Source: Rhodococcus qingshengii JCM 15477
Lineage (GTDB): Bacteria; Actinomycetota; Actinomycetes; Mycobacteriales; Mycobacteriaceae
DNA: 64,000 nt
Assembly: GCF_023221595.1 (NCBI RefSeq)
Contig: NZ_CP096563.1
Span: forward strand, 434,001-498,000
Reading direction: 5' to 3'
Shown here: positions 1 to 64,000 of the stretch, one piece after another
Numbering within the stretch: the first letter of the stretch is position 1
Layout: each line of letters starts with the position of its first letter
Notes under the pieces: model-generated
Told to the model about the DNA's origin: nothing
Seen by the model: the letters and a program-made list of their open reading frames with translations, nothing else
The model's database searches: none
Position numbers and translations under genes: made by a program

Positions 1-1224
1 GAGCAGAGCGAGACCTGTTCGGCCCTGATCGTGATCAGCGCCGAGTCGGGTGCACCGTCATCGATCCTCGGAGTCGAGACTCTAGGCGAAGCACTGGCAT
101 CCGTGTCCGGCACGGAAACGCCTGCAGTCGCGGTTGTTCGTGAACCGACGGACACCGCGGTCATCCTCTACACCAGCGGCACGACCGGAAAGCCCAAGGG
201 CGCCGAACTCACTCACTGCAACATGGTCTTGAATGCACTGTCGACCAACCGGTTGTTCGAGAGCGTTCCGTCCATGCATGAGCGTTATCTCCTGACTTTG
301 CCGTTGTTCCACTCGTTCGGCCAGACAGTGACCATGAATGCGGGAATCTGCGTCGGTGCCACCTTGGTGTTGATGCCGCGCTTCGATGCGACCGCGGCAC
401 GCGAGATCATGGAACGCGAAAAGATCTCGGTCTTCGCGGGCGTCCCGACCATGTATTGGGGACTGCTCGGCGTGCTGGAGGAGGTAGTGAAATCCGGGGT
501 GGATATCGAGACCGTTGCACAGAACATGCGGTGCGCGATCTCCGGTGGTGCAGCGCTTCCCGTCGAAATCTTGACACAGTTCAGGGAACGCTTCGGTGTT
601 CAGATCCCCGAAGGGTACGGGTTGTCCGAGACCTCTCCGTTGGCCTTGTTCAGTGACCCGGAGAGCGACCCCCGGCCCGGTTCGATCGGCGTGCCGATCT
701 GGGGCGTCGAAGCGCGGCTTGTCGACGACTCTTGGCACACGATCGCCGGCCCCGATGAAGTGGGAGAGTTGGCCATTCGCGGGCACAACGTCATGAAGGG
801 CTATTTCAACCGACCCGAGGCGACGGCGGAAGTCATGCGCGACGGATGGTTTCGCACCGGGGATTTGGCACGGGTCGATACCGACGGAAATTACTACATC
901 GTCGATCGCGCGAAGGACATGATCGTGCGGGGCGGATTCAACGTCTACCCACGCGAAATCGAAGAGGTTCTGCTCACTCACCCAGCCGTCTCACTCGTCG
1001 CCGTCGTCGGGGTGCCGGACTCGAGCCTCGGCGAAGAAGTTGTCGCGTTCGTGATCCGAGAGCCGAGTGAAGAGATCTCCGAATCGGATCTCGTGGAATG
1101 GACGCGGGAACAGATGGCCGCCTACAAATATCCGCGTCGCATCGAGTTCGTGCCGTCGCTGCCGATGACGGCAACCGGAAAGATTCTCAAACGTGAACTG
1201 AATCAAGCATTTTCGATGGCCTGA
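1..1224 (+). CDS. Acyl-CoA synthetase / AMP-dependent ligase (3' part)
   Basis: The reading frame is open from the first base, so the start codon lies upstream and only about the last 407 codons are present. The protein is an ANL-superfamily adenylating enzyme that would activate a carboxylic acid to acyl-AMP and then acyl-CoA. Visible motifs are the P-loop-like TSGTTGKPKG, the GYGLSETSP motif, GWFRTGDLARVD in the hinge region, and the C-terminal TGKILKREL motif with the conserved lysine. The family is clear; the substrate is not, although the sequence resembles medium- or long-chain and aromatic acyl-CoA ligases of actinobacteria. A carboxymuconolactone decarboxylase-like gene follows after 8 bp, so the two are probably co-transcribed. 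Confidence 0.9.
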   Translation, partial: EQSETCSALIVISAESGAPSSILGVETLGEALASVSGTETPAVAVVREPTDTAVILYTSGTTGKPKGAELTHCNMVLNALSTNRLFESVPSMHERYLLTLPLFHSFGQTVTMNAGICVGATLVLMPRFDATAAREIMEREKISVFAGVPTMYWGLLGVLEEVVKSGVDIETVAQNMRCAISGGAALPVEILTQFRERFGVQIPEGYGLSETSPLALFSDPESDPRPGSIGVPIWGVEARLVDDSWHTIAGPDEVGELAIRGHNVMKGYFNRPEATAEVMRDGWFRTGDLARVDTDGNYYIVDRAKDMIVRGGFNVYPREIEEVLLTHPAVSLVAVVGVPDSSLGEEVVAFVIREPSEEISESDLVEWTREQMAAYKYPRRIEFVPSLPMTATGKILKRELNQAFSMA

Positions 1225-1232
1225 GGAGATCG

Positions 1233-1604
1233 ATGACTGACGTTCGAGCAAGTGAAGCTTTTCCCGTGACCCAGGCCATGAAGGATTCGGGTGGCTGGAA
1301 TCCGTTGTGGGACGGACTTTCGGAGCTGGATCCCGAGTGGACCGAGCTGTACATGAAGACAGCGATGCAGCCCTGGAACAGCGGGGTGCTGTCACCTCAG
1401 GTGATCCAGTTGCTGTGCATAGCCGTCGATGCGGCGAGCACACACATGTACGCACCCGGCGTACGACGCCATATTCGCGCCGCGCTCGACATGGGAGTGA
1501 CCCCGAAGGAGATTCTCGAGGTGCTGAAACTGACCACCGTCGTCGGGATTCATTCCTGCAATGTCGGCGTTCCGATCCTGATGGAGGAAATCGCGAACCG
1601 GTGA
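1233..1604 (+). CDS. Carboxymuconolactone decarboxylase (AhpD-like) family protein
   Basis: This 123-residue protein has the all-helical CMD/AhpD fold. The core includes the segment GVRRHIRAALDMGVTPKEI, typical of the family. The peroxidatic CxxC motif of AhpD is not evident: the nearest cysteine region reads GIHSCNVG. It is therefore more likely a small decarboxylase or hydrolase-like member than a peroxidase partner. The ATG is preceded by a good GAGGAG ribosome-binding site. It directly follows the acyl-CoA synthetase, which suggests a role in the same acid-degradation pathway. The stop codon lies 6 bp from the end of the convergent ammonium transporter gene. Confidence 0.75.
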   Translation: MTDVRASEAFPVTQAMKDSGGWNPLWDGLSELDPEWTELYMKTAMQPWNSGVLSPQVIQLLCIAVDAASTHMYAPGVRRHIRAALDMGVTPKEILEVLKLTTVVGIHSCNVGVPILMEEIANR

Positions 1605-1610
1605 GGGCGG

Positions 1611-2924
1611 TCAGTCCCGCTCGCGGTTCTCCCGTTCCTCCCGCTGACGCTGGAGGAACGGGCTCGGGTTCTGTCCGCCGATCGGACCGTGGCCGAGGAC
1701 TCCGTGCTCGTAGGCCGACTCCGCGTGCAGGGCAACGTCGATTCCGCGGGCCTCGTCTTCACGCGAAATGCGGAAGCCGAAGGTCTTGTCGATGAGCTTT
1801 CCGAGACCGTAGGTCACACCGAAGGCATAGAGCGCGACCACGACGACGCCGACGAACTGCTTGCCCAACTGCGCGAATCCACCGCCGAAGAACAAACCTT
1901 CCGGACCGCCTGTCATCACGGCCGTCGCGAGGAGTCCGATCAACAACGAGCCGACGATTCCGCCGACGAGGTGCACGCCGACGACGTCGAGGGAGTCGTC
2001 GTAGCCGAGCTTGTGCTTCCATCCCACGGCGTACGAGCAGACGATGCCGGCGATCAGACCGATGACGAGCGCACCGAACATGTTCACCGTTCCGCACGAC
2101 GGGGTGATCGCGACCAGACCGGCGACGACGCCCGAAGCTGCGCCGAACGTGGTGGGGTGTCCGTCACGATTCTGCTCGACGAACAGCCAGCCGAGTAGTC
2201 CGGTGCAACCGGCGACGAGTGTGTTGAGGAAGATCTGCGAGGCCATACCGTCGGCCGCAAGGGCCGAGCCGGCGTTGAATCCGAACCAACCGAACCAGAG
2301 CAGGCCTACGCCGAGCAGGACGAACGGCAGATTGTGCGGACGCATCGACTCGGCCTTGAAACCCATCCGCTGGCCGAGGACCAGTGCCAATGCCAGACCC
2401 GACGCTCCGGACACGATTTCGACCACGAGGCCACCGGCGTAGTCGAGTGCGCCCATCTGGGCGAGCCATCCCTGCGGATTCCACACCCAGTGAGCGACGG
2501 GGACATAGACGAGCAAGGACCAGATGGGGACGAAGATCATCCAGGCGGAGAACTTCGCGCGGTCGGCGATCGCACCACTGATGAGCGCTGCAGTAAGGAT
2601 TGCGAACGTCAATTGGAAGGTTGCGAACAACACTTCCGGGACATTCCCGTGCACCGTCGACGGGTCGATGCCCGCCATGCCGATGTGCTCGAGTCCGCCG
2701 ATGATGCCACCGTGATCGTCGCCGAACACGAGGCTGTAGCCCACGAACAACCACGCAACCGTGACGAGTGCGATCGAGACGAAACTCATCATGATCATGT
2801 TGAGTACGCCCGTCGAGCGGACCATGCCGCCGTAGAACAGTGCGAGTCCTGGCGTCATCAGAAGTACGAGTGCAGTACTGACGAGCAACCAGGCAGTTGC
2901 TCCGGCATCGATGGTGGCGGGCAC
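1611..2924 (-). CDS. amt: Ammonium transporter Amt
   Basis: This 437-residue Amt/Rh-family channel imports ammonium across the inner membrane. It is highly hydrophobic, with about 11 predicted transmembrane helices. It carries family signatures such as GLALFYGGMV near the N-terminus and a Gly/Phe-rich GVGLLWFGWFGFNAGS segment in the centre. A GTG at 2924 is chosen as the start because AGGAG lies about six bases upstream and the protein then begins in the usual way, directly before helix 1. The open frame runs further upstream but overlaps dnaX and codes for nothing recognisable. No glnK or glnD follows, so it is a stand-alone amt gene. It diverges from dnaX. Confidence 0.93.
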   Translation of the reverse strand: MPATIDAGATAWLLVSTALVLLMTPGLALFYGGMVRSTGVLNMIMMSFVSIALVTVAWLFVGYSLVFGDDHGGIIGGLEHIGMAGIDPSTVHGNVPEVLFATFQLTFAILTAALISGAIADRAKFSAWMIFVPIWSLLVYVPVAHWVWNPQGWLAQMGALDYAGGLVVEIVSGASGLALALVLGQRMGFKAESMRPHNLPFVLLGVGLLWFGWFGFNAGSALAADGMASQIFLNTLVAGCTGLLGWLFVEQNRDGHPTTFGAASGVVAGLVAITPSCGTVNMFGALVIGLIAGIVCSYAVGWKHKLGYDDSLDVVGVHLVGGIVGSLLIGLLATAVMTGGPEGLFFGGGFAQLGKQFVGVVVVALYAFGVTYGLGKLIDKTFGFRISREDEARGIDVALHAESAYEHGVLGHGPIGGQNPSPFLQRQREERENRERD

Positions 2925-3086
2925 AGTTTTCTCCTCACGCACGCGGACCAGCCCGCGTGCACGGAACCCACGATGAGTGCGTGCGGTTTCCTCCGCACTG
3001 CGATTGTGTTGCGAACATGTTTCGGGAGAAGTCGGCGTTGCACCCGCACCGGACCACCTGTCGTGGGTCGCCGGTAGTCTTTGCGC

Positions 3087-5300
3087 GTGGCCCTGTACCG
3101 GAAGTATCGACCCGCGTCCTTCGCCGAGGTGGTGGGGCAGGAGCATGTCACCGCACCGCTCAGCACGGCCCTCGACACCGGACGCATCAACCATGCCTAC
3201 CTGTTTTCCGGCCCGCGCGGCTGCGGAAAGACGTCGTCGGCGCGAATCCTGGCGCGTTCGCTGAACTGTGAGCAGGGACCGACGTCGACGCCGTGCAACG
3301 TATGCGACTCGTGCGTTTCGCTGGGCCCGGGCGGCACAGGCAACCTGGATGTGACGGAACTCGACGCCGCAAGTCACGGTGGCGTCGACGACACCCGAGA
3401 ACTCCGAGACAAGGCGTTCCACGCACCCGCCGCATCTCGCTACCGCGTCTTCATCATCGACGAGGCACACATGGTGACGGCGGCGGGTTTCAATGCGCTG
3501 CTCAAGATCGTCGAAGAGCCGCCGGAACACCTCATCTTCATCTTTGCGACGACGGAACCGGAAAAGGTTCTCCCGACCATCCGTTCGCGTACACACCATT
3601 ACCCGTTCCGCCTGTTGGCGCCGTCGACCATGCGCGGACTCCTGGAAAAGATCTGCGCCCAGGAGGGCGTACCGGTCGAGCCTGCGGTGTATCCACTGGT
3701 CATCAAGGCCGGCGGCGGTTCCCCTCGTGACTCGTTGAGTGTCCTCGATCAGCTGCTCGCGGGCGCAGGAGAAGAAGGTGTCACGTATCCGCGCGCTCTC
3801 TCTCTTCTCGGAGTCACCGACGTCGCGCTCATCGACGAAGCAGTAGACGCCCTGTCTGCCAGTGACGGGGCCGCGTTGTTCGGCACTGTCGATCGCGTGA
3901 TGGACGCCGGTCACGATCCACGCCGATTCGCGCTCGATCTTCTCGAGCGCCTGCGTGATCTCATCTTGATGCAGGCTGTTTCCGACGCCAGCGAACGAGG
4001 ATTGGTCGACGCTCCGGAAGCGGAGCTGGTCACGATGCGTGAGCAGATTCAACGAGTCGGCCCGGCCACGCTCACCCGCTTCGCCGAAACTGTCCATGCC
4101 GGACTCAGCGAAATGCGTGGTGCGACGGCGCCGCGGCTGCTGCTCGAAGTGATGTGCGCGCGAATGCTGCTGCCGTCGGCCTCCGACACCGAGTCAGCTG
4201 TATTGCAGCGGCTGGAGCGCCTGGAACAAGGTATTCCGGCTGCCGGAGTCGCGGCTGCTCCTCGCGCGGCAGCAACGCCGGCACCCACCGTGCCGCCGCT
4301 CGAACCGGAGATTGCTTCCAAGTTCCAACGGCCCTCTCAACGCAAGGCCGAGCCTGAGGCACGGCCGGAACCAGCCGCGCCTGCTCCAGCTGCGGCGCCG
4401 CCGGTTGTGGAGGCTCCTGTCGTCGAACCTCCGGTAGCGGCAGTTCCCGTCGTCGAGACTCCCACTGTCGAGATCGTGGAACCGCCGGTTGCCGAGGCTC
4501 CGGTGGTTGAAGCTCCGGTTGCCGAAGCTCCAATAGTTGAAGCTCCTGTGGTTGAACCACCGGTTACTGCTTCTGTCGAGGCGGAAGAGCTGATCGGGCT
4601 TGCCGAGCCGGAACCCGACTACGAGCCCGAGCCCGAGTTCGACGAGCCGGCGGTTGCCGAAGCTGCGCCGGTCTCGGCAGGCCCCACAGTCGAGACTCTC
4701 CGTGAATCGTGGAACACCTTGCGCAACAAGGTCGGTGAACGAAACAAGGTTCTTCCGGCCATGCTGTCCGCTGCGACGGTTCACGACGTGCGTGGACATG
4801 TCGTTGTCATCGCTCACGGCTCACCGGTCCTGGGTGCTCGTGTGACGCAACCGCACAACGCGGCGGTCATTTGCGAGGTCCTTGCCGAAATGTTCGGTGG
4901 CACTTGGCAAGTCGAGTATCAAGAAGGTGCGCCTACAGCGCCGACAGTATCGAGCGCAACCAAGGCGACAGAAGCTCCGAGCCGCCCTGCCGCTGCGCCC
5001 CGCTTCTCACGGCCCAGTCAGGAGCGCGCAGCGCAGCAGCCCAAGGCCCCGCAGCCCCAGCGCGGAGATTCGGACGACATTCCGCCGCCCGAGGCCCCCG
5101 ACTATCCGGAAGACCCTGGACCGGCGCCTGCTCCTGAGGTCGACTACGAGGCAACTCCTCCGCCTGCAACGCCGGAGGACGAGGACGAGATGTTTGCGGA
5201 GGCGGCTGAGCCCGCTGATCCGACTGCCAGACGTGATCCCGAGGATGTTGCAAAGGAACTCCTCAAGGACGTCCTCGGAGCTCGCCGCCTCGAAAGCTGA
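3087..5300 (+). CDS. dnaX: DNA polymerase III gamma/tau subunit
   Basis: This is the 737-residue clamp-loader ATPase that opens the beta clamp and tethers polymerase cores in the replisome. The Walker A motif GPRGCGKT lies at about residues 42-49, with a four-cysteine zinc module just after it (CEQG...CNVCDSC). Walker B/DEAH is VFIIDEAH. Residues from about 370 form a long Pro/Glu/Val/Ala-rich linker with short VVEAPV-type repeats, followed by a conserved C-terminal tau-like domain. The GTG at 3087 gives the MALYRKYRPA start usual in mycobacteria; an in-frame TTG six bases upstream is less likely. TAGTCT lies six bases before the GTG, so a leaderless transcript is possible. It matches Rv3721c in synteny. 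Confidence 0.96.
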   Translation: MALYRKYRPASFAEVVGQEHVTAPLSTALDTGRINHAYLFSGPRGCGKTSSARILARSLNCEQGPTSTPCNVCDSCVSLGPGGTGNLDVTELDAASHGGVDDTRELRDKAFHAPAASRYRVFIIDEAHMVTAAGFNALLKIVEEPPEHLIFIFATTEPEKVLPTIRSRTHHYPFRLLAPSTMRGLLEKICAQEGVPVEPAVYPLVIKAGGGSPRDSLSVLDQLLAGAGEEGVTYPRALSLLGVTDVALIDEAVDALSASDGAALFGTVDRVMDAGHDPRRFALDLLERLRDLILMQAVSDASERGLVDAPEAELVTMREQIQRVGPATLTRFAETVHAGLSEMRGATAPRLLLEVMCARMLLPSASDTESAVLQRLERLEQGIPAAGVAAAPRAAATPAPTVPPLEPEIASKFQRPSQRKAEPEARPEPAAPAPAAAPPVVEAPVVEPPVAAVPVVETPTVEIVEPPVAEAPVVEAPVAEAPIVEAPVVEPPVTASVEAEELIGLAEPEPDYEPEPEFDEPAVAEAAPVSAGPTVETLRESWNTLRNKVGERNKVLPAMLSAATVHDVRGHVVVIAHGSPVLGARVTQPHNAAVICEVLAEMFGGTWQVEYQEGAPTAPTVSSATKATEAPSRPAAAPRFSRPSQERAAQQPKAPQPQRGDSDDIPPPEAPDYPEDPGPAPAPEVDYEATPPPATPEDEDEMFAEAAEPADPTARRDPEDVAKELLKDVLGARRLES

Positions 5301-5688
5301 GTTGCCGAGTCGGTCCGTGTGCGTGAAACAGCTGTCGGAATCCAGCTGCACCACTGTGTGATCGAATTGTTATAAGTGCCGTTCCCTTTGTGTGCGCGCG
5401 TCTCGAAAGCGCACCGGCTCGGCCTCGCAAAGCTGAATTGTATGTGGCTGGTTTGCTGGCACATTCGTTCGCTCAGTTCCGGTGTAACGAAACGTCGATT
5501 CGGACGATGGTCGCCGAAGAATATCTGGAAGTTCTCGTTGTCTGATGGGCATTCGAGTGCTGCTGTTAAATTTCGGTGTGTCACGAATGTTCAGATTGAT
5601 AGTTGTCGGATGTTTGTTTTGCGGGGATCGACCAATTTGGGACATTCGGCGAATTGGCCACATGTTCGGCATTGCGGTATTTCGGTGC

Positions 5689-5704
5689 ATATTCAACTGA
5701 ATAT
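5689..5704. promoter_or_regulatory. Inverted repeat ATATTCA-AC-TGAATAT
   Basis: This is a perfect 7-bp inverted repeat with a 2-bp spacer in the AT-rich leader, about 275 bp before the PKS start codon. It could be a regulator binding site. No regulator gene is adjacent. Confidence 0.4.
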
Positions 5705-5792
5705 TTGCCGATCGCGAGTAGATGGCGGCCGTGAAACCGGGATCCGGTACGGATGTTCAAGCAGGAGCATGACCGGTTGCGAAGCAAATAAG

Positions 5793-5815
5793 TAACTCCG
5801 AGTTACAGCTAACTC
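5793..5815. promoter_or_regulatory. Three alternating TAACTC/GAGTTA half-sites
   Basis: TAACTC (5793-5798), GAGTTA (5800-5805) and TAACTC (5810-5815) lie side by side. They form two overlapping palindromes, one with a 1-bp and one with a 4-bp spacer. The position, about 160 bp upstream of the PKS start, suits an operator for a TetR- or MarR-type regulator. No promoter boxes could be fixed with confidence. Confidence 0.45.
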
Positions 5816-5977
5816 TCGATTGCTGTCAAATTGCTGAAACACGTTCATTGCGACGAACGACCTTTGTTATTTGTTTATGCCTTGAGGTGAATCTGCGTTT
5901 TACACACCGATGAGGGCGTGGTTAGTCTTCGGTCGATTGAGTCTCCCGTGGATGCGCGCGAAAATAGGAAGTGTAAG

Positions 5978-8900
5978 ATGACTGAAGATTCAACTAATCC
6001 TGCGATTGCGATAGTCGGGATGAGCATGTGGTCCCCCGGTGCACATGATCTGCAAGGATTTTGGGAGAACGTCCTCGCGCGTCGGATGCAATTCCGAAAG
6101 TTTCCGGAGTCACGGATGTCCCTCGACGACTACTGGAGCGCGAGCCCTGACGACGTCGACAAGACATACGCCGATCGCGGCGCGTTCATGGATGGTTTCG
6201 AATTCGACTGGGTCGGTCGCCGGATACCGGAGCGGACCTTCAAGTCGACAGATCTCACACACTGGTTGGCTCTGGAAACAGCACTCGGGGCTTTGACGGA
6301 CGCGGGCTACAGCCGAGGATCGGTACCCACTGGACGCAGCGCCGCAATCGTCGGCAACTCCCTCACCGGTGAAGAATCCCGGATGTGGTCGATGCGTTTG
6401 CGTTGGCCTTACGTCAAGCGCGCACTCGCTGTCGCAGCCGAAGCGCGCCAGTTGGACAGTTCCGTCGCTGATGCTCTCGCCGAGACGATGGAAGATGTCT
6501 ACAAGGGCCCATTGGTGGAGCCGAGTGAAGACACTCTCGCCGGCATGTTGTCGAATACGATTGCCGGCCGGATCTGCAATTATCTCGACTTCAACGGCGG
6601 CGGGTACGTCGTGGACGGTGCGTGCGCGTCCGGAATGCTCGCGGTGGCGACTGCAGCCGAAAAGCTGGCGTCCGGCGCGGCCGACTTCGTCTTGGCAGGG
6701 GGAGTCGACGTCAGCTTGGATCCTTTGGAACTGGTGGGATTCGCCCGTTTGGGTGCACTGACCCGTGGCGACATGAACGTGTACGACGCAAGCCGAAGCG
6801 GATTCATCCCGGGTGAAGGTTGCGGATTCGTGGCCTTGAAACGACTCGAGGACGCCAGGGCGGACGGCGACTACGTGTACGCGACGATTCGCGGCTGGGG
6901 CATCTCCACCGATGGCAAGGGTGGAATCACCAAGCCCCGCGCCGAAACTCAGGCCGAGATGATCCGTCGCGCATACTCGCGAGCGGGATTCGCGGCCAGC
7001 GAGGTTGCCTTCGTCGAAGGACACGGAACTGGTACTCCCGTCGGAGACCCCGTCGAACTGGCCGGCGTCCAGCAGGCCGCTCAGACGGACGGGCCCGTCG
7101 AGGCTCGTAGCATCGGCATGACGTCACTGAAGTCGTTGATCGGGCACACGAAGGCGGCGTCGGGCATCCTTGCGCTGATCAAGGCGACCATGGCCGTCAA
7201 TCAACGAATCCTTCCGCCGCTCGCCGGTTGCACCGACCCGAACCCGGCGTTCGGAACCGAAGCGCCGGCACTCTTTCCGCTCGTCAACGGTGAGATCAGA
7301 GATCCGTCCGAGAAGATGCGTGCCGGTGCGCAAGCCATGGGTTTCGGCGGTATCAACTGCCACGTCGCGATCGAATCGGCTGATGCACCATCCAGCAAGC
7401 TGACACCCTCGCAAGACGTCCGCACGATGATGGCGTCGTATCAGGACACCGAGGTTTTCGTACTTTCTGCAGATTCCGCGGTGGACTTGGCGACCCGAGC
7501 GCGGGATGTTGCAGATCTGGCGGTTCCGTTGAGTGTTGCCGAGCTGCTGGACTTTTCGGCGAAACTCTCTCGAGTGATCTCGCCGACCGCGCCCTTCCGT
7601 GCCGCAGTGGTGGCCGGACGTCCCGCGCAGTTGGCCGAACGCATGCGTCAGCTTGCCGTGATCTGCGAGAACTCCGCTCCTGCATCCGGTCAGGTGAAGG
7701 TCGTGAGCAACGAGATCTCGATCTCGAACGCCGTCCACCACGACATCGGATTCCTGTTCCCGGGACAGGGATCCCAACAACTAGAGATGGCGCGCGTGCT
7801 GATCGAGCGCTTCGAGTGGGCACGCGAACTGGCGACCGAGGCGGACGGCTGGTTGGAGGGAGTTGGAGCGGAGGCGATCACGCCTCGAATTCTGCGGAAC
7901 CCGGTCAAGAGCGCTGACGCTGCGGAATTGGCGAAGTGGAAGCGGGATCTCGCCCAGACGCAGTTCACCCAGCCTGCCGTCGCTTTGGCTTCGCTGCTCT
8001 GGTTCGAGTACCTCCGCCGATTGGGTGTCACACCCAGTGCTGTCGCCGGCCACAGTCTCGGCGAGTTGACCGCGCTCTACGCGGCAGGAGCTTACGACCA
8101 GAAGACGCTGATCACCTTGGCTGCGGCGAAGGGTGCGGCCATGGCTGTCAGTGGTGGTGGAAACGGCGCGATGGCGAGCCTGACCTGCGACCGATCGACG
8201 GCTGAGGCGATCATCGCGGAAACAAAGGGTTACGCGACCGTCGCGAATCTGAATACGCCTACACAGACCGTGGTTTCGGGCACCAAAGACGCGGTCGACG
8301 ATGTGGTTGCCATCGCGAAGACGCGCGGAGTGTCGGCTCAGGCGCTTGCCGTGTCGAATGCTTTCCACTCCGAGATGATGAACGAGGCCGAGCGGGAGCT
8401 GAAGTCCACTGCGCCCGTTGACGAGCAAGTCGATTCGCTGACTTGCCCCGTGTATTCCTGCGTCGAAGGGAAACGCGTACAGACGCCACTGGCACTTCGC
8501 GAATTGGTCACCAAACAGGTTGTCTCACCGGTCGACTGGGTCAAGACGGTAAGTGGAATCTCGCAGGACGTGGACCTGCTCGTCGAGGTCGGTCCCGGCC
8601 GTGTGCTGACCGGGCTCACCAAGGCGATCAATGGGACCGACGGCGTGCGCTGCTTCCCCGTTGCGTCCAAGTCCGGACGCGACGAGGACTTCAATGTCGC
8701 ACTGGCCGCGATGTACGTACACGGCGCTCAGGTCCGATGGAACGAACTTTTCGACGGCCGGTTCGTGCGCGAATTCGTTCCTGCCGATCAGAAGGTGTTC
8801 ATCGAGAACCTGGCCGAGGCGAAGCTGACGGTTACCTCTGCTCCCGAACCGCTCGCACTTGGTACGTCCGGCGGGGATCCGGCTGCGGCGCTGGCCGATT

Positions 8901-11900
8901 ACCTGAGCCGACGCGGGACCTTCCTCGTCGACGTGATTCGTGCTGATGTAGGCAGTGGAGCGTCTTCTCCATCTGCTCCGACTTCGCGGGCAGTCACCAA
9001 CGGCCACGAATCCGTGGCAGCGAAAGCTCCTTCGCCGGTTTCGGCTCCGGTAGTCGAAGAGCCCGCTGACGCGGGCGCTGGGTCCGTCGAAAGTGAGCTG
9101 ATCAGGATCCTCGCCGATACGACGGGATTCCCCGCCGAGTCGATCACGACGGATCTGCGTCTGCTCGATGATCTGAATCTCGACTCGATCAGTGCGGCAG
9201 AGGCTATTTCGAAGGTTGCGCATCAGTTCGAGGTTGTCGACCTCGACCCTGCCGAGTTGGCCAATGCCACGATCGGAGAAGCAGCATCGCTGATCCTTGC
9301 GGCATCACCGAATCTCGGTTCTGCCGTTCCAGCAGCGAGTTCGGTGCAGTCGGACGTGTCGCGAATACTGCTCGAGGTAATCGCGGAGGACACCGGATTT
9401 CCGGTGGAGTCTCTCGATGTGGATCTCCACCTGCTCGACGACCTGAACATGGACTCGATCAAGGCTGCCGATGCGATAGCAACTGTGGCAACGCGATTGG
9501 GTGTTCAGGGTGATCTGGATCCGGCCGAACTCGTCAACGTCAGCCTGGGTGAACTGATCGAAGTGCTCGATCGATCCGCGAAAGAGAAGTCGGGGCAGCA
9601 GCAGCCGGTTGCGCGGGCGCTGCCGGTGAAGGCAAAGGGTCTATCAGCCGACAGCTTCACCTGGGTTCGCGATTACACCCTGGAAAAGGTTCGGAGCGAG
9701 ACAGCGTTGCACGGAGTCCGAGACCTCACGGACACGACGTTTGTCGTCATCGGTGACGACGCCGGTTTGGTCGGAAGGTTGGAATCCGAACTACGAGGGC
9801 GTGGTGCTCAGGTCGACATTCGCACATTCTCCGACGGCGCTCCTGCGAATGCACAGCACGTGGTTGCCGTAATGCCGCGTGTGACCGATGATTCCGTCAC
9901 CGAAATCGGCTTGCGCCGTGGGATCGAACACATGTACAAGATGGTTCCGGCGCAGCAAAGTGGAGGCGCACGAACCACATTGGCAGTGATTCAGTTCACC
10001 GATGTCGAGTTGGGCAATCCGGCGCCGGTACCGAGTGCGGCGGCTTTTGCCGCTTCGGTGCATCACGAGCGCCCCGAACTGGATGTCCGCGTCATAGGAT
10101 TCGACGGCTCGACTGCGGACGCGGTGGTGGCAACCACCGTCGTCTCCGAGTTGGATTCGGTTGCATCCTATGTGTTCGCGACTTACGACACCGAGATGGG
10201 ACGCACGGCACTGCAACCGCGGGTTCTCGCCTCGAGCGACTACACCGTCCGCGAGAGCGGGTTGGGGAGTTCGGATGTAGTGGTCGTGACCGGTGGCGCG
10301 AAAGGCATCATGGCGCAATGCGCTCTGGCTCTCGGCCGAAAGACAGGCGCCGAACTAGTGCTGATCGGAAGCTCTCAGCGACAAGCGGGTGACGAAATCG
10401 CTTCCACTCTTGCGGACTTCACGTCTGCCGGTTTGAGCGCTCACTACTATCGCTGCAACGTCACGGATGCTGCGGCGGTGGCCGGCGTCGTCGCCCAGAT
10501 CGAGGTCGAGGTTGGGCCGATCACCGGGTTTGTCCACGGTGCGGGGGCGAATGTTCCGCGGCGGTTCGAGAGAGTCGACAGCGCTGCGGCTTTCAAGGAG
10601 GTTGCACCTAAGGTCCTGGGCGCAGCCAACTTCGTCGAAGCGCTCGCTGATCGTGACCTGAAGCTGTTCGTGGGCTTCTCTTCCATCATCGGATTCACAG
10701 GTATGCCCGGAAACAGTTGGTATGCATACGGAAACGAGCTTCTCGACGAAATGGTGGTGCGGTATGCCGCCGGGCACCCGAAGACTCGGACGTTCTCGCT
10801 CGCGTACAGCGTGTGGGGGGAGACCGGCATGGGCGCCCGCATGGGCAGTGTCAACCACCTCGCGAAGATGGGTGTCATGCCGATTTCGACGGCTGCGGGA
10901 GTGGATCATTTCCTTCGCCTGGTCGACAGCGGACCCGAGGCGAGTCGTATCGTCGTGACCAGTCGACTCGGCGGTCTGGACACCTGGGCGCCGGCAGCAC
11001 CGGCTCTGCCGGCGGTGTCGCGCTACATCGACCAAGTGGTGACCTGCGAGCCGCAGGTAGAACTGGTTACCCGGACGACGTTGTCCACCTCGGCAGATCC
11101 TTTTGTCCTCGACCATGTCTGGAAGGGATCGGCGCTGCTTCCGACGGTGTTCGGGCTCGAGGCGATGTCGCAGGCGGCGGCCTATGTCACCGGACGCGTG
11201 ACTCTGGGCCGCGTCCGCATCGACGACATCAAACTGGATCGACCGATCGTCGTCGACACCGTCGAGGGCACCAGAGTCGAGATCAAGGCAAGCGTCGTGG
11301 AGCAGGATCGTGATGCCGCAGGAACGCGGGTGCATGTCACGATCGGCACCGAACGGACCGGGTACGGGCGGCCCCATTTCTCGGCCGACTTCATCTTCGG
11401 ACTGGACGAAACACTGCCGGAGTTCGAGAAGGAGTTGCCGCGACCGGTGCTCGACATCGATCCGTTGGACGATCTCTACTCGTGGTTGCTGTTCCAGGAG
11501 GGCGATTTCCGCCGACTCGAAGAGATCTCGAGCCTCGATTCCGAGCACATCCTCTTCAGCGCTATTTCGCGAGCCGACCGTAAGCAGCACCTCCTCGGTG
11601 ATCCCTACTTCCTCGATTCCCTGCTCCAATCGGGCCAGATCATGGTTCCGCGGGAGATCTGCCTTCCGGTCAACATTGCGCGAATCGACATGTACGACGG
11701 ACGATTCGAGGCTCGTTCGTTCACCGCGTACGCCTACGACAAGGTGCAGACCGAGACCCACATGCAAGCCGACGTGGCGGTGGTGAAGGACGGACGAGTG
11801 GTGATGCAGCTCGAGGGATATCGCTCCCAGATTCTCTCCCACGACGAAAGCCGTCCTACGGCTGAGGAAATCGCGGATCCGACTGCGCGCGACGCACAGA

Positions 11901-12079
11901 TCATTCTCGACAAGCTCGCGCAACACAGCCGGGCGTTGGGAGTGAAGAGCCCGCGGGTTGTGGTCGCGCATACCCCGGGGATTCACGAGTTGACCAAGTC
12001 GGAACGCCACGAGCAGGAGAAACCGATCGCCGAGGCGGCCGTGAACATTCATCTCGATGAGGATGTGGTGATCAAATGA
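5978..12079 (+). CDS. Iterative type I polyketide synthase, KS-AT-ACP-ACP-KR-DH (enediyne/PUFA-synthase-like)
   Basis: This 2033-residue multidomain enzyme would build a polyene or reduced polyketide chain on its own carrier domains. Domains in order: ketosynthase (about 8-480; Cys216 in DGACASG, His349 in EGHGTGTP, His390 in GHTKAASG); acyltransferase (about 610-900; GHSLGE with Ser693); two tandem carrier domains with LNLDSIS (Ser1070) and LNMDSIK (Ser1160); ketoreductase (about 1430-1650; TGGAKG cofactor loop, YAYGN from Tyr1582); hot-dog dehydratase (His1713 in LDHVWKG, Asp1880 in FLDSLLQ). The DSI carrier motif and the KR-DH order after the carriers are typical of enediyne PKSE and PfaA-type synthases, not modular PKSs. 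ATG 5978 is preferred over the in-frame GTG at 5918 because AGGAAG lies six bases upstream. It overlaps the next gene by 4 bp. Confidence 0.9.
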   Translation: MTEDSTNPAIAIVGMSMWSPGAHDLQGFWENVLARRMQFRKFPESRMSLDDYWSASPDDVDKTYADRGAFMDGFEFDWVGRRIPERTFKSTDLTHWLALETALGALTDAGYSRGSVPTGRSAAIVGNSLTGEESRMWSMRLRWPYVKRALAVAAEARQLDSSVADALAETMEDVYKGPLVEPSEDTLAGMLSNTIAGRICNYLDFNGGGYVVDGACASGMLAVATAAEKLASGAADFVLAGGVDVSLDPLELVGFARLGALTRGDMNVYDASRSGFIPGEGCGFVALKRLEDARADGDYVYATIRGWGISTDGKGGITKPRAETQAEMIRRAYSRAGFAASEVAFVEGHGTGTPVGDPVELAGVQQAAQTDGPVEARSIGMTSLKSLIGHTKAASGILALIKATMAVNQRILPPLAGCTDPNPAFGTEAPALFPLVNGEIRDPSEKMRAGAQAMGFGGINCHVAIESADAPSSKLTPSQDVRTMMASYQDTEVFVLSADSAVDLATRARDVADLAVPLSVAELLDFSAKLSRVISPTAPFRAAVVAGRPAQLAERMRQLAVICENSAPASGQVKVVSNEISISNAVHHDIGFLFPGQGSQQLEMARVLIERFEWARELATEADGWLEGVGAEAITPRILRNPVKSADAAELAKWKRDLAQTQFTQPAVALASLLWFEYLRRLGVTPSAVAGHSLGELTALYAAGAYDQKTLITLAAAKGAAMAVSGGGNGAMASLTCDRSTAEAIIAETKGYATVANLNTPTQTVVSGTKDAVDDVVAIAKTRGVSAQALAVSNAFHSEMMNEAERELKSTAPVDEQVDSLTCPVYSCVEGKRVQTPLALRELVTKQVVSPVDWVKTVSGISQDVDLLVEVGPGRVLTGLTKAINGTDGVRCFPVASKSGRDEDFNVALAAMYVHGAQVRWNELFDGRFVREFVPADQKVFIENLAEAKLTVTSAPEPLALGTSGGDPAAALADYLSRRGTFLVDVIRADVGSGASSPSAPTSRAVTNGHESVAAKAPSPVSAPVVEEPADAGAGSVESELIRILADTTGFPAESITTDLRLLDDLNLDSISAAEAISKVAHQFEVVDLDPAELANATIGEAASLILAASPNLGSAVPAASSVQSDVSRILLEVIAEDTGFPVESLDVDLHLLDDLNMDSIKAADAIATVATRLGVQGDLDPAELVNVSLGELIEVLDRSAKEKSGQQQPVARALPVKAKGLSADSFTWVRDYTLEKVRSETALHGVRDLTDTTFVVIGDDAGLVGRLESELRGRGAQVDIRTFSDGAPANAQHVVAVMPRVTDDSVTEIGLRRGIEHMYKMVPAQQSGGARTTLAVIQFTDVELGNPAPVPSAAAFAASVHHERPELDVRVIGFDGSTADAVVATTVVSELDSVASYVFATYDTEMGRTALQPRVLASSDYTVRESGLGSSDVVVVTGGAKGIMAQCALALGRKTGAELVLIGSSQRQAGDEIASTLADFTSAGLSAHYYRCNVTDAAAVAGVVAQIEVEVGPITGFVHGAGANVPRRFERVDSAAAFKEVAPKVLGAANFVEALADRDLKLFVGFSSIIGFTGMPGNSWYAYGNELLDEMVVRYAAGHPKTRTFSLAYSVWGETGMGARMGSVNHLAKMGVMPISTAAGVDHFLRLVDSGPEASRIVVTSRLGGLDTWAPAAPALPAVSRYIDQVVTCEPQVELVTRTTLSTSADPFVLDHVWKGSALLPTVFGLEAMSQAAAYVTGRVTLGRVRIDDIKLDRPIVVDTVEGTRVEIKASVVEQDRDAAGTRVHVTIGTERTGYGRPHFSADFIFGLDETLPEFEKELPRPVLDIDPLDDLYSWLLFQEGDFRRLEEISSLDSEHILFSAISRADRKQHLLGDPYFLDSLLQSGQIMVPREICLPVNIARIDMYDGRFEARSFTAYAYDKVQTETHMQADVAVVKDGRVVMQLEGYRSQILSHDESRPTAEEIADPTARDAQIILDKLAQHSRALGVKSPRVVVAHTPGIHELTKSERHEQEKPIAEAAVNIHLDEDVVIK

Positions 12080-13632
12080 GTAATGCCTTTGCCATCGAAT
12101 GGCAGGAAACCGGAAAGCCCGTCGTCGTCGGTGATATTCCACCCTCTGTGGATGTCTCGCTCTCGCACGACGGCAGTAAGTCACTCAGTTCGGCCGGCGA
12201 CTGGCCTCAGGGATGTGACATCGAACCGATTCGCTCCCGAACCGTCATGCAGTGGAAGGCGCTTCTGGGTTCGGCGCGGATTCCGCTGCTGGACGAGTTG
12301 ATCGCGGGCGGCGAATCACTCGATCGTGCGGGAACCAGGCTGTGGGCGGCGGCCGAGGCGATCCGAAAGGCCACGGGGCAGATGTCGGTTTCTCTGGCGA
12401 TGGGCGCCAGGGAGGACGACGCAGTGACCTTCCGCGGCGGCGCAGACGGAAGCGTGGTGGTTCTTACTTTTCCAGCTCTGTTGACCGACAACGAGGAGCG
12501 GATTCTCGCGTTTGTGACTCATGAGGAGGATGCGGAAGAACCGGCGCAGGACCCGGCACCACAGTTCGACTCCGGCCCGTTGTCGGCGAAGTCTCTCGCG
12601 CAGTTCGATCCGATGGCCTACGGCTCCGACGTGCATGTGGTGGCCCGGAGCGGCTATCCGGCGGTGTCGATCCGGTTCCCCGTCGGGTTCCGGGACGCGT
12701 GCAACGTCGGTGGATCAGTGGGGTTCGCGAGCTTCGCGCTGTGGTTGGGCGCTTTGCGAGAGAGGGGAACCGGACCGATCTCGAAGCAGATCGTGGAGGA
12801 CATGGCGACGGGTCGTTGGGGCATGGTGACCAACAACTCCGAGGTGTTCATCGATGCGAACCTGTACACCGACGACATTGTCGAGGGGACGATCTGGATC
12901 ACCGAGCTCACCGGTCCGGATCGGGCAACCACCAATCTGCATGTCGAATGGTGCCGGGTCGACGGCGAGACGCGCACTCACATCGGGTGGAGTGCGATGC
13001 AGACGACGTGGGTGGAAATCCTCTCCCACGGTGTGGTGGCGGCACGGCCGATGCCGCAGTACTTCCACGATTTCATCGAGCCGATGACGATTCCGACGGG
13101 GACGAAGAACATCGCTGTTCCCACCGAACCGAAGAACGTCGATCGTGGTTCCGTGATCCGCTCGGCTCCGATGGTGCCGCGCAATCCGTACCTGCTCGAA
13201 TCCGAGGTGTTCTCGACGACGTTGCAGGACGGAAACGTCGTGGGCAACATCTACTTCGGCAACTATTACATCTGGCAGTCGAGGGTTCGGGACAAGTTCC
13301 TGGTCCGTTCTCAGCGTGAGGCCATGGCGGCCAGAGGCGCTCTCGGGGAACTTCGTTGTGTGCACACCAGGGTTGAGCATCTGCGCGAGGTCATGCCGTT
13401 CGACGACGTCCTGGTCACGATGTCCTTGTCTGCCCTCTACGAGAGGGGGATCGACCTCGAGTTCGAGTACTTCAAGGTCAACGAGGACGGATCACGGGAG
13501 AAGCTCGCGATCGCTCGGCACAGAACTGTCTGGACGATGCCGGGCGCTCCGGGAGAACTGGAAATCTCTCCGCCGTCGAAACTTCCACAGTCGCTGATCG
13601 ATTCGGTGCTGGAGGCGATCGACGGAAAGTAG
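12076..13632 (+). CDS. Phosphopantetheinyl transferase-like / double hot-dog thioesterase fusion
   Basis: This 518-residue protein is translationally coupled to the PKS (ATGA overlap). Residues 1 to about 110 look like a Sfp-type phosphopantetheinyl transferase: SLSHDG (29-33), GCDIE (46-50, metal-binding Asp and Glu) and LWAAAEAIRKATG (89-101), which keeps the Glu and the last Lys but has Ala for the usual Lys in KEA. Residues about 170-350 form one hot-dog-like domain. Residues about 370-510 form a second, with GNIYFGNYYIWQSRVRDKF, closely resembling CalE7/DynE7-type acyl-ACP thioesterases of enediyne pathways. In enediyne PKSs the transferase is the last PKS domain and the thioesterase a separate gene; here the break has moved. 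It would activate the tandem carriers and release the chain. Confidence 0.78.
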   Translation: MSNAFAIEWQETGKPVVVGDIPPSVDVSLSHDGSKSLSSAGDWPQGCDIEPIRSRTVMQWKALLGSARIPLLDELIAGGESLDRAGTRLWAAAEAIRKATGQMSVSLAMGAREDDAVTFRGGADGSVVVLTFPALLTDNEERILAFVTHEEDAEEPAQDPAPQFDSGPLSAKSLAQFDPMAYGSDVHVVARSGYPAVSIRFPVGFRDACNVGGSVGFASFALWLGALRERGTGPISKQIVEDMATGRWGMVTNNSEVFIDANLYTDDIVEGTIWITELTGPDRATTNLHVEWCRVDGETRTHIGWSAMQTTWVEILSHGVVAARPMPQYFHDFIEPMTIPTGTKNIAVPTEPKNVDRGSVIRSAPMVPRNPYLLESEVFSTTLQDGNVVGNIYFGNYYIWQSRVRDKFLVRSQREAMAARGALGELRCVHTRVEHLREVMPFDDVLVTMSLSALYERGIDLEFEYFKVNEDGSREKLAIARHRTVWTMPGAPGELEISPPSKLPQSLIDSVLEAIDGK

Positions 13633-13663
13633 ACGGGGGATTTTCCGAGATCGAAGTGGAGAG

Positions 13664-13700
13664 ACGGGTTGCGTTTTCCTTGTGGGAGAACGCAACCCGT
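13664..13700 (+). terminator. Rho-independent terminator or attenuator after the PKS operon
   Basis: A 16-bp stem (13664-13679 with 13685-13700, one G-U pair) closes a 5-nt loop and is followed by TTTC. It sits between the PKS operon and the multicopper oxidase, whose start codon is only 21 bp downstream. It could end PKS transcription or attenuate read-through into the oxidase gene. Confidence 0.75.
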
Positions 13701-13720
13701 TTCGATGGGGAGGGGAATGT

Positions 13721-15547
13721 ATGGGTATCGGGGTTTCCAGAAGATCGGTTCTGAAAGGGTCGGTAGTCGGCACAGCGGCTGTTGCTTTGGGTGCAAAGGC
13801 AGGTGCTGCTCCGGCGGGGAGTGTGGATATCGAGTCTCCGTTGATTTTTCATTCGCCGGAGTTCGAGCCGTTCTGTGACGAACTACATTCGTTGTCAACG
13901 CTTTCCGGAAACGAGATCACACTGACAGCGCAAGTGGGGCAACATGCCTTTCATCGGGATTTTCCCCCGTCCCCAGCACTGTCGTACCGCAGCGGAGAGA
14001 TCGGTGGCGGTTATCTGGGCCCTACCGTCGAGGCGCATTCCGGCGAGCCGATCATGTTGACGTTCGAGAACGATCTGACCGGACATCCGTTGGCAGCGGA
14101 CATGGATATGACGCTGCACGGAATGCAGGCCGACTTTCGTGCGCACCCGCCGACGTCGTTGCACTTGCACGGGGGAGTCACTTCACCTGAGAGCGACGGC
14201 CATCCGGAGCTGCTGGTGATGCCGGGACAGGCTGCGATGCATCACTTTTTGCACGGTCAGGAAGCCGCCCACCTCTGGTATCACGATCATGCGATGGGCA
14301 TCACCCGGCTCAACGTCTACGCCGGTCTGATCGGCAACTATCTGATCAGGGATGAATTCGACACCGGCGAACTGGGAAATCCGTTGGGGTTGCCGGCCGA
14401 GGAATTCGAGATCCCGTTGATCCTGCAGGAGAAGATCTTCACGCCGACAGGCGCCCAGAACGGCCGATCCACCATCTTGATCCCGGAAGGATCGTGGGAA
14501 GGCGGCGCGGTGGGCGACGTCGGCTTGGTCAACGGCAAGGTGTGGCCGGAACTGTCCGTGGCTCGGGGCCTTTACCGCCTCCGCATCGTCAATGCGTCGT
14601 CGGCAAGTGTGTGGAATCTTCACTTCTCGAACATGATGACGTTCTGGGTCATCGGCAACGACGCCGGAATGCTCGACGCACCCGTCGCGGTCAATGCCTT
14701 CCGCTGCGCACCGGGGGAGCGGTACGACCTCCTCGTCGATTTCACCGGACTGTCGGAGGGATCGACGGTGGAGCTTCGCAACGACGAGGCGCCCCCGCTA
14801 CCCGCCGCTGTCATCGGTGAAGTGACTATGCCGCTGTTCTGCCGGTTCCGCGGTGACGCCAGGCGCGGATTCACCGGTGGTGTTCCGTCGCAACTGCGCG
14901 GTGGGCGCCGGCAACGTGACGTTCTCGCCCCGTTGGAGCAGCCGACGGTAATTCGCACGGTGACGGTGAGCCAGCAACTGGAACTGCGGAATCCACCGGC
15001 TCAGATTACGCTGAACAACCTGACGATCAGCACCACGGACGTCGAGAGGCCGCGGCAAGGCACCGTCGAGCAGTGGAACATCGTCAACACCACGCCGGAC
15101 CCGCATCCGATACACCTGCACCTGGTGAATTTCCGGATTCTCGGCAGAACACCGATGCGGACGCTGGAGTACTTGATCCGACATCCGCAGCCGGTGATCG
15201 GCAACAAGTGGACTCCGTCGCCCGAAGGGTTCGAGGCGGGGCCGATGATCGCGCCGGCGCCGTGGGAAGCGGGAATGAAGGACACCGTCAGGGTGGACGG
15301 CGGCACCGTCACCCGGATCATCGTGCGATTCCCCACCGCGGATGAGCTGGGTTTCGATCCCGACGCGATGTTCGATCGTCTTCCGAGCGGTGGGATGACG
15401 GGCAGTGGGATGACGGGCGGTGGGATGACGGGCGGCGGGCGCCACGATATGGCTGATTCTGGTCGACTCCAGGGATATGTGTGGCATTGCCATCTACTCG
15501 ATCACGAAGATCACGACATGATGTTGCCGTATCGCATCGTGCCGTGA
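13721..15547 (+). CDS. Tat-exported multicopper oxidase (paralogue 1)
   Basis: This 608-residue laccase-like enzyme would oxidise phenolic or metal substrates and reduce O2 to water outside the membrane. The N-terminus has a twin-arginine signal (SRRSVLKGS, then a hydrophobic Ala/Gly stretch). All four copper-binding motifs are present: SLHLHGG at about 146, WYHDHAMG at about 186, HPIHLHLV at about 462 and HCHLLDHEDHDMM at about 589. Near residue 560 there is a Gly/Met-rich stretch from a 15-bp tandem repeat, a possible extra copper-binding loop. ATG 13721 follows GAGGGGAATGT, a good ribosome-binding site, and places the RR motif near the N-terminus. The order of domains resembles CotA or phenoxazinone synthase. 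A paralogue lies at 61565-63331. Confidence 0.9.
   Translation: MGIGVSRRSVLKGSVVGTAAVALGAKAGAAPAGSVDIESPLIFHSPEFEPFCDELHSLSTLSGNEITLTAQVGQHAFHRDFPPSPALSYRSGEIGGGYLGPTVEAHSGEPIMLTFENDLTGHPLAADMDMTLHGMQADFRAHPPTSLHLHGGVTSPESDGHPELLVMPGQAAMHHFLHGQEAAHLWYHDHAMGITRLNVYAGLIGNYLIRDEFDTGELGNPLGLPAEEFEIPLILQEKIFTPTGAQNGRSTILIPEGSWEGGAVGDVGLVNGKVWPELSVARGLYRLRIVNASSASVWNLHFSNMMTFWVIGNDAGMLDAPVAVNAFRCAPGERYDLLVDFTGLSEGSTVELRNDEAPPLPAAVIGEVTMPLFCRFRGDARRGFTGGVPSQLRGGRRQRDVLAPLEQPTVIRTVTVSQQLELRNPPAQITLNNLTISTTDVERPRQGTVEQWNIVNTTPDPHPIHLHLVNFRILGRTPMRTLEYLIRHPQPVIGNKWTPSPEGFEAGPMIAPAPWEAGMKDTVRVDGGTVTRIIVRFPTADELGFDPDAMFDRLPSGGMTGSGMTGGGMTGGGRHDMADSGRLQGYVWHCHLLDHEDHDMMLPYRIVP
15392..15436 (+). repeat. 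Three 15-bp tandem repeats encoding Gly-Met-Thr-Gly
   Basis: Three copies of GGGATGACGGGCRGY follow one another inside the multicopper oxidase gene and encode GMTGS/G units. This is a site for copy-number variation by slippage. The paralogue at 61.6 kb lacks it. Confidence 0.85.
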
Positions 15548-15650
15548 GTGCTTCCGGGGGCGCACCCGAAATGAACCGAAGCGGGCAGGCGTTCGCGCAC
15601 CTGATCACCTCGGTCACCTAGCAGGATCGCTTCGGTCCTTCCCATGAATT

Positions 15651-15664
15651 TGGAACACGTTCTA
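15651..15664. promoter_or_regulatory. KstR-type operator upstream of fadA
   Basis: The sequence TGGAACACGTTCTA matches at every fixed position the KstR consensus TnnAACnnGTTnnA as I recall it from mycobacterial cholesterol regulon studies. It lies about 105 bp upstream of the fadA start, a plausible place for a repressor site. The regulator itself is not in this window. Confidence 0.6.
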
Positions 15665-15697
15665 CAGTGAAAGGGCTGAGGTCTGTACCTCGGCCAT

Positions 15698-15719
15698 GCG
15701 CCACCACCGAAGGTGGCGC
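15698..15719 (+). other. Hairpin in the fadA leader
   Basis: GCGCCACC and GGTGGCGC form a perfect 8-bp stem with a 6-nt loop, 50 bp before the fadA start codon. A smaller GAGGT/ACCTC hairpin lies just upstream. There is no T-run, so it is more likely a stable 5' UTR structure than a terminator. Confidence 0.4.
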
Positions 15720-15769
15720 GGACGATCTGCAGACCGGTTCGACGAATTACACGGAAGGAACACCTCACA

Positions 15770-16984
15770 GTGACCACAGAGGCATTCATTTATGAAGCCA
15801 TCCGTACCCCGCGAGGCCGCGGCAAGAAGACCGGGTCGTTGCACTCGGTCAAGCCGATCTCGCTGGTCACGGGTCTGATCCAGGAACTGCGCGTGCGCTT
15901 TCCCGACCTCGACGAGGACCGGATCTCCGACCTCATCCTGGGCGTCGTCACCCCCGTTGGCGATCAGGGAATGGACATCGCCCGCGTTGCAGTCAACGAT
16001 GCGGGACTGCCCGACACCGTCGGCGGCGTTCAGCTCAACCGTTTTTGCGCTTCCGGCCTCGAGGCCGTGAACATGGCTGCTCAGAAGGTTCGGTCCGGCT
16101 GGGACGAACTGGTGATCGCCGGTGGCGTCGAGTCGATGTCCCGCGTTCCGATGGGATCCGACGGTGGACCGTGGGCACTCGACCCCGCCACCAACTACGA
16201 CAACTACTTCGTGCCGCAGGGCGTCGGCGCAGACCTCATCGCCACCATCGAGGGCTTCTCGCGTGACGACGTCGACGCATACGCCGTGCGCTCGCAGGAC
16301 CTCGCCGCCAAGGCGTGGACCGGCGGATACTTCGCCAAGTCGGTAGTGCCGGTCAAGGACATCAACGGCATCACCATCCTCGACAACGACGAGCACATGC
16401 GTCCGGGCACCACGGCAGAGAACCTCGCCGGCTTGGCTCCCGCGTTCGGTGTGATCGGTGAAATCGGCGGATTCGACGCCGTGTCGCTGCAGAAGTACCA
16501 CTGGGTCGAGAAGATCAACCACGTTCACCACGGCGGCAACAGCTCGGGGATCGTCGACGGCGCTGCCCTCGTGCTCGTCGGTAGCGAGCAGGCCGGCAAG
16601 GACATGGGTCTGACGCCGCGCGCTCGCGTCGTCGCCACCGCCACCAGCGGCGCCGACTCCACCATCATGCTCACCGGCCCGACGCCGGCGTCGAAGAAGG
16701 TTCTGGCAGCTGCCGGCCTGACGGTCGACGACATCGACCTCTTCGAGATCAACGAGGCATTCGCTTCCGTCGTCCTGAAGTTCCAGAAGGACCTGAACAT
16801 CCCGGACGAGAAGCTCAACGTCAACGGTGGCGCGATCGCCATGGGTCACCCACTCGGTGCAACCGGCGCGATGATCACCGGAACGATGGTCGACGAGCTC
16901 GAGCGTCGTGGCGGCAAGCGCGCCCTCATCACCCTGTGCATCGGCGGCGGTATGGGCGTTGCCACCATCATCGAGCGCGTCTGA
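15770..16984 (+). CDS. fadA: Acetyl-CoA acyltransferase (3-ketoacyl-CoA thiolase) FadA
   Basis: This 404-residue thiolase makes the last cut of beta-oxidation, splitting 3-ketoacyl-CoA with CoA into acetyl-CoA and a shortened acyl-CoA. The nucleophilic cysteine is in [10 protein letters not shown]. The other conserved blocks are [20 protein letters not shown] and the C-terminal CIGGGMG with the second catalytic cysteine. The GTG at 15770 gives [16 protein letters not shown], the usual start of actinobacterial FadA; the longer frame upstream would overlap the leader hairpin. It is followed 45 bp later by fadB on the same strand, forming the trifunctional-type alpha2beta2 complex operon. A KstR-like palindrome upstream suggests sterol- or fatty-acid-responsive control. 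Confidence 0.95.
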
Positions 16985-17029
16985 CGCGGCGTCCGTCCTT
17001 CCAACGAGGCTTACCAGGAGTCAAGCAAA

Positions 17030-19171
17030 GTGACTGATCAGAACATCATCAACTGGGACCAGGACGCCGACGGCATCGTCGTGCTCACCATCAACGATCC
17101 CAACCAGGGCGCAAACACCATGAACGACGCGTACATCGCGTCGATGAAGGCCACCGTCGACCGTCTGGTCGCCGAGAAGGACTCCATCACCGGTGCCGTC
17201 ATCACTTCCGGCAAGAAGACCTTCTTCGCCGGTGGCGACCTCAAGAACATGATCAAGGTCGGCCCCGAGCAGGCCGAGGAGATCTACAACCACAGCGTCG
17301 AGATCAAGGCAGACCTGCGTCGCCTCGAAACTCTCGGCAAGCCGGTCGTCGCCGCCATCAACGGCGCGGCACTCGGCGGCGGCCTCGAGATCGCTCTCGC
17401 GACCCACCACCGCATCGCGGCAGACGTCAAGGGAGTCAAGATCGGCCTGCCCGAGGTCACCCTCGGCCTGCTGCCCGGCGGCGGCGGCGTCGTGCGTACC
17501 GTGCGGATGCTCGGCCTGCAGAACGCGCTCATGGGCGTCCTGCTCCAGGGGCAGCAGCGTGGACCCGTTCAGGCCAAGGAAGTCGGCCTCATCGACGAGG
17601 TCGTCGGCTCGGTAGAGGAGCTGGTTCCGGCTGCGAAGGCATGGATCAAGGCCAACCCCGAAGGCGGCGTTCAGCCGTGGGATGTCAAGGGCTACAAGAT
17701 CCCTGGCGGAACTCCGTCCACTCCGGCATTCGCTGCCAACCTTCCGGCGTTCCCCGCGAACCTGCGTAAGCAGCTCAAGGGCGCTCCGATGCCGGCTCCG
17801 CGCGCCATCATGGCCGCAGCCGTCGAGGGTTCGCAGGTCGACATCGACAACGCGCTGCTCATCGAGGCTCGCTACTTCACCTCGCTGGTGACCGGCCGCG
17901 TCGCGAAGAACATGATCCAGGCGTTCTTCTTCGACCTGCAGTCGATCAACGGCGGCGGTTCACGTCCGGCAGGCATCGAGAAGTCCACCATCAAGAAGGT
18001 CGGTGTCCTCGGCGCGGGCATGATGGGCGCGGGCATCGCGTACGTCTCCGCCAAGGCAGGCTTCGACGTCGTGCTCAAGGACGTCACCATCGAGGCTGCG
18101 AACAAGGGCAAGGCGTACTCCGAAGGCATTGAGGCCAAGGCGCTCTCGCGCGGCAAGACCACGCAGGAGAAGTCCGACGCACTCCTCGCCAAGATCACCC
18201 CGACGGCTGACCCGGCAGATTTCGCCGGCGTCGACTTCGTCATCGAAGCAGTTTTCGAGAGCCAGGAACTCAAGCACAAGGTGTTCCAGGAGATCGAGGA
18301 CATCGTCGATCCCAAGGCACTGCTGGGCTCGAACACCTCGACGCTGCCCATCACGGGTCTCGCCACCGGCGTGAAGCGTCAGGAAGACTTCATCGGCATC
18401 CACTTCTTCTCGCCCGTCGACAAGATGCCGCTGGTGGAGATCATCCGCGGTGAGAAGACCTCCGACGAGACTCTGGCTCGCGTGTTCGACTACGTCCAGG
18501 CGATCCGCAAGACGCCGATCGTGGTCAACGACTCGCGTGGCTTCTTCACCTCGCGTGTCATCGGCACCTTCATCAACGAGGCCATCGGCATGCTCGCCGA
18601 GGGCGTCGAGCCTGCCACCATCGAGCAGGCCGGTATGCAGGCCGGTTACCCGGCTGCGCCGCTTCAGCTTTCGGATGAGCTCAACCTCACCCTCATGCAG
18701 AAGATCCGCAAGGAATCTGCCGACGCCGCCAAGGCCGAAGGCAAGGAACTGCCGGCAGATCCGGCCGGCGAGGTCATCAACACCCTCGTCGAGAAGTTCG
18801 ATCGTAAGGGCAAGCTCGGTGGAGCCGGCTTCTACGATTACGCCGAGGGCAAGCGCACCGGCCTGTGGTCCGGACTCCGCGAGAACTTCAACTCCGGAAC
18901 CTCCGACGCCCCGATCCAGGACCTCATCGACCGCATGCTGTTCATCGAGGCGATCGAGACGCAGAAGTGCTTCGACGAGAACGTCCTGATCACCACGGCG
19001 GACGCCAACATCGGCTCCATCATGGGCATCGGATTCCCGGCCTGGACCGGTGGCGTTCACCAGTTCATCGTCGGTTACGAGGGCGGCACGGCCGGCTTCG
19101 TCGCTCGTGCAAAGGAACTCGCTGCGCAGTACGGCCCGCGGTTCACCCCGCCGGCTTCGCTAGGGGCATAG
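17030..19171 (+). CDS. fadB: Fatty oxidation complex alpha subunit (enoyl-CoA hydratase / 3-hydroxyacyl-CoA dehydrogenase)
   Basis: This 713-residue bifunctional enzyme carries an N-terminal enoyl-CoA hydratase (residues about 1-200, with NGAALGGGLEIALATHHRIA oxyanion-hole region) and a C-terminal NAD-dependent 3-hydroxyacyl-CoA dehydrogenase. The second half starts near residue 325 with VGVLGAGMMGAGIAY, the dinucleotide-binding loop, and includes IGIHFFSPVDKMPLVEI with the catalytic histidine. It works with FadA just upstream. The GTG start follows CAGGAG. Its last codons and stop lie inside the left 60-bp inverted repeat listed below, so the end of the gene may have been reshaped by that element. 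Confidence 0.95.
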   Translation: MTDQNIINWDQDADGIVVLTINDPNQGANTMNDAYIASMKATVDRLVAEKDSITGAVITSGKKTFFAGGDLKNMIKVGPEQAEEIYNHSVEIKADLRRLETLGKPVVAAINGAALGGGLEIALATHHRIAADVKGVKIGLPEVTLGLLPGGGGVVRTVRMLGLQNALMGVLLQGQQRGPVQAKEVGLIDEVVGSVEELVPAAKAWIKANPEGGVQPWDVKGYKIPGGTPSTPAFAANLPAFPANLRKQLKGAPMPAPRAIMAAAVEGSQVDIDNALLIEARYFTSLVTGRVAKNMIQAFFFDLQSINGGGSRPAGIEKSTIKKVGVLGAGMMGAGIAYVSAKAGFDVVLKDVTIEAANKGKAYSEGIEAKALSRGKTTQEKSDALLAKITPTADPADFAGVDFVIEAVFESQELKHKVFQEIEDIVDPKALLGSNTSTLPITGLATGVKRQEDFIGIHFFSPVDKMPLVEIIRGEKTSDETLARVFDYVQAIRKTPIVVNDSRGFFTSRVIGTFINEAIGMLAEGVEPATIEQAGMQAGYPAAPLQLSDELNLTLMQKIRKESADAAKAEGKELPADPAGEVINTLVEKFDRKGKLGGAGFYDYAEGKRTGLWSGLRENFNSGTSDAPIQDLIDRMLFIEAIETQKCFDENVLITTADANIGSIMGIGFPAWTGGVHQFIVGYEGGTAGFVARAKELAAQYGPRFTPPASLGA

Positions 19172-19219
19172 CCCCCGTGCGCCTTTTTGGTAGTTACGGC
19201 TACCAAAAAGGCGCACAGG
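19160..19219. repeat. 60-bp palindromic element, left copy
   Basis: The element contains a small GGGGC/GCCCC hairpin followed by a perfect 17-bp stem (19177-19193 with 19200-19216, GTGCGCCTTTTTGGTAG and its complement). The reverse complement of 20330-20389 matches it at about 53 of 60 positions with no gaps, and five of the seven differences are in the loop. It also serves as a terminator-like structure for fadB. Confidence 0.85.
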
Positions 19220-19311
19220 GGTTCATCCCCAGCTGGTGAGTTATCCACAGACGAACTCCGACAGCGAATTTCACGTCAGTCCTGTCGGAGTTCGGCCTGA
19301 CGCTTGGTGCC

Positions 19312-20349
19312 ATGACTACGTCTCATGGTGGAAGCGAGTTTCTCCGGATTCTCGATGCGCAATCCGGTCTGGTACGGCAACAGCAACTCTCGTCATTCGG
19401 ATACAACCGAGGGATGCTGCGGAACTTTCTGGACCGCGGCGAATGGCAGCGCGTTCTACAAGGCGTGTATGCAGTGACCGCTGGCCCGCTCACCAGAGAA
19501 ATGATCTTGAACGCCGCTTGGCTTTATGGTGGCGCGCAAGCGATTCTGAGCCACGACACTGCAGCTGAGGAATGGGGAATGCGTCGCATCGACGCAGACA
19601 AGCCAGTCCATGTCACCGTGCCCTACGGCAAGTCCGCTCGCTGTCAGTCCGCGACAATCCGCCGAGTTCCAGCGCGAACGTCGGGTGCACTTGTCAGAGT
19701 GGGTGGCGTGGTTCACCCCGGGGTAGTCGTCCACCGCTCCCGAGCCCACCGATACATCGGCGTGCCGTCAGTCATACCTCGAACGTCGCGGGCGGATACC
19801 GCGATTGATCTTGCGACCGCCGAATCCACAGCGCGAAGCGCCTACGTTTCACTCATCACCACAGTGACAAATGCGCGAATTCCGTTGAACGATGTGCGTC
19901 GTCGGATTGACGAACGAACACCACATCGATTCAAGGGTGCGCTTTCCGATGCGGTACGACTCCTGGCAGACGGGGTGCAGTCAACGCTCGAATACCACTA
20001 TGCGGTCGACGTGGAGCAGGCGCACGGGTTGCCGTCGGCCAGACGCCAGTCACCGGTTCGCGTCGACGGTCGCACGTTGTACGAGGATTGCGACTACAGC
20101 GAATTCGGTGTGCCGCTGATCGTGCGTCTCGACGGTCGGTGGGCGCATTCCATGGCAGAAGTGGCATTTCGTGATCGCCGCCGTGACAATGCGGCAGAGC
20201 TGGCAGGTCGTCCGCGGTTGGTCTACGGATTCGACGAGGTGATGAAGACCCCGTGCCAGGTTGCACATGAAGTGGAGACGGTCTTGCGGCGCGGAGGCTG
20301 GGTGAGGACGCAGTCGGGTGCCTGCGGCACCTGTGCGCCTTTTTGGTAG
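19312..20349 (+). CDS. AbiEi/DUF559-like protein within an inverted-repeat cassette
   Basis: This 345-residue protein starts with a winged-helix-like region (QSGLVRQQQLSSFGYNRGMLRNFL...GVYAV) typical of AbiEi-family antitoxin and abortive-infection proteins. It ends with a region like the DUF559/Vsr endonuclease-like domain (DCDYSEFGVPLIVRLDG, then RDRRRDN). In active DUF559-type domains the strand usually reads V-E-x-D-G; here it is V-R-L-D-G, so the nuclease may be inactive. The last residues, CAPFW, come from the right 60-bp inverted repeat, so the original C-terminus may be altered. No toxin (AbiEii) gene is adjacent. Function is unknown; such proteins are scattered widely in actinobacterial genomes. 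Confidence 0.7.
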   Translation: MTTSHGGSEFLRILDAQSGLVRQQQLSSFGYNRGMLRNFLDRGEWQRVLQGVYAVTAGPLTREMILNAAWLYGGAQAILSHDTAAEEWGMRRIDADKPVHVTVPYGKSARCQSATIRRVPARTSGALVRVGGVVHPGVVVHRSRAHRYIGVPSVIPRTSRADTAIDLATAESTARSAYVSLITTVTNARIPLNDVRRRIDERTPHRFKGALSDAVRLLADGVQSTLEYHYAVDVEQAHGLPSARRQSPVRVDGRTLYEDCDYSEFGVPLIVRLDGRWAHSMAEVAFRDRRRDNAAELAGRPRLVYGFDEVMKTPCQVAHEVETVLRRGGWVRTQSGACGTCAPFW

Positions 20350-20389
20350 TGCCGACTACCAAAAAGGCGCACAGGGGCTTTGCCCCTAG
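20330..20389. repeat. 60-bp palindromic element, right copy (inverted)
   Basis: This is the inverted partner of 19160-19219. Its own long stem is perfect over at least 17 bp with A5/T5 tracts, so it acts as a bidirectional terminator-like structure between the AbiEi-like gene and the convergent methyltransferase gene. It contains the stop codons of both. No clear target-site duplication flanks the pair. Confidence 0.85.
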
Positions 20390-21687
20390 GCCTTCCACCA
20401 CGGGCGAAGCGGCACATGCGCCTCACCCTTGGGGCCGAGCTTCACGGCCAGAACCTGGTGCAGCTGAACGACATTGCGCTCGAACCCGAGTCGTGAGCCG
20501 GCCATGTACAGGCCCCAGACGCGGGCGGTTCCTTCGCCGACCTCGGCGACGCAGGCGTCCCAGTTGTCGACGAGATTCTGGCACCATCCGGCGAGCGTCA
20601 GTGCGTAGTGCTCGCGAAGGTTCTCTTCGTGACGCACCTCGAGGCCGACGTTCTGGATCTCGGAGATGATGCGACCCGAACCGGTGAGCTCCCCGTCGGG
20701 GAAGACGTACCGGTCGATGAATCCGCCTGCCTTGGCGCTGCTTCGGTTGTCCGGACGGGTGATGCAGTGGTTGAGCAGACGCCCACCCTCACGCAGCTTG
20801 CCCTTGAGGAACTCGAAGTACGCCGGGTAGTTTCCGACGCCGATGTGCTCGGTCAGGCCGATGGAGGACACTGCGTCGAATCCGGTCTCGGCCACGTCGC
20901 GGTAGTCGGAGAAACGGACCTGGGCGAGATCGGCGAGGCCCTCGTCCTCGATGGCCTTCTGTGCCCAATCCGCTTGCTCGCGAGAGAGAGTCACGCCGAT
21001 CACCTTGACGCCGCGCCTGGCCGCGTAGCGGACCATCGAGCCCCAGCCGCAGCCGATGTCGAGAAGTCGATCACCCTTCTGGAGTCCGAGCTTCTCGAAC
21101 ACCAGGCGGTACTTGTTCTCCTGGGCTTCTTCGAGCGTCTGTTCCGCATTGTCGTAAGCGGCACAGGTGTACGTCATGGACGGGCCGAGGACGTACTCGT
21201 AGAAGGTGTTGGAGACGTCGTAGTGGTGATGGATGACTTCGGCGTCACGAGTCTTGGAGTGACGCAGTCCTTCTGCGACGCGACGCCAGCGAGGGAGATG
21301 TTCCTGGGGCGGCGGGGCGATGGGCCGCAACAGATCCCAGCCCAGGGAGCGCGTGATGCTGGCGAGCGTCAGTGCGGACGGGCGCTTGAGGTGGAGTTCG
21401 TCACCCATGATGCGCAGGATCTCGTACGGATCACCGGGGTGGACACCCTCGGCTTCGAGATCGCCGGAGACGTACGCGCGGGCCATGCCGAGGTCGCCGG
21501 GAGCTGTTGCGAGATAAGTGGTTCCGCGAGTCGACTTGAGGTGCAGTCCGTAGTCGGCATCTTCGGGGCCGGCGGTGCTGCCGTCGTACGCGGTGAATCG
21601 AAGCGGCAGCATGCCGTCGGAAAGCGTCTCGAGAATCTCGGCAATAGAGAGCTTGTCCTGGCTTTTGGAGTCTTTGAACGTGGTCAT
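20386..21687 (-). CDS. Cyclopropane/10-methyl fatty acid synthase-type SAM methyltransferase
   Basis: This 433-residue SAM-dependent enzyme would methylate the double bond of membrane-lipid acyl chains. Motif I is LLDIGCGWGSM, preceded by the family signature HHHYDVSNTFYEYVLGPSMTYTCA and followed by GVTLSREQADWAQ. The N-terminal 120 residues are the extension usual in UfaA1/CfaA-type proteins. It overlaps the FAD oxidoreductase gene by 4 bp (ATGA) and so is co-expressed with it. This pairing matches Rv3720/Rv3719 in synteny and the TmsB/TmsA type of pair that makes 10-methyl-branched (tuberculostearic-type) acids. Whether the product is a cyclopropane or a methyl branch cannot be read from the sequence. 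Confidence 0.88.
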   Translation of the reverse strand: MTTFKDSKSQDKLSIAEILETLSDGMLPLRFTAYDGSTAGPEDADYGLHLKSTRGTTYLATAPGDLGMARAYVSGDLEAEGVHPGDPYEILRIMGDELHLKRPSALTLASITRSLGWDLLRPIAPPPQEHLPRWRRVAEGLRHSKTRDAEVIHHHYDVSNTFYEYVLGPSMTYTCAAYDNAEQTLEEAQENKYRLVFEKLGLQKGDRLLDIGCGWGSMVRYAARRGVKVIGVTLSREQADWAQKAIEDEGLADLAQVRFSDYRDVAETGFDAVSSIGLTEHIGVGNYPAYFEFLKGKLREGGRLLNHCITRPDNRSSAKAGGFIDRYVFPDGELTGSGRIISEIQNVGLEVRHEENLREHYALTLAGWCQNLVDNWDACVAEVGEGTARVWGLYMAGSRLGFERNVVQLHQVLAVKLGPKGEAHVPLRPWWKA

Positions 21688-23171
21688 TTACGTTGCACCG
21701 CCTTAGAGAATAGATCCAATAAACGGGATTTCGGGTCGTAGCGTTCCTTGAGTCCGATGTACCGGTCGCCGCCGTAGTACAGCTCCTCGAAGTCTTCCTT
21801 CGAGTAGTAGGAGTCGGAGTAGAGCGATTTGTGTCCGTCGAAATCGCTGACCTTTTCTTCGATCAGTCGATTTGCTGCCCCCTCGCGCTCACCGGGAACG
21901 ATCGGCACCGAAGACCAGAAGCCGATGTTGACGTAGGTGCGCTTGGGTTCGAGGGGGTAGAGGGGCCACGGCCGTGATGCAGAAGCGGCGGCCGGGCTTG
22001 GCTCACGAAGACGCAACGGGCACAACCACAGTGGTTCGATCGGGATTTCCTCGAGGAACCACGAGACGAAGTCCGCGGTTCGTTCGATGGGTACCTCGAC
22101 GTCCTGGACGACGCGTTCGCGCGGGGGCTTGCCCTTGCGCTTTTCGAGGCGATCTCCGATGTCGTACTTGTGGTCGAGGGCGATCAGCTTCCAGTAGAAG
22201 CTGCTGCGCAGGTACTGCTTGGGCCAGAAGCGCCGGATCTTCGGGTTCTGTGCACCGAAAGCTCGTGAGCACCAGAACCAGTCGGTGTCCCAGCGCCACA
22301 GGTAGTCGCGAATGGTCAAGCGATCCGTCTTGGGCTGGGTGAGTGACGAATGCTGGATCGACCGGTAGAAGATGTCCTGGTCGGTGTAATCGCTGACCGG
22401 GCCTTCCTCGTCGGTTTGCACGCCGAGTGTGAGGTAGCTCTCGGAATCGGTGAAGACCACCCCGTCGAGATAGTCGACGGCGATCCCGTCGTACTCGCGT
22501 TCGGTGACGATGCGATCCATCGTTTCTTCGAGTTTCTTCAACGAATCGAAGCGCACGTGGCGCAAGGCGACGTACTTCTTGACGGGTTCGAGTGCGATCT
22601 TCAATCGCGTCGAATAGCCAAGGGTGCCGTAGGAATTGGGGAAACCGAAGAACAGTTCGGCGTGTTCGCCGTCCGGTGTTGCGGTGATGATCTCGCCGCT
22701 TCCGGTCAGTACGTCGATTTCGAGTACCGACTCGTGCGGCAGGCCGTTGCGGAACGAGGTGGACTCGATGCCCAGGCCGGTCACCGCACCGCCCAGGGTG
22801 ATGGTCTTGAGTTGAGGCACGACCAGGGGCGCCAGCCCGTAGGGCAGCGTCGCGTCGACGAGGTCCTCGTACGTGCACATGCCGGCGACGTCGGCTGTGC
22901 GCGCCTGCGCATCGACGGCGATGACACCTGCCAGACCGCTGACGTCGAGGCCGGGGGCCGACGTCTTGGCGCGAGCGCGGAACAGATTGGATGTCTTCTT
23001 TGCCAGGCGTACAGAAGCATCGGCGGGAATGGCGCGGTATGACGCGAGTAGGCGTTCGACGCCTTCTCTGTGCTGCTCGAACCCCATTTCACGCGCAGCA
23101 TCGGAACCCGGGCCTTGCTTTGTCCGGATTCGATCTAACTTCTGAACTACCCCATTGAACGAGAGAGTCAC
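21684..23171 (-). CDS. FAD-binding oxidoreductase paired with the lipid methyltransferase
   Basis: This 495-residue protein has a PCMH-type FAD-binding domain in its N-terminal half (SGLAGVIAVDAQARTADVAG, then LKTITLGGAVTGLGIESTSF and GFPNSYGTLGYSTRL). It belongs to the DprE1/delta-24-sterol-reductase-like group. A likely role is reduction of the methylene intermediate left by the adjacent methyltransferase, giving a 10-methyl fatty acid, as proposed for TmsA/BfaA enzymes. The start is a GTG giving MTLSFNGV. It is the first gene of the two-gene operon and diverges from the SRPBCC gene, as in M. tuberculosis (Rv3719 and Rv3718c). The 254-bp divergent gap shows no firm promoter boxes. Confidence 0.85.
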   Translation of the reverse strand: MTLSFNGVVQKLDRIRTKQGPGSDAAREMGFEQHREGVERLLASYRAIPADASVRLAKKTSNLFRARAKTSAPGLDVSGLAGVIAVDAQARTADVAGMCTYEDLVDATLPYGLAPLVVPQLKTITLGGAVTGLGIESTSFRNGLPHESVLEIDVLTGSGEIITATPDGEHAELFFGFPNSYGTLGYSTRLKIALEPVKKYVALRHVRFDSLKKLEETMDRIVTEREYDGIAVDYLDGVVFTDSESYLTLGVQTDEEGPVSDYTDQDIFYRSIQHSSLTQPKTDRLTIRDYLWRWDTDWFWCSRAFGAQNPKIRRFWPKQYLRSSFYWKLIALDHKYDIGDRLEKRKGKPPRERVVQDVEVPIERTADFVSWFLEEIPIEPLWLCPLRLREPSPAAASASRPWPLYPLEPKRTYVNIGFWSSVPIVPGEREGAANRLIEEKVSDFDGHKSLYSDSYYSKEDFEELYYGGDRYIGLKERYDPKSRLLDLFSKAVQRK

Positions 23172-23425
23172 ACCCTGACGCTATCGGTAGTTGCGTGTGC
23201 AAGCTATCCGGAGGGGTATTAATGCCCGAATTTGATCGAGTTGTTGCAATCGAACTCGGTAAATGCTCCGAGTGGTGAACCAGCTCACACGGAATGGGTA
23301 GATGGTCGAGATACCCGGGCGCAGCAGGCAGTATGGAAAGGAATATCTGCGCAGTTCGAGGTGCGGATTCGGGTAGTCATTCGCGGTATCGAGCCGCGTT
23401 GGTCGAGCAAGGAGACGTAGGGCAT

Positions 23426-23860
23426 ATGGGTCAGGTCAATGCAATGAGTTCGACAGTCGTCACAGCAGCACCCGACAAGGTGCTCGCGGCGCTCTCGGAC
23501 TACGAGACGGTTCGCCCGCGAATCCTGTCCGAGCAGTACCTCGACTACAAGGTCGTCGAAGGTGGCCAGGGTGACGGAACCGTCGCGCAGTGGACGCTCA
23601 AGGCGACGGAAAAGCGCTCGCGCAACGTCAAGGCGACAGTGACGGTCGACGGCAACGTCATCACCGAGAAGGACGCGAACTCCAGCCTCGTCACCACCTG
23701 GACCGTTGCCCCCAACGGCACCGGAACGACGGTGACGACGCTCACCCAGTGGCAGGGTGCCACCGGTATCGGCGGCTTCTTCGAGCGCACGTTCGCTCCG
23801 AAGGGTCTGCAGCGCATCCAGGCCCAGGTCCTGGACAACCTCAAGCGCGAACTCGTCTAA
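23426..23860 (+). CDS. SRPBCC (START-like) family protein
   Basis: This 144-residue protein has the START/Bet v 1-type fold pattern: a first strand (STVVTAAPDKVLAALSDYETV), a central antiparallel sheet rich in Thr and Val, and a long C-terminal helix (GLQRIQAQVLDNLKREL). Such proteins bind hydrophobic ligands in a cavity. The ATG at 23426 follows AAGGAG; the longer open frame upstream has no ribosome-binding site. It corresponds in position and strand to Rv3718c. Its constant place next to the lipid methyltransferase/FAD pair hints at lipid binding, but no ligand can be named. Confidence 0.8.
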   Translation: MGQVNAMSSTVVTAAPDKVLAALSDYETVRPRILSEQYLDYKVVEGGQGDGTVAQWTLKATEKRSRNVKATVTVDGNVITEKDANSSLVTTWTVAPNGTGTTVTTLTQWQGATGIGGFFERTFAPKGLQRIQAQVLDNLKRELV

Positions 23861-23914
23861 CCGATCCTGCATCACCGAGATGGCGTCGTACCTTCACCGG
23901 TACGGCGCTTTCTT

Positions 23915-25426
23915 TCACGGGCCGGTAATGATCCGCCCCAATTCGGTGAGTGCGGGGTTTCCGCTTTCCCAGTAATCGCTGTGAACTCCGAACCCAGGCT
24001 CCCCGGGAGATCCGGTGAATACCTGCGCGCCGAATTCCGGATCCGACGGGTCGAACCCGTGGACTCCGAGGATCTTGGGGATCAATTGGACCGGATCCCA
24101 GAAGGCCGTCGTCGAATGAACATGGTGAGCCATCTCGGCGGAGTCGACGCCGTCCAGGCTCAGTTCGTTCACGCGCTCGGCATCGACGCCGGGGCTTGCG
24201 ACAAAAACCAGTTCATCGACGTCGAGAGAAGCGCCACGGGTAGTCGCGGCACCGACGACGGTGCTGCCGTAGGAATGACCGATCACCACGTTGTGCGAAG
24301 GCGGGCCGTCATGCGAGGTTCGTAACCCGTCCTGGAAGCTGTCGAGCCTCGGCGCTGCGGAGTTGGCGTACCGATCCGAGGCTGCGTCGGGAATGCCTGG
24401 GGGAGCGTCGTATCCGGACCACAGGATCACTGATGTGGCTTCCGTTGGCGCCGCCCTGACCGTCGCGTCGTACATGGCCTTGGTTCGTTGCAGGTCTCCG
24501 CCGACGCCCGACAGCCCGGAGCCGGTTCCGGGAACCAGTGTTGCGACGTTGCCGGCGGCATCGGGATTACCGACTGCCACGACGGCATGCCCATCCGTGA
24601 CCGAGAGAAGGAACGTGTCCGGTCGAAGTTCGCCGCGCACGGCCGTGTATCCGGCAGCTACCGTTCGATCCGGTAACTGCTCGAGCGCAGAGAGGTACCG
24701 CCGGTTGTAGTAGTCCCGGTCCAGAGCGGGAAGGCCGTCCCGGCTACCGATGGACGGATCCCACCTCGCCAACGCGTCTTTCTCGTTGGGCGTGAGCGAT
24801 TCCCAGAGTCGGTGTAGCTCCGTGGGTGTCCCGGGGAGTGTCGACCTCCCGTCGAGGATGTCGAGGACAGTGCGGTCGAGGCGATCAGGCTGATTGCCAA
24901 GGAGTGATCCGATCTCTCGGAATGCCGCACCCAGAGCAGTCGCGGCCCGGTTGTCTTCGTCGTCGAGTGCCGTCAATGCAGTGGAGATCTTCTGCTGAAA
25001 AACCTTTGCAGCCGTGTCGTTTTCGGAATCTTGCATGGCGTCGGCCAGATTCCACGGCTGCTTCGTCTCAGGTGCCGATACCGCTCCACTGTCTGACACC
25101 GTCAAGCCGTGTTCGAGAGTCGCCTCCTCGACCAGGTCCAGAACTGATTTTCGCGCCGCACCGATCGTATTGGACGCTCCGGCATACAGATCCGCAACTA
25201 CGCGAACTGCAATCGACAGCCGCGACGAGGAAAGCGAGATGCCAGACCACTGCACTGCGGCTGCGCTCGACGCTTGTCCCTGCCAGAATTCGCGGACGGC
25301 GTCGATGCTGCGTCCGGCGTCATTGCCGAGGACTTCGATCTGCCGGTCGATGTCGATCAGTTCCGAAGCGCTTGTGCGCAATTTCTCCGGTGACCACGTT
25401 CGAAGCTGAGAGACGGTGGGCTGCAT
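23915..25426 (-). CDS. DUF1023 alpha/beta hydrolase with N-terminal helical WXG100-like region
   Basis: In this 503-residue protein, residues 1 to about 130 are helical, with EFWQGQASSAAAVQW, resembling the WXG-type segment of type VII secretion substrates. Residues about 270-500 form an alpha/beta hydrolase of the DUF1023 type, with the nucleophile elbow VIGHSYGSTVVG and a late His in FGVHSDYW. It follows directly (1-bp overlap) a small EspC-like protein, an arrangement seen for actinobacterial type VII substrate pairs. It may be a secreted lipase or esterase, or an effector. No ESX core genes (EccC and others) are in the window, so export is inference. Confidence 0.75.
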   Translation of the reverse strand: MQPTVSQLRTWSPEKLRTSASELIDIDRQIEVLGNDAGRSIDAVREFWQGQASSAAAVQWSGISLSSSRLSIAVRVVADLYAGASNTIGAARKSVLDLVEEATLEHGLTVSDSGAVSAPETKQPWNLADAMQDSENDTAAKVFQQKISTALTALDDEDNRAATALGAAFREIGSLLGNQPDRLDRTVLDILDGRSTLPGTPTELHRLWESLTPNEKDALARWDPSIGSRDGLPALDRDYYNRRYLSALEQLPDRTVAAGYTAVRGELRPDTFLLSVTDGHAVVAVGNPDAAGNVATLVPGTGSGLSGVGGDLQRTKAMYDATVRAAPTEATSVILWSGYDAPPGIPDAASDRYANSAAPRLDSFQDGLRTSHDGPPSHNVVIGHSYGSTVVGAATTRGASLDVDELVFVASPGVDAERVNELSLDGVDSAEMAHHVHSTTAFWDPVQLIPKILGVHGFDPSDPEFGAQVFTGSPGEPGFGVHSDYWESGNPALTELGRIITGP

Positions 25427-25722
25427 CAGTAGGCTCCGCGCAGTTCGGACACCACTTCGCCCTCGGCAGCGTCGTACAGACGTGCTGCGGCAGCGGTTCC
25501 CGACGCCATGAGTCCCAATTGCGTAGCCAGGTGCCGGTACGCGTCGGCGATGATGCCGGCATTCCCAGTCGACACAGCCGCGACAGCGGACGAGTTCAGG
25601 GCCGCCGCGGCTTCGAAAATCGGGCCGGCGGAATCGATCCCCGAGATCTGATCCGCAATTCGAGACAGATCAGCTGAAAGTTGCTGCAGAGCAGCGAAAT
25701 CTACCTGAAGTATCGGCCCCAT
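25426..25722 (-). CDS. EspC-like small helical protein (type VII secretion related)
   Basis: This 98-residue protein is mostly two amphipathic helices rich in Ala and Ser (VDFAALQQLSADLSRIADQI, then NAGIIADAYRHLATQLGLMA). That resembles the ESX-1 EspC/DUF2580 family that pairs with larger secreted partners. Its stop codon overlaps the start of the DUF1023 hydrolase gene by one base (TGATG), indicating coupled translation. It probably acts as a secretion partner or chaperone for that hydrolase. The C-terminal signal YxxxD/E appears as LYDAAE, within the last 20 residues, consistent with a type VII export signal. The assignment rests on pattern only. Confidence 0.65.
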   Translation of the reverse strand: MGPILQVDFAALQQLSADLSRIADQISGIDSAGPIFEAAAALNSSAVAAVSTGNAGIIADAYRHLATQLGLMASGTAAAARLYDAAEGEVVSELRGAY

Positions 25723-25806
25723 GGCAGAACCGTATCCAGGTGAGCGGGCTACCTCGGCGGTGCCGACATACCTGTGGACAAGTGGAATTTCTCCACAGAA
25801 GACAGG

Positions 25807-26607
25807 TCAGGGGGTTGTGAGGAAGGCGGTGACTCCGCTGGTGACGGCGGACGCATATTCCTGCTGACCGTCCGGGCTCGTCATGCGCGCTGCCTCGTCG
25901 GCATTTCGCATGTTGCCGAGTTCGACCAGAATCGACGGCCGCTGCGACAGATTGAGTCCCGTCAGATCGGCGCGTGGTGCCAGCCCGTCGTCACCGATGT
26001 AGGTCGACGGGGTGAGCCCGGCGGTGACGAGTGAGTCGCGCATGGTTTCGGCAAAGGCGACGGACGGGCCGGCCTGCACCGTGTTCAGCGGGGGCGCGGA
26101 GTAGCAGACGTGGAAGCCCTCGGCTCCGGCTGCTGCGCCGTCCGCGTGAATGCTCACCACTACGTCGGCGCCGGAGGAATTGGCGGCTTCGGCACGTGCG
26201 TCGACGCAAGATCCGACGCTGATGTCGTCCGGTCGACTCAGGACCACTGTGGCGCCTTGGCCTTCGAGTTCGCTCTTGACCAGGCTCGCGACTTCCCAGT
26301 TGAAGGTGTGCTCGGGGAACCCGGCATCGGTGTTGGTGCCGGTGGTCTGGCAGTTCTTGGTGCCGCCGCGGCCCGTGGGGACCTGGGTGTTGATGCTGTC
26401 GTCGTTCGCCCCGCTGTGCCCGGGATCGAGGAAGACGACCTTGCCGGTGAGCGCAGCGGGGACGTCAGCGGCGACAGTGCTCAGCGGAGACACCTCGACC
26501 GAAGTCGTGGCCTCGGCAGTCTCGGTCGGAATCGTGCACGCAGCGCTCAGAAGCCCGGCCCCGACCACGGCGATCAGGGCAGTGGAGCGGAACACACGTG
26601 ATGCCAT
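25807..26607 (-). CDS. N-acetylmuramoyl-L-alanine amidase, lipoprotein (Rv3717-type)
   Basis: This 266-residue amidase_3-family zinc enzyme cuts the bond between MurNAc and L-Ala in peptidoglycan. The N-terminal signal ends in the lipobox LLSAAC, so it is probably a lipoprotein. Zinc ligands are visible as His in FLDPGHSG, Glu in FPEHTFNWE and His in VVSIHADG; the catalytic Glu is in LVELGNMRN. As in Rv3717 there is no separate wall-binding domain. The ATG at 26607 is preferred because GAGGG lies six bases upstream and it puts the signal peptide at the N-terminus. It diverges from ebfC, matching the M. tuberculosis order. Confidence 0.9.
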   Translation of the reverse strand: MASRVFRSTALIAVVGAGLLSAACTIPTETAEATTSVEVSPLSTVAADVPAALTGKVVFLDPGHSGANDDSINTQVPTGRGGTKNCQTTGTNTDAGFPEHTFNWEVASLVKSELEGQGATVVLSRPDDISVGSCVDARAEAANSSGADVVVSIHADGAAAGAEGFHVCYSAPPLNTVQAGPSVAFAETMRDSLVTAGLTPSTYIGDDGLAPRADLTGLNLSQRPSILVELGNMRNADEAARMTSPDGQQEYASAVTSGVTAFLTTP

Positions 26608-26716
26608 GTTTGACCCTCTTGATGGTTTTACGGTGTCTGACTGGTTCCGGCGCACCCGCTCACGGTAGCGCGCACCGACTACGCTGGTGGGGATAACTCT
26701 GTAGAAAGGACCGCTC

Positions 26717-27055
26717 GTGCAACCAGGTGGAGCACCCGACATGTCTGCTCTGTTGGCTCAGGCTCAGCAGATGCAGCAGCAATTGATGGCGGCGCAGCAG
26801 GAAATGGCTCAGGCCGAAGTGACCGGTCAGGCCGGTGGCGGACTGGTTGTCGCCACGGTCAAGGGCACCGGCGAGGTTGTCGGTCTGCAGATCGATCCCA
26901 AGGTCGTCGACCCCGAAGATGTCGAGACGCTGCAGGATCTGGTGATCGGCGCGATCGAGGACGCTTCGCGTAAGGCACAGGAAGTCGCTGCTGAGAAGCT
27001 CGGCCCGTTGGCCGGCGGACTCGGCGGAGGCCTTCCCGGTCTCCCCGGCTTCTAG
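26717..27055 (+). CDS. ebfC: YbaB/EbfC nucleoid-associated protein
   Basis: This 112-residue member of the YbaB/EbfC DNA-binding family is almost always encoded just before recR. The N-terminal helix is Gln- and Met-rich ([20 protein letters not shown]). The central sheet contains [15 protein letters not shown], and the tail is Gly/Pro-rich. The GTG start follows AAGGA. The stop is 12 bp before recR, so the two form an operon. The protein is thought to bind DNA as a dimer and help recombination repair with RecR, though its exact role is not settled. Confidence 0.93.
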
Positions 27056-27067
27056 AAACGAGAACGC

Positions 27068-27688
27068 GTGTACGAAGGTCCGGTTCAGGATCTGATCGAC
27101 GAACTCGGGAAGCTTCCCGGAGTCGGGCCGAAGAGCGCTCAACGCATCGCTTTTCACCTGCTCTCCGTGGAGCCTCCCGAGATCGACCGTTTGAAAAATG
27201 CATTGCAGCGCATCCGTGACGGCGTTCAGTTCTGCACGGTGTGCGGAACTGTCTCCGATCAGGAGAAGTGCCGCATCTGCGCCGACGCACGTCGCGATCG
27301 CACGGTGATCTGCGTCGTGGAGGAACCGAAGGACGTTCAGGCCGTCGAGCGCACCCGTGAGTTCAAGGGTCGCTATCACGTGCTCGGCGGTGCGCTCAAT
27401 CCGCTCTCGGGGATCGGGCCTGACCAGTTGCGTATCCGGGAGTTGTTGGCTCGCATCGCAAATCAGGAGGACGGCGTCGACGTGTCCGAGGTCATCATCG
27501 CCACCGACCCCAACACGGAGGGTGAGGCGACAGCTACCTATCTCGTTCGCATGATGCGAGACATTCCGGGGCTGACGGTGTCTCGGTTGGCTTCGGGTCT
27601 TCCGATGGGTGGCGATCTCGAATTCGCAGACGAGTTGACGCTGGGTCGGGCATTGTCCGGCCGTCGTGAATTGTCGCGGAACGCTTGA
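27068..27688 (+). CDS. recR: Recombination mediator RecR
   Basis: This 206-residue protein of the RecFOR pathway helps load RecA on gapped DNA. Domains in order: helix-hairpin-helix ([14 protein letters not shown], about 16-29), a four-cysteine zinc finger (CTVCG...CRIC, about 57-72), and a Toprim domain ([18 protein letters not shown], about 140-157). It is full length for the family. The GTG start follows GAGAACGC, a weak ribosome-binding site, which fits translational coupling to ebfC. The stop overlaps the start of the next gene, a TetR regulator, by one base, so that accessory gene is wired to read-through from the core operon. Confidence 0.96.
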
Positions 27689-28257
27689 TGAGCGGCACGG
27701 AGCAAGGTCAGCAGGTGCGTCGTACGTCCGAGCAGACGCGTGCGCAGATCATCGCGTCGGCCGGGAAAGCATTCGCGACTCGGCCGTACCGCGAAATCAC
27801 GCTCAAGGACATCGCCGAAGACGCAGGCGTCAGCGCGCCTCTGATCATCAAGTACTTCGGTTCCAAAGAGCAGTTGTACGACGAGTTGGTCGACTTCCGG
27901 GCAGCGGCGGTCACGGTCTTCGATGCCCCGAACGACTCGCTCGGCGAGCGCATGGTCTCGCTGTTCACCAAGCCGTTGGAGTCGTACAAGCCGCTGTCCA
28001 TGAGCTTGTTGTTCATGAGCGGCGTCAGTGAAGAGAGCAACCGCAAGCTGCGCGAGAACTATTCGACGCAGATGATCGACACCCTCGCCGCTCGCCTGTC
28101 CGGCCCCGACGCGAGATTGCGCGCGGAACTGGCGATGTCGATGGTGGTCGGAGTGGCGATCATGCGCCGACGGATGATGGCCGGCCATGCCACCGGCACC
28201 CAGGACGAGGTGGTTGCGCTGTACGCACCGCTGGTGCAAAAGCTGCTCGACGGGTGA
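27688..28257 (+). CDS. TetR-family regulator of the adjacent MFS exporter
   Basis: This 189-residue TetR repressor has an N-terminal helix-turn-helix (ITLKDIAEDAGVSAPLIIKYFGSKEQLYDELV, about 35-66) and a C-terminal ligand domain with a Met-rich segment (SMVVGVAIMRRRMMAGHA). It starts with the ATG that overlaps the recR stop (TGATG). The next gene is an MFS exporter, and a near-perfect 49-nt palindrome lies between them. The simplest reading is that this regulator represses the exporter, and possibly not its own gene, until a toxic ligand appears. Confidence 0.88.
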   Translation: MSGTEQGQQVRRTSEQTRAQIIASAGKAFATRPYREITLKDIAEDAGVSAPLIIKYFGSKEQLYDELVDFRAAAVTVFDAPNDSLGERMVSLFTKPLESYKPLSMSLLFMSGVSEESNRKLRENYSTQMIDTLAARLSGPDARLRAELAMSMVVGVAIMRRRMMAGHATGTQDEVVALYAPLVQKLLDG

Positions 28258-28275
28258 GCGGCGTCACAATTCTTG

Positions 28276-28324
28276 CTAGGTAAATATCCGTTCACCTATT
28301 GTAGGTGAACGGATATTTACCTAG
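28276..28324. promoter_or_regulatory. 49-nt palindrome upstream of the MFS exporter gene
   Basis: Two perfect 23-bp arms (28276-28298 and 28302-28324) flank a 3-nt spacer. Each arm is itself an imperfect palindrome of the form TAGGT-R-AA-N6-TT-Y-ACCTA, so the site can be read as two adjacent TetR operators in opposite orientation, or as a cruciform. It ends 19 bp before the exporter start codon and would block transcription or translation. As RNA it would also form a very stable hairpin, but there is no T-run after it. Confidence 0.8.
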
Positions 28325-28343
28325 TGAGAACAGGCGGTGTGGG

Positions 28344-29816
28344 GTGACGACGCTCGACCGTCCGCCGGGCACGCCTGCAGTCACCACCTCCGATGCGGGA
28401 CTCGCGCAGCCGCGCTCCCGCTTCCTGTTCCCCATCGTTGTCGCCGCCGCAGTGTTCCAGGCTGTTCTGCAGACGGTCATCGTTCCACTGCTGCCGGAGT
28501 TGCCGCACTTCACCGGCGCTGGACGCACGGCCGTGTCCTGGCTGGTGACCGTCACGCTGCTGGTCGGCGCTGTCGTCACTCCCATCTTCGGTCGACTCGC
28601 CGACATGTTCGGCAAGAAGAAGATGCTTCTGGTTGCTTTCTCGATGATGACTCTCGGCTCGATGTTGTGTGCGCTGTCGTCGGACATCGCTGTCCTCATC
28701 TTCGCGAGAGCGTTGCAGGGGGCCGGGTCGGCAGTCATCCCCATCGGAATCTCCATGCTCCGTGACGAATTGCCACGCAACAAGGTCAACGGCGCAGTGG
28801 CCATGATGAGTTCGACGCTCGGCGTCGGAACCGCTTTGGGCATACCGTTTTCCGCGATGATCGCGCAGTACTCGAACTGGCACGTCCTGTTCTGGGTAAC
28901 CACCGCCATCGGGCTGTCCGTGACTCTTGCTGCGGTGCTGTTCATTCGAGAGTCCGAGCCGAATCCGTCGGGAAGATTCGACGGCGTCGGGGCGGTTGGT
29001 CTGAGCGCCGCGATGATTGCTCTGCTTGTGCCGATCACTCAGGGGTCGAGTTGGGGGTGGACCAGTGGAGCGGTGATCTCCATGCTGGCCGCGTCGGCGG
29101 TGCTGTTCACGCTCTGGGTAATTCAACAGCGGCGCAACGTCAATCCGCTGGTCGACGTCCGTGCTCTCGTGAAACGTGCGGTGTTGATCCCGCATCTGGC
29201 GGCTCTGCTGGTCGGGTTCGCGTTTTTCGGGAACACGCTGATCACGACACAACTGCTGCAGGGGATGAAGGGGCCGGGTGCCGGGTACGGCCTGTCGATC
29301 ATCGCGGCAGCGCTCTGCCAGATTCCGGCGAGTATCGCGATGGTGCTGTTCTCACCGGTTGCGGTGCGTATCACCGACCGCTTCGGTTCACGGACCGCGA
29401 TGTTGACCGGTGCCGTGTTCCTCGCCGGCGGGTACGGGATTCACGCCGTTGCCGGTAAGCCGCTGTGGGGAGTGGTTGCAGCACTGGGTATCACAGCGGT
29501 CGGGACTGCCATCGTGTACAGCACGCTCTCGCTGCTGATTCTGGTTGCCGTACCTCGTCAGCGACTGGCGGCTGCCAACGGGGTGAACTCACTTCTGCGG
29601 ACGTCCGGAAGCACGATCTGCAGTGCGACGGTGGCAACCATTCTCGCTGCATTCGTGATCAGCGGTTCGGAACATTCCACGTCGTGGACCGGATTCTCCG
29701 TCGCCTACCTGGTGTGCGCGGGCTGCGCGGTGGTCGTGTTCGCGGTGTCGATCCTGTTGCCGCAGGGACGAACCCCGAAACATCTGGATTTGCCGGATCT
29801 GGTCAGGCGACCCTGA
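28344..29816 (+). CDS. MFS drug exporter, DHA2-type
   Basis: This 490-residue membrane protein has about 14 predicted transmembrane helices, as in the proton-driven DHA2 (EmrB/QacA) family of multidrug exporters. The conserved loop between helices 2 and 3 reads GRLADMFGKKKML (motif A), and motif C-like GTALGIPFSAMIA follows helix 5. The GTG at 28344 is chosen because the frame before it runs back into the palindrome, and AGGCGG lies six bases upstream. It is probably controlled by the TetR regulator just upstream. Its last 14 bp overlap the end of the convergent KstR2-like gene. Confidence 0.88.
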   Translation: MTTLDRPPGTPAVTTSDAGLAQPRSRFLFPIVVAAAVFQAVLQTVIVPLLPELPHFTGAGRTAVSWLVTVTLLVGAVVTPIFGRLADMFGKKKMLLVAFSMMTLGSMLCALSSDIAVLIFARALQGAGSAVIPIGISMLRDELPRNKVNGAVAMMSSTLGVGTALGIPFSAMIAQYSNWHVLFWVTTAIGLSVTLAAVLFIRESEPNPSGRFDGVGAVGLSAAMIALLVPITQGSSWGWTSGAVISMLAASAVLFTLWVIQQRRNVNPLVDVRALVKRAVLIPHLAALLVGFAFFGNTLITTQLLQGMKGPGAGYGLSIIAAALCQIPASIAMVLFSPVAVRITDRFGSRTAMLTGAVFLAGGYGIHAVAGKPLWGVVAALGITAVGTAIVYSTLSLLILVAVPRQRLAAANGVNSLLRTSGSTICSATVATILAAFVISGSEHSTSWTGFSVAYLVCAGCAVVVFAVSILLPQGRTPKHLDLPDLVRRP

Positions 29817-30381
29817 ATCCCGAGAGGAAGAGCGTGATCATCAGATCCGCGAACTCGTCGGTGGTGTACTTCTGGCGATCCGGCCAATGCGTTGTCGACC
29901 ACAAGGTGTCTCGTACCGATCGATAGAAAATTTCCGGTGCCACGTCTTTGCGGAAGATTCCCTGATCGACGCCTTCGGCAATCGCTTTCATCCAATGCTC
30001 GCGGACTTGGCGGGAAGGCCCGTCGACGGATTGCAGGAGATCGTTGTCGCGAAGATAAGCCCGATCGTTCTGGTAGATCGCCGTCGGGTGCGGGTGTAGT
30101 TCGATGACGACCAGCGTCTCGCGGATCAAGCCGCGCAGGACTTCCTCGGGGTCGTTTGCCGTCTTCTCCACCTGATCGAAGCGGAGCTGAATGTCGGTGA
30201 TGAAGCCGCGCATGAGCTCGGCAACTATCGCATTCTTCGACTTGAAGTAGTGGTAGAGGCTGCCCGAGAACACACCGGCGGCGTCGCCGATCTCGCGAAC
30301 GGTCGTGGTGGCGACACCCTTCCTGGCGAACAGCTCGGCTGAGCTCTCCAGGATCTTCTCCCGACGATCTGGTGATGCCAC
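29803..30381 (-). CDS. KstR2-like TetR regulator of the adjacent catabolic operon
   Basis: This 192-residue TetR protein has a helix-turn-helix region (TTTVREIGDAAGVFSGSLYHYFKSKNAIV) that is strikingly similar to KstR2, the regulator of steroid C/D-ring catabolism in actinobacteria. The ligand domain of KstR2 binds an acyl-CoA. A GTG at 30381 is chosen as the start, with GGAG six to seven bases upstream; the frame extends further but codes for nothing typical. It diverges from a ten-gene CoA-catabolic operon, and a perfect KstR2-type operator lies between them. It is probably a paralogue with its own inducer, because true KstR2 sits with ipdAB/fadE30-type genes, which are absent here. Confidence 0.82.
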   Translation of the reverse strand: MASPDRREKILESSAELFARKGVATTTVREIGDAAGVFSGSLYHYFKSKNAIVAELMRGFITDIQLRFDQVEKTANDPEEVLRGLIRETLVVIELHPHPTAIYQNDRAYLRDNDLLQSVDGPSRQVREHWMKAIAEGVDQGIFRKDVAPEIFYRSVRDTLWSTTHWPDRQKYTTDEFADLMITLFLSGFRVA

Positions 30382-30542
30382 TGAAATCTCCACTGGTTGT
30401 CGGTCCTGCTCAGGGCAGGGTTTCGGGGGTGCCGGGCTGCCGGCGTCGAACGTAGCGCAATCCTGCCTGATAGCTCCGGCTCGAACCAATTCGTCGGTGA
30501 GATCGCGTGTTTCCACTTCCGGATTCCTATGCTAGCTTCAAA

Positions 30543-30556
30543 ATCAAGCGCTTGCT
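30543..30556. promoter_or_regulatory. KstR2-type operator ATCAAGCGCTTGCT
   Basis: The site matches the KstR2 consensus AnCAAGnnCTTGnT at every fixed position, as I recall it from mycobacterial work. It lies in the divergent gap, 26 bp before the first structural gene and about 160 bp before the regulator start. TATGCT just upstream may be the -10 box. Confidence 0.7.
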
Positions 30557-30581
30557 CAACTTTCGTTCACGGAGGATTTCA

Positions 30582-31160
30582 GTGCAGAGCCTGCAGACGC
30601 AGTTTCCGAATTTCATCGGCACAGAGGCAGAACCACCCCGCGTCGCCCGCTACGCCGTCAACGAGGCGATGATCCGCAACTGGGTCGAGGCGCACGACGA
30701 CCGCAACTCGATCTACGTCGACGCAGAGGCCGCCCGCAGTACCGGTCGTCGAGACGTCGTCTGTCCGCCCGCCATGATCTCGACCTGGGTGATGGCGGGT
30801 TACCGACGTTATCGGCAGGTCCAGCAACTTCGTGCCGACGGAGTCTCCGAGGACTTCGCCTATTCACGACTGCTGGCGCTGTTGGACGAGGCCGGATACA
30901 CCTCCGTTGTCGCGACCAACGTCGAGCAGGAGTATTGCGCGGAGCTGAGCCCCGGTGACCACGTCACCGCGCATTTCACCATCGAAGCGATCTCGCCGTT
31001 CAAACAGACGGCTCTCGGTCACGGGTGCTTCATCACTCTGTTCAAGAAGTACGTGGACCAGGACGGAAAGACGCTGGTCGAAGAGCGCTTTCGACTGCTC
31101 AGATTCAAACCAGATGCCCAGACAGATACCAAGCCCGAAGCCCAGGAGGTAATCGCATGA
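30582..31160 (+). CDS. ChsH2-like MaoC/FAS1-type dehydratase domain protein
   Basis: This 192-residue protein has the N-terminal FAS1-like dehydratase/MaoC fold, as in the first half of ChsH2, a subunit of the steroid enoyl-CoA hydratase ChsH1-ChsH2. Typical segments are MIRNWVEAHDDRNSIYVDAE and DVVCPPAMISTWVMAGY. In M. tuberculosis ChsH2 this domain is fused to a DUF35 domain; here the DUF35 part is the next gene, overlapping by 4 bp. The GTG start has GGAGG six bases upstream. As first gene behind the KstR2-type operator it opens a ten-gene operon. It should pair with the small MaoC protein at 31582-31995 to hydrate an enoyl-CoA. Confidence 0.8.
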   Translation: MQSLQTQFPNFIGTEAEPPRVARYAVNEAMIRNWVEAHDDRNSIYVDAEAARSTGRRDVVCPPAMISTWVMAGYRRYRQVQQLRADGVSEDFAYSRLLALLDEAGYTSVVATNVEQEYCAELSPGDHVTAHFTIEAISPFKQTALGHGCFITLFKKYVDQDGKTLVEERFRLLRFKPDAQTDTKPEAQEVIA

Positions 31161-31585
31161 GCGAGACTGGCTCCCGCCACACCGCGGTGCCGAGACTCAC
31201 CGTCACCGACGACAACGATTTCTTCTTCTCCGCGGCCAAAGAGGGTCGCCTCGAGATCCAACGGTGTGCGGATTGCAAGACTCTGCGCCACCCGCCAGCG
31301 CCCGCCTGCCCGGAATGCCGCTCGTTCAGTTGGGACACAGTCGAATCCACGCGGCGATGCACGTTGCACAGCTTCACGGTCATCCATCACCCGAAGGATC
31401 CTGCTTTCGAGTACCCACTCGCCGTCGGACTCGTCGATCTCGAAGAAGGCACGCGTCTGGTTGCCGACATCGCGGGGATCGATCACGAGGAACTCGAATT
31501 CGGCATGGAACTCGAAGTGACCTTCTCCGAGCACGCTCACGGCGAGATGCTGCCGCAACTGAGGCGACGGGGTTCGGTGCAATGA
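31157..31585 (+). CDS. DUF35 Zn-ribbon/OB-fold protein (ChsH2 C-terminal-domain equivalent)
   Basis: This 142-residue protein has a rubredoxin-like zinc ribbon at about 36-54 (CADCKTLRHPPAPACPEC), followed by an OB-fold. Such DUF35 proteins are partners that activate Ltp2-type aldolases and other thiolase-fold enzymes by forming part of the acyl-CoA channel. In the cholesterol pathway the equivalent is the C-terminal domain of ChsH2, which binds Ltp2. Here the two halves are separate genes joined by 4-bp ATGA overlaps on both sides. Together with the thiolase-fold gene 31992-33173 it predicts retro-aldol cleavage of a side chain. Confidence 0.85.
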   Translation: MSETGSRHTAVPRLTVTDDNDFFFSAAKEGRLEIQRCADCKTLRHPPAPACPECRSFSWDTVESTRRCTLHSFTVIHHPKDPAFEYPLAVGLVDLEEGTRLVADIAGIDHEELEFGMELEVTFSEHAHGEMLPQLRRRGSVQ

Positions 31586-31995
31586 CGAAACTGATTGACT
31601 GCGAAGTGGGTTCGGTCCTCCCCAGCCTCGAATTGCCGTTGGATCGAACGCTGATCGTCGCCACCGCGATCTCTTCTCAGGATTTCGAGGACGTGCATCA
31701 CGATCCGGGCAAGGCACGGGATCGCGGAACTCCCGACATCTTCATGAGTATCAACACCACCAACGGGCTCATCGACCGCTACATCACCGACTGGTCCGGT
31801 CCGGCGTCACGGATCGTCAAAACATCACTACGGCTTGGTGTTCCGAACTTCCCCGGAGACACCATGACATTCACCGGCAAGGTCACCGCCACAGACGGCC
31901 GGGCGCTCACCGTGACGGTTCTCGGGAAAAACGCCCGCGGAACACACGTGACGGCCGACGTGACTCTCGAACCGGTGGAAAGGGTAATCGCATGA
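31582..31995 (+). CDS. ChsH1-like MaoC hydratase subunit
   Basis: This 137-residue single hot-dog protein of the MaoC group contains DFEDVHHDPGKARDRGTPDIF, the place where hydratase-2 enzymes carry the catalytic Asp and His. The size and operon position match ChsH1, the small subunit of the heteromeric steroid-enoyl-CoA hydratase. It overlaps its neighbours by 4 bp on each side. The likely reaction is addition of water to a 2-enoyl-CoA made by the dehydrogenases encoded further down, giving the beta-hydroxyacyl-CoA that the Ltp2-like enzyme then cleaves. Confidence 0.8.
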   Translation: MTKLIDCEVGSVLPSLELPLDRTLIVATAISSQDFEDVHHDPGKARDRGTPDIFMSINTTNGLIDRYITDWSGPASRIVKTSLRLGVPNFPGDTMTFTGKVTATDGRALTVTVLGKNARGTHVTADVTLEPVERVIA

Positions 31996-33173
31996 CACGA
32001 GGATTTTCGAGGCAAGCAGCCATCGCCGGAATCGGCGCCACCGAGTTCTCCAAGAACTCCGGCCGCAGCGAATGGCAGTTGGCGTGCGAATCCGTGATCG
32101 CCGCACTCGACGACGCTCACATCGAGGCAGAAGAGGTGAACGGATTTGCGCTGTTCACCATGGAGAACAATCCTGAGATTGCGGTCGCACGCGCCCTCGG
32201 GATCCCGGAATTGACGTTCTTCAGTCGAATTCCACACGGCGGCGGCGGTGCCTGCGCACCGGTTCAACAAGCAGCGCTTGCCGTCTCCAGCGGAGTTGCC
32301 GACGTTGTGGTCGTCTACCGTGCCTTCAACGAAAGATCAGGTCACCGATTCGGCGCCGGCCCGCCACCTTTTGCGTACAACGCGTCGACGGACCAGGAGT
32401 ATCGGAACTGGATCAACCCGTACGGGCTTCTGACCCCGGCGCAGCAGGAAGCCTTCCTCGCCAAGCTGTACATGCACAAGTACGGGGCAACAAGCGCCGA
32501 CTTCGGCCAGATCTCGGTCCTCTCACGCAAGCATGCGGCGAACAACCCCAAGGCCTGGTTCTACGAACGCCCGATCACTATCGAGGACCATCAGAACTCA
32601 CGCATGATCGCCGATCCCATCCGCCTGCTCGACTGCTGCCAGGAAAGTGACGGCGGACAGGCGCTGGTGATCGTCAGTGCGGAGCGCGCCCGCGACCTGC
32701 CGCACAAACCTGCGGTCATCAGTGGCGCTGCGCAAGGTGTAGGTCCGCAACAGATTTCGATGAGCAGCTACTACCGAGACGACATCGACAGCATGCCGGA
32801 AGTCGAACTCGTGGCGCGCCAACTGTGGGACCAGGCCGGTATCGGGCCGGACGACATCGATGCCGCAATTCTCTACGACGCTTTCACCCCGATGGTTCTG
32901 CTTCAACTCGAGGAGTACGGATTCTGCGGTCGGGGCGAGGCAAAAGACTTCATCTCCGACGGCAATCTCGAGCTGGACGGTCGCCTGCCGATCAACACCC
33001 ACGGCGGTCAACTCGGTGAGGGATACATCCACGGCGTCAACGGTATTGCCGAAGGTGTTCGCCTGATCCGCGGCACCTCCACCAATCAACCGACCAAAAC
33101 TCTGGACAACGTGCTCGTGACCGGCGGCTCTCCCGTCCCGCACAGTGCGCTCGTCCTCTCGGCAGATCGCTGA
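31992..33173 (+). CDS. Ltp2-like acyl-CoA retro-aldolase (thiolase fold)
   Basis: This 393-residue thiolase-superfamily protein is of the lipid-transfer-protein type. Instead of the thiolase GHP motif near the C-terminus it has THGGQLGEGYIHGVNG, the Ltp2-type signature with a tyrosine, and no nucleophilic cysteine motif of the C-A-S-G type is seen. In Ltp2, tyrosines are proposed to be catalytic in retro-aldol cleavage of 17-hydroxy steroid side chains, with DUF35 as partner. The DUF35 gene is two genes upstream. The predicted reaction is release of a short acyl-CoA (acetyl- or propionyl-CoA) from a beta-hydroxyacyl-CoA, leaving a ketone. The substrate is unknown. Confidence 0.83.
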   Translation: MTRGFSRQAAIAGIGATEFSKNSGRSEWQLACESVIAALDDAHIEAEEVNGFALFTMENNPEIAVARALGIPELTFFSRIPHGGGGACAPVQQAALAVSSGVADVVVVYRAFNERSGHRFGAGPPPFAYNASTDQEYRNWINPYGLLTPAQQEAFLAKLYMHKYGATSADFGQISVLSRKHAANNPKAWFYERPITIEDHQNSRMIADPIRLLDCCQESDGGQALVIVSAERARDLPHKPAVISGAAQGVGPQQISMSSYYRDDIDSMPEVELVARQLWDQAGIGPDDIDAAILYDAFTPMVLLQLEEYGFCGRGEAKDFISDGNLELDGRLPINTHGGQLGEGYIHGVNGIAEGVRLIRGTSTNQPTKTLDNVLVTGGSPVPHSALVLSADR

Positions 33174-33205
33174 ATCTGCCGCCTATTCGAGAAAGCAGGA
33201 ACAAG

Positions 33206-34414
33206 ATGAGCGAGCGGATCACCTACGCCAGGGCCACCCACGGCGAGGAAGAAATACAGGCTGTTGTCGACGTCTTGCGCAGCGGGCATCAAGGATTGCG
33301 CATCGGCAAGAACGTCTTCGAGATGGAAGAACGTATCGCGGCCTTGGCCGGCAAGAAGTTCGGCGTCATGTGCAACTCGGGATCCTCGGGTTTGTACTTG
33401 GCAGTCGAGCTGCTCGGACTGCCTGCCGGCAGTGAGATCATCACGTCGCCGTTGACGTTCTCCACCGACATCGCACCGATCGTGCGTGCCGGTCTGGTGC
33501 CGGTGTTCGTGGACGTGGAACCCAACACGTTCAACGTCGACGTCACCAAGATCGAGGCAATGGTCACCGAGAAGACCGGTGCCATCCTGATGCCGAACCT
33601 CGCCGGCAACTGCCCGGACTGGGACGTCATTCGTGATATCGCTGATCGCCATGGACTCAAAGTGATCGAGGATTCGTGTGACGCGATCGGCGCCACGCTC
33701 CGCGGTACTCCCACCGGGTCTCGGGCGGACATCGTCGTCACCAGTTTCTCGATGGCACACATCATCACGTGCGCGGGAACCGGTGGAATGGTGTGCGTCG
33801 ACGACGAAGCCAGCCGTGACAAGGCGTTGCTGCTTCGCCGCTGGGGCCGTCGTAGCGAGCCGAACCTGTTCGGCAGTACCAAGTCCGGCCGAGTCTTCCG
33901 TGAAGAACTCGACGGCGTCGACTACGACAACGACTTCATCTTCGAGCTCATGTCGTGGAACTTCGAGCCCTCCGAACTTGGCGCAGCTTACGGCGTCGTG
34001 CAGCTCGACAAGCTGGAACAGAACTACAAGACGCGTAAGGCAACATTTGCGGCCTTCTCGGCGGCATACGGCGCCCATCCTGAATTCTTCACGACGCCGG
34101 TAGAACTCGACGGTCTCGACACGGCGTGGCTGTGTTACCCGGTGATGATCAACGAGAACGCCCCCTTCACGCGCAGCGACCTGCAGGAAGCCATCGAGGC
34201 CGACGGCATCGACACCCGAACCGTGTGGAGCGGCAACGTCACTCGTCACCCCATGATGAACAACATCGAATTTCGCCAGCCGGCCGAAGGTTTGCCGGAA
34301 GCGGACGCAGTTTTTGCCCGCGGCATGACACTCGGCATGAGCCACGGTTTGCGTGACGACGAAGTTGCTCGGATTGCGGAGAGCATCAATCGCTTCGCCG
34401 CGAAGTGGAAGTAG
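33206..34414 (+). CDS. DegT/StrS-fold PMP-dependent dehydratase-like enzyme with Lys-to-His change
   Basis: This 402-residue protein has the aspartate-aminotransferase fold. N-terminal signatures include CNSGSSGLYLAVELL and FVDVEPNTFNVD; the PLP-binding Asp lies in VIEDSCDAIGA. Where DegT aminotransferases carry the Schiff-base lysine (SFxxxK), this protein reads SFSMAHIIT with His185. That change is the mark of the sugar 3-dehydratases ColD and RfbH (E1), whose sequences also have EDxCDALG. The Fe-S cysteines of RfbH are missing, as in ColD. It is therefore more likely a PMP-dependent dehydratase than an aminotransferase. No sugar-nucleotide genes are nearby; it sits inside a CoA-catabolic operon. 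The ATG follows CAGGA. Confidence 0.83.
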   Translation: MSERITYARATHGEEEIQAVVDVLRSGHQGLRIGKNVFEMEERIAALAGKKFGVMCNSGSSGLYLAVELLGLPAGSEIITSPLTFSTDIAPIVRAGLVPVFVDVEPNTFNVDVTKIEAMVTEKTGAILMPNLAGNCPDWDVIRDIADRHGLKVIEDSCDAIGATLRGTPTGSRADIVVTSFSMAHIITCAGTGGMVCVDDEASRDKALLLRRWGRRSEPNLFGSTKSGRVFREELDGVDYDNDFIFELMSWNFEPSELGAAYGVVQLDKLEQNYKTRKATFAAFSAAYGAHPEFFTTPVELDGLDTAWLCYPVMINENAPFTRSDLQEAIEADGIDTRTVWSGNVTRHPMMNNIEFRQPAEGLPEADAVFARGMTLGMSHGLRDDEVARIAESINRFAAKWK

Positions 34415-34415
34415 C

Positions 34416-35270
34416 ATGACCGATCGCTTCGAAGGACGCCGAGCGCTTGTCACCGGTTCCAGCCGCGGAATCGGTGCAGGCGTCGCAGAGAGGCTGGCAG
34501 CGGAAGGCGCTGACGTCGCTCTCGTGGCCCGGACGCTCGGTGCACACGCAACCCTGCCGGGCAGTCTCGAAGAGACTGCGGCTCGAATTGCCAAGTACGG
34601 AAACAAAGTCGAGATAGTTGTCGCAGATCTGACGGACGAGCAGCAGCGCGACACCGTTGTGCCGCTGGCGATCGAGAAGCTTGGCGGGACGATCGACATC
34701 CGGGTGAACAACGCGGCAGCGGCGATCTATCAGCCGCTCTCGGATTACCCACTGCGGCGGCGACGGTTGATGTTCGAGGCAAATGTCCATGCACCGCTCG
34801 ATCTGATGCAAGCCGTGGTGCCGGGGATGGTGGCAAACGGATACGGCTGGATCGTGAACGTGTCCAGTGGCACCGTCAAGCCGTGGCATGGCCCGCCGTT
34901 CACGTGGGTCGAACCGGGAACTGCCATGACCGTGTACGGCGCGTCCAAAGCAGCGCTCAACAGGATGAGCAACGGCATGGGCGTGGAACTCTACGGCCAG
35001 GGGGTTCGCGTCAACACGGTTCAACCGCGGGCAGCGGTGCTCAGTGAGGGCGCCAGAGTCCTGGTCGGTGAGACTATCCGGCCGGATCAGGTCGAATCTA
35101 TGGAAGAAATGGTGGAAGCGGTCACAGCGCTGTGTGATTGCGACACCGAGTTCACCGCGCGCTCGAGCGTCAGCTTGGACCTGATCGACGAGTGGTCCCT
35201 GACCGTGCGTGGTCTGGACGGCGCAGCATTACCGGAGAACCCAGCATTACGAACCGAGGAGTTGGCATGA
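34416..35270 (+). CDS. Short-chain dehydrogenase/reductase
   Basis: This 284-residue classical SDR has the NAD(P) loop TGSSRGIGAGVAE at about 10-22, the NNAA motif, the catalytic Ser in VNVSSGT, and YGASK with the catalytic Tyr and Lys. It is slightly longer than the usual 250 residues. The start at 34416 is one base after the stop of the DegT-like gene, with GGAAG just upstream. Its stop overlaps the thiolase start by 4 bp. In the operon it could oxidise a hydroxyl to a ketone, or reduce the ketone left by the aldolase or by the DegT-like dehydratase. Confidence 0.87.
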   Translation: MTDRFEGRRALVTGSSRGIGAGVAERLAAEGADVALVARTLGAHATLPGSLEETAARIAKYGNKVEIVVADLTDEQQRDTVVPLAIEKLGGTIDIRVNNAAAAIYQPLSDYPLRRRRLMFEANVHAPLDLMQAVVPGMVANGYGWIVNVSSGTVKPWHGPPFTWVEPGTAMTVYGASKAALNRMSNGMGVELYGQGVRVNTVQPRAAVLSEGARVLVGETIRPDQVESMEEMVEAVTALCDCDTEFTARSSVSLDLIDEWSLTVRGLDGAALPENPALRTEELA

Positions 35271-36397
35271 AGCCCGTCATCGTTGACGCAGCACGAACGC
35301 CGTTCGGCAAGCGTGAGGGTTGGCTGTCCGGAGTCCACGCGGCGGAACTGTTGGGTTATGCGCAGAAAGGCGTGCTGGATCGGGTGGGCGTGGATCCTGG
35401 CGCGGTCGACCAGGTCATCGGCGGCTGTGTGACGCCTCTCGGTGAGCAGTTCGGAAACATCGTGCGTACGTCCTGGATGCATGCGGGCCTTCCGTTGGAA
35501 GCGGGCTGCACCACGATCGACGCGCAGTGCGGAACCGCGCAGCAATCGGTGCAGTTGATTGCCGGGCAGATTGCCATCGGTGCAGTCGACGTGGGTGTGG
35601 CGTGCGGTGTGGAACTGATGTCGCGGGCACCACTCACCTACAAGGTGGGTACCGGCCTCGGAACACCACGTCCGGAGTCGTGGTCACTCGATACCGTCGA
35701 CCAGTACACCGCAGCGGATCGGATTGCTGTCAAGCGCGGTTTCAGCCGCGAGGATCTCGACTCCTTCGGGCTGCGCTCGCAGCAGCGAGCCGCAGCAGCA
35801 TGGGAGGCAGGACGCTTCGACTCGCACATCATCGATGTGGTCGCTCCGGGCTCTGACGCTCCGGTTCATCGGGATCAGGGTCTGCGCGAATCGAGTCTCG
35901 AAGGACTCGCGAAACTGCGGACCGTTCAAGAGGGCGGATTGCACACCGCTGGAACGTCTTCGCAGGTCTCGGACGGTGCGAGTGCCGCTCTGCTGATGTC
36001 CGAGGATCGAGCCAGGATGCTCGGGGTGCGGCCGCGGGCAAAGATATTGGCGCAGTGCGTCATTGGCGGAGACATCGAGTTCATGCTCGACGGTCCCGTG
36101 GACGCGGCAAACATCGTGCTCGGCCGCACCGGTCTGACGATCGACGACATCGACCTGTTCGAGGTCAACGAGGCATTTGCTTCGGTACCGATGTCGTTCG
36201 CGCAGGTTCACGGCGTCGATCCCGAATTGCTGAACGTCAACGGTGGTGCAATCGCGCTGGGCCACCCGGCCGGTGCAACCGGAATCAGACTGTTGGCCAA
36301 TGTCATCGACGAACTGGAGCGTCGGGACAAGTCCATCGCACTGATCGCGATCTGCGCGTCCGCCGCAACAACCTGCCTGATTCTCGAACGCATCTGA
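35267..36397 (+). CDS. Acetyl-CoA acyltransferase (thiolase) with altered C-terminal motif
   Basis: This 376-residue thiolase has the nucleophilic cysteine in DAQCGTAQQS, NEAFAS, and GGAIALGHPAGATG. At the C-terminus, where the usual motif is CxGGGMG, this protein reads CASAATTCLIL: the cysteine is kept but the glycine loop is lost. That may change the oxyanion hole or substrate scope. It overlaps the SDR gene by 4 bp and has GAGGAG upstream. In the operon it would remove a two- or three-carbon unit as acetyl- or propionyl-CoA in a beta-oxidation round separate from the Ltp2-like cleavage. Confidence 0.87.
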   Translation: MKPVIVDAARTPFGKREGWLSGVHAAELLGYAQKGVLDRVGVDPGAVDQVIGGCVTPLGEQFGNIVRTSWMHAGLPLEAGCTTIDAQCGTAQQSVQLIAGQIAIGAVDVGVACGVELMSRAPLTYKVGTGLGTPRPESWSLDTVDQYTAADRIAVKRGFSREDLDSFGLRSQQRAAAAWEAGRFDSHIIDVVAPGSDAPVHRDQGLRESSLEGLAKLRTVQEGGLHTAGTSSQVSDGASAALLMSEDRARMLGVRPRAKILAQCVIGGDIEFMLDGPVDAANIVLGRTGLTIDDIDLFEVNEAFASVPMSFAQVHGVDPELLNVNGGAIALGHPAGATGIRLLANVIDELERRDKSIALIAICASAATTCLILERI

Positions 36398-36424
36398 CAA
36401 GAACCGAAGATTGAGGAACCTGCC

Positions 36425-38635
36425 ATGGCACTGCCCCTGCTCGAAGATCACCGTGACCTGGCGGAAGCGGTAGCCGCATTCGCGAACCGCTTCGGTGGAA
36501 TCGCCGATACGCGGAGCAACGTCAAGCGGTACGCCGCCGGTGATCGGCCGGACTCGTGGGATGGATTGGTCCGTCAGGGACTGCACGCAGTGCACCTGCC
36601 GGAGCAGTACGGCGGTGACGGGGCAGGGCTTGCCGAACTGGCGGTGGTAGTCGAGCAATTGGGTGATGCGCTTTACCCGGGGCCGTACGTTCCGACGGTC
36701 ATCGCCAGTGGGATCCTCGCGAAAGCTGCCGGCCCGGCTGCGGAATCAATGCTGATCGAATTGGCCACCGGCGCAACCGGAGCAGTCTGCACCGGCGTGG
36801 GATTGCGCGCGGCTCGCAGCGATGCAGGGTGGACCGTGAGCGGTTCTGCCGACCCGGCTCTAGGTCTACCCGGAGCCGATGTCGTTCTCGTGCAAGCGAA
36901 CAGCGAAGACGGCGAGTTGTGGTTCCGGCTCGAGCAGTCGTCTTCCGCTGCGGTGGAGGTCGAAGACGGAGTGGATCTGACACGCTCGATCGGGACGCTG
37001 ACGTTGACCGATCACAAGGTCGACGCTGGGCTGATCGTCGAGGGTCTCCAGGCGCACCGAGTCGAACTGATCGTCAACACGGTGTTGGCTGCGGAGGCGA
37101 GCGGTATCGCCGGGTGGGCGCTACGCACCGCGGTCGACTACGTGAAGTCCCGGCAGCAGTTCGGCCGTCCGGTCGGAAGCTTCCAGGCAGTTCAGCACAA
37201 GGCGGCCATGATGCTGGTCCGCTCCGAGATTGCCTGTGCCGCAGCGTGGGACGCAGCTCGGTCCGAAGAGCACGGCGAGGATCAGCAGAGACTTGTCTCG
37301 GCTCAAGCTGCGTTGGCCGCTTTGCCCGTCGGCATCGAGAACGCCCTCGAATGTGTCACGTTGCTCGGCGGAATCGGATTCACTTGGGAGCATGACGCGC
37401 ATCTGTACTGGCGCCGGGCAATCAGTATCGCTGCGGTGGCGGGTTCCGAGGTGAAGTGGGCACACACGTTGGGAGACCGGTCTGCCGATTCGGAACGGGA
37501 TTTCTCCTTTGTAGACCCGGACATGCTGCCTGAACTACGAGAGCAGGTTCGCAGGGTTCTGGACGAGGTTGCGCTGCTGCCCGACGACGGAACCACCAGC
37601 GCCAGTTGGGCGCCGGCCAAGGGGAGCGCTCGACGCGCCCGATTTGCCGACGCCAAACTGGTAGCCCCGCACTATCGGGCGCCGTACGGGCTGGGAGCAG
37701 GACCGAGAGAACAGGCCGTCATCGCACACGAATTCGCGATGCGAGGTTGGGCTCAACCGTCCACGGTGATCGGGGAATGGGTGCTGCCCACGATTCTCGA
37801 ACACGGCAACGCCGAGCAGCAGGACAGGTTCGTCGAGCCTTCGCTGCGCGCCGACATCATCTGGTGCCAGCTGTTCAGTGAGCCGGGCGCGGGATCAGAC
37901 CTGGCCGGTCTGAGCACGAAAGCGCGCAAGGTCGACGGTGGCTGGGTCCTGTCGGGTCAGAAAGTGTGGAACTCGGGCGCGCACGAGGCCGATTGGGGAG
38001 TATGCCTGGCGCGTTCCGACGCCGACGCTCCGAAACATCGTGGGCTGTCGTACTTCCTGGTCGACATGACCTCGAAAGGTATCGACGTACGTCCGCTGAA
38101 ACAAGCCACCGGTAAGTCGGAGTTCAACGAGGTATTCCTCGACGACGTCTTCGTCCCGGACGACTGCCTGGTGGCGGAGCCGGGGCAAGGGTGGAAGCTT
38201 GCTGCGACAACGCTGTCCAACGAACGCCTGAGTATGGGCAGCACGCTGCACCACGGTTCGAGTCGGCTGTTCCGTCAGGTTATCGCCGACGCGAGCCACG
38301 ACTGCCCTCGCGAAGACGCAGTGGAGGGCCTCGGCCGCAGTATCTCTCGTGAGTTGGCACTGTCCGCGATGAATCTACGCGGGGTGTCGGCGCGACTGGC
38401 GGGTCAGGAACCGGGCTCCGAGATCAGCGTGTCGAAGGTGTACAACGCCCTGGCGCAGCGTGAGGGCTCGCGGGATCTGTTGCGACTGCTCGGACCTCGT
38501 GCCGCCGTTGTCGACCCGTCGGCGAATTACGCGATAGACCACATCGGACTTCCCTCGATTCTGTTCGGCGGCGGAACCGTCGAAATTCAACTCAACGTCA
38601 TCGCGCAGCGCGTACTCGGCCTGCCGCGTTCGTAG
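36425..38635 (+). CDS. Fused double acyl-CoA dehydrogenase (FadE34/CasC-like)
   Basis: This 736-residue protein is made of two complete acyl-CoA dehydrogenase units in tandem. The first spans residues 1 to about 370 (ending LLGGIGFTWEHDAHLYWRR) and the second about 395-736 (CQLFSEPGAGSDLAGL, SGQKVWNSGA, and LFGGGTVEIQLNVIA near the end). This fusion is typical of FadE34 (ChsE3) and CasC, the dehydrogenases for steroid and bile-acid side chains, where one half has lost activity and the pair mimics the heteromeric ChsE1-ChsE2 enzyme. It supports a polycyclic substrate for this operon. Usual length for the fused family is 700-750 residues. Confidence 0.88.
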   Translation: MALPLLEDHRDLAEAVAAFANRFGGIADTRSNVKRYAAGDRPDSWDGLVRQGLHAVHLPEQYGGDGAGLAELAVVVEQLGDALYPGPYVPTVIASGILAKAAGPAAESMLIELATGATGAVCTGVGLRAARSDAGWTVSGSADPALGLPGADVVLVQANSEDGELWFRLEQSSSAAVEVEDGVDLTRSIGTLTLTDHKVDAGLIVEGLQAHRVELIVNTVLAAEASGIAGWALRTAVDYVKSRQQFGRPVGSFQAVQHKAAMMLVRSEIACAAAWDAARSEEHGEDQQRLVSAQAALAALPVGIENALECVTLLGGIGFTWEHDAHLYWRRAISIAAVAGSEVKWAHTLGDRSADSERDFSFVDPDMLPELREQVRRVLDEVALLPDDGTTSASWAPAKGSARRARFADAKLVAPHYRAPYGLGAGPREQAVIAHEFAMRGWAQPSTVIGEWVLPTILEHGNAEQQDRFVEPSLRADIIWCQLFSEPGAGSDLAGLSTKARKVDGGWVLSGQKVWNSGAHEADWGVCLARSDADAPKHRGLSYFLVDMTSKGIDVRPLKQATGKSEFNEVFLDDVFVPDDCLVAEPGQGWKLAATTLSNERLSMGSTLHHGSSRLFRQVIADASHDCPREDAVEGLGRSISRELALSAMNLRGVSARLAGQEPGSEISVSKVYNALAQREGSRDLLRLLGPRAAVVDPSANYAIDHIGLPSILFGGGTVEIQLNVIAQRVLGLPRS

Positions 38636-38652
38636 ATCTTAGGAGTTTCACC

Positions 38653-39858
38653 ATGTACTTGGATTTGTCGGAGGAGTCGAAGACTCTGCGCAAGGAATTG
38701 CGGGCGTACTTCGCGGAGATCATCAACGACGAAGACCGCCGTGCTCTCGTGGATCAGACCGAAGGCGGCCCCGTCTTCGATCGCATTCTGCGCCGAATGG
38801 GTAAAGACGGTTGGCTGGGCTTGGGGTGGCCGGAGGAATTCGGCGGTCGGGGCGAGAACCCCGAAGCTCTGTACGTGTTCTACGACGAGGTGATTCGCGC
38901 CAATGCGCCGCTGTCGCTGGTCACGCTGAACACCGTCGGACCCGCTCTGATCAAGCACGGGACGCAAGCTCAGAAGGACTTCTTCCTGCGTCCGATCCTG
39001 GCGGGCGAGTTGATCTTTGCCATCGGCTACACCGAACCCAATGCGGGCACCGACCTCGCGGCACTCGAAACACGCGCCCGCATCGAGGGTGACGAGCTTG
39101 TCATCAACGGCAACAAGATCTTCACCAGCGCCGGTGTGTTTGCCGACTGGGTCTGGCTTGCCGTTCGCACCGATCCCGACGCGCCGACGCATCAGGGCAT
39201 TTCCGTGGTCCTGGTACCGACCAGCTCGCCGGGGTTCTCGGTCACCGAAATTCACACCGTGGGCGGAATCAGCACTTCGGCAACCTATTACGAAGATGTT
39301 CGGGTGCCGATCACCAATGTCGTCGGTGAGCTCAATCAAGGGTGGAAGCTCATCACCAACCAGCTCAACCACGAACGTGTTGCCCTGGCGGCACGCGGTG
39401 GTATAGCCAACGAGCTCTTTGCCGAGGTGGTCGAATGGGCAAAGACCGAACCCGCCGGTGACGGCCACGTCTACGACATCGACTGGGTACGTGAGAAATT
39501 GGCGGAAGTCTACGCGCTGCTCAGTGCTGCCGACCTGATGAACCTGCGACTGGTGGCGGACGTCGCCGCCAACACCTTGGGCGGCGGGGATTCGGCCGCG
39601 GCCAAGATCTTCGGTACCGAAGCCGTCGTCAGTGCGTACGGCATGCTGCAGGAAGTGCTGGGCGCCAAGGGCTTACTGCGCCCCGGCACACCCGGAGCGG
39701 TACTGGAAGGGCGGGTCGAGAACCTGGGTCGACGCGCCCAGAACAACACCTTCGGCGGTGGTACCAACGAAGTGATGCGTGAAATCGTCGCCGCAAAATG
39801 TCTGGGCATGGCGCTTGCTGCGCGTCGCCGACCCGCTGCACAGAACGAAAAGAGCTGA
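38653..39858 (+). CDS. Acyl-CoA dehydrogenase, ChsE-type subunit A
   Basis: This 401-residue acyl-CoA dehydrogenase contains IGYTEPNAGTDLAALETRA (flavin/substrate region), INGNKIFTSAG, and the C-terminal TFGGGTNEVMREIVA that contacts FAD. It is the size and type of one subunit of the alpha2beta2 steroid dehydrogenases such as ChsE1-ChsE2. The other subunit is probably the next gene, which starts 1 bp after this stop. The complex would introduce the 2,3 double bond in the acyl-CoA that the ChsH-like pair hydrates. The ATG follows AGGAG. Confidence 0.86.
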   Translation: MYLDLSEESKTLRKELRAYFAEIINDEDRRALVDQTEGGPVFDRILRRMGKDGWLGLGWPEEFGGRGENPEALYVFYDEVIRANAPLSLVTLNTVGPALIKHGTQAQKDFFLRPILAGELIFAIGYTEPNAGTDLAALETRARIEGDELVINGNKIFTSAGVFADWVWLAVRTDPDAPTHQGISVVLVPTSSPGFSVTEIHTVGGISTSATYYEDVRVPITNVVGELNQGWKLITNQLNHERVALAARGGIANELFAEVVEWAKTEPAGDGHVYDIDWVREKLAEVYALLSAADLMNLRLVADVAANTLGGGDSAAAKIFGTEAVVSAYGMLQEVLGAKGLLRPGTPGAVLEGRVENLGRRAQNNTFGGGTNEVMREIVAAKCLGMALAARRRPAAQNEKS

Positions 39859-39859
39859 C

Positions 39860-40987
39860 ATGGAATTCGAATTCGACGACAACTTGTCCGCGGTGCGGGA
39901 TCTGAGTGAATCGATCTTCTCGGCGAAGTCCGGAGTGGACCGCCTGCGGGAAGTGGAGGGCGCCGGCGGTTTCGACGCCGAACTGTGGAAGCTCCTCGCC
40001 GACTCCGACGTTCTGGGAATTCCTCTGCCAGAGGAAGTCGGGGGAGCGGGACTCGGAATGCTAGGCCTGGCAGCGGTGCTCGAACAACAAGGCCGCCGGG
40101 TCGCCCAGGTGCCGCTCTGGTCGGTGATTTCGACGGCAGCGCTGCCGATTGCCGAGTTCGGCAGTACGGAGCAGAAAGCGTCGTGGCTTCCGGGACTGCT
40201 CGACGGCTCGGTGATCGTCACCGGCGCCTTCGACACCGGTTACAACGCCGAGACGGCAGTTCGCGCCGAGCCGGCTCCTGACGGCTGGGTTCTGTCGGGC
40301 CACGTCGACTCCGTACCGGCCGCCGAGTTCGCTGCCGCACTGGTGGTTCCGGTGACGATGCCGGACGGCAGTGTCACCGTGATGATCGTGCCGACGGACC
40401 GGGACGCGCTGGTGCGTACACCGCTTGCGGTGACGAACCGCGAGAGCAACAGCGCTGTGCAGTTCGACGGGGTTGCGGTTACTGCAGCTGACGCACTTCC
40501 CGCGGACGGCGCGGTGGTTCGAGACTGGACGTTACGACGTGCGCGGGTCGCTCTGGCGGCCCTGGCTACCGGCGTCTGCGAGGAAGCGCTGGCGATGACG
40601 GCGAAATACACCTCCGAGCGAGTGCAATTCGGACGTCCACTCTCGACCAACCAGGCAGTTGCCGTCCGGGCCGCCGACGCGTACCTCGACACCGAGAGCA
40701 CAAGATTGACCACCCACCGCGCTGCCTGGCTGATGGACAGCGGAGTCGAGAGTGAAGCGGAAGCGGCTGCGCTGGTCGCCAAATGGTGGGCGTCGCGCGG
40801 CGGTTTGCGCGTGGTGCACGCGACCCAGCACATGCACGGCGGAATCGGCGCGGATGTCGACTATCCGATTCACCGCTATTTCCTGTGGGGACGGCAGATC
40901 GCCTTCACTTTGGGGAGCGCGGGGGCGATAGGCGCCGAACTCGCCGATCAGTTGGAGATCCGAGCCCAGATCGGGGCGTCGGCGTGA
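39860..40987 (+). CDS. Acyl-CoA dehydrogenase, ChsE-type subunit B
   Basis: This 375-residue acyl-CoA dehydrogenase-like protein starts directly after the previous stop codon. Its C-terminal block HATQHMHGGIGADVDYPIHRY is typical of the FadE28-type partner subunits, and the N-terminal half is more diverged from catalytic family members. I infer that it forms a heteromer with 38653-39858, one subunit supplying the base and the other completing the FAD site. It is the last clear gene of the catabolic operon; the next gene (LtrA-like) lies 66 bp on and seems independent. Confidence 0.85.
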   Translation: MEFEFDDNLSAVRDLSESIFSAKSGVDRLREVEGAGGFDAELWKLLADSDVLGIPLPEEVGGAGLGMLGLAAVLEQQGRRVAQVPLWSVISTAALPIAEFGSTEQKASWLPGLLDGSVIVTGAFDTGYNAETAVRAEPAPDGWVLSGHVDSVPAAEFAAALVVPVTMPDGSVTVMIVPTDRDALVRTPLAVTNRESNSAVQFDGVAVTAADALPADGAVVRDWTLRRARVALAALATGVCEEALAMTAKYTSERVQFGRPLSTNQAVAVRAADAYLDTESTRLTTHRAAWLMDSGVESEAEAAALVAKWWASRGGLRVVHATQHMHGGIGADVDYPIHRYFLWGRQIAFTLGSAGAIGAELADQLEIRAQIGASA

Positions 40988-41053
40988 ATATCTGAGACGA
41001 CAGGTTCCAGTCACGGGCAGCGCGTCGGCAATCATCGCGCTACTCTGCCCTTC

Positions 41054-42217
41054 GTGAATCGCACTAGTTCGTTCATCAGGCCGTTGGTTCCGCGGGACCC
41101 GCACGAGCCGCACCGGGTGGCGACGCCGCTCGAACTGCTCACCGATCTCTGCTTCGTCGTGGCGGTCGCTCAAGCGGCCACCGGTCTGCACCACGCGATC
41201 AGCGAAGGGCATGCGGCTTCGGGCGTCGGGCACTTCGCGATGGCTTTCTTCGCGATCTGGTGGACGTGGCTGAATTTCACGTGGTTCACCTCGGCGTACG
41301 ACAACGACGACGGAATCGCCCGGCTGCTGACCATCTTCCAGATCCTCGGATCGCTGGTCCTTGCAGCCGGCATCGTCCGCTTCTTCAACGACGACGCCCT
41401 GCTGATCATCGTCGGCTACGTCATCATGCGAATAGCCCTGGTCATCCAATGGCTCAGGGTCTCGCGGAACGACCCCGAACATGCGCTCACGGCGCGTCGA
41501 TACGCTCTCGGAATCGTGTTGGTCCAGATCGGTTGGATCGGTTTCTACTTCGTGCCGTCCGCCGTTTACGTCCCGACGTTCCTGGTGTTGGTTCTGTGCG
41601 AATTCGCGGTACCGATCTGGTCGGAGAAGCCGGGCATGACGCCGTGGCACCCGCATCACATCGCGGAGCGGTACTCGTTGTTCTTCATCATCGTTCTGGG
41701 CGAGACGATCCTTTCGACCACCATCGCGATTCAGGACGCCGTGGACGGTGAGCATCCGGCAGCGCAGGTCACCTACGTCGTGATCGGCGGCATTCTGATT
41801 GTCTTCAGCCTGTGGTGGTTGTACTTCCAACGCAATGCAGGCGAAGTGATCGGCGGTGACAACGTCTCACCCTTCGTCTGGGGGTTCGGTCACTACTTCA
41901 TCTTCGCCGCCGCTGCCGCCATCGGTGCGGGGTTGGCCTCGCGCGTCGACTTCTGGACTCATCACGGTGACGGCAGCGCGTTGGTGACGGGTGCTGCCGT
42001 CACCGTTCCGGTCGCGGTCATCCTTGCCGCCTTGTGGTTCATCCACATTCGACTACACGACTCCTCGGTACGCACCCTCGTGCCGTTCTCGGTCGCGATA
42101 GTCGTCGTGCTCGGTGGTACCTACACCGCGGTGCCCGAACTGGTCGCGGGACTGGCCTGCGCCGCGCTGTTGGCCGTGGAACTGATTCTGACCGAGGGCA
42201 AATCCGAAACCGTCTGA
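41054..42217 (+). CDS. LtrA family membrane protein (low temperature requirement A)
   Basis: This 387-residue membrane protein has about ten hydrophobic helices. The N-terminal block HRVATPLELLTDLCFVVAVAQ is the LtrA family signature. LtrA was named from a Listeria mutant unable to grow in the cold; its biochemical role is unknown. The start is a GTG with no ribosome-binding site, and TACTCT lies about seven bases upstream, which suggests a leaderless transcript. The gene ends 4 bp from the end of the convergent VWA lipoprotein gene. Confidence 0.87.
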   Translation: MNRTSSFIRPLVPRDPHEPHRVATPLELLTDLCFVVAVAQAATGLHHAISEGHAASGVGHFAMAFFAIWWTWLNFTWFTSAYDNDDGIARLLTIFQILGSLVLAAGIVRFFNDDALLIIVGYVIMRIALVIQWLRVSRNDPEHALTARRYALGIVLVQIGWIGFYFVPSAVYVPTFLVLVLCEFAVPIWSEKPGMTPWHPHHIAERYSLFFIIVLGETILSTTIAIQDAVDGEHPAAQVTYVVIGGILIVFSLWWLYFQRNAGEVIGGDNVSPFVWGFGHYFIFAAAAAIGAGLASRVDFWTHHGDGSALVTGAAVTVPVAVILAALWFIHIRLHDSSVRTLVPFSVAIVVVLGGTYTAVPELVAGLACAALLAVELILTEGKSETV

Positions 42218-42221
42218 GCGC

Positions 42222-43919
42222 TCATTCGGCGGCAAGGAATATCGCCTTGGTGACGGCGACGGTTTCCAGTGGTCCCTTCGACGGTCCGACCAGCACGGTC
42301 CACCGATCTTCGGAACGATCTATCGGATAGCTGCTTTCGGACCACACGATGGGGGTATCCGTCCCTTGCCCTCGGCAGGAGTAGGCGCCCGCCAGGCTTG
42401 GGTTCGATTCGGGAGAGGGCCACGAACCGCCGTGCCGGACGCGGCAGAGAAGGCCGTTCTCGAGTTCGAGCCCGAAGGGGGTCGGGTCGGCGGGCGGCGG
42501 ATAGGCCTCGACGCCGTCCACGCCTCGAGCGGTGATCAGTTCTGTTCCCCAGGGAAATTGCAGGCAGAGAATCGAATCGGGCTCCGGGCCGACCCAACAC
42601 GCGTCCGCGCCGTCAGCGGTGATTCCGCAGGTGATGACTCCCGGCGTGACAGCCGACTGTGATGCTGCGTAGCACTCGCTGATCTTCATGGCCGGTGTTT
42701 GGACGCTCCAACCGGATGTGGGTTTGCCGGAACCGTCGACGGCAACAAGATTCACGATCTCGGTCGGGGTACCGCCTGCCGATGATCCCGCAGTCGCAGG
42801 CAAGCATCGGCAGAGGACTATGCGGGTGATCGTTCCCTCATCCGCCTTCTTGCCTTCGGGTGTGAAGGTGATTCGATAGCCGGTTCCCGCTTCGGTGTCG
42901 GCCGGAAAGACTGCGACCGATTCCCCATCGGAATTGGTTGTGGCAGTGAAGGGACCGTAAAGTTCGGCGGCGCGCTGCATCTTCTGGCCGACGGTCAGTC
43001 CGTCCAGTGTGGCAGCGCCGGTGCGGGGCGCGATTTCGACGAGAACGCCGTCGGTGAAGGTCAATTCGCAGTCCTGCCATTGGACGACCACTGTTCCGGT
43101 CTTCGATACCGGCGCAAGGTCGCCGGCGGCTTTCCGCGTTTCCTCCTCCGTCATGCCGATCCGAAGGTTGCGGAAGCCGCTGGTGGAGAGTCGCTCCCGT
43201 GCGGATTCGGGATCCGAGGCAACCGCCAGCCGTGCGGTGAGTTGCGCCGCGTTGGCAGCGTCGATCGCCATGCCCCCGGTTGCGTCGGCGATGCACTTCA
43301 GCTGGGCGGACGCAGCGGCGTCGAGCTTGAATCCGATGGTGTGGATGGTCAGGTCAGGATCGTGGGGCATCGCTTCGGTGGACTCACACGGAGGTTCGGT
43401 CGAGCAGGTGTCCTCCCCGTCGGAGACGAGGATGATCGTGCGCTCACCATCGGCGGGGAGTGCGGCGGCCGCTTGCTGAAGTGCAGACAGGATCGGCGTG
43501 TATCCCGACGCGGACAACCCGTCGATTCCCGCTGCGAATGCATTTCGATCGAGTGGTCCGAGTGGCACGACGGTCTTGATGTCGCGGCAACCCGCGACCT
43601 TCTCGGCGTCGCTGCTACCCGTGGCGGTGCCGTACGCGATCAGACCGAGCGCAGCATCGTCTGGGAGGCCACTGACGAGAGTGTGAATCGCGTTCTTGGC
43701 GGCATCGATTCGAGGACCGGGAGCGTCCTGCTTCATCGACCCCGAGGCATCCAGCACGATGACGGTAGGCGCCGTTGCGCTCACTTCTGAAGCTGGATCA
43801 GCAGTGACACTTACCTGCTGGGTCCCGCCTGCTTCTTTGGGCCCGCCACTGCCCTGCGTCGAACACCCGACGGCAATGATCGCAGTCGCCGCAATACAGA
43901 TCGCCACACGAAGACGCAT
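42222..43919 (-). CDS. Lipoprotein with von Willebrand factor A domain
   Basis: This 565-residue protein has a signal peptide ending in the lipobox IIAVGC, so it should be anchored on the outer face of the cell membrane. Residues about 50-230 form a VWA domain with an intact metal-binding MIDAS site (DASGS, a Thr in SGYTPI, and Asp in VSDGED). The remaining 330 residues are Cys-rich and unlike any family I recognise; they may hold disulphide-bonded beta domains. VWA domains bind proteins in a metal-dependent way. No partner such as a MoxR ATPase is adjacent, so it may be an adhesion or envelope protein. Confidence 0.82.
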   Translation of the reverse strand: MRLRVAICIAATAIIAVGCSTQGSGGPKEAGGTQQVSVTADPASEVSATAPTVIVLDASGSMKQDAPGPRIDAAKNAIHTLVSGLPDDAALGLIAYGTATGSSDAEKVAGCRDIKTVVPLGPLDRNAFAAGIDGLSASGYTPILSALQQAAAALPADGERTIILVSDGEDTCSTEPPCESTEAMPHDPDLTIHTIGFKLDAAASAQLKCIADATGGMAIDAANAAQLTARLAVASDPESARERLSTSGFRNLRIGMTEEETRKAAGDLAPVSKTGTVVVQWQDCELTFTDGVLVEIAPRTGAATLDGLTVGQKMQRAAELYGPFTATTNSDGESVAVFPADTEAGTGYRITFTPEGKKADEGTITRIVLCRCLPATAGSSAGGTPTEIVNLVAVDGSGKPTSGWSVQTPAMKISECYAASQSAVTPGVITCGITADGADACWVGPEPDSILCLQFPWGTELITARGVDGVEAYPPPADPTPFGLELENGLLCRVRHGGSWPSPESNPSLAGAYSCRGQGTDTPIVWSESSYPIDRSEDRWTVLVGPSKGPLETVAVTKAIFLAAE

Positions 43920-43978
43920 GGAACGAGGCTACGAGCTGACGTGGCCGGCCAACAGTCGTCCGAACGGACGACACTGGC

Positions 43979-44692
43979 TCAGCGAATCGCGAGTCGCTCC
44001 TTGCGGAGCTTGTCGACCTCGGGCAGATGCAGGGGTTCAAGCTCGTTCACACCCAAGGCGCGCATGAGCAGGAGGTCCGCGAGTTCGGGGTTGCGAGCCA
44101 AAGCGGGTCCGTGCATGTACGTCCCGATCACCGAACCCTGCACGACGCCTTCGAATCCGTCGCCGACGCCGTTTCCGACACCATGGGTGACACGTGCGAA
44201 TCCAGAGGCTGAGCTACCCAGAGTTGTTCCGCCGCGATGGTTCTCGAACCCCGAGAGGGGCGCGGTGAGTCCGTCGATCAGCGGCTTCGTGATGACTTCG
44301 CCGATGGAACGCTTCTCCTGCGGCGAGGTCGTGACGTCGAGCATCGAGACACCGTCGACGCGTTCGCCGCTGGAGGTTTCGTACCAGTTGCCGAGCACCT
44401 GAATGGCAGCGCAGATCGCCAGAACCGGTGCGCCACGCTCGGCGGCGCGTTGCAGACCAGGGTATTTCGCGAGGTGACGCGTTGCGAGGCGCTGAGCGGA
44501 ATCCTCGGCGCCACCCAACGTGTACACGTCGAGCGAATCGGGGACCGGATCGCTGAGGGTGATGTCCACGATTTCGGCGTCGTAGCCGCGCATCCGCAGA
44601 CGCTGACGCAGGATCAGGGCATTGCCGCCGTCGCCGTAGGTGCCCATGACGTCGGGGAGTACCAGACCGATGCGAACTGTCGAGTCAGACAT
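43979..44692 (-). CDS. gatD: Lipid II isoglutaminyl synthase, glutaminase subunit GatD
   Basis: This 237-residue class I glutamine amidotransferase of the CobB/CobQ type frees ammonia from glutamine. MurT then uses it to amidate the D-glutamate of lipid II. The catalytic cysteine lies in VLAICAAIQVLGNWYE and the histidine in GTYMHGPALARNPELAD. The ATG at 44692 lies inside the end of murT (8-bp overlap), which indicates coupled synthesis of the two subunits. The longer frame upstream would read through murT. The order murT-gatD matches Rv3712-Rv3713. Confidence 0.93.
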   Translation of the reverse strand: MSDSTVRIGLVLPDVMGTYGDGGNALILRQRLRMRGYDAEIVDITLSDPVPDSLDVYTLGGAEDSAQRLATRHLAKYPGLQRAAERGAPVLAICAAIQVLGNWYETSSGERVDGVSMLDVTTSPQEKRSIGEVITKPLIDGLTAPLSGFENHRGGTTLGSSASGFARVTHGVGNGVGDGFEGVVQGSVIGTYMHGPALARNPELADLLLMRALGVNELEPLHLPEVDKLRKERLAIR

Positions 44693-45938
44693 TGCGAGAC
44701 TCCTTCGCGATGGCAGTGTTGAGGTCACGGAAGGCCGTGTAGTTCGCCAGTACCTCCACACGTCCGGGAGGGCAGGAAGCGATGGCGCGCAACGGGTCCG
44801 GGTCGAGAGTGTGCTCGACGCCCGCGTACGTGAGGCGAACTGCCAGATCTGTTCCGCGTTCACCGGCGGCCACTACCTTGACACCTTCGAAGTGCTCGAA
44901 CTTCACGTCCCACAGCCAGGAGAGGTCCTCGCCGTCCGGCACCTGACCGTTCACCGCGATGACCAGACCGTCCACCGTGGGATCGATCATCGACAACGCT
45001 TCCTGCCAGCCGGCGGGATTCTTCGCGAGCAGCATGTGAACGGAGTGCGGTCCGACCTCGACGGTGCTGTATCGACCTGCGACTTCTTGAACCGTCGATG
45101 CGGCGGCAACTGCCCCGACCGGATCTGCACCCAAAGCCGCTGCAGCCGCTACGGCCTGAGCTGCGTTGCCGCGGTTGGCTTTTCCGGGGAGGGTCAACGT
45201 CATCGGAATCTTCAGGCCGTCGGGGCCGTAGAGATTGTCGTCGTCGAGCCACCAGGTCGGCTCGGGCCGCGCGAAGTCGGAACCGGTACTGCGCCAGTGC
45301 TTTCCCTCCCACACGATGGGTTCGCCGGTGCGCGGGCAGCTGACGGAATCGCCGGCCCAACCGCCGCCGGCAGCAACCCACACGACGTTGGTGGCGTCGT
45401 ATGCCACGGAGGTGACCAGTACGTCGTCGCAGTTGGCGACGATCACCGCATTCGGATGCGCGTTGACGCACGCGCGCAGTTTCCGTTCGATCATGTTGAT
45501 CTCGCCGACCCGGTCGAGCTGATCGCGGCTGAGATTCAGCAGCACGATCACTTCCGGGTTCACGGCGTCGGCTACGTGGGGGACGTGCAGTTCGTCGACC
45601 TCGAGTGCCGCCAGCGTCGCATCGGTACGCGCGGCCAGGGCGGCCACGATCCCGGCATCCATGTTGGCGCCGTCGGCCTGCGTGGCGACGTTACCGAGTG
45701 TCGCGAGCGCTGCGGCGGTCATACGCGTGGTCGTCGACTTGCCGTTGGTGCCGGTGACCACGACGGTGCGCTTGCCGCGTCCGAGCTGAGTCATGAGCGT
45801 CGGGTCGATCTTGAGGGCGATCAGCCCGCCGATCATCGAACCCTTGCCGCGACCGGCCTTCTGCGATGCCCAAGATGCTGCTGCGGCAGCTCGCATGGCG
45901 AGCTTTCCGCGCGCTGTGATCGATAGTCCAGTTCCCAC
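44685..45938 (-). CDS. murT: Lipid II isoglutaminyl synthase, Mur ligase subunit MurT
   Basis: This 417-residue Mur-ligase-fold ATPase partners GatD to amidate the second residue of the peptidoglycan stem peptide. The nucleotide loop is VVVTGTNGKSTTTRM. A central insertion carries cysteines (ANCDDV... SCPRTGEPIVW), the place of the zinc ribbon in staphylococcal MurT, but I see fewer than four cysteines there, so zinc binding may be lost. The C-terminal DUF1727 domain follows. The start is a GTG. The pair is usually essential in mycobacteria. Confidence 0.93.
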   Translation of the reverse strand: MGTGLSITARGKLAMRAAAAASWASQKAGRGKGSMIGGLIALKIDPTLMTQLGRGKRTVVVTGTNGKSTTTRMTAAALATLGNVATQADGANMDAGIVAALAARTDATLAALEVDELHVPHVADAVNPEVIVLLNLSRDQLDRVGEINMIERKLRACVNAHPNAVIVANCDDVLVTSVAYDATNVVWVAAGGGWAGDSVSCPRTGEPIVWEGKHWRSTGSDFARPEPTWWLDDDNLYGPDGLKIPMTLTLPGKANRGNAAQAVAAAAALGADPVGAVAAASTVQEVAGRYSTVEVGPHSVHMLLAKNPAGWQEALSMIDPTVDGLVIAVNGQVPDGEDLSWLWDVKFEHFEGVKVVAAGERGTDLAVRLTYAGVEHTLDPDPLRAIASCPPGRVEVLANYTAFRDLNTAIAKESRNV

Positions 45939-45963
45939 GGCCCGAGTTTGGCACAGGGCGTCG

Positions 45964-46905
45964 TCAGACGCCGAGTCGCGCCGGTGGTGAGGCTGCAGGT
46001 GTGTCCGAGAAAACAGTGTTCGCGGGCTTACGTCTCATCTGTGCGGCGCTCGCTCCGGCGATCACGATGACCGCCCCGACCAGTGACAACGGGCTCGGAT
46101 CCTCGTGCAGGAACAGCCAGGACGCGCCGATTCCCACGACTGGCACCAGCAAGGAGAGCGGCGCCACCATGCCGGCGGGATAGCGGCCCATGAGCATCGT
46201 CCAGAGCCCGGATCCGGCGATGGTGCCGAGCAGAATGATGTAGGCCAGCCCGACCAGCGACGGCCAGGCGTCGGCGCTGAATGCGGTGCCGAGTGCGTGC
46301 CAGCCGACTGTGGGGCCCTCGACCACGGCTGACAGTGCGAGCATCGGCAACGGCGGGATGACACACATCCACAACATCAAGCGCATCGGTGCAGGCTCGC
46401 CGACGGTGTTCGCCGCGGCCAAGCGGCTGCCGAGATTGCCGAACGCCCAGGACAGGCCGCCGAGGAGCGTGAGGATGACGGGCAACAGTGCCGCGTGGTG
46501 CGAGCGGTCCCAGCCGATCAAGGACATCCCGCCAACGGCGACGGCGATACCGGAGACTTGCCAGACGCTGAGCTTCTCGCGGAGCAGGAAAGCGCCGAGT
46601 AGGACGGTGAACGGTGCTGACGACTGCAGGACAAGTGATGCAAGGCCCGTCGGCATCCCCGAATGCATCGCCCAGAAGAGGAAGACGAACTGGCCGAATC
46701 CGAAACCGAATCCGTAGAGCAGCAGCCAGCGGAGCGGCACCTGTGGACGCGGCACGAAGATGACCACCGGAATCGCGATGATCAGAAACCGCAGCGCTGC
46801 GAAGAAGAACGGCGGGAAATGATCCAGGCCGACGCGAATGGCCAGGAAGTTCAGACCCCACAAGACGATCACGGTCAGGCCGAGGAGACGGTCGCGGGGA
46901 GTCAT
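45964..46905 (-). CDS. EamA/DMT-family metabolite exporter
   Basis: This 313-residue membrane protein has ten predicted helices in two EamA repeats. The first repeat contains GLNFLAIRVGLDHFPPFFFA and the second GLSWAFGNLGSRLA. DMT proteins of this sort often export amino acids or other metabolites (RhaT/YdcZ/EamA-like). It diverges from a LysR-type regulator gene 71 bp away, which probably controls it; a perfect inverted repeat lies at the regulator's own start. Neither gene is found at this place in the M. tuberculosis map as I recall it. Confidence 0.85.
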   Translation of the reverse strand: MTPRDRLLGLTVIVLWGLNFLAIRVGLDHFPPFFFAALRFLIIAIPVVIFVPRPQVPLRWLLLYGFGFGFGQFVFLFWAMHSGMPTGLASLVLQSSAPFTVLLGAFLLREKLSVWQVSGIAVAVGGMSLIGWDRSHHAALLPVILTLLGGLSWAFGNLGSRLAAANTVGEPAPMRLMLWMCVIPPLPMLALSAVVEGPTVGWHALGTAFSADAWPSLVGLAYIILLGTIAGSGLWTMLMGRYPAGMVAPLSLLVPVVGIGASWLFLHEDPSPLSLVGAVIVIAGASAAQMRRKPANTVFSDTPAASPPARLGV

Positions 46906-46957
46906 GCGTTAATCGTGAGCCTTACGAAGCATCAGAACAAGCGAATATAGATGCACT

Positions 46958-46982
46958 ATCCATGTAGTTTTGCTACATGGAT
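46958..46982. promoter_or_regulatory. LysR-type operator: 10-bp inverted repeat over the regulator's start codon
   Basis: ATCCATGTAG (46958-46967) and CTACATGGAT (46973-46982) are perfect inverted repeats around TTTTG. They fit the LysR T-N11-A pattern. The right arm includes the first ATG of the regulator, so binding would directly block its expression; the same site can serve the divergent exporter gene. Confidence 0.7.
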
Positions 46983-47888
46983 ATTCGTCACCGTATGGAT
47001 GCCACGCGCTTGCGAATCCTCCGCGAGCTCGCCGACCGAGGAACCGTCGGCGCTACTGCTCTCGCCCTCTCGATGACGCCGTCCGCCGTCTCGCAACAAC
47101 TCAAGATCCTCGGACGAGAAGCGGGGGTCTCGCTCCTCGAACCGGACGGGCGCACGCTGCGCCTCACCGACGCGGGTCGAGCGCTGGTGCTTCGCGCCGA
47201 CGACGTGGTGGCGGCGCTAGACAGGGCGGCGGACGAGATGGCGTCGTACCGAGGCTCGCCGCGGGGAAAGGTGCGAGTCGCGTTCTTTCCCTCCGGCGCG
47301 GCGCTCCTGCTGCCCGGTGTCCTGACGGCGCTGAAGAACTCGGACGTGGACATCGACGCCTACGACGTCGACAAACCGGCGTCCGCCGTCCCTGGGCTGT
47401 TGGCCGATCACGATGTGATCCTCACCCACCGTGACGAACGCGGAGCCGAGACGTCGTTTCCCCGGGTCAGCGTGCAACCGCTGATGCGTGAACCGATCGA
47501 TCTGGTGCTGCGGCCTGATCATCCACTCGCCGAGCAGGATTCGGTCCGGCTGGAACAATTGGCCGACGAGAACTGGATAAGCGTGCGCGGCGGGTTTCCG
47601 GTCGACGACGTTCTGCTGTCGGTTGCGTCGGTAACCGGCGTCCAGCCTCGCGTCGCTCATCGGATAAACGATTTCCGCGTCATCGAAGAGCTGGTGGCGG
47701 CGGGCCACGGCGTGGCTTTGATGCCGCGATACGCGATCACGCATCCCGGAGTTTCGAGGAAACCGGTGGCGGGAGTGCGCGCTGCACGAGTTTATGAATT
47801 GGCAACTCGTTTACACGCCAACCGCAGTCCGGCTATCGGAGTCGTGCTCGACGCCTTTCGTGACGTCGCGCGTGCTGTCGGTGAATGA
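46977..47888 (+). CDS. LysR-family transcriptional regulator
   Basis: This protein has 303 residues from the first ATG, or 297 from the second (46995), which gives a start like most homologues (MDATRLRILRELADRG). The N-terminal winged helix-turn-helix contains TALALSMTPSAVSQQLKIL. The rest is a periplasmic-binding-like effector domain. Neither ATG has a ribosome-binding site, so the mRNA may be leaderless or the second ATG may be used. An inverted repeat covers the first ATG. The stop codon lies in the first unit of an 18-bp tandem repeat, so the exact C-terminus may vary between strains. Confidence 0.87.
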   Translation: MDIRHRMDATRLRILRELADRGTVGATALALSMTPSAVSQQLKILGREAGVSLLEPDGRTLRLTDAGRALVLRADDVVAALDRAADEMASYRGSPRGKVRVAFFPSGAALLLPGVLTALKNSDVDIDAYDVDKPASAVPGLLADHDVILTHRDERGAETSFPRVSVQPLMREPIDLVLRPDHPLAEQDSVRLEQLADENWISVRGGFPVDDVLLSVASVTGVQPRVAHRINDFRVIEELVAAGHGVALMPRYAITHPGVSRKPVAGVRAARVYELATRLHANRSPAIGVVLDAFRDVARAVGE

Positions 47889-47961
47889 AGGCTGTCGGTG
47901 AATGAAGGGCCGTTGGTGAATGAACGGCTGTCGGTGAATGAGCAGCTGTTGGTGAATGAAC
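47874..47961 (+). repeat. Five tandem copies of a 17-18-bp repeat at the end of the LysR gene
   Basis: Units start near 47874, 47891, 47909, 47927 and 47945 and share the core GCTGTYGGTGAATGAA. Each unit carries in-frame TGA or near-stop codons. The first unit encodes the last residues and stop of the LysR regulator. This is a minisatellite-like locus just before a strong terminator. Confidence 0.85.
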
Positions 47962-47964
47962 ACA

Positions 47965-47999
47965 AAACGGGAGCGACACGATTAGTGTCGCTCCCGTTT
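47965..47999. terminator. Bidirectional terminator between the LysR and SHOCT genes
   Basis: A perfect 15-bp stem (47965-47979 with 47985-47999) with a 5-nt loop has A-rich and T-rich ends, so it can act for both strands. Confidence 0.85.
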
Positions 48000-48050
48000 C
48001 GGTAGTGCAATCCTCACGGTTTAGTGAGGGTCGCTTAGTGAGGGCCGGTA

Positions 48051-48428
48051 TCAGGCGAGAGCCTTGGCCTTCAGTGCTGCGAATTCTTCTTCACTGATGG
48101 TGCCGGCGTCGAGAAGTGCCTTTGCATCTGCGATGGATTCGGCCGGGGACTTTCCGGCAACCTCACGGATGTAGCTGTCCTGTGCGTTCTTGACCTGCTG
48201 CGCAGCCTCGAGGGACCGCTGTGCCATTCCGTCACTGCGAACGATCAGGTAGACGAGCGAGGTGAGCAGCGGAATGAAGAACAGGAAGACGATCCAGATT
48301 GCCTTCACCCAGCCGGAGGTCTTGTGATCGCGGAACAGGTCGGTGATGATCGAGAAGAGCAGGATCAAGTACGCGATGAACGCGAAGCTGATGATGATCA
48401 GCCAGAGGAAGTCCCAAAAGGAATCCAT
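48051..48428 (-). CDS. Small membrane protein with PLDc_N and SHOCT domains
   Basis: This 125-residue protein has two transmembrane helices (WLIIISFAFIAYLILLFSII and AIWIVFLFFIPLLTSLVYLI) separated by a short basic loop, the pattern of the PLDc_N domain. The C-terminus is a SHOCT domain (ADAKALLDAGTISEEEFAALKAK). ATG 48428 is preferred to one six codons upstream because GGAG lies seven to eight bases before it. Its role is unknown; SHOCT domains are thought to mediate oligomer or membrane-associated assembly. It is a single-gene unit between two terminators. Confidence 0.85.
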   Translation of the reverse strand: MDSFWDFLWLIIISFAFIAYLILLFSIITDLFRDHKTSGWVKAIWIVFLFFIPLLTSLVYLIVRSDGMAQRSLEAAQQVKNAQDSYIREVAGKSPAESIADAKALLDAGTISEEEFAALKAKALA

Positions 48429-48608
48429 TGTCGAGCTCCATTTCACAAGTCGGATTTGTCTGAGCTGACTATCTCACGCGCACGTGGCGTCTGCATCATC
48501 CTCGATGGGTGAATTCTTTTTGTTAACTTCGCTAACCGACTCTTTCGGGACCAATGTCATGCCGAATCGAAAACATCGACCGAAAATCTTCAGTGCTCTG
48601 AAAACGAC

Positions 48609-48641
48609 CCTGGCCCCACCCGAAAATCGGGTGAGACCAGG
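48609..48641 (-). terminator. Terminator of leuA
   Basis: A 14-bp stem with two G-U pairs (48609-48622 with 48628-48641) lies 28 bp after the leuA stop. It is GC-rich with no long U-tract. Confidence 0.65.
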
Positions 48642-48668
48642 GATTGTTCACGAGTCGGGAGCTGAGTG

Positions 48669-50522
<1,854 letters not shown>

Positions 50523-50567
50523 TCAAGACCATGAGTCCGGAAGGCTTGGTCGACCGGCGCACAAAAA

Positions 50568-50579
50568 CCCCGCGGCGGG
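50568..50579 (-). promoter_or_regulatory. leuA attenuator stem region
   Basis: On the transcribed strand a CCCG/CGGG hairpin is followed by five U residues (50563-50567), a terminator-like structure. Part of it (CCCGCCGCG) can instead pair with CGCGACGGG inside the leader-peptide codons upstream, a plausible competing fold for attenuation. Confidence 0.55.
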
Positions 50580-50592
50580 AGGCCAGTCTGGA

Positions 50593-50643
50593 TCAGACCC
50601 CGTCGCGGCAACCAAGAAGGAGTGCGCGCTGCATGCACAGCAC
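50593..50643 (-). CDS. leuA leader peptide
   Basis: A 16-codon frame reads VLCMQRALLLGCRDGV from a GTG with AGGAG four bases upstream; an ATG start three codons later is also possible. Four of its residues are leucine, three in a row. It lies about 115 bp upstream of leuA on the same strand. Leader peptides of this type control leuA by ribosome stalling when Leu-tRNA is scarce, and attenuation of leuA is known in actinobacteria. The frame is too short to appear in normal gene calls. Confidence 0.75.
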   Translation of the reverse strand: MLCMQRALLLGCRDGV

Positions 50644-50747
50644 TCTACTCCTGGATTTCGCGAGAAATCGGTGGGGTTCGCCCTCATGTCCAATTTGTCG
50701 CCGAATTGTGCTGCCGTTTCGGCCCCGAAAATGGTGGACTGTCGTCC

Positions 50748-51113
50748 ATGGATCCCCGAATCGCCGTGGCGAGGACGTACCTCGACGCGCTCCGCAGTCA
50801 CGATGGCAGTTCCGTACCGCTGGCTCCGGACGCGGTACGCCACGAGGTCGGGCTCAAGACCGGATTTTCGGGGAATCATTTGCGGCGCAGCCTTTCCGGA
50901 GGTCCTCAGTATCGCGTGATCCGCGACATTCGTGAGGTGGAGTGGACGGTCGACGGGGACGACCTGACGGCTGACTACCTCCTCGACGCCGGGTTGTTCG
51001 GGCGGAACCTGATGACCGTTCGGGTTACCGAGACCTTCCGGATACCCGCTGACGATCACCGCATTCACCACATCACCGCGAAGATTCGACCGGCGCGCGC
51101 CAAGCACACGTGA
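50748..51113 (+). CDS. SnoaL/NTF2-like fold protein (DUF8021-type)
   Basis: This 121-residue protein has the pattern of the NTF2-like fold: N-terminal helices (VARTYLDALRSHDGSSVPLA), then a curved sheet with EVEWTVDGDDLTADYLLD and alternating hydrophobic residues. It could be an enzyme such as a ketosteroid isomerase-like protein or a ligand-binding protein; the active residues cannot be judged. The ATG is chosen for a sensible N-terminus; the frame upstream runs into the leuA promoter region. It is coupled by a stop-start overlap to the next gene. Confidence 0.7.
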   Translation: MDPRIAVARTYLDALRSHDGSSVPLAPDAVRHEVGLKTGFSGNHLRRSLSGGPQYRVIRDIREVEWTVDGDDLTADYLLDAGLFGRNLMTVRVTETFRIPADDHRIHHITAKIRPARAKHT

Positions 51114-52066
51114 TGCGCTCGATCCGCTGGATCGTCTGTTCACTGCTGATCGTTCTCGCTGGTCTCGGTGCTGCCGGCTCGGTGCTCGCGCTGTTCGTCC
51201 ACACCCAGGTGAACGACACCGACAGTTACGTCGAGACGGTTGCCCCGTTGGCTTCCGAACCTGCTGTCCAAGCGGCTGTCGTTGATCGGCTGACCGAGGA
51301 ACTGACGCAGCGGTTGGACCGGTTTCCGCAGGTGGTGACGAGACAAGCCGAGAAACTTGTTCGGGAGGCGGCTCAGTCGTTGGTCTCCAGCGACCAGTTC
51401 GCGACGCTCTGGACCGCGGCCAACCGTCAGGCGCACGCGCAACTTGCTGCGATGGTGACCGGCAGAGCCACCGACGGCATCGTTCGGTCCGACGACAGCG
51501 GAACAGTCACCTTGTCCCTCGAGCCGATCATGACAGAACTGCGGACGAACCTCCGCGATCGCGGATTCACCGTCGTCGATCGTCTTCCGACGTTCGATCC
51601 GCAGTTCGAGATCCTGCAATCCGACGAGCTGGTGCGGGCCCAGGACCTCTCGAACACTCTCGACCGGGCAGCGGCCTGGCTGCCGTGGGTGTCGCTGGCC
51701 TGTGCGATCGCGGCCGTCGCAGTTGCGCCGAGGAGAATGCGCGCACTGTCCCTGGTCGGGCTGGCGACGGCGGTGGCGATGATCGCCCTGTTGGTGGCGC
51801 TGGCCGTCGTGCGGCGGGTCTATTTACAGAATTCAGACATACCGTCATCTGAGGCGGCAGTCGCGGTGTACGACGCGCTGGCAGTTTCGCTGGTCAGCAG
51901 TATCCGCGTGCTTCTCGCCTGCGGAGTTGCCGTCACGGTGGTCGGTTACGTTGCCGGTGGCTCGCGTTCTGCGACGTTGATGCGATCGCGGATCTCGCAA
52001 CTGATCCCGCGCGGATCTGAGGCGAACAGCAGTACGCATCGGGAAGTCCCAGGACCACCTCGGTAA
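51113..52066 (+). CDS. Membrane protein of unknown function
   Basis: This protein of about 317 residues has one N-terminal helix (WIVCSLLIVLAGLGAAGSVL), an extracytoplasmic domain of about 130 residues rich in charged residues and amphipathic helices, and three helices near the C-terminus. The pattern is common in actinobacterial envelope proteins. The start overlaps the stop of the previous gene (GTGATG; GTG at 51110 or ATG at 51113). I do not recognise a function. It ends 49 bp before ask. Confidence 0.7.
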   Translation: MRSIRWIVCSLLIVLAGLGAAGSVLALFVHTQVNDTDSYVETVAPLASEPAVQAAVVDRLTEELTQRLDRFPQVVTRQAEKLVREAAQSLVSSDQFATLWTAANRQAHAQLAAMVTGRATDGIVRSDDSGTVTLSLEPIMTELRTNLRDRGFTVVDRLPTFDPQFEILQSDELVRAQDLSNTLDRAAAWLPWVSLACAIAAVAVAPRRMRALSLVGLATAVAMIALLVALAVVRRVYLQNSDIPSSEAAVAVYDALAVSLVSSIRVLLACGVAVTVVGYVAGGSRSATLMRSRISQLIPRGSEANSSTHREVPGPPR

Positions 52067-52115
52067 GCTCGACCTCTGGTATCTGTAAACAATTTCGACC
52101 TGGAGGTAGAAACGC

Positions 52116-54422
<2,307 letters not shown>

Positions 54423-54436
54423 ATCTTTCGTTCGGT

Positions 54437-54466
54437 ACCGGCCCCGCACCTAGGTGTGGGGCCGGT
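54437..54466. terminator. Terminator after asd
   Basis: A 13-bp stem with one G-U pair (54437-54449 with 54454-54466) closes a CTAG loop and is followed by GTCGTTTC. It lies between asd and the convergent Imm51-like gene and can serve both. Confidence 0.85.
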
Positions 54467-54484
54467 GTCGTTTCGACAGGCGCT

Positions 54485-54826
54485 CTAGTCGAGTTCGGAA
54501 ATGGCGACCAGGCCACCGAGGTACTCGGCATCCGAATACGCTTTGGCGAGTAGCGCTCCGAGCTCACCGAGAGCTCCGTTGTCGCTGCCGTACGCAACAA
54601 ACATGCCCGCTTCGGGATCGGTGCCGAAGCGGCCCTCCAGATGCGGTGCATCGCGGCCTACCACTGCGTAGGCGACCGACGCCCAGTCGTAACCGGAGCC
54701 TTCGAAACCCTCTACCTGCTCGAATATCGATGCCACCTTGCCGAAATGCTGGTCGGTGAGCATCAGTGACCAGTTGCCCGGAGACGTTTCGAAAAGCTGT
54801 AGCGGTTCGATCGATGGTGATGTCAT
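54485..54826 (-). CDS. Imm51-family immunity-like protein
   Basis: This 113-residue protein has the pattern of the Imm51 (immunity protein 51) family of polymorphic toxin systems: a first strand with LQLFETSPGNWSLMLTD, then VEGFEGSGYDWASVAYAVV and an acidic C-terminal helix with YSDAEYLGGLVAISEL. ATG 54826 is chosen because it gives the usual start; the frame beyond has no ribosome-binding site. No toxin with an RHS, LXG or WXG backbone is adjacent, so it is an orphan immunity gene or has been adapted to another use. Confidence 0.65.
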   Translation of the reverse strand: MTSPSIEPLQLFETSPGNWSLMLTDQHFGKVASIFEQVEGFEGSGYDWASVAYAVVGRDAPHLEGRFGTDPEAGMFVAYGSDNGALGELGALLAKAYSDAEYLGGLVAISELD

Positions 54827-54869
54827 GCGTGTATTGAAGCAGATCCGACCGACAGGTTTCAGTCGGCCG

Positions 54870-55511
54870 CTAACGCCCGACCGATTGTGCGAGAGCCACG
54901 GCAAAACTGGAAAGTCGTTCTCGGGTATAGGTTTCGGGATCACTGACGGCCAGTCGTCCGAGCATTTCGGCGAACGACATCATGGTGTGTGCGAGGAGAA
55001 CCGGATCAAGGCCTTCGAGCTTCGACTCGAGGGCAATCCCGGCGCGGGCCAGTTCTTCGGCGCGGGCGAAGACAGCTCCGCGAGAGAGCTTCAACAAGCC
55101 GTGATACTCGCTGGGGGCGTTCTCGACAGACGTCAGAATCAGGCGCCAGCGCGTCGGGTTCTCCAGTACGGCGTCGACGAAGGCGCCGACGGTCCCGGTG
55201 TACGACGCCGCTGGGCCGAGTTCGCTCAGATCTGTCGGCATGGTTTCGAGCACCTGAGCGATGGCTCGCTCGTGCTCGCGGCGCAGCAGTGCAGCGACGA
55301 GATCGGTCCTGGTATCGAAAATCGTGTAGAGGACGGGCTTGCCGACACCGGCTTCGGCAGCGACGGATTCCATGCTGAGGTTGTGCAGGCCAACGCGGCC
55401 GGTGACCTCGAATGCTGCGTCGAGGAGCTGCTCGCGACGTTGCTCCGGCGCCATGCGAGGGGCGTACTTGCGCCGCGGTGTATCCGTTGCGTCAGCTTGT
55501 GACCTGGTCAT
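54870..55511 (-). CDS. TetR-family regulator of the acyl-CoA dehydrogenase/MpaB pair
   Basis: This 213-residue TetR repressor has its helix-turn-helix at about 40-70 (LSMESVAAEAGVGKPVLYTIFDTRTDLVAALL). The ligand domain includes LDPVLLAHTMMSFAEMLGRL. ATG 55511 is preferred because GGAGGTG lies upstream at a sensible distance; an ATG three codons earlier is possible. It diverges from an acyl-CoA dehydrogenase gene, and the gap holds GTTGTATTC repeats that may be its operators. It probably responds to a fatty acid or acyl-CoA. Confidence 0.88.
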   Translation of the reverse strand: MTRSQADATDTPRRKYAPRMAPEQRREQLLDAAFEVTGRVGLHNLSMESVAAEAGVGKPVLYTIFDTRTDLVAALLRREHERAIAQVLETMPTDLSELGPAASYTGTVGAFVDAVLENPTRWRLILTSVENAPSEYHGLLKLSRGAVFARAEELARAGIALESKLEGLDPVLLAHTMMSFAEMLGRLAVSDPETYTRERLSSFAVALAQSVGR

Positions 55512-55574
55512 CGTGTGCATCACCTCCGCTCTCACCCTAATCTGCCTGCCACTTCTTCGTGAATAATACGCAAC

Positions 55575-55617
55575 CGTTGTATTCATCGTCTGCAATTGTT
55601 ACGGTGGCGTTGTATTC
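55575..55617. promoter_or_regulatory. Two direct CGTTGTATTC repeats in the divergent gap
   Basis: CGTTGTATTC occurs at 55575-55584 and 55608-55617, and an imperfect inverted copy lies at about 55561. These are candidate operators for the TetR regulator that starts at 55511. They also fall about 55-95 bp before the acyl-CoA dehydrogenase start. Confidence 0.5.
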
Positions 55618-55669
55618 GAATGGTGCTCAGTGAGGCGCCTCTGCCGAGATCTCGAGGAGAACAACCGCT

Positions 55670-57451
55670 ATGACAGCGTCGACCTCTTTAGTGCCGAATG
55701 ATCTGCTGCTCCATCCCTCCACGTACGATCGGCCGGAGTTCGACGCGACCACGCGGAGACTGCTGGGCGCGACCGTCGACTGGTTCGAGGCGCGTGGAAA
55801 GAACCGACTCCTGGCCGACTATCACGACAAGATCTTCTACTCCGATTTCCTCGATTTCGCGGCGAAGGAAGGTCTGTTCGCCACATTTCTGACGCCCGCC
55901 CGCGACAGTGGTGGCGACTCTGACAAGCGCTGGGATACCAGTCGTATCGCCGCGCTGTCCGAGATCCTCGGCTTCTACGGACTCAACTACTGGTACCCGT
56001 GGCAGGTGACCATCCTCGGTCTCGGGCCGGTGTGGCAGAGCGACAACGAGACGGCAAGGGCGCGAGCAGCTTCCGCTTTGGCTTCCGGAGGCGTTGCGGC
56101 ATTCGGACTGTCCGAGAAAGAGCATGGCGCGGACGTCTACTCCACGGACATGGTCTTGACGCCCAACGGCAGCGGCGGGTACCTGGCCAGCGGTTCGAAG
56201 TACTACATCGGAAATGGCAACTGCGCCAACACGGTCTCTGTCTTCGGCCGTGTCGACGGAGTGGAGGGCACTGATCAGTACGTCTTCTTTTACGCCGACT
56301 CGGACCATCCGGCATTCACCGTGGTGAAGAACATCGTTCCGGCCCAGATGCACGTAGCGGAGTTCTCACTCGTCGACTATCCCGTTGCGGCAGAGGATAT
56401 CCTGCATACCGGCGAGGCAGCATTCAGTGCCGCACTCAACACCGTGAACATCGGAAAGTTCAACCTGTGCTTCGGCGGAATCGGTATGTCGACTCATACC
56501 TTGTACGAGACGATTACCCACGCGCACAATCGAATCCTGTTCGGCAATCCCGTCACGGCGTTCCCACACGTACGACGTGAATTCGTCGACGCGTACGCGC
56601 GCCTGCTGGCGATGAGGCTCTTCTCGGATCGTGCGGTGGACTACTTCCGCACCGCATCGCCCGAGGACCGCCGCTACCTCTTGTTCAATCCCGTCACCAA
56701 GATGAAGGTGACAACCGAGGCACAGAAGGTGATCGGACTGCTCTCCGACATCGCTGCGGCAAAGGGCTTCGAGAAGGACAGCTACCTCGCGGTGGCCAAG
56801 ATGGATGTCGACGGGCTGCCCAAGCTCGAGGGGACCGTCGCCGTCAATCTCGCCCTGATCGCCAAGTTCATGCCGGCGTACCTCTTTGCCCCCGAGTCAT
56901 TTCCGGCGATTCCGACGCGCAACGATGCAGCCGACGACGAGTTCCTGTTCCGTCAGGGCCCGGCACGGGGGTTGTCGAAGGTTCGATTCGACGACTGGCG
57001 AGCGGTGTACGCGAAGTTCGCGGATGTTCCCAACGTTGCACTGTTCATGGAGCAGGCAGAAGCGCTCGTGACCCTTTTGGCCGAAGCTGCACCGGATGCG
57101 GCGCAGCAGGTCGACTTGGACTTCGGCCTGGCGATCACCGAACTCTTCACCCTCGTCGTCTACGGCCAGTTGATCCTCGAACAAGCCGAGATCTTGGGAT
57201 TGGACGAGGGGCAGCGGAACGGTGGGGTGCTGGATCAGATCTTCGATGTCCTGGTCCGCGACTTCAGTGCTGCAGCGGTGGAGTTGTACGGAAAACCCAG
57301 CGCCAGTGAAGATCAGCAACGGTTGGCACTGGCATCTATCCGGCGCCCCACGTTCGTGGCGGAGCGATTCGAGTACGTCTGGCAGCAAGTAGTCGCCTTG
57401 TCTGGTGCCTACGAAATGAACGGTGCCGGCTCAACGAACGGGGAGGAATGA
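55670..57451 (+). CDS. Acyl-CoA dehydrogenase family protein (long form)
   Basis: This 593-residue flavoprotein of the acyl-CoA dehydrogenase/oxidase superfamily is longer than the usual 380. It has GLSEKEHGADVYSTDMVL (flavin region), ASGSKYYIGNGNCAN and a helical C-terminal half with KVIGLLSDIAAAKGF. The extra 200 C-terminal residues recall acyl-CoA oxidase-like and long FadE proteins. The start ATG follows GAGGAGAAC. It is the first gene of a two-gene operon with an MpaB-type oxygenase and is likely repressed by the divergent TetR. The substrate is not evident. Confidence 0.85.
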   Translation: MTASTSLVPNDLLLHPSTYDRPEFDATTRRLLGATVDWFEARGKNRLLADYHDKIFYSDFLDFAAKEGLFATFLTPARDSGGDSDKRWDTSRIAALSEILGFYGLNYWYPWQVTILGLGPVWQSDNETARARAASALASGGVAAFGLSEKEHGADVYSTDMVLTPNGSGGYLASGSKYYIGNGNCANTVSVFGRVDGVEGTDQYVFFYADSDHPAFTVVKNIVPAQMHVAEFSLVDYPVAAEDILHTGEAAFSAALNTVNIGKFNLCFGGIGMSTHTLYETITHAHNRILFGNPVTAFPHVRREFVDAYARLLAMRLFSDRAVDYFRTASPEDRRYLLFNPVTKMKVTTEAQKVIGLLSDIAAAKGFEKDSYLAVAKMDVDGLPKLEGTVAVNLALIAKFMPAYLFAPESFPAIPTRNDAADDEFLFRQGPARGLSKVRFDDWRAVYAKFADVPNVALFMEQAEALVTLLAEAAPDAAQQVDLDFGLAITELFTLVVYGQLILEQAEILGLDEGQRNGGVLDQIFDVLVRDFSAAAVELYGKPSASEDQQRLALASIRRPTFVAERFEYVWQQVVALSGAYEMNGAGSTNGEE

Positions 57452-57452
57452 A

Positions 57453-58385
57453 ATGTCTGAACTGACGATGAATCGACCGCGTGAGGATTACGGCTTCTTC
57501 GGCCCAGGATCACCCAGTTGGAAGATCTGGGCCGCGCCGACAGCGCTGATCGGGTTCCAGCGGTCGGTGGTGCTCGAGCACTTCGACCCCTTCTTGGCTG
57601 CCGCAGTGGCAGACATGAGCGGGATTTACAGCGATCCGGCCGGGCGACTCGACCGAACCTTGGCGTACTTCCTGACCGTCGCCACTGCCGACGGGCGGAC
57701 AGCACTGGCGCTGTCCGACCACCTCATGACAGTTCATGCTCAGGCTACGGGCGTTGAACCGATCACCGGAACTCGTTACAGCGCAAACAATCCGGCGTCA
57801 CAACTCTGGATCCACGTGACGGGTTGGCATTCGGTGCTCAAGTGCTACGAGATGTATGGGCCGGGCCCGCTTTCAGCTGTCGAAGAGCAGCGGTACTGGG
57901 AAGAATGCGTGATCGCTGCCGAACTACAGACATGCAAGACCTCCGACGTTCCACGCTCCCGAGACGAGGTACGTGAGTACTTCGCTGAAGTCAGGCCCAG
58001 ATTGTGTACCTCCGAGCGTGCCAACCGGGCGATGCACTACTTGTTGAGAACACCGAGAGCGCAGGGGAAGACGAAGTTCGCGACATTCAGCCGATTGGTC
58101 GCGCCGGCCACTATCGCGACTTTGCCCGGCTGGATGCGAACGATGGGTGGGTTCGATCAGCCAGCGTTGTTGGACAGAGCAATTGCGCCCGCGGTGCGAA
58201 CGGCAGTCCGGTTGGGTAGTTCACCGAAGAACATGACCACTGCTCTGAAAGTCATTGCGCCGATGACGGGCAAGGTGTTGGAGCGCCACCTGCGTGACGA
58301 GCAACCCCTGGACCCGAGAGTTGTCACGCCAGCGGAGATTCGGGAGCGATTCCCGCGAGCCGCCAAGGTTGCGCAGGCCGTCTGA
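57453..58385 (+). CDS. MpaB/DUF2236 family oxygenase-like protein
   Basis: This 310-residue protein is of the DUF2236 (MpaB/latex-clearing-protein-like) family, in which b-type haem proteins can cut alkene bonds. Typical segments are FDPFLAAAVADMSGIYSDPAGRLDRTLAYFLTV, WIHVTGWHSVLKCYE and the region around LSDHLMTVHAQ with possible haem-ligand histidines. It starts one base after the stop of the acyl-CoA dehydrogenase, with GGAGGAA upstream, so they are coupled. Together they suggest oxidative breakdown or modification of an unsaturated lipid. Confidence 0.8.
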   Translation: MSELTMNRPREDYGFFGPGSPSWKIWAAPTALIGFQRSVVLEHFDPFLAAAVADMSGIYSDPAGRLDRTLAYFLTVATADGRTALALSDHLMTVHAQATGVEPITGTRYSANNPASQLWIHVTGWHSVLKCYEMYGPGPLSAVEEQRYWEECVIAAELQTCKTSDVPRSRDEVREYFAEVRPRLCTSERANRAMHYLLRTPRAQGKTKFATFSRLVAPATIATLPGWMRTMGGFDQPALLDRAIAPAVRTAVRLGSSPKNMTTALKVIAPMTGKVLERHLRDEQPLDPRVVTPAEIRERFPRAAKVAQAV

Positions 58386-58406
58386 CGGGTTCGCCACGGC
58401 CTGTTG

Positions 58407-58440
58407 GCACCGCATCGGGGGGATCCCTTCGATGCGGTGC
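58407..58440. terminator. Terminator between convergent genes at 58.4 kb
   Basis: A perfect 11-bp stem (58407-58417 with 58430-58440) with a 12-nt loop lies between the MpaB-like gene and the convergent 13E12 HNH gene. It has no T-tract, so it may need Rho or act in combination. Confidence 0.65.
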
Positions 58441-58473
58441 TCGGCCGTGTTCTGTTGTGCCTGAGGTTCGTTC

Positions 58474-59778
58474 TCAGGTTTTGAATGTGGTGTTCGCTGG
58501 GCGCGGTTGCTGCCCGGGGTCGATCGAGGGCGGCGGGATGAACCAGGGTTTGTTGTCGACTCCTATTCGGATTTCCCATTTCCCGACGAACCCGGATTTG
58601 CGGTGCATCAGCCGGTGATGTGAACGGCACAGCAGGACCAGGTTGTTCATCACCGTCGGGCCACCGTTTGCCCAGTGCCGGATATGGTGCGCATCCGTCC
58701 AGGCGGGCACGCACGTGCAGCCCGGGAAGGCGCAGCCTTTGTCTCGGGCGATGAGGGCGACGCGTTGTTCGGCGGTGACCAACCTCTTCCCTGGTTGCGC
58801 ATCCAAGGGCGCGCCGTGATCGTCGAGCAGAACGGTCGACAGGAAACAATCACACCCGAGAAGCCTGGTCTGCGACACCGAGAGTGGCCCGAGCCAGGGC
58901 ATGTGCCCGACATCAAGATCCGACAGAGACTCTTCACCATCAGCAGTGGAGGGTGTGGCGGCGCAGTCTCGATGCTCAGCGAGATCATGGGCATTGATGT
59001 GCACGTTCACGTGCGGGCGTTGACCACCGTCTGTGCCTGTTTTGGCGCAGTCGAGATAGCGGCGGATCAGTTCGGTGAACCCGTCGGCAGTCCGTTTCGC
59101 CGCCGACCGGGCATCGGGCGTTCCATCCGGCGCCGGGGTGGGCATCGTCAGGTTCGACAGGGCCGAGAGCAGCATTTCGCCCGTGAGGGCGTCGAAATCC
59201 CCACGCACCACCACGCGACCATTGAGCGTCGAGGCGATGCGGAGCTCGTTCCGGTCGACGTCTTCGGCGGGTGGAATTTCATCGGATTCGAAGATTCGCT
59301 CCAAGGTCGCGATCACGTTCCGCACCTTCGTCGTTGTCGCCTCCACCCCCGACGCGGCAGCCAACAACAAATCGATGCACTTCGGTAGCGCCTCCTCCGG
59401 CATGCCTTTAGGTGGCGACTCGCAGAACGCCACGATCAACACGGCATGCTCGAACGAGCAATCCCCGCAATCGAACCGAGCTCCCACCGCCGGAAACGGC
59501 CGCAAAGCCGCACCCAGGGCGGCGATCTTCTTCCCGTCCCGAACCTGCAACATCGTGTTGGCCGCCAACCAGGACCCCACACCGCGGCTGGCAATCACCT
59601 GATCATCCGGGCGCAACGAGAGTTCGTCGACCACCGCCACACGAACGGCTTCCAGGCGCAGAATCTCCGCACTCGCCTCGACAGCAGCAGCGCGCAACTC
59701 GGCAGCAGTCAACTGCCACAGGCGTCCGCGTAACCCCACCGCAGAACCCGACACCACTTCCGACAGACAAACACTCAT
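58474..59778 (-). CDS. 13E12-repeat family HNH endonuclease (DUF222)
   Basis: This 434-residue protein has an N-terminal DUF222 helical domain (about 20-240) and a C-terminal HNH nuclease domain with two zinc-type cysteine pairs (CAFPGCTCVPAWTDAHHIRHW, then NLVLLCRSHHRLMH). Such proteins are the REP13E12 family of M. tuberculosis, which occur in multiple copies, and several are part of the LexA regulon. Consistent with this, a perfect LexA box lies 32 bp upstream. The ATG at 59778 is chosen over the upstream ATG at 59817 because the latter lies in the LexA box; GGGGGG precedes it. The function is unknown; a role in DNA damage or genome defence is likely. Confidence 0.88.
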   Translation of the reverse strand: MSVCLSEVVSGSAVGLRGRLWQLTAAELRAAAVEASAEILRLEAVRVAVVDELSLRPDDQVIASRGVGSWLAANTMLQVRDGKKIAALGAALRPFPAVGARFDCGDCSFEHAVLIVAFCESPPKGMPEEALPKCIDLLLAAASGVEATTTKVRNVIATLERIFESDEIPPAEDVDRNELRIASTLNGRVVVRGDFDALTGEMLLSALSNLTMPTPAPDGTPDARSAAKRTADGFTELIRRYLDCAKTGTDGGQRPHVNVHINAHDLAEHRDCAATPSTADGEESLSDLDVGHMPWLGPLSVSQTRLLGCDCFLSTVLLDDHGAPLDAQPGKRLVTAEQRVALIARDKGCAFPGCTCVPAWTDAHHIRHWANGGPTVMNNLVLLCRSHHRLMHRKSGFVGKWEIRIGVDNKPWFIPPPSIDPGQQPRPANTTFKT

Positions 59779-59809
59779 TGAACCCCCCGATCCCCTCCCC
59801 AAATCATAC

Positions 59810-59825
59810 TCGAACATGCGTTCGA
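59810..59825. promoter_or_regulatory. LexA/SOS box
   Basis: TCGAAC-N4-GTTCGA is the exact consensus of the mycobacterial/Bacillus-type LexA box, with two more matching base pairs on each side (8-bp perfect arms). It lies 32 bp upstream of the 13E12 HNH gene start. Confidence 0.88.
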
Positions 59826-59826
59826 G

Positions 59827-60603
59827 TCAAGAGCGTTTTCGAATCCTCGATTCGATACCGTCAAGGAGGATCTGTAGGCCCTGAGTAAATGACTCTTCGG
59901 TTTCTCGTTCGAGATAGAAGTCGCCGCCCGGTACCGGTGGGGCCTCCCGACCCAACTGCGTCGTGTGCGGGAAGTCGTCCACGAAATCCGGTGCAGCATC
60001 GGCCAGTGCAGCAGAAGACTCTGCCCACCAATGAGATTCGGAATCTCCGATGGTCGAGGCGCTTCGGATCTCAGCTAAGGTCCGCGCGGACCCCCGGATG
60101 AAATGGAAAAGCATGCTCACCGATCTGCGGATGGTCGGAGCATCGAGACCTGTGGAGTAGAGAATGGACAGGAGTGATTCGAGTCCTGCCTGCTCGTGCG
60201 GACCCAGGACGGGGCGCGCCAACGAGACATCCAAAGTCCACGGATGGCGTGTATGTAGGGCGAAGAGTGCGGCGGCCCAGTCGGAGAGTGCCATGCGCCA
60301 GTCGCCGGTGTCTGCGATCGGCGGTAGCTCGGCATGCGCCCGGTCGTACATCAGGTCCAGCAGTTCGTCCTTTCCCGGTATGTAGGTGTACAACGACATC
60401 GCAGTGCGGCCGAGGTGGTCGCCGATCATGCGCATCGACAACGGTGTCGTGGGGTTGGCGTCGGCGACTTCGATCGCGGCGTCAACGACTGTGTCCGTGG
60501 ACAGCGCGGGCTTCGGTCCTCGGCGGCCGGAAGGCGTCTCGGGTTGACGCCACAGAAGTGAAATCGTGCGTGCGATATCGCGTCGGCCTGCCTGTTTGTT
60601 CAT
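59827..60603 (-). CDS. TetR-family regulator with TetR_C domain
   Basis: This 258-residue TetR-type repressor has a helix-turn-helix of the TetR/OtrR type (MRMIGDHLGRTAMSLYTYIPGKDELLDLMYD, about 57-87) and a large C-terminal domain. It has a 30-residue N-terminal extension. It diverges from an alpha/beta hydrolase gene, and a perfect palindrome (CTTTACAGTGTAAAG) lies between them, 37 bp from its start. It is probably a repressor of the hydrolase and of itself. Confidence 0.87.
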   Translation of the reverse strand: MNKQAGRRDIARTISLLWRQPETPSGRRGPKPALSTDTVVDAAIEVADANPTTPLSMRMIGDHLGRTAMSLYTYIPGKDELLDLMYDRAHAELPPIADTGDWRMALSDWAAALFALHTRHPWTLDVSLARPVLGPHEQAGLESLLSILYSTGLDAPTIRRSVSMLFHFIRGSARTLAEIRSASTIGDSESHWWAESSAALADAAPDFVDDFPHTTQLGREAPPVPGGDFYLERETEESFTQGLQILLDGIESRIRKRS

Positions 60604-60639
60604 CTTGTCGCTTTCGTGGAGTCGCGCTATTCTTAATTA

Positions 60640-60654
60640 CTTTACAGTGTAAAG
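60640..60654. promoter_or_regulatory. TetR operator CTTTACAGTGTAAAG
   Basis: This is a perfect 15-bp palindrome with a central G, in the gap between the TetR gene and the hydrolase gene, 14 bp before the hydrolase ATG. The TTTACA/TGTAAA pattern is typical for TetR-type regulators with LYTYIPGKDELL recognition helices. Confidence 0.78.
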
Positions 60655-60668
60655 ATTTGGGAGTGGAC

Positions 60669-61508
60669 ATGGTTGAGGCAAGACTTCACGACGGGACATC
60701 TATCGAGGTCGAGGTTCTCGGACATGGCCCCGCCGTGCTGATACCTGTGAATCCGATTTCGGCTACCGGCATCAAGGCGGACGAACTTCGCGCCTGGGGC
60801 GTTGACCCCTCGCTCGGTCGAACATTCATGGAAGGGTTGGCGTCGAACTTCACTGTGGTTGCCTTCGCCTACGAAGGGCACCGGATGGCGTCGCCCGCGC
60901 CGGACACGCTCACTCCCGACAACATCGCGTCCGACATTCTGGCTGTGGCGAATTCGGCTGGGATCGACCAGTTCGCCTACTACGGATACTCCTGGCTGGC
61001 ACTGTGCGGATTGCAGTTGGCGCTGCGCACCGATCGTCTGACCGCACTGGTCATGGGTGGTTTCCCGCCGGTGGATGGGCCGTACAAGGCGATGCTCCAG
61101 GTTACCGAAGCTACACACCGCATGGCGAGTGAACCGCCCCAGCGCACATCACAGCCCGCGGCATCATCAGACGAATTCGATTGGAACTCCATCGACATTG
61201 CGTTGACCGGAGCGCAGACCCGGCAGTTCGTGACGCTGTACCGCGCACTTGGTGAATTCGACGATCGAACGATTCAAGGGCGCATCCTTTGTCCGCGAAT
61301 GTGTTTCGTCGGTTCGCGAGACGTCATCGAATACGGTGACCGATGGGGTGGGGTACGGGTCGCGCCGGCCGATCTCGACCTCGACGCCGTTCGGTCGGCA
61401 GGGTGGGATATCGAGGTACTCGACGGTCTGGATCACACGCAGGCAATGCAACCGACTCATGTTCTACCCATTCTCAAACCCTGGTTGGAGAATGTCGTTG
61501 GTGTTTGA
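60669..61508 (+). CDS. Alpha/beta hydrolase
   Basis: This 279-residue hydrolase has the nucleophile elbow GYSWLA after YYG and a late catalytic His in GLDHTQAM. The N-terminal strand HGPAVLIPVNPIS replaces the usual HGxP oxyanion loop. The ATG at 60669 has GGGAG just upstream and is the one nearest the operator; the open frame runs on upstream into the TetR gene. It is probably induced when the divergent TetR regulator binds its ligand. The substrate is not known; it could be an antibiotic or a lactone. Confidence 0.85.
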   Translation: MVEARLHDGTSIEVEVLGHGPAVLIPVNPISATGIKADELRAWGVDPSLGRTFMEGLASNFTVVAFAYEGHRMASPAPDTLTPDNIASDILAVANSAGIDQFAYYGYSWLALCGLQLALRTDRLTALVMGGFPPVDGPYKAMLQVTEATHRMASEPPQRTSQPAASSDEFDWNSIDIALTGAQTRQFVTLYRALGEFDDRTIQGRILCPRMCFVGSRDVIEYGDRWGGVRVAPADLDLDAVRSAGWDIEVLDGLDHTQAMQPTHVLPILKPWLENVVGV

Positions 61509-61564
61509 CCGTGCGAGCACGCGGGTAACCCGCTCCGGATGCCGTCAGCGTGAGGGGGCCGTGA

Positions 61565-63331
61565 GTGGACGAGTCACACAAGATCCGTCGCCGATCGTTT
61601 GTTCAAGGGCTTGGCCTGCTGGCCGGTCTCAGCGCGTTGTCCGCTGGATCAGCGACGGCTCGACCACCTGATGTCGATCCATTGCGCCCGTTCCAACTTC
61701 CGTCACCCCGGCTGGAACCGTTTCGGGAGACCCTTCCTGTCCTGCCGGGCATTTCGGGTGGCAACCTGGAGCTTCGCGCGGCTTCGTCGATGCACCGTTT
61801 CCATCCGGACCTACCGTCGTCGCCGTCGCTGGGTTACGGCGGAATGGATTATCTGGGCCCCACCATCGAAGCTCACGTCGATCAGCTCGTCACAGTCCGA
61901 TATGCCAACGACATTTCTGCGTATCCGCTTGCCGCGGATGTCGATCCGGGTCTGCACGGCGTCAGCAACCTCGACCGCACACAGGTCCCCACCTCGCTTC
62001 ACCTGCACGGGGGAGTTACTGCACCACAGTTCGACGGACATCCGGAGTTGATCCAGCGTCCGGGCGAAGGTTTGGTCCACGAATACAGGAATGGTCGTGC
62101 CGCCGGCAATCTCTGGTACCACGATCACGCCATGGGAATGACGCGCCTCAACGTCTACGCCGGGCTGGTCGGGATGTATTTTCTCCGTGACGACGCAGAT
62201 ACAGGCACCACCGGGAATTCTCTCGGCTTGCCGTCCGGCGAATTCGAGCTTCCGATGATTCTGCAGGACAAGGTCTTCACCTCCGACGGTCAACAGAGTG
62301 TCCGTTCCACGTGGCTCACTCCGCAGGGTTCCTGGGATCCGGCGACTCCCGGTGACGTGGGTGTAGTGAACGGCGTCGTATGGCCGAAAGTGGAGGTGGC
62401 TCGCGGACTGTACCGATTGCGACTGCTCAATGCCGCAACCTATTCGGTGTGGAATCTGCATTTCGCAAATCGTATGCGGTTCTGGGTGATCGGTTCCGAA
62501 GGCGGTTTTTTGGCCGCTCCGGCGCCGACGGATCACGTCCGGCTGAGTCCGGGTGAACGCGCTGATCTGCTGGTCGACTTCAGCATGCTCGAGCCGGGCA
62601 CGACGGTGGAATTGCGCAACGACGAACCGGTACCCCTTGCGGTGGCGCAACGCGGCACACAGGTGATGCCGGTCTTCTGTCGGTTCGATGTGGGCAGCGC
62701 AAAGGGATTCACCGGCTCGATCCCGCAGCAGCTGAATTCCGTTGCTGCCGAACCGGCGTCCCCGGATATGGTGCGAAATCTCACGATCATGCAGCTGTCG
62801 CGTCCCTCGGATTACCCGTCGATCACTATGTCGCTCAACAATTTGAGGTTCACCGATTCGGATATCGAACTGCCACGTCAGGGAGCCGTCGAGCAATGGA
62901 ATCTGATCAACATCACCACGGAACCACATCCGATTCATCTGCACTTGGTGGCGTTCCGCGTTGTGGGACGCCAAAGCCTCGACACTGCAGCACTGATGCA
63001 GCGGTATCCGGTGCCTGACTTGGGGGTCCGGTGGACGCCGTCGGCCGAGGAATTTGTGACCTCTTCGCTGCGGCCTCCCGAAGTGTGGGAAACGGGGGAG
63101 AAGGACACTGTCATCGTGGATGCCAACTCGATCACCCGCGTGATCGTGCGCTTTCCGACGGCCGACGAGTTGGGCTTCGATCCGGATGCAACTTTCGCGA
63201 GAGGTTCCATGGCAGACCACTCGGCACACGGAGAAGCCGGTATGGGGGACCTGCAGGGGTACGTCTGGCACTGCCACATGCTCGATCACGAAGACCACGA
63301 CATGATGTTGCGATATCGGGTGGTGACGTAG
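61565..63331 (+). CDS. Tat-exported multicopper oxidase (paralogue 2)
   Basis: This 588-residue laccase-like enzyme is closely related to the one at 13721-15547. The N-terminal twin-arginine signal is RRRSFVQGLGLLAGL. Copper motifs are SLHLHGG at about 144, WYHDHAMG at about 184, HPIHLHLV at about 455, and HCHMLDHEDHDMM at about 569. Blocks shared with paralogue 1 include YHDHAMG-TRLNVYAGL and GPT-EAH. It lacks the GMTGG repeat but has a short His/Met stretch (SMADHSAHG) at the same place. The GTG start follows GAGGGG. It lies 56 bp after the hydrolase gene and may be co-transcribed with it. Confidence 0.9.
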   Translation: MDESHKIRRRSFVQGLGLLAGLSALSAGSATARPPDVDPLRPFQLPSPRLEPFRETLPVLPGISGGNLELRAASSMHRFHPDLPSSPSLGYGGMDYLGPTIEAHVDQLVTVRYANDISAYPLAADVDPGLHGVSNLDRTQVPTSLHLHGGVTAPQFDGHPELIQRPGEGLVHEYRNGRAAGNLWYHDHAMGMTRLNVYAGLVGMYFLRDDADTGTTGNSLGLPSGEFELPMILQDKVFTSDGQQSVRSTWLTPQGSWDPATPGDVGVVNGVVWPKVEVARGLYRLRLLNAATYSVWNLHFANRMRFWVIGSEGGFLAAPAPTDHVRLSPGERADLLVDFSMLEPGTTVELRNDEPVPLAVAQRGTQVMPVFCRFDVGSAKGFTGSIPQQLNSVAAEPASPDMVRNLTIMQLSRPSDYPSITMSLNNLRFTDSDIELPRQGAVEQWNLINITTEPHPIHLHLVAFRVVGRQSLDTAALMQRYPVPDLGVRWTPSAEEFVTSSLRPPEVWETGEKDTVIVDANSITRVIVRFPTADELGFDPDATFARGSMADHSAHGEAGMGDLQGYVWHCHMLDHEDHDMMLRYRVVT

Positions 63332-63367
63332 CCTTCAAGGGGAGAAAAGTTCCCAGAGGAGGCAGCT

Positions 63368-64000
63368 GTGTCGGAAGGTGCGCCCACCGGGCCCCTGGAC
63401 GGATATCGGGTGATTGAACTCGGAACCTTGATCGCCGGGCCCTTCGCCGGGAAACTGCTCGGCGACATGGGCGCCGACGTGATCAAGATCGAATCGCCGG
63501 ACCGCCCGGACCCGCTTCGTACCTGGGGTCAGGCCGAGCAGGACGGTCATCGATTCTTCTGGACGGTTCACGCCCGCAACAAGCGGTGTGTGACGTTGGA
63601 CCTTCGCGTCGACGCGGGACGAGACCTGTTTCTGAATCTGATCGAACATGCCGATGTGGTGGTCGAGAACTTCCGGCCGGGCACCCTCGAGAAGTGGGGC
63701 CTGGGATTCGACGTTCTCAGTGCGCGCAATCCGAAGTTGGTGTTGGCCAGGGTATCCGGTTACGGGCAGAGCGGACCGCAAGCCAAGAGCGCCGGCTACG
63801 CCTCGGTTGCCGAAGCGGTCAGCGGATTTCGGCATCTGAACGGTTATCCAGGGCAGGCGCCTCCGCGTATTGCCCTTTCGCTCGGAGATTCTCTCGGCGG
63901 GATGTTCGCCGTTCAGGGAGTGCTGGCGGCGTTGCTCTCACGAGAGCGGACCGGCCATGGTCAGGTGGTCGACGTTGCCCTCACGGAATCCTGTCTGGCG
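63368..64000 (+). CDS. CaiB/BaiF-type CoA-transferase (5' part)
   Basis: The gene runs off the end of the window after 211 codons. It is a class III CoA-transferase that would move CoA between acids. The N-terminal signature is GYRVIELGTLIAGPFAGKLLGDMGADVIKIE, with ENFRPGTLEKWGLGFD and VSGYGQSGP further on. The catalytic aspartate is visible in LGDSLGGMF at about residue 178. The GTG start follows AGGAGG. The rest of the gene and its pathway lie beyond the window. Confidence 0.92.
   Translation, partial: MSEGAPTGPLDGYRVIELGTLIAGPFAGKLLGDMGADVIKIESPDRPDPLRTWGQAEQDGHRFFWTVHARNKRCVTLDLRVDAGRDLFLNLIEHADVVVENFRPGTLEKWGLGFDVLSARNPKLVLARVSGYGQSGPQAKSAGYASVAEAVSGFRHLNGYPGQAPPRIALSLGDSLGGMFAVQGVLAALLSRERTGHGQVVDVALTESCLA

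Follow-up and report, generated by a model that had tools for sequence, protein, structure and literature searches.

Described systems of two kinds come close to the locus analysed here. In PMC8987622, E1, ColD, and SpnQ are described as carrying a His in place of the Lys and as deoxygenating C3 of sugars; ColD works without an Fe-S cluster, its intermediate being hydrolysed, and the ColD/E1-type chemistry is described there for nucleotide sugars. In steroid side-chain breakdown, PMC12329534 describes a complex of the aldolase Ltp2 with ChsH, names Tyr294 and Tyr344 as the catalytic residues of Ltp2, and gives as its substrate a C17-hydroxylated C3 side chain.

Elements of both systems occur side by side in the window, by which is meant the whole stretch of 64,000 nucleotides of Rhodococcus qingshengii JCM 15477 that was analysed (Table 1). 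Ten co-directional genes, each separated from the next by a short gap or overlapping it slightly, occupy 30507-40987 in the order MaoC-like, DUF35, MaoC/HadB-like, Ltp2-like, DegT, SDR, thiolase, fused FadE, FadE, and FadE, and a TetR gene lies divergently upstream. The first-pass annotation had placed the DegT gene between an Ltp2-like aldolase gene and an SDR gene, in a CoA-dependent degradation operon free of sugar-nucleotide genes, and both statements hold. The DegT gene starts 32 bases after the end of the Ltp2-type gene, the SDR gene starts 1 base past the DegT stop codon, and no sugar-nucleotide enzyme was found among nine scanned neighbours, namely TetR and eight members of the operon; the one remaining operon gene encodes a FadE. 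The second hydratase subunit gave no Pfam match, and the fused acyl-CoA dehydrogenase gave no PDB sequence match at E <= 1e-40. Elsewhere in the window are what we take to be YbaB-like and RecR-like genes (26717-27055 and 27068-27688, respectively) and, at 43979-45938, presumably a GatD/MurT-like pair.

Table 1. Features of the operon and its divergent regulator, in window coordinates.
Feature	Position	Strand	Evidence
Divergent TetR-family regulator, start uncertain	29803..30516	-	Pfam
MaoC-like hydratase subunit (FAS1_DH_region), start codon uncertain	30507..31160	+	Pfam
DUF35 protein (ChsH2-type zinc ribbon + OB fold), expected Ltp2 partner	31157..31585	+	Pfam
Second MaoC/HadB-like hydratase subunit	31582..31995	+	Weak HadB match, 32 of 203 bits
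Ltp2-type steroid side-chain aldolase, YDAF + GEGY motifs	31992..33173	+	6ok1, PRK07855, motifs
DegT-fold His-type protein, predicted PMP-dependent deoxygenase	33206..34414	+	ORF, Pfam, E1 alignment, fold match
His185 codon, aminotransferase lysine position	33758..33760	+	Alignment to 3bcx/3bb8
SDR dehydrogenase	34416..35270	+	Pfam
Steroid 3-ketoacyl-CoA thiolase (PRK07850 type)	35267..36397	+	597 bits, cut-off 515
Fused (double) acyl-CoA dehydrogenase	36425..38635	+	Pfam
Acyl-CoA dehydrogenase subunit, Tcur3483 type	38653..39858	+	6wy8_B, 414 bits
Acyl-CoA dehydrogenase subunit, Tcur3481 type	39860..40987	+	6wy8_A, 265 bits

The DegT open reading frame is uninterrupted from ATG to TAG and encodes 402 amino acids, which match the Pfam family DegT_DnrJ_EryC1 with 272 bits (cut-off, 19.8). 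A replacement of the lysine by His185 had been proposed for this protein, and the alignment with E1 bears it out: no lysine stands at the active site, residue 185 corresponds to the catalytic His220 of the E1 dehydrase (3bcx), and the H220K mutant chain of E1 (3bb8) has Lys in the same column. This column is His in all 121 proteins compared (the query and 120 others, among the matches listed of 4637). Of 81 loci with a match, 78 likewise have His, a number that includes some genomes fetched twice. Two of the exceptions are further DegT-type matches of the R. qingshengii genome, which carry Lys, and the third is a truncated contig that lacks the column. Along with His185, many further residues are invariant in 30 aligned members. 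An AlphaFold model of the protein (pLDDT, 82.9; pTM, 0.84), in which residues 182-192, 213-235, and 237-251 have pLDDT values below 50, retrieved the E1 dehydrase as the top match of a PDB search (TM, 0.85), with ColD from rank 16 onwards. The public names of the homologues are DegT-family aminotransferases, hexulose dehydrases, or LPS proteins.

E1 is of the RfbH type (CDP-6-deoxy-L-threo-D-glycero-4-hexulose 3-dehydrase) and shares with the DegT protein the fold, a near full-length alignment of 175 bits, the His, a GN-x-TR-x-P stretch, and one cysteine: Cys158, which does not vary among the 30 aligned members, stands at the place of E1 Cys193. However, Cys193, 251, 253, and 261 of E1 are presumably the four ligands of its [2Fe-2S] cluster, and in the alignment the loop cysteines 251, 253, and 261 find no counterparts in the DegT protein. 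The four-cysteine motif of the E1/SpnQ branch is thus incomplete, and within residues 205-262 Cys occurs in one column only, in 3 of 33 sequences, among which the protein of the window is not found. The Cys158 codon itself lies at window positions 33677-33679, and three relatives of a sugar branch, considered below, have Ala there. With only one of the four E1 Fe-S cysteines present, the chemistry of the DegT protein is more plausibly of the ColD type than of the E1/SpnQ type. ColD (GDP-4-keto-6-deoxymannose 3-dehydratase; 2gms, 3gr9, and 3b8x) likewise combines the DegT fold with His for Lys, and its lack of an Fe-S cluster has its parallel in the lack of a complete cysteine motif; in contrast, the two proteins are only ~26% identical, and in PMC8987622 ColD acts on a sugar nucleotide in a lipopolysaccharide sugar pathway. 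The label 'ColD/RfbH-like' given by the first-pass annotation is supported for this Lys-to-His protein and can be refined to ColD-like; the score with the RfbH model (NCBIfam NF011936) is 248.6 bits, well under the cut-off of 423.

The remaining genes of the operon point to a steroid. The Ltp2-type protein matches 6ok1, which we take to be the Ltp2 of Thermomonospora curvata, with 557 bits (next match, 159 bits) and the lipid-transfer model PRK07855 with 654 bits (cut-off, 469). The YDHF motif and the tyrosines of 6ok1 agree with the published Ltp2 numbering (PMC12329534). In the Ltp2 of the window, Tyr295 and Tyr345 occupy the corresponding positions of the aligned YDxF and GExY motifs, and both catalytic tyrosines are kept. 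The DUF35 partner, the hydratase pair, and the heteromeric acyl-CoA dehydrogenase of a C17 side-chain module are all encoded in the operon, which shares with the igr-type module (presumably named Ltp2-ChsH1/ChsH2-ChsE1/E2) a hydratase, a DUF35 protein, an aldolase, and two acyl-CoA dehydrogenase genes, but adds the DegT and SDR genes. In the flanks of orthologous loci, a CasG steroid-24-oyl-CoA synthetase scores 911 bits in L017 (cut-off, 750), and its cluster is present at 5 of the 25 loci. A steroid-22-oyl-CoA synthetase resembling CasI, with its cluster at 10 of the 25 loci, falls short of the cut-off of 900 (621 bits in L012). CasG above the cut-off is also encoded by two genes elsewhere in the R. 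qingshengii genome and by none in 14 control genomes. Judged by its gene content, the operon is a steroid-type side-chain module, and its Ltp2 module presumably acts on a steroid-22-oyl-CoA. The earlier wording 'lipid or steroid' can thus be narrowed to steroid, with lipid less favoured, because of the Ltp2 match to 6ok1, the relatives of Tcur3481/3483, the thiolase above its cut-off, and the flanking CasG.

The association of the DegT gene with the Ltp2/DUF35 genes, the other point on which the first-pass annotation depended, is conserved in related genomes. The Ltp2 gene lies directly before the DegT gene in 25 of 25 named loci (L004-L028) from Rhodococcus, Tomitella, Nocardia, Nocardioides, Geodermatophilus, Blastococcus, and Streptosporangium, including L018, whose contig begins inside the Ltp2 gene. 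Similarly, when the coordinates of 251 genomes of the family were scanned, a close Ltp2 was found less than 100 bases from DegT in all 22 genomes that bear an orthologue. DegT matches at E <= 1e-100 occur in 36 of these 251 genomes, 22 with orthologues (at least 729 bits) and 15 with a ~70% paralogue, with one genome counted in both groups, and a close Ltp2 is present in 29, of which 22 have the DegT orthologue. The TetR gene is upstream in 23 of the 25 loci; of the two where it was not seen, one is a contig cut short. In the tree, operon group A falls on one side of a branch with weak support (65/41). Our own gene calls include false antisense ORFs, and neighbours were named only if a cluster member had been scanned with Pfam/NCBIfam or matched an operon protein.

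The SDR gene follows DegT directly in 20 of the 25 orthologous loci. However, of 10 genomes that keep Ltp2 and DegT, three, all drafts, gave no SDR match at E <= 1e-45, and a fourth, that of L027, has a partial match only. The idea of the SDR as an obligate partner is weakened by these three genomes, and the ketone substrate of the DegT protein therefore need not derive from the SDR. HsaA is present in 36 of 36 DegT genomes, compared to 202 of 251 overall (hypergeometric P ~2e-4, a value that assumes independence of the genomes, although they are related); because HsaA is so common in the family, this is modest evidence. Among 24 further genomes, HsaA scored above the cut-off in nine, namely in all eight genomes of other families that have clade A or B genes and in 1 of 16 genomes of a more distant branch, in which four more lay below the cut-off. 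In G282, HsaA is ~14 kb from the SDR gene on the same contig.

Ltp2 modules also occur without DegT. Besides the operon, the R. qingshengii genome encodes two further sets of hydratase, DUF35, Ltp2, and FadE genes, one at 5.36 Mb (5355001-5375000, L096; Ltp 66%) and one at 0.83 Mb (820001-840000, L098; Ltp 62%), and neither contains a DegT match; DegT thus supplements a single one of the three parallel side-chain modules. Among the 29 Ltp-positive genomes, seven, all of one genus (g27), have a close Ltp2 without an orthologous DegT, and one of the seven has a 70% DegT paralogue elsewhere. Five such DegT-less copies from another genus than that of the window were read (L105-L109; Ltp 87-91%), four of them from these seven genomes and the fifth from G140, where a module with DegT is also present, and they lack a close SDR as well as DegT. 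Rhodococcus gordoniae appears to have a module with DegT (L015) and, judged by matching coordinates, one lacking it (L105). The Ltp motifs YDAF and GEGY are present in all 25 named loci and in 37 of 37 DegT-linked rows (twice-fetched genomes included), whereas the igr-type Ltp2 has YDHF and GEAY, as do the two other Ltp2 proteins of the R. qingshengii genome; 6ok1 likewise has no YDAF/GEGY. These motifs were considered as a mark of a 16-substituted substrate, and this idea was set aside: all five DegT-less copies share them, and they therefore cannot be read as a sign of a 16-hydroxyl.

The wider family extends beyond the operon. Ten loci of the 70% paralogue, which is well supported in the tree, were read (L029, L088-L095, and L100), and six of them have steroid-type neighbours. 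In L088, KshA (3-ketosteroid 9-alpha-hydroxylase) adjoins DegT, and in L095 the KshA cluster is no more than 7 kb away. A fused FadE accompanies two Amidohydro_2 genes in L089, L090, L091, and L095, the families having been scanned for L089 alone, and a related SDR was called near the paralogue in L089 and L095. Nearby in L093 are a thiolase and a protein of the bile acid:sodium symporter family. These surroundings are possibly another steroid-type catabolic module. No clear steroid gene was seen near the paralogue in the other four loci (L029, L092, L094, and L100), whose neighbours are aldo-keto reductase, FMN monooxygenase, peptide transporter, or other genes. PdxS, a PLP-synthase subunit, is encoded one gene from DegT in L088, and the same cluster occurs in L090.

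A more distant branch (47-60%, mostly Acidimicrobiia MAGs) has DegT together with an SDR or amidohydrolases and no adjacent Ltp2 of the operon type. A steroid link for the whole DegT-His family was considered and not upheld: with an HsaA count of 1 of 16 and no adjacent Ltp2, a steroid role finds no support in this branch, and the family is thus not steroid-only. Ltp relatives were found in 20 of 20 genomes searched, the Ltp family being broad. Where no Ltp2 adjoins DegT, a related SDR gene can still be the direct neighbour of DegT or be separated from it by one gene (62% identical to the SDR of the window in L034, 52% in L089), and an Embleya relative (58%) is near SDR, esterase, AMP-ligase, and flavin monooxygenase genes. 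The acidimicrobial locus L049, with clusters common to L052, L056, and L057, has two Amidohydro_2 genes before DegT, and genes of the OpuAC and choline-dehydrogenase-like types come after it. Two MAGs titled Bifidobacterium breve (L034 and L058) have DegT proteins that group with those of Microthrix-type MAGs, and Rhodococcus sp. IEGM 1379 (L009) stands under Cyanobacteriota in the tree listing; both labels are probably wrong.

From the fold, the active-site His, the operon, and its conservation, we infer a cofactor state, a reaction, a position, and a substrate for the DegT protein. It is probable that the protein deoxygenates an alpha-ketol at some position of a steroid. With slightly less but still moderate confidence, it can be described as a PMP-dependent, ColD-like alpha-ketol deoxygenase of a steroid that acts most likely at C16, and C16 taken by itself as the site, which the first-pass annotation had left unnamed, is a tentative assignment. 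PMP would condense with the steroid ketone to a ketimine, His185 would remove the C4' proton of PMP, and the hydroxyl next to the ketimine would then depart. Hydrolysis of the resulting enamine would release ammonia and leave the deoxy ketone, and PMP would be regenerated from PLP by an amino donor, for instance glutamate. Ltp2, encoded directly upstream, would yield a C17 ketone. C13 of a steroid is quaternary; therefore, if the DegT protein uses the Ltp2 ketone, C16 is the only possible site, and 16-hydroxysteroids such as 16-alpha-hydroxy bile acids would be the leading candidates. The need for B6 chemistry would follow from the fact that an alpha-hydroxyl next to the C17 ketone cannot depart by simple beta-elimination. 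In this way 16-hydroxy-17-ketosteroids, derived from 16-hydroxy bile acids or plant sapogenins after side-chain removal, would become ordinary 17-ketosteroids and enter the usual ring-degradation route. Spirostanol sapogenins have an oxygen at C16. In PMC2886068, C-12 and C-16 are common additional sites of bile salt hydroxylation, and 16-alpha-hydroxylation is common in snakes and birds (also PMC7996314). In the ColD scheme, as known in general and from PMC8987622, the departing hydroxyl stands on the carbon adjoining the ketone. Counted against the preferred reading are the close Ltp2 in genomes that have no orthologous DegT, the distant branch with its mostly missing steroid link, the four paralogue loci lacking clear steroid genes, the relatives in CDP-sugar clusters, and the retained Cys158.

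The same chemistry could take place elsewhere on the molecule, with the SDR oxidising one hydroxyl of a vicinal diol and the DegT protein removing the other. Candidate positions are the 2,3-diols of ring A (ecdysteroids and brassinosteroids), the 6,7-diols of ring B (hyocholic and muricholic acids), or a 22-keto-23-hydroxy side chain. The SDR directly after DegT in most orthologous loci, and a related SDR beside or near DegT in branches without an adjacent Ltp2, in which it may supply the ketone, are in favour of this explanation. However, three of the ten operon-bearing genomes examined have no SDR match while Ltp2 adjoins DegT in every named locus, and action at another site is rated as unlikely, although it is the strongest competitor of C16 deoxygenation. 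Plain dehydration of a beta-hydroxy carbonyl steroid or CoA ester, with no net deoxygenation, is improbable. It would suit a gene in a CoA beta-oxidation operon, but that operon already encodes MaoC-type hydratases, and such eliminations are generally known to need no B6. The sugar relatives are indeed named dehydratases in PMC8987622, yet the same text has E1, ColD, and SpnQ deoxygenating C3.

A sugar substrate, whether on the way to a deoxy sugar nucleotide destined for the cell surface or as part of a steroid glycoside, has in its favour that E1 is the closest solved relative and that relatives at 47% identity adjoin rfbF and rfbG in Roseibium (L103) and Leisingera (L102). An Ensifer relative similarly follows nucleotidyltransferase and sugar-dehydratase type genes, and from these three loci the DegT-His family has a sugar branch. 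Its members carry the active-site His and no cysteines in the Fe-S loop region (L102-L104), and these alphaproteobacterial proteins are possibly Fe-S-free CDP-sugar 3-dehydrases. However, the branch stands apart in the tree (support, 100/100), the L102 and L103 proteins lie in CDP-sugar clusters, and 17 residues that are invariant in the 30 aligned members, Cys158 included, differ in all three sugar-branch relatives. Moreover, unlike E1, the DegT protein of the window sits in a steroid-type operon and in a genus in which CDP-glucose 4,6-dehydratase (TIGR02622, E <= 1e-60) was found in 0 of 28 genomes, although both search controls, B. subtilis and Synechococcus, matched, one of them above the cut-off. 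The glucose-1-phosphate cytidylyltransferase of the rfbF family (TIGR02623, E <= 1e-40) occurs in 10 of these 28 genomes and in 0 of the 11 that bear DegT. This search covered the CDP-glucose route. Because the dehydratase was not found in the 28 genomes, a CDP-sugar is an unlikely substrate; CDP-sugar biosynthesis was rejected as the main reading on both counts, and a sugar substrate of any of the kinds named above has a low probability. A plasmid search returned 48 records, of which five were opened; two of the five were unannotated in the region concerned.

A role in transaminating or deaminating amino steroids, steroidal alkaloids for example, is given the same low probability as a sugar substrate. 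Loss of the Schiff-base lysine disfavours an efficient transaminase, and no amine-specific gene was found among the operon proteins scanned. On the other side, lysine-free members such as ColD can still exchange amino groups with PLP. SpnQ, too, transaminates, according to PMC8987622. A non-catalytic or bystander gene is the least probable explanation, since His185 and many other residues are invariant in the 30 aligned members and DegT is kept beside ltp2 in several actinobacterial families.

Overall, deoxygenation of a 16-hydroxy-17-ketosteroid by the DegT protein is the preferred reading. A literature search of open-licence papers gave, among the matches listed, no DegT/PMP enzyme in steroid breakdown. 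It is possible, and is put forward tentatively, that the DegT protein is a PMP-dependent steroid C16 deoxygenase recruited from deoxysugar biosynthesis and the first B6-type deoxygenation in lipid catabolism. If so, this would answer how bacteria handle a hydroxyl beside the C17 ketone, and would give a function to a conserved protein group and a selective steroid deoxygenase of possible synthetic use. The family would then hold further catabolic alpha-ketol deoxygenases for other substrates, among the Gordonia-type paralogues and in Acidimicrobiia, and alpha-hydroxyl removal, once Ltp2 has made the 17-ketone, would open plant sapogenins or the 16-hydroxy bile acids of snakes and birds to soil actinobacteria.
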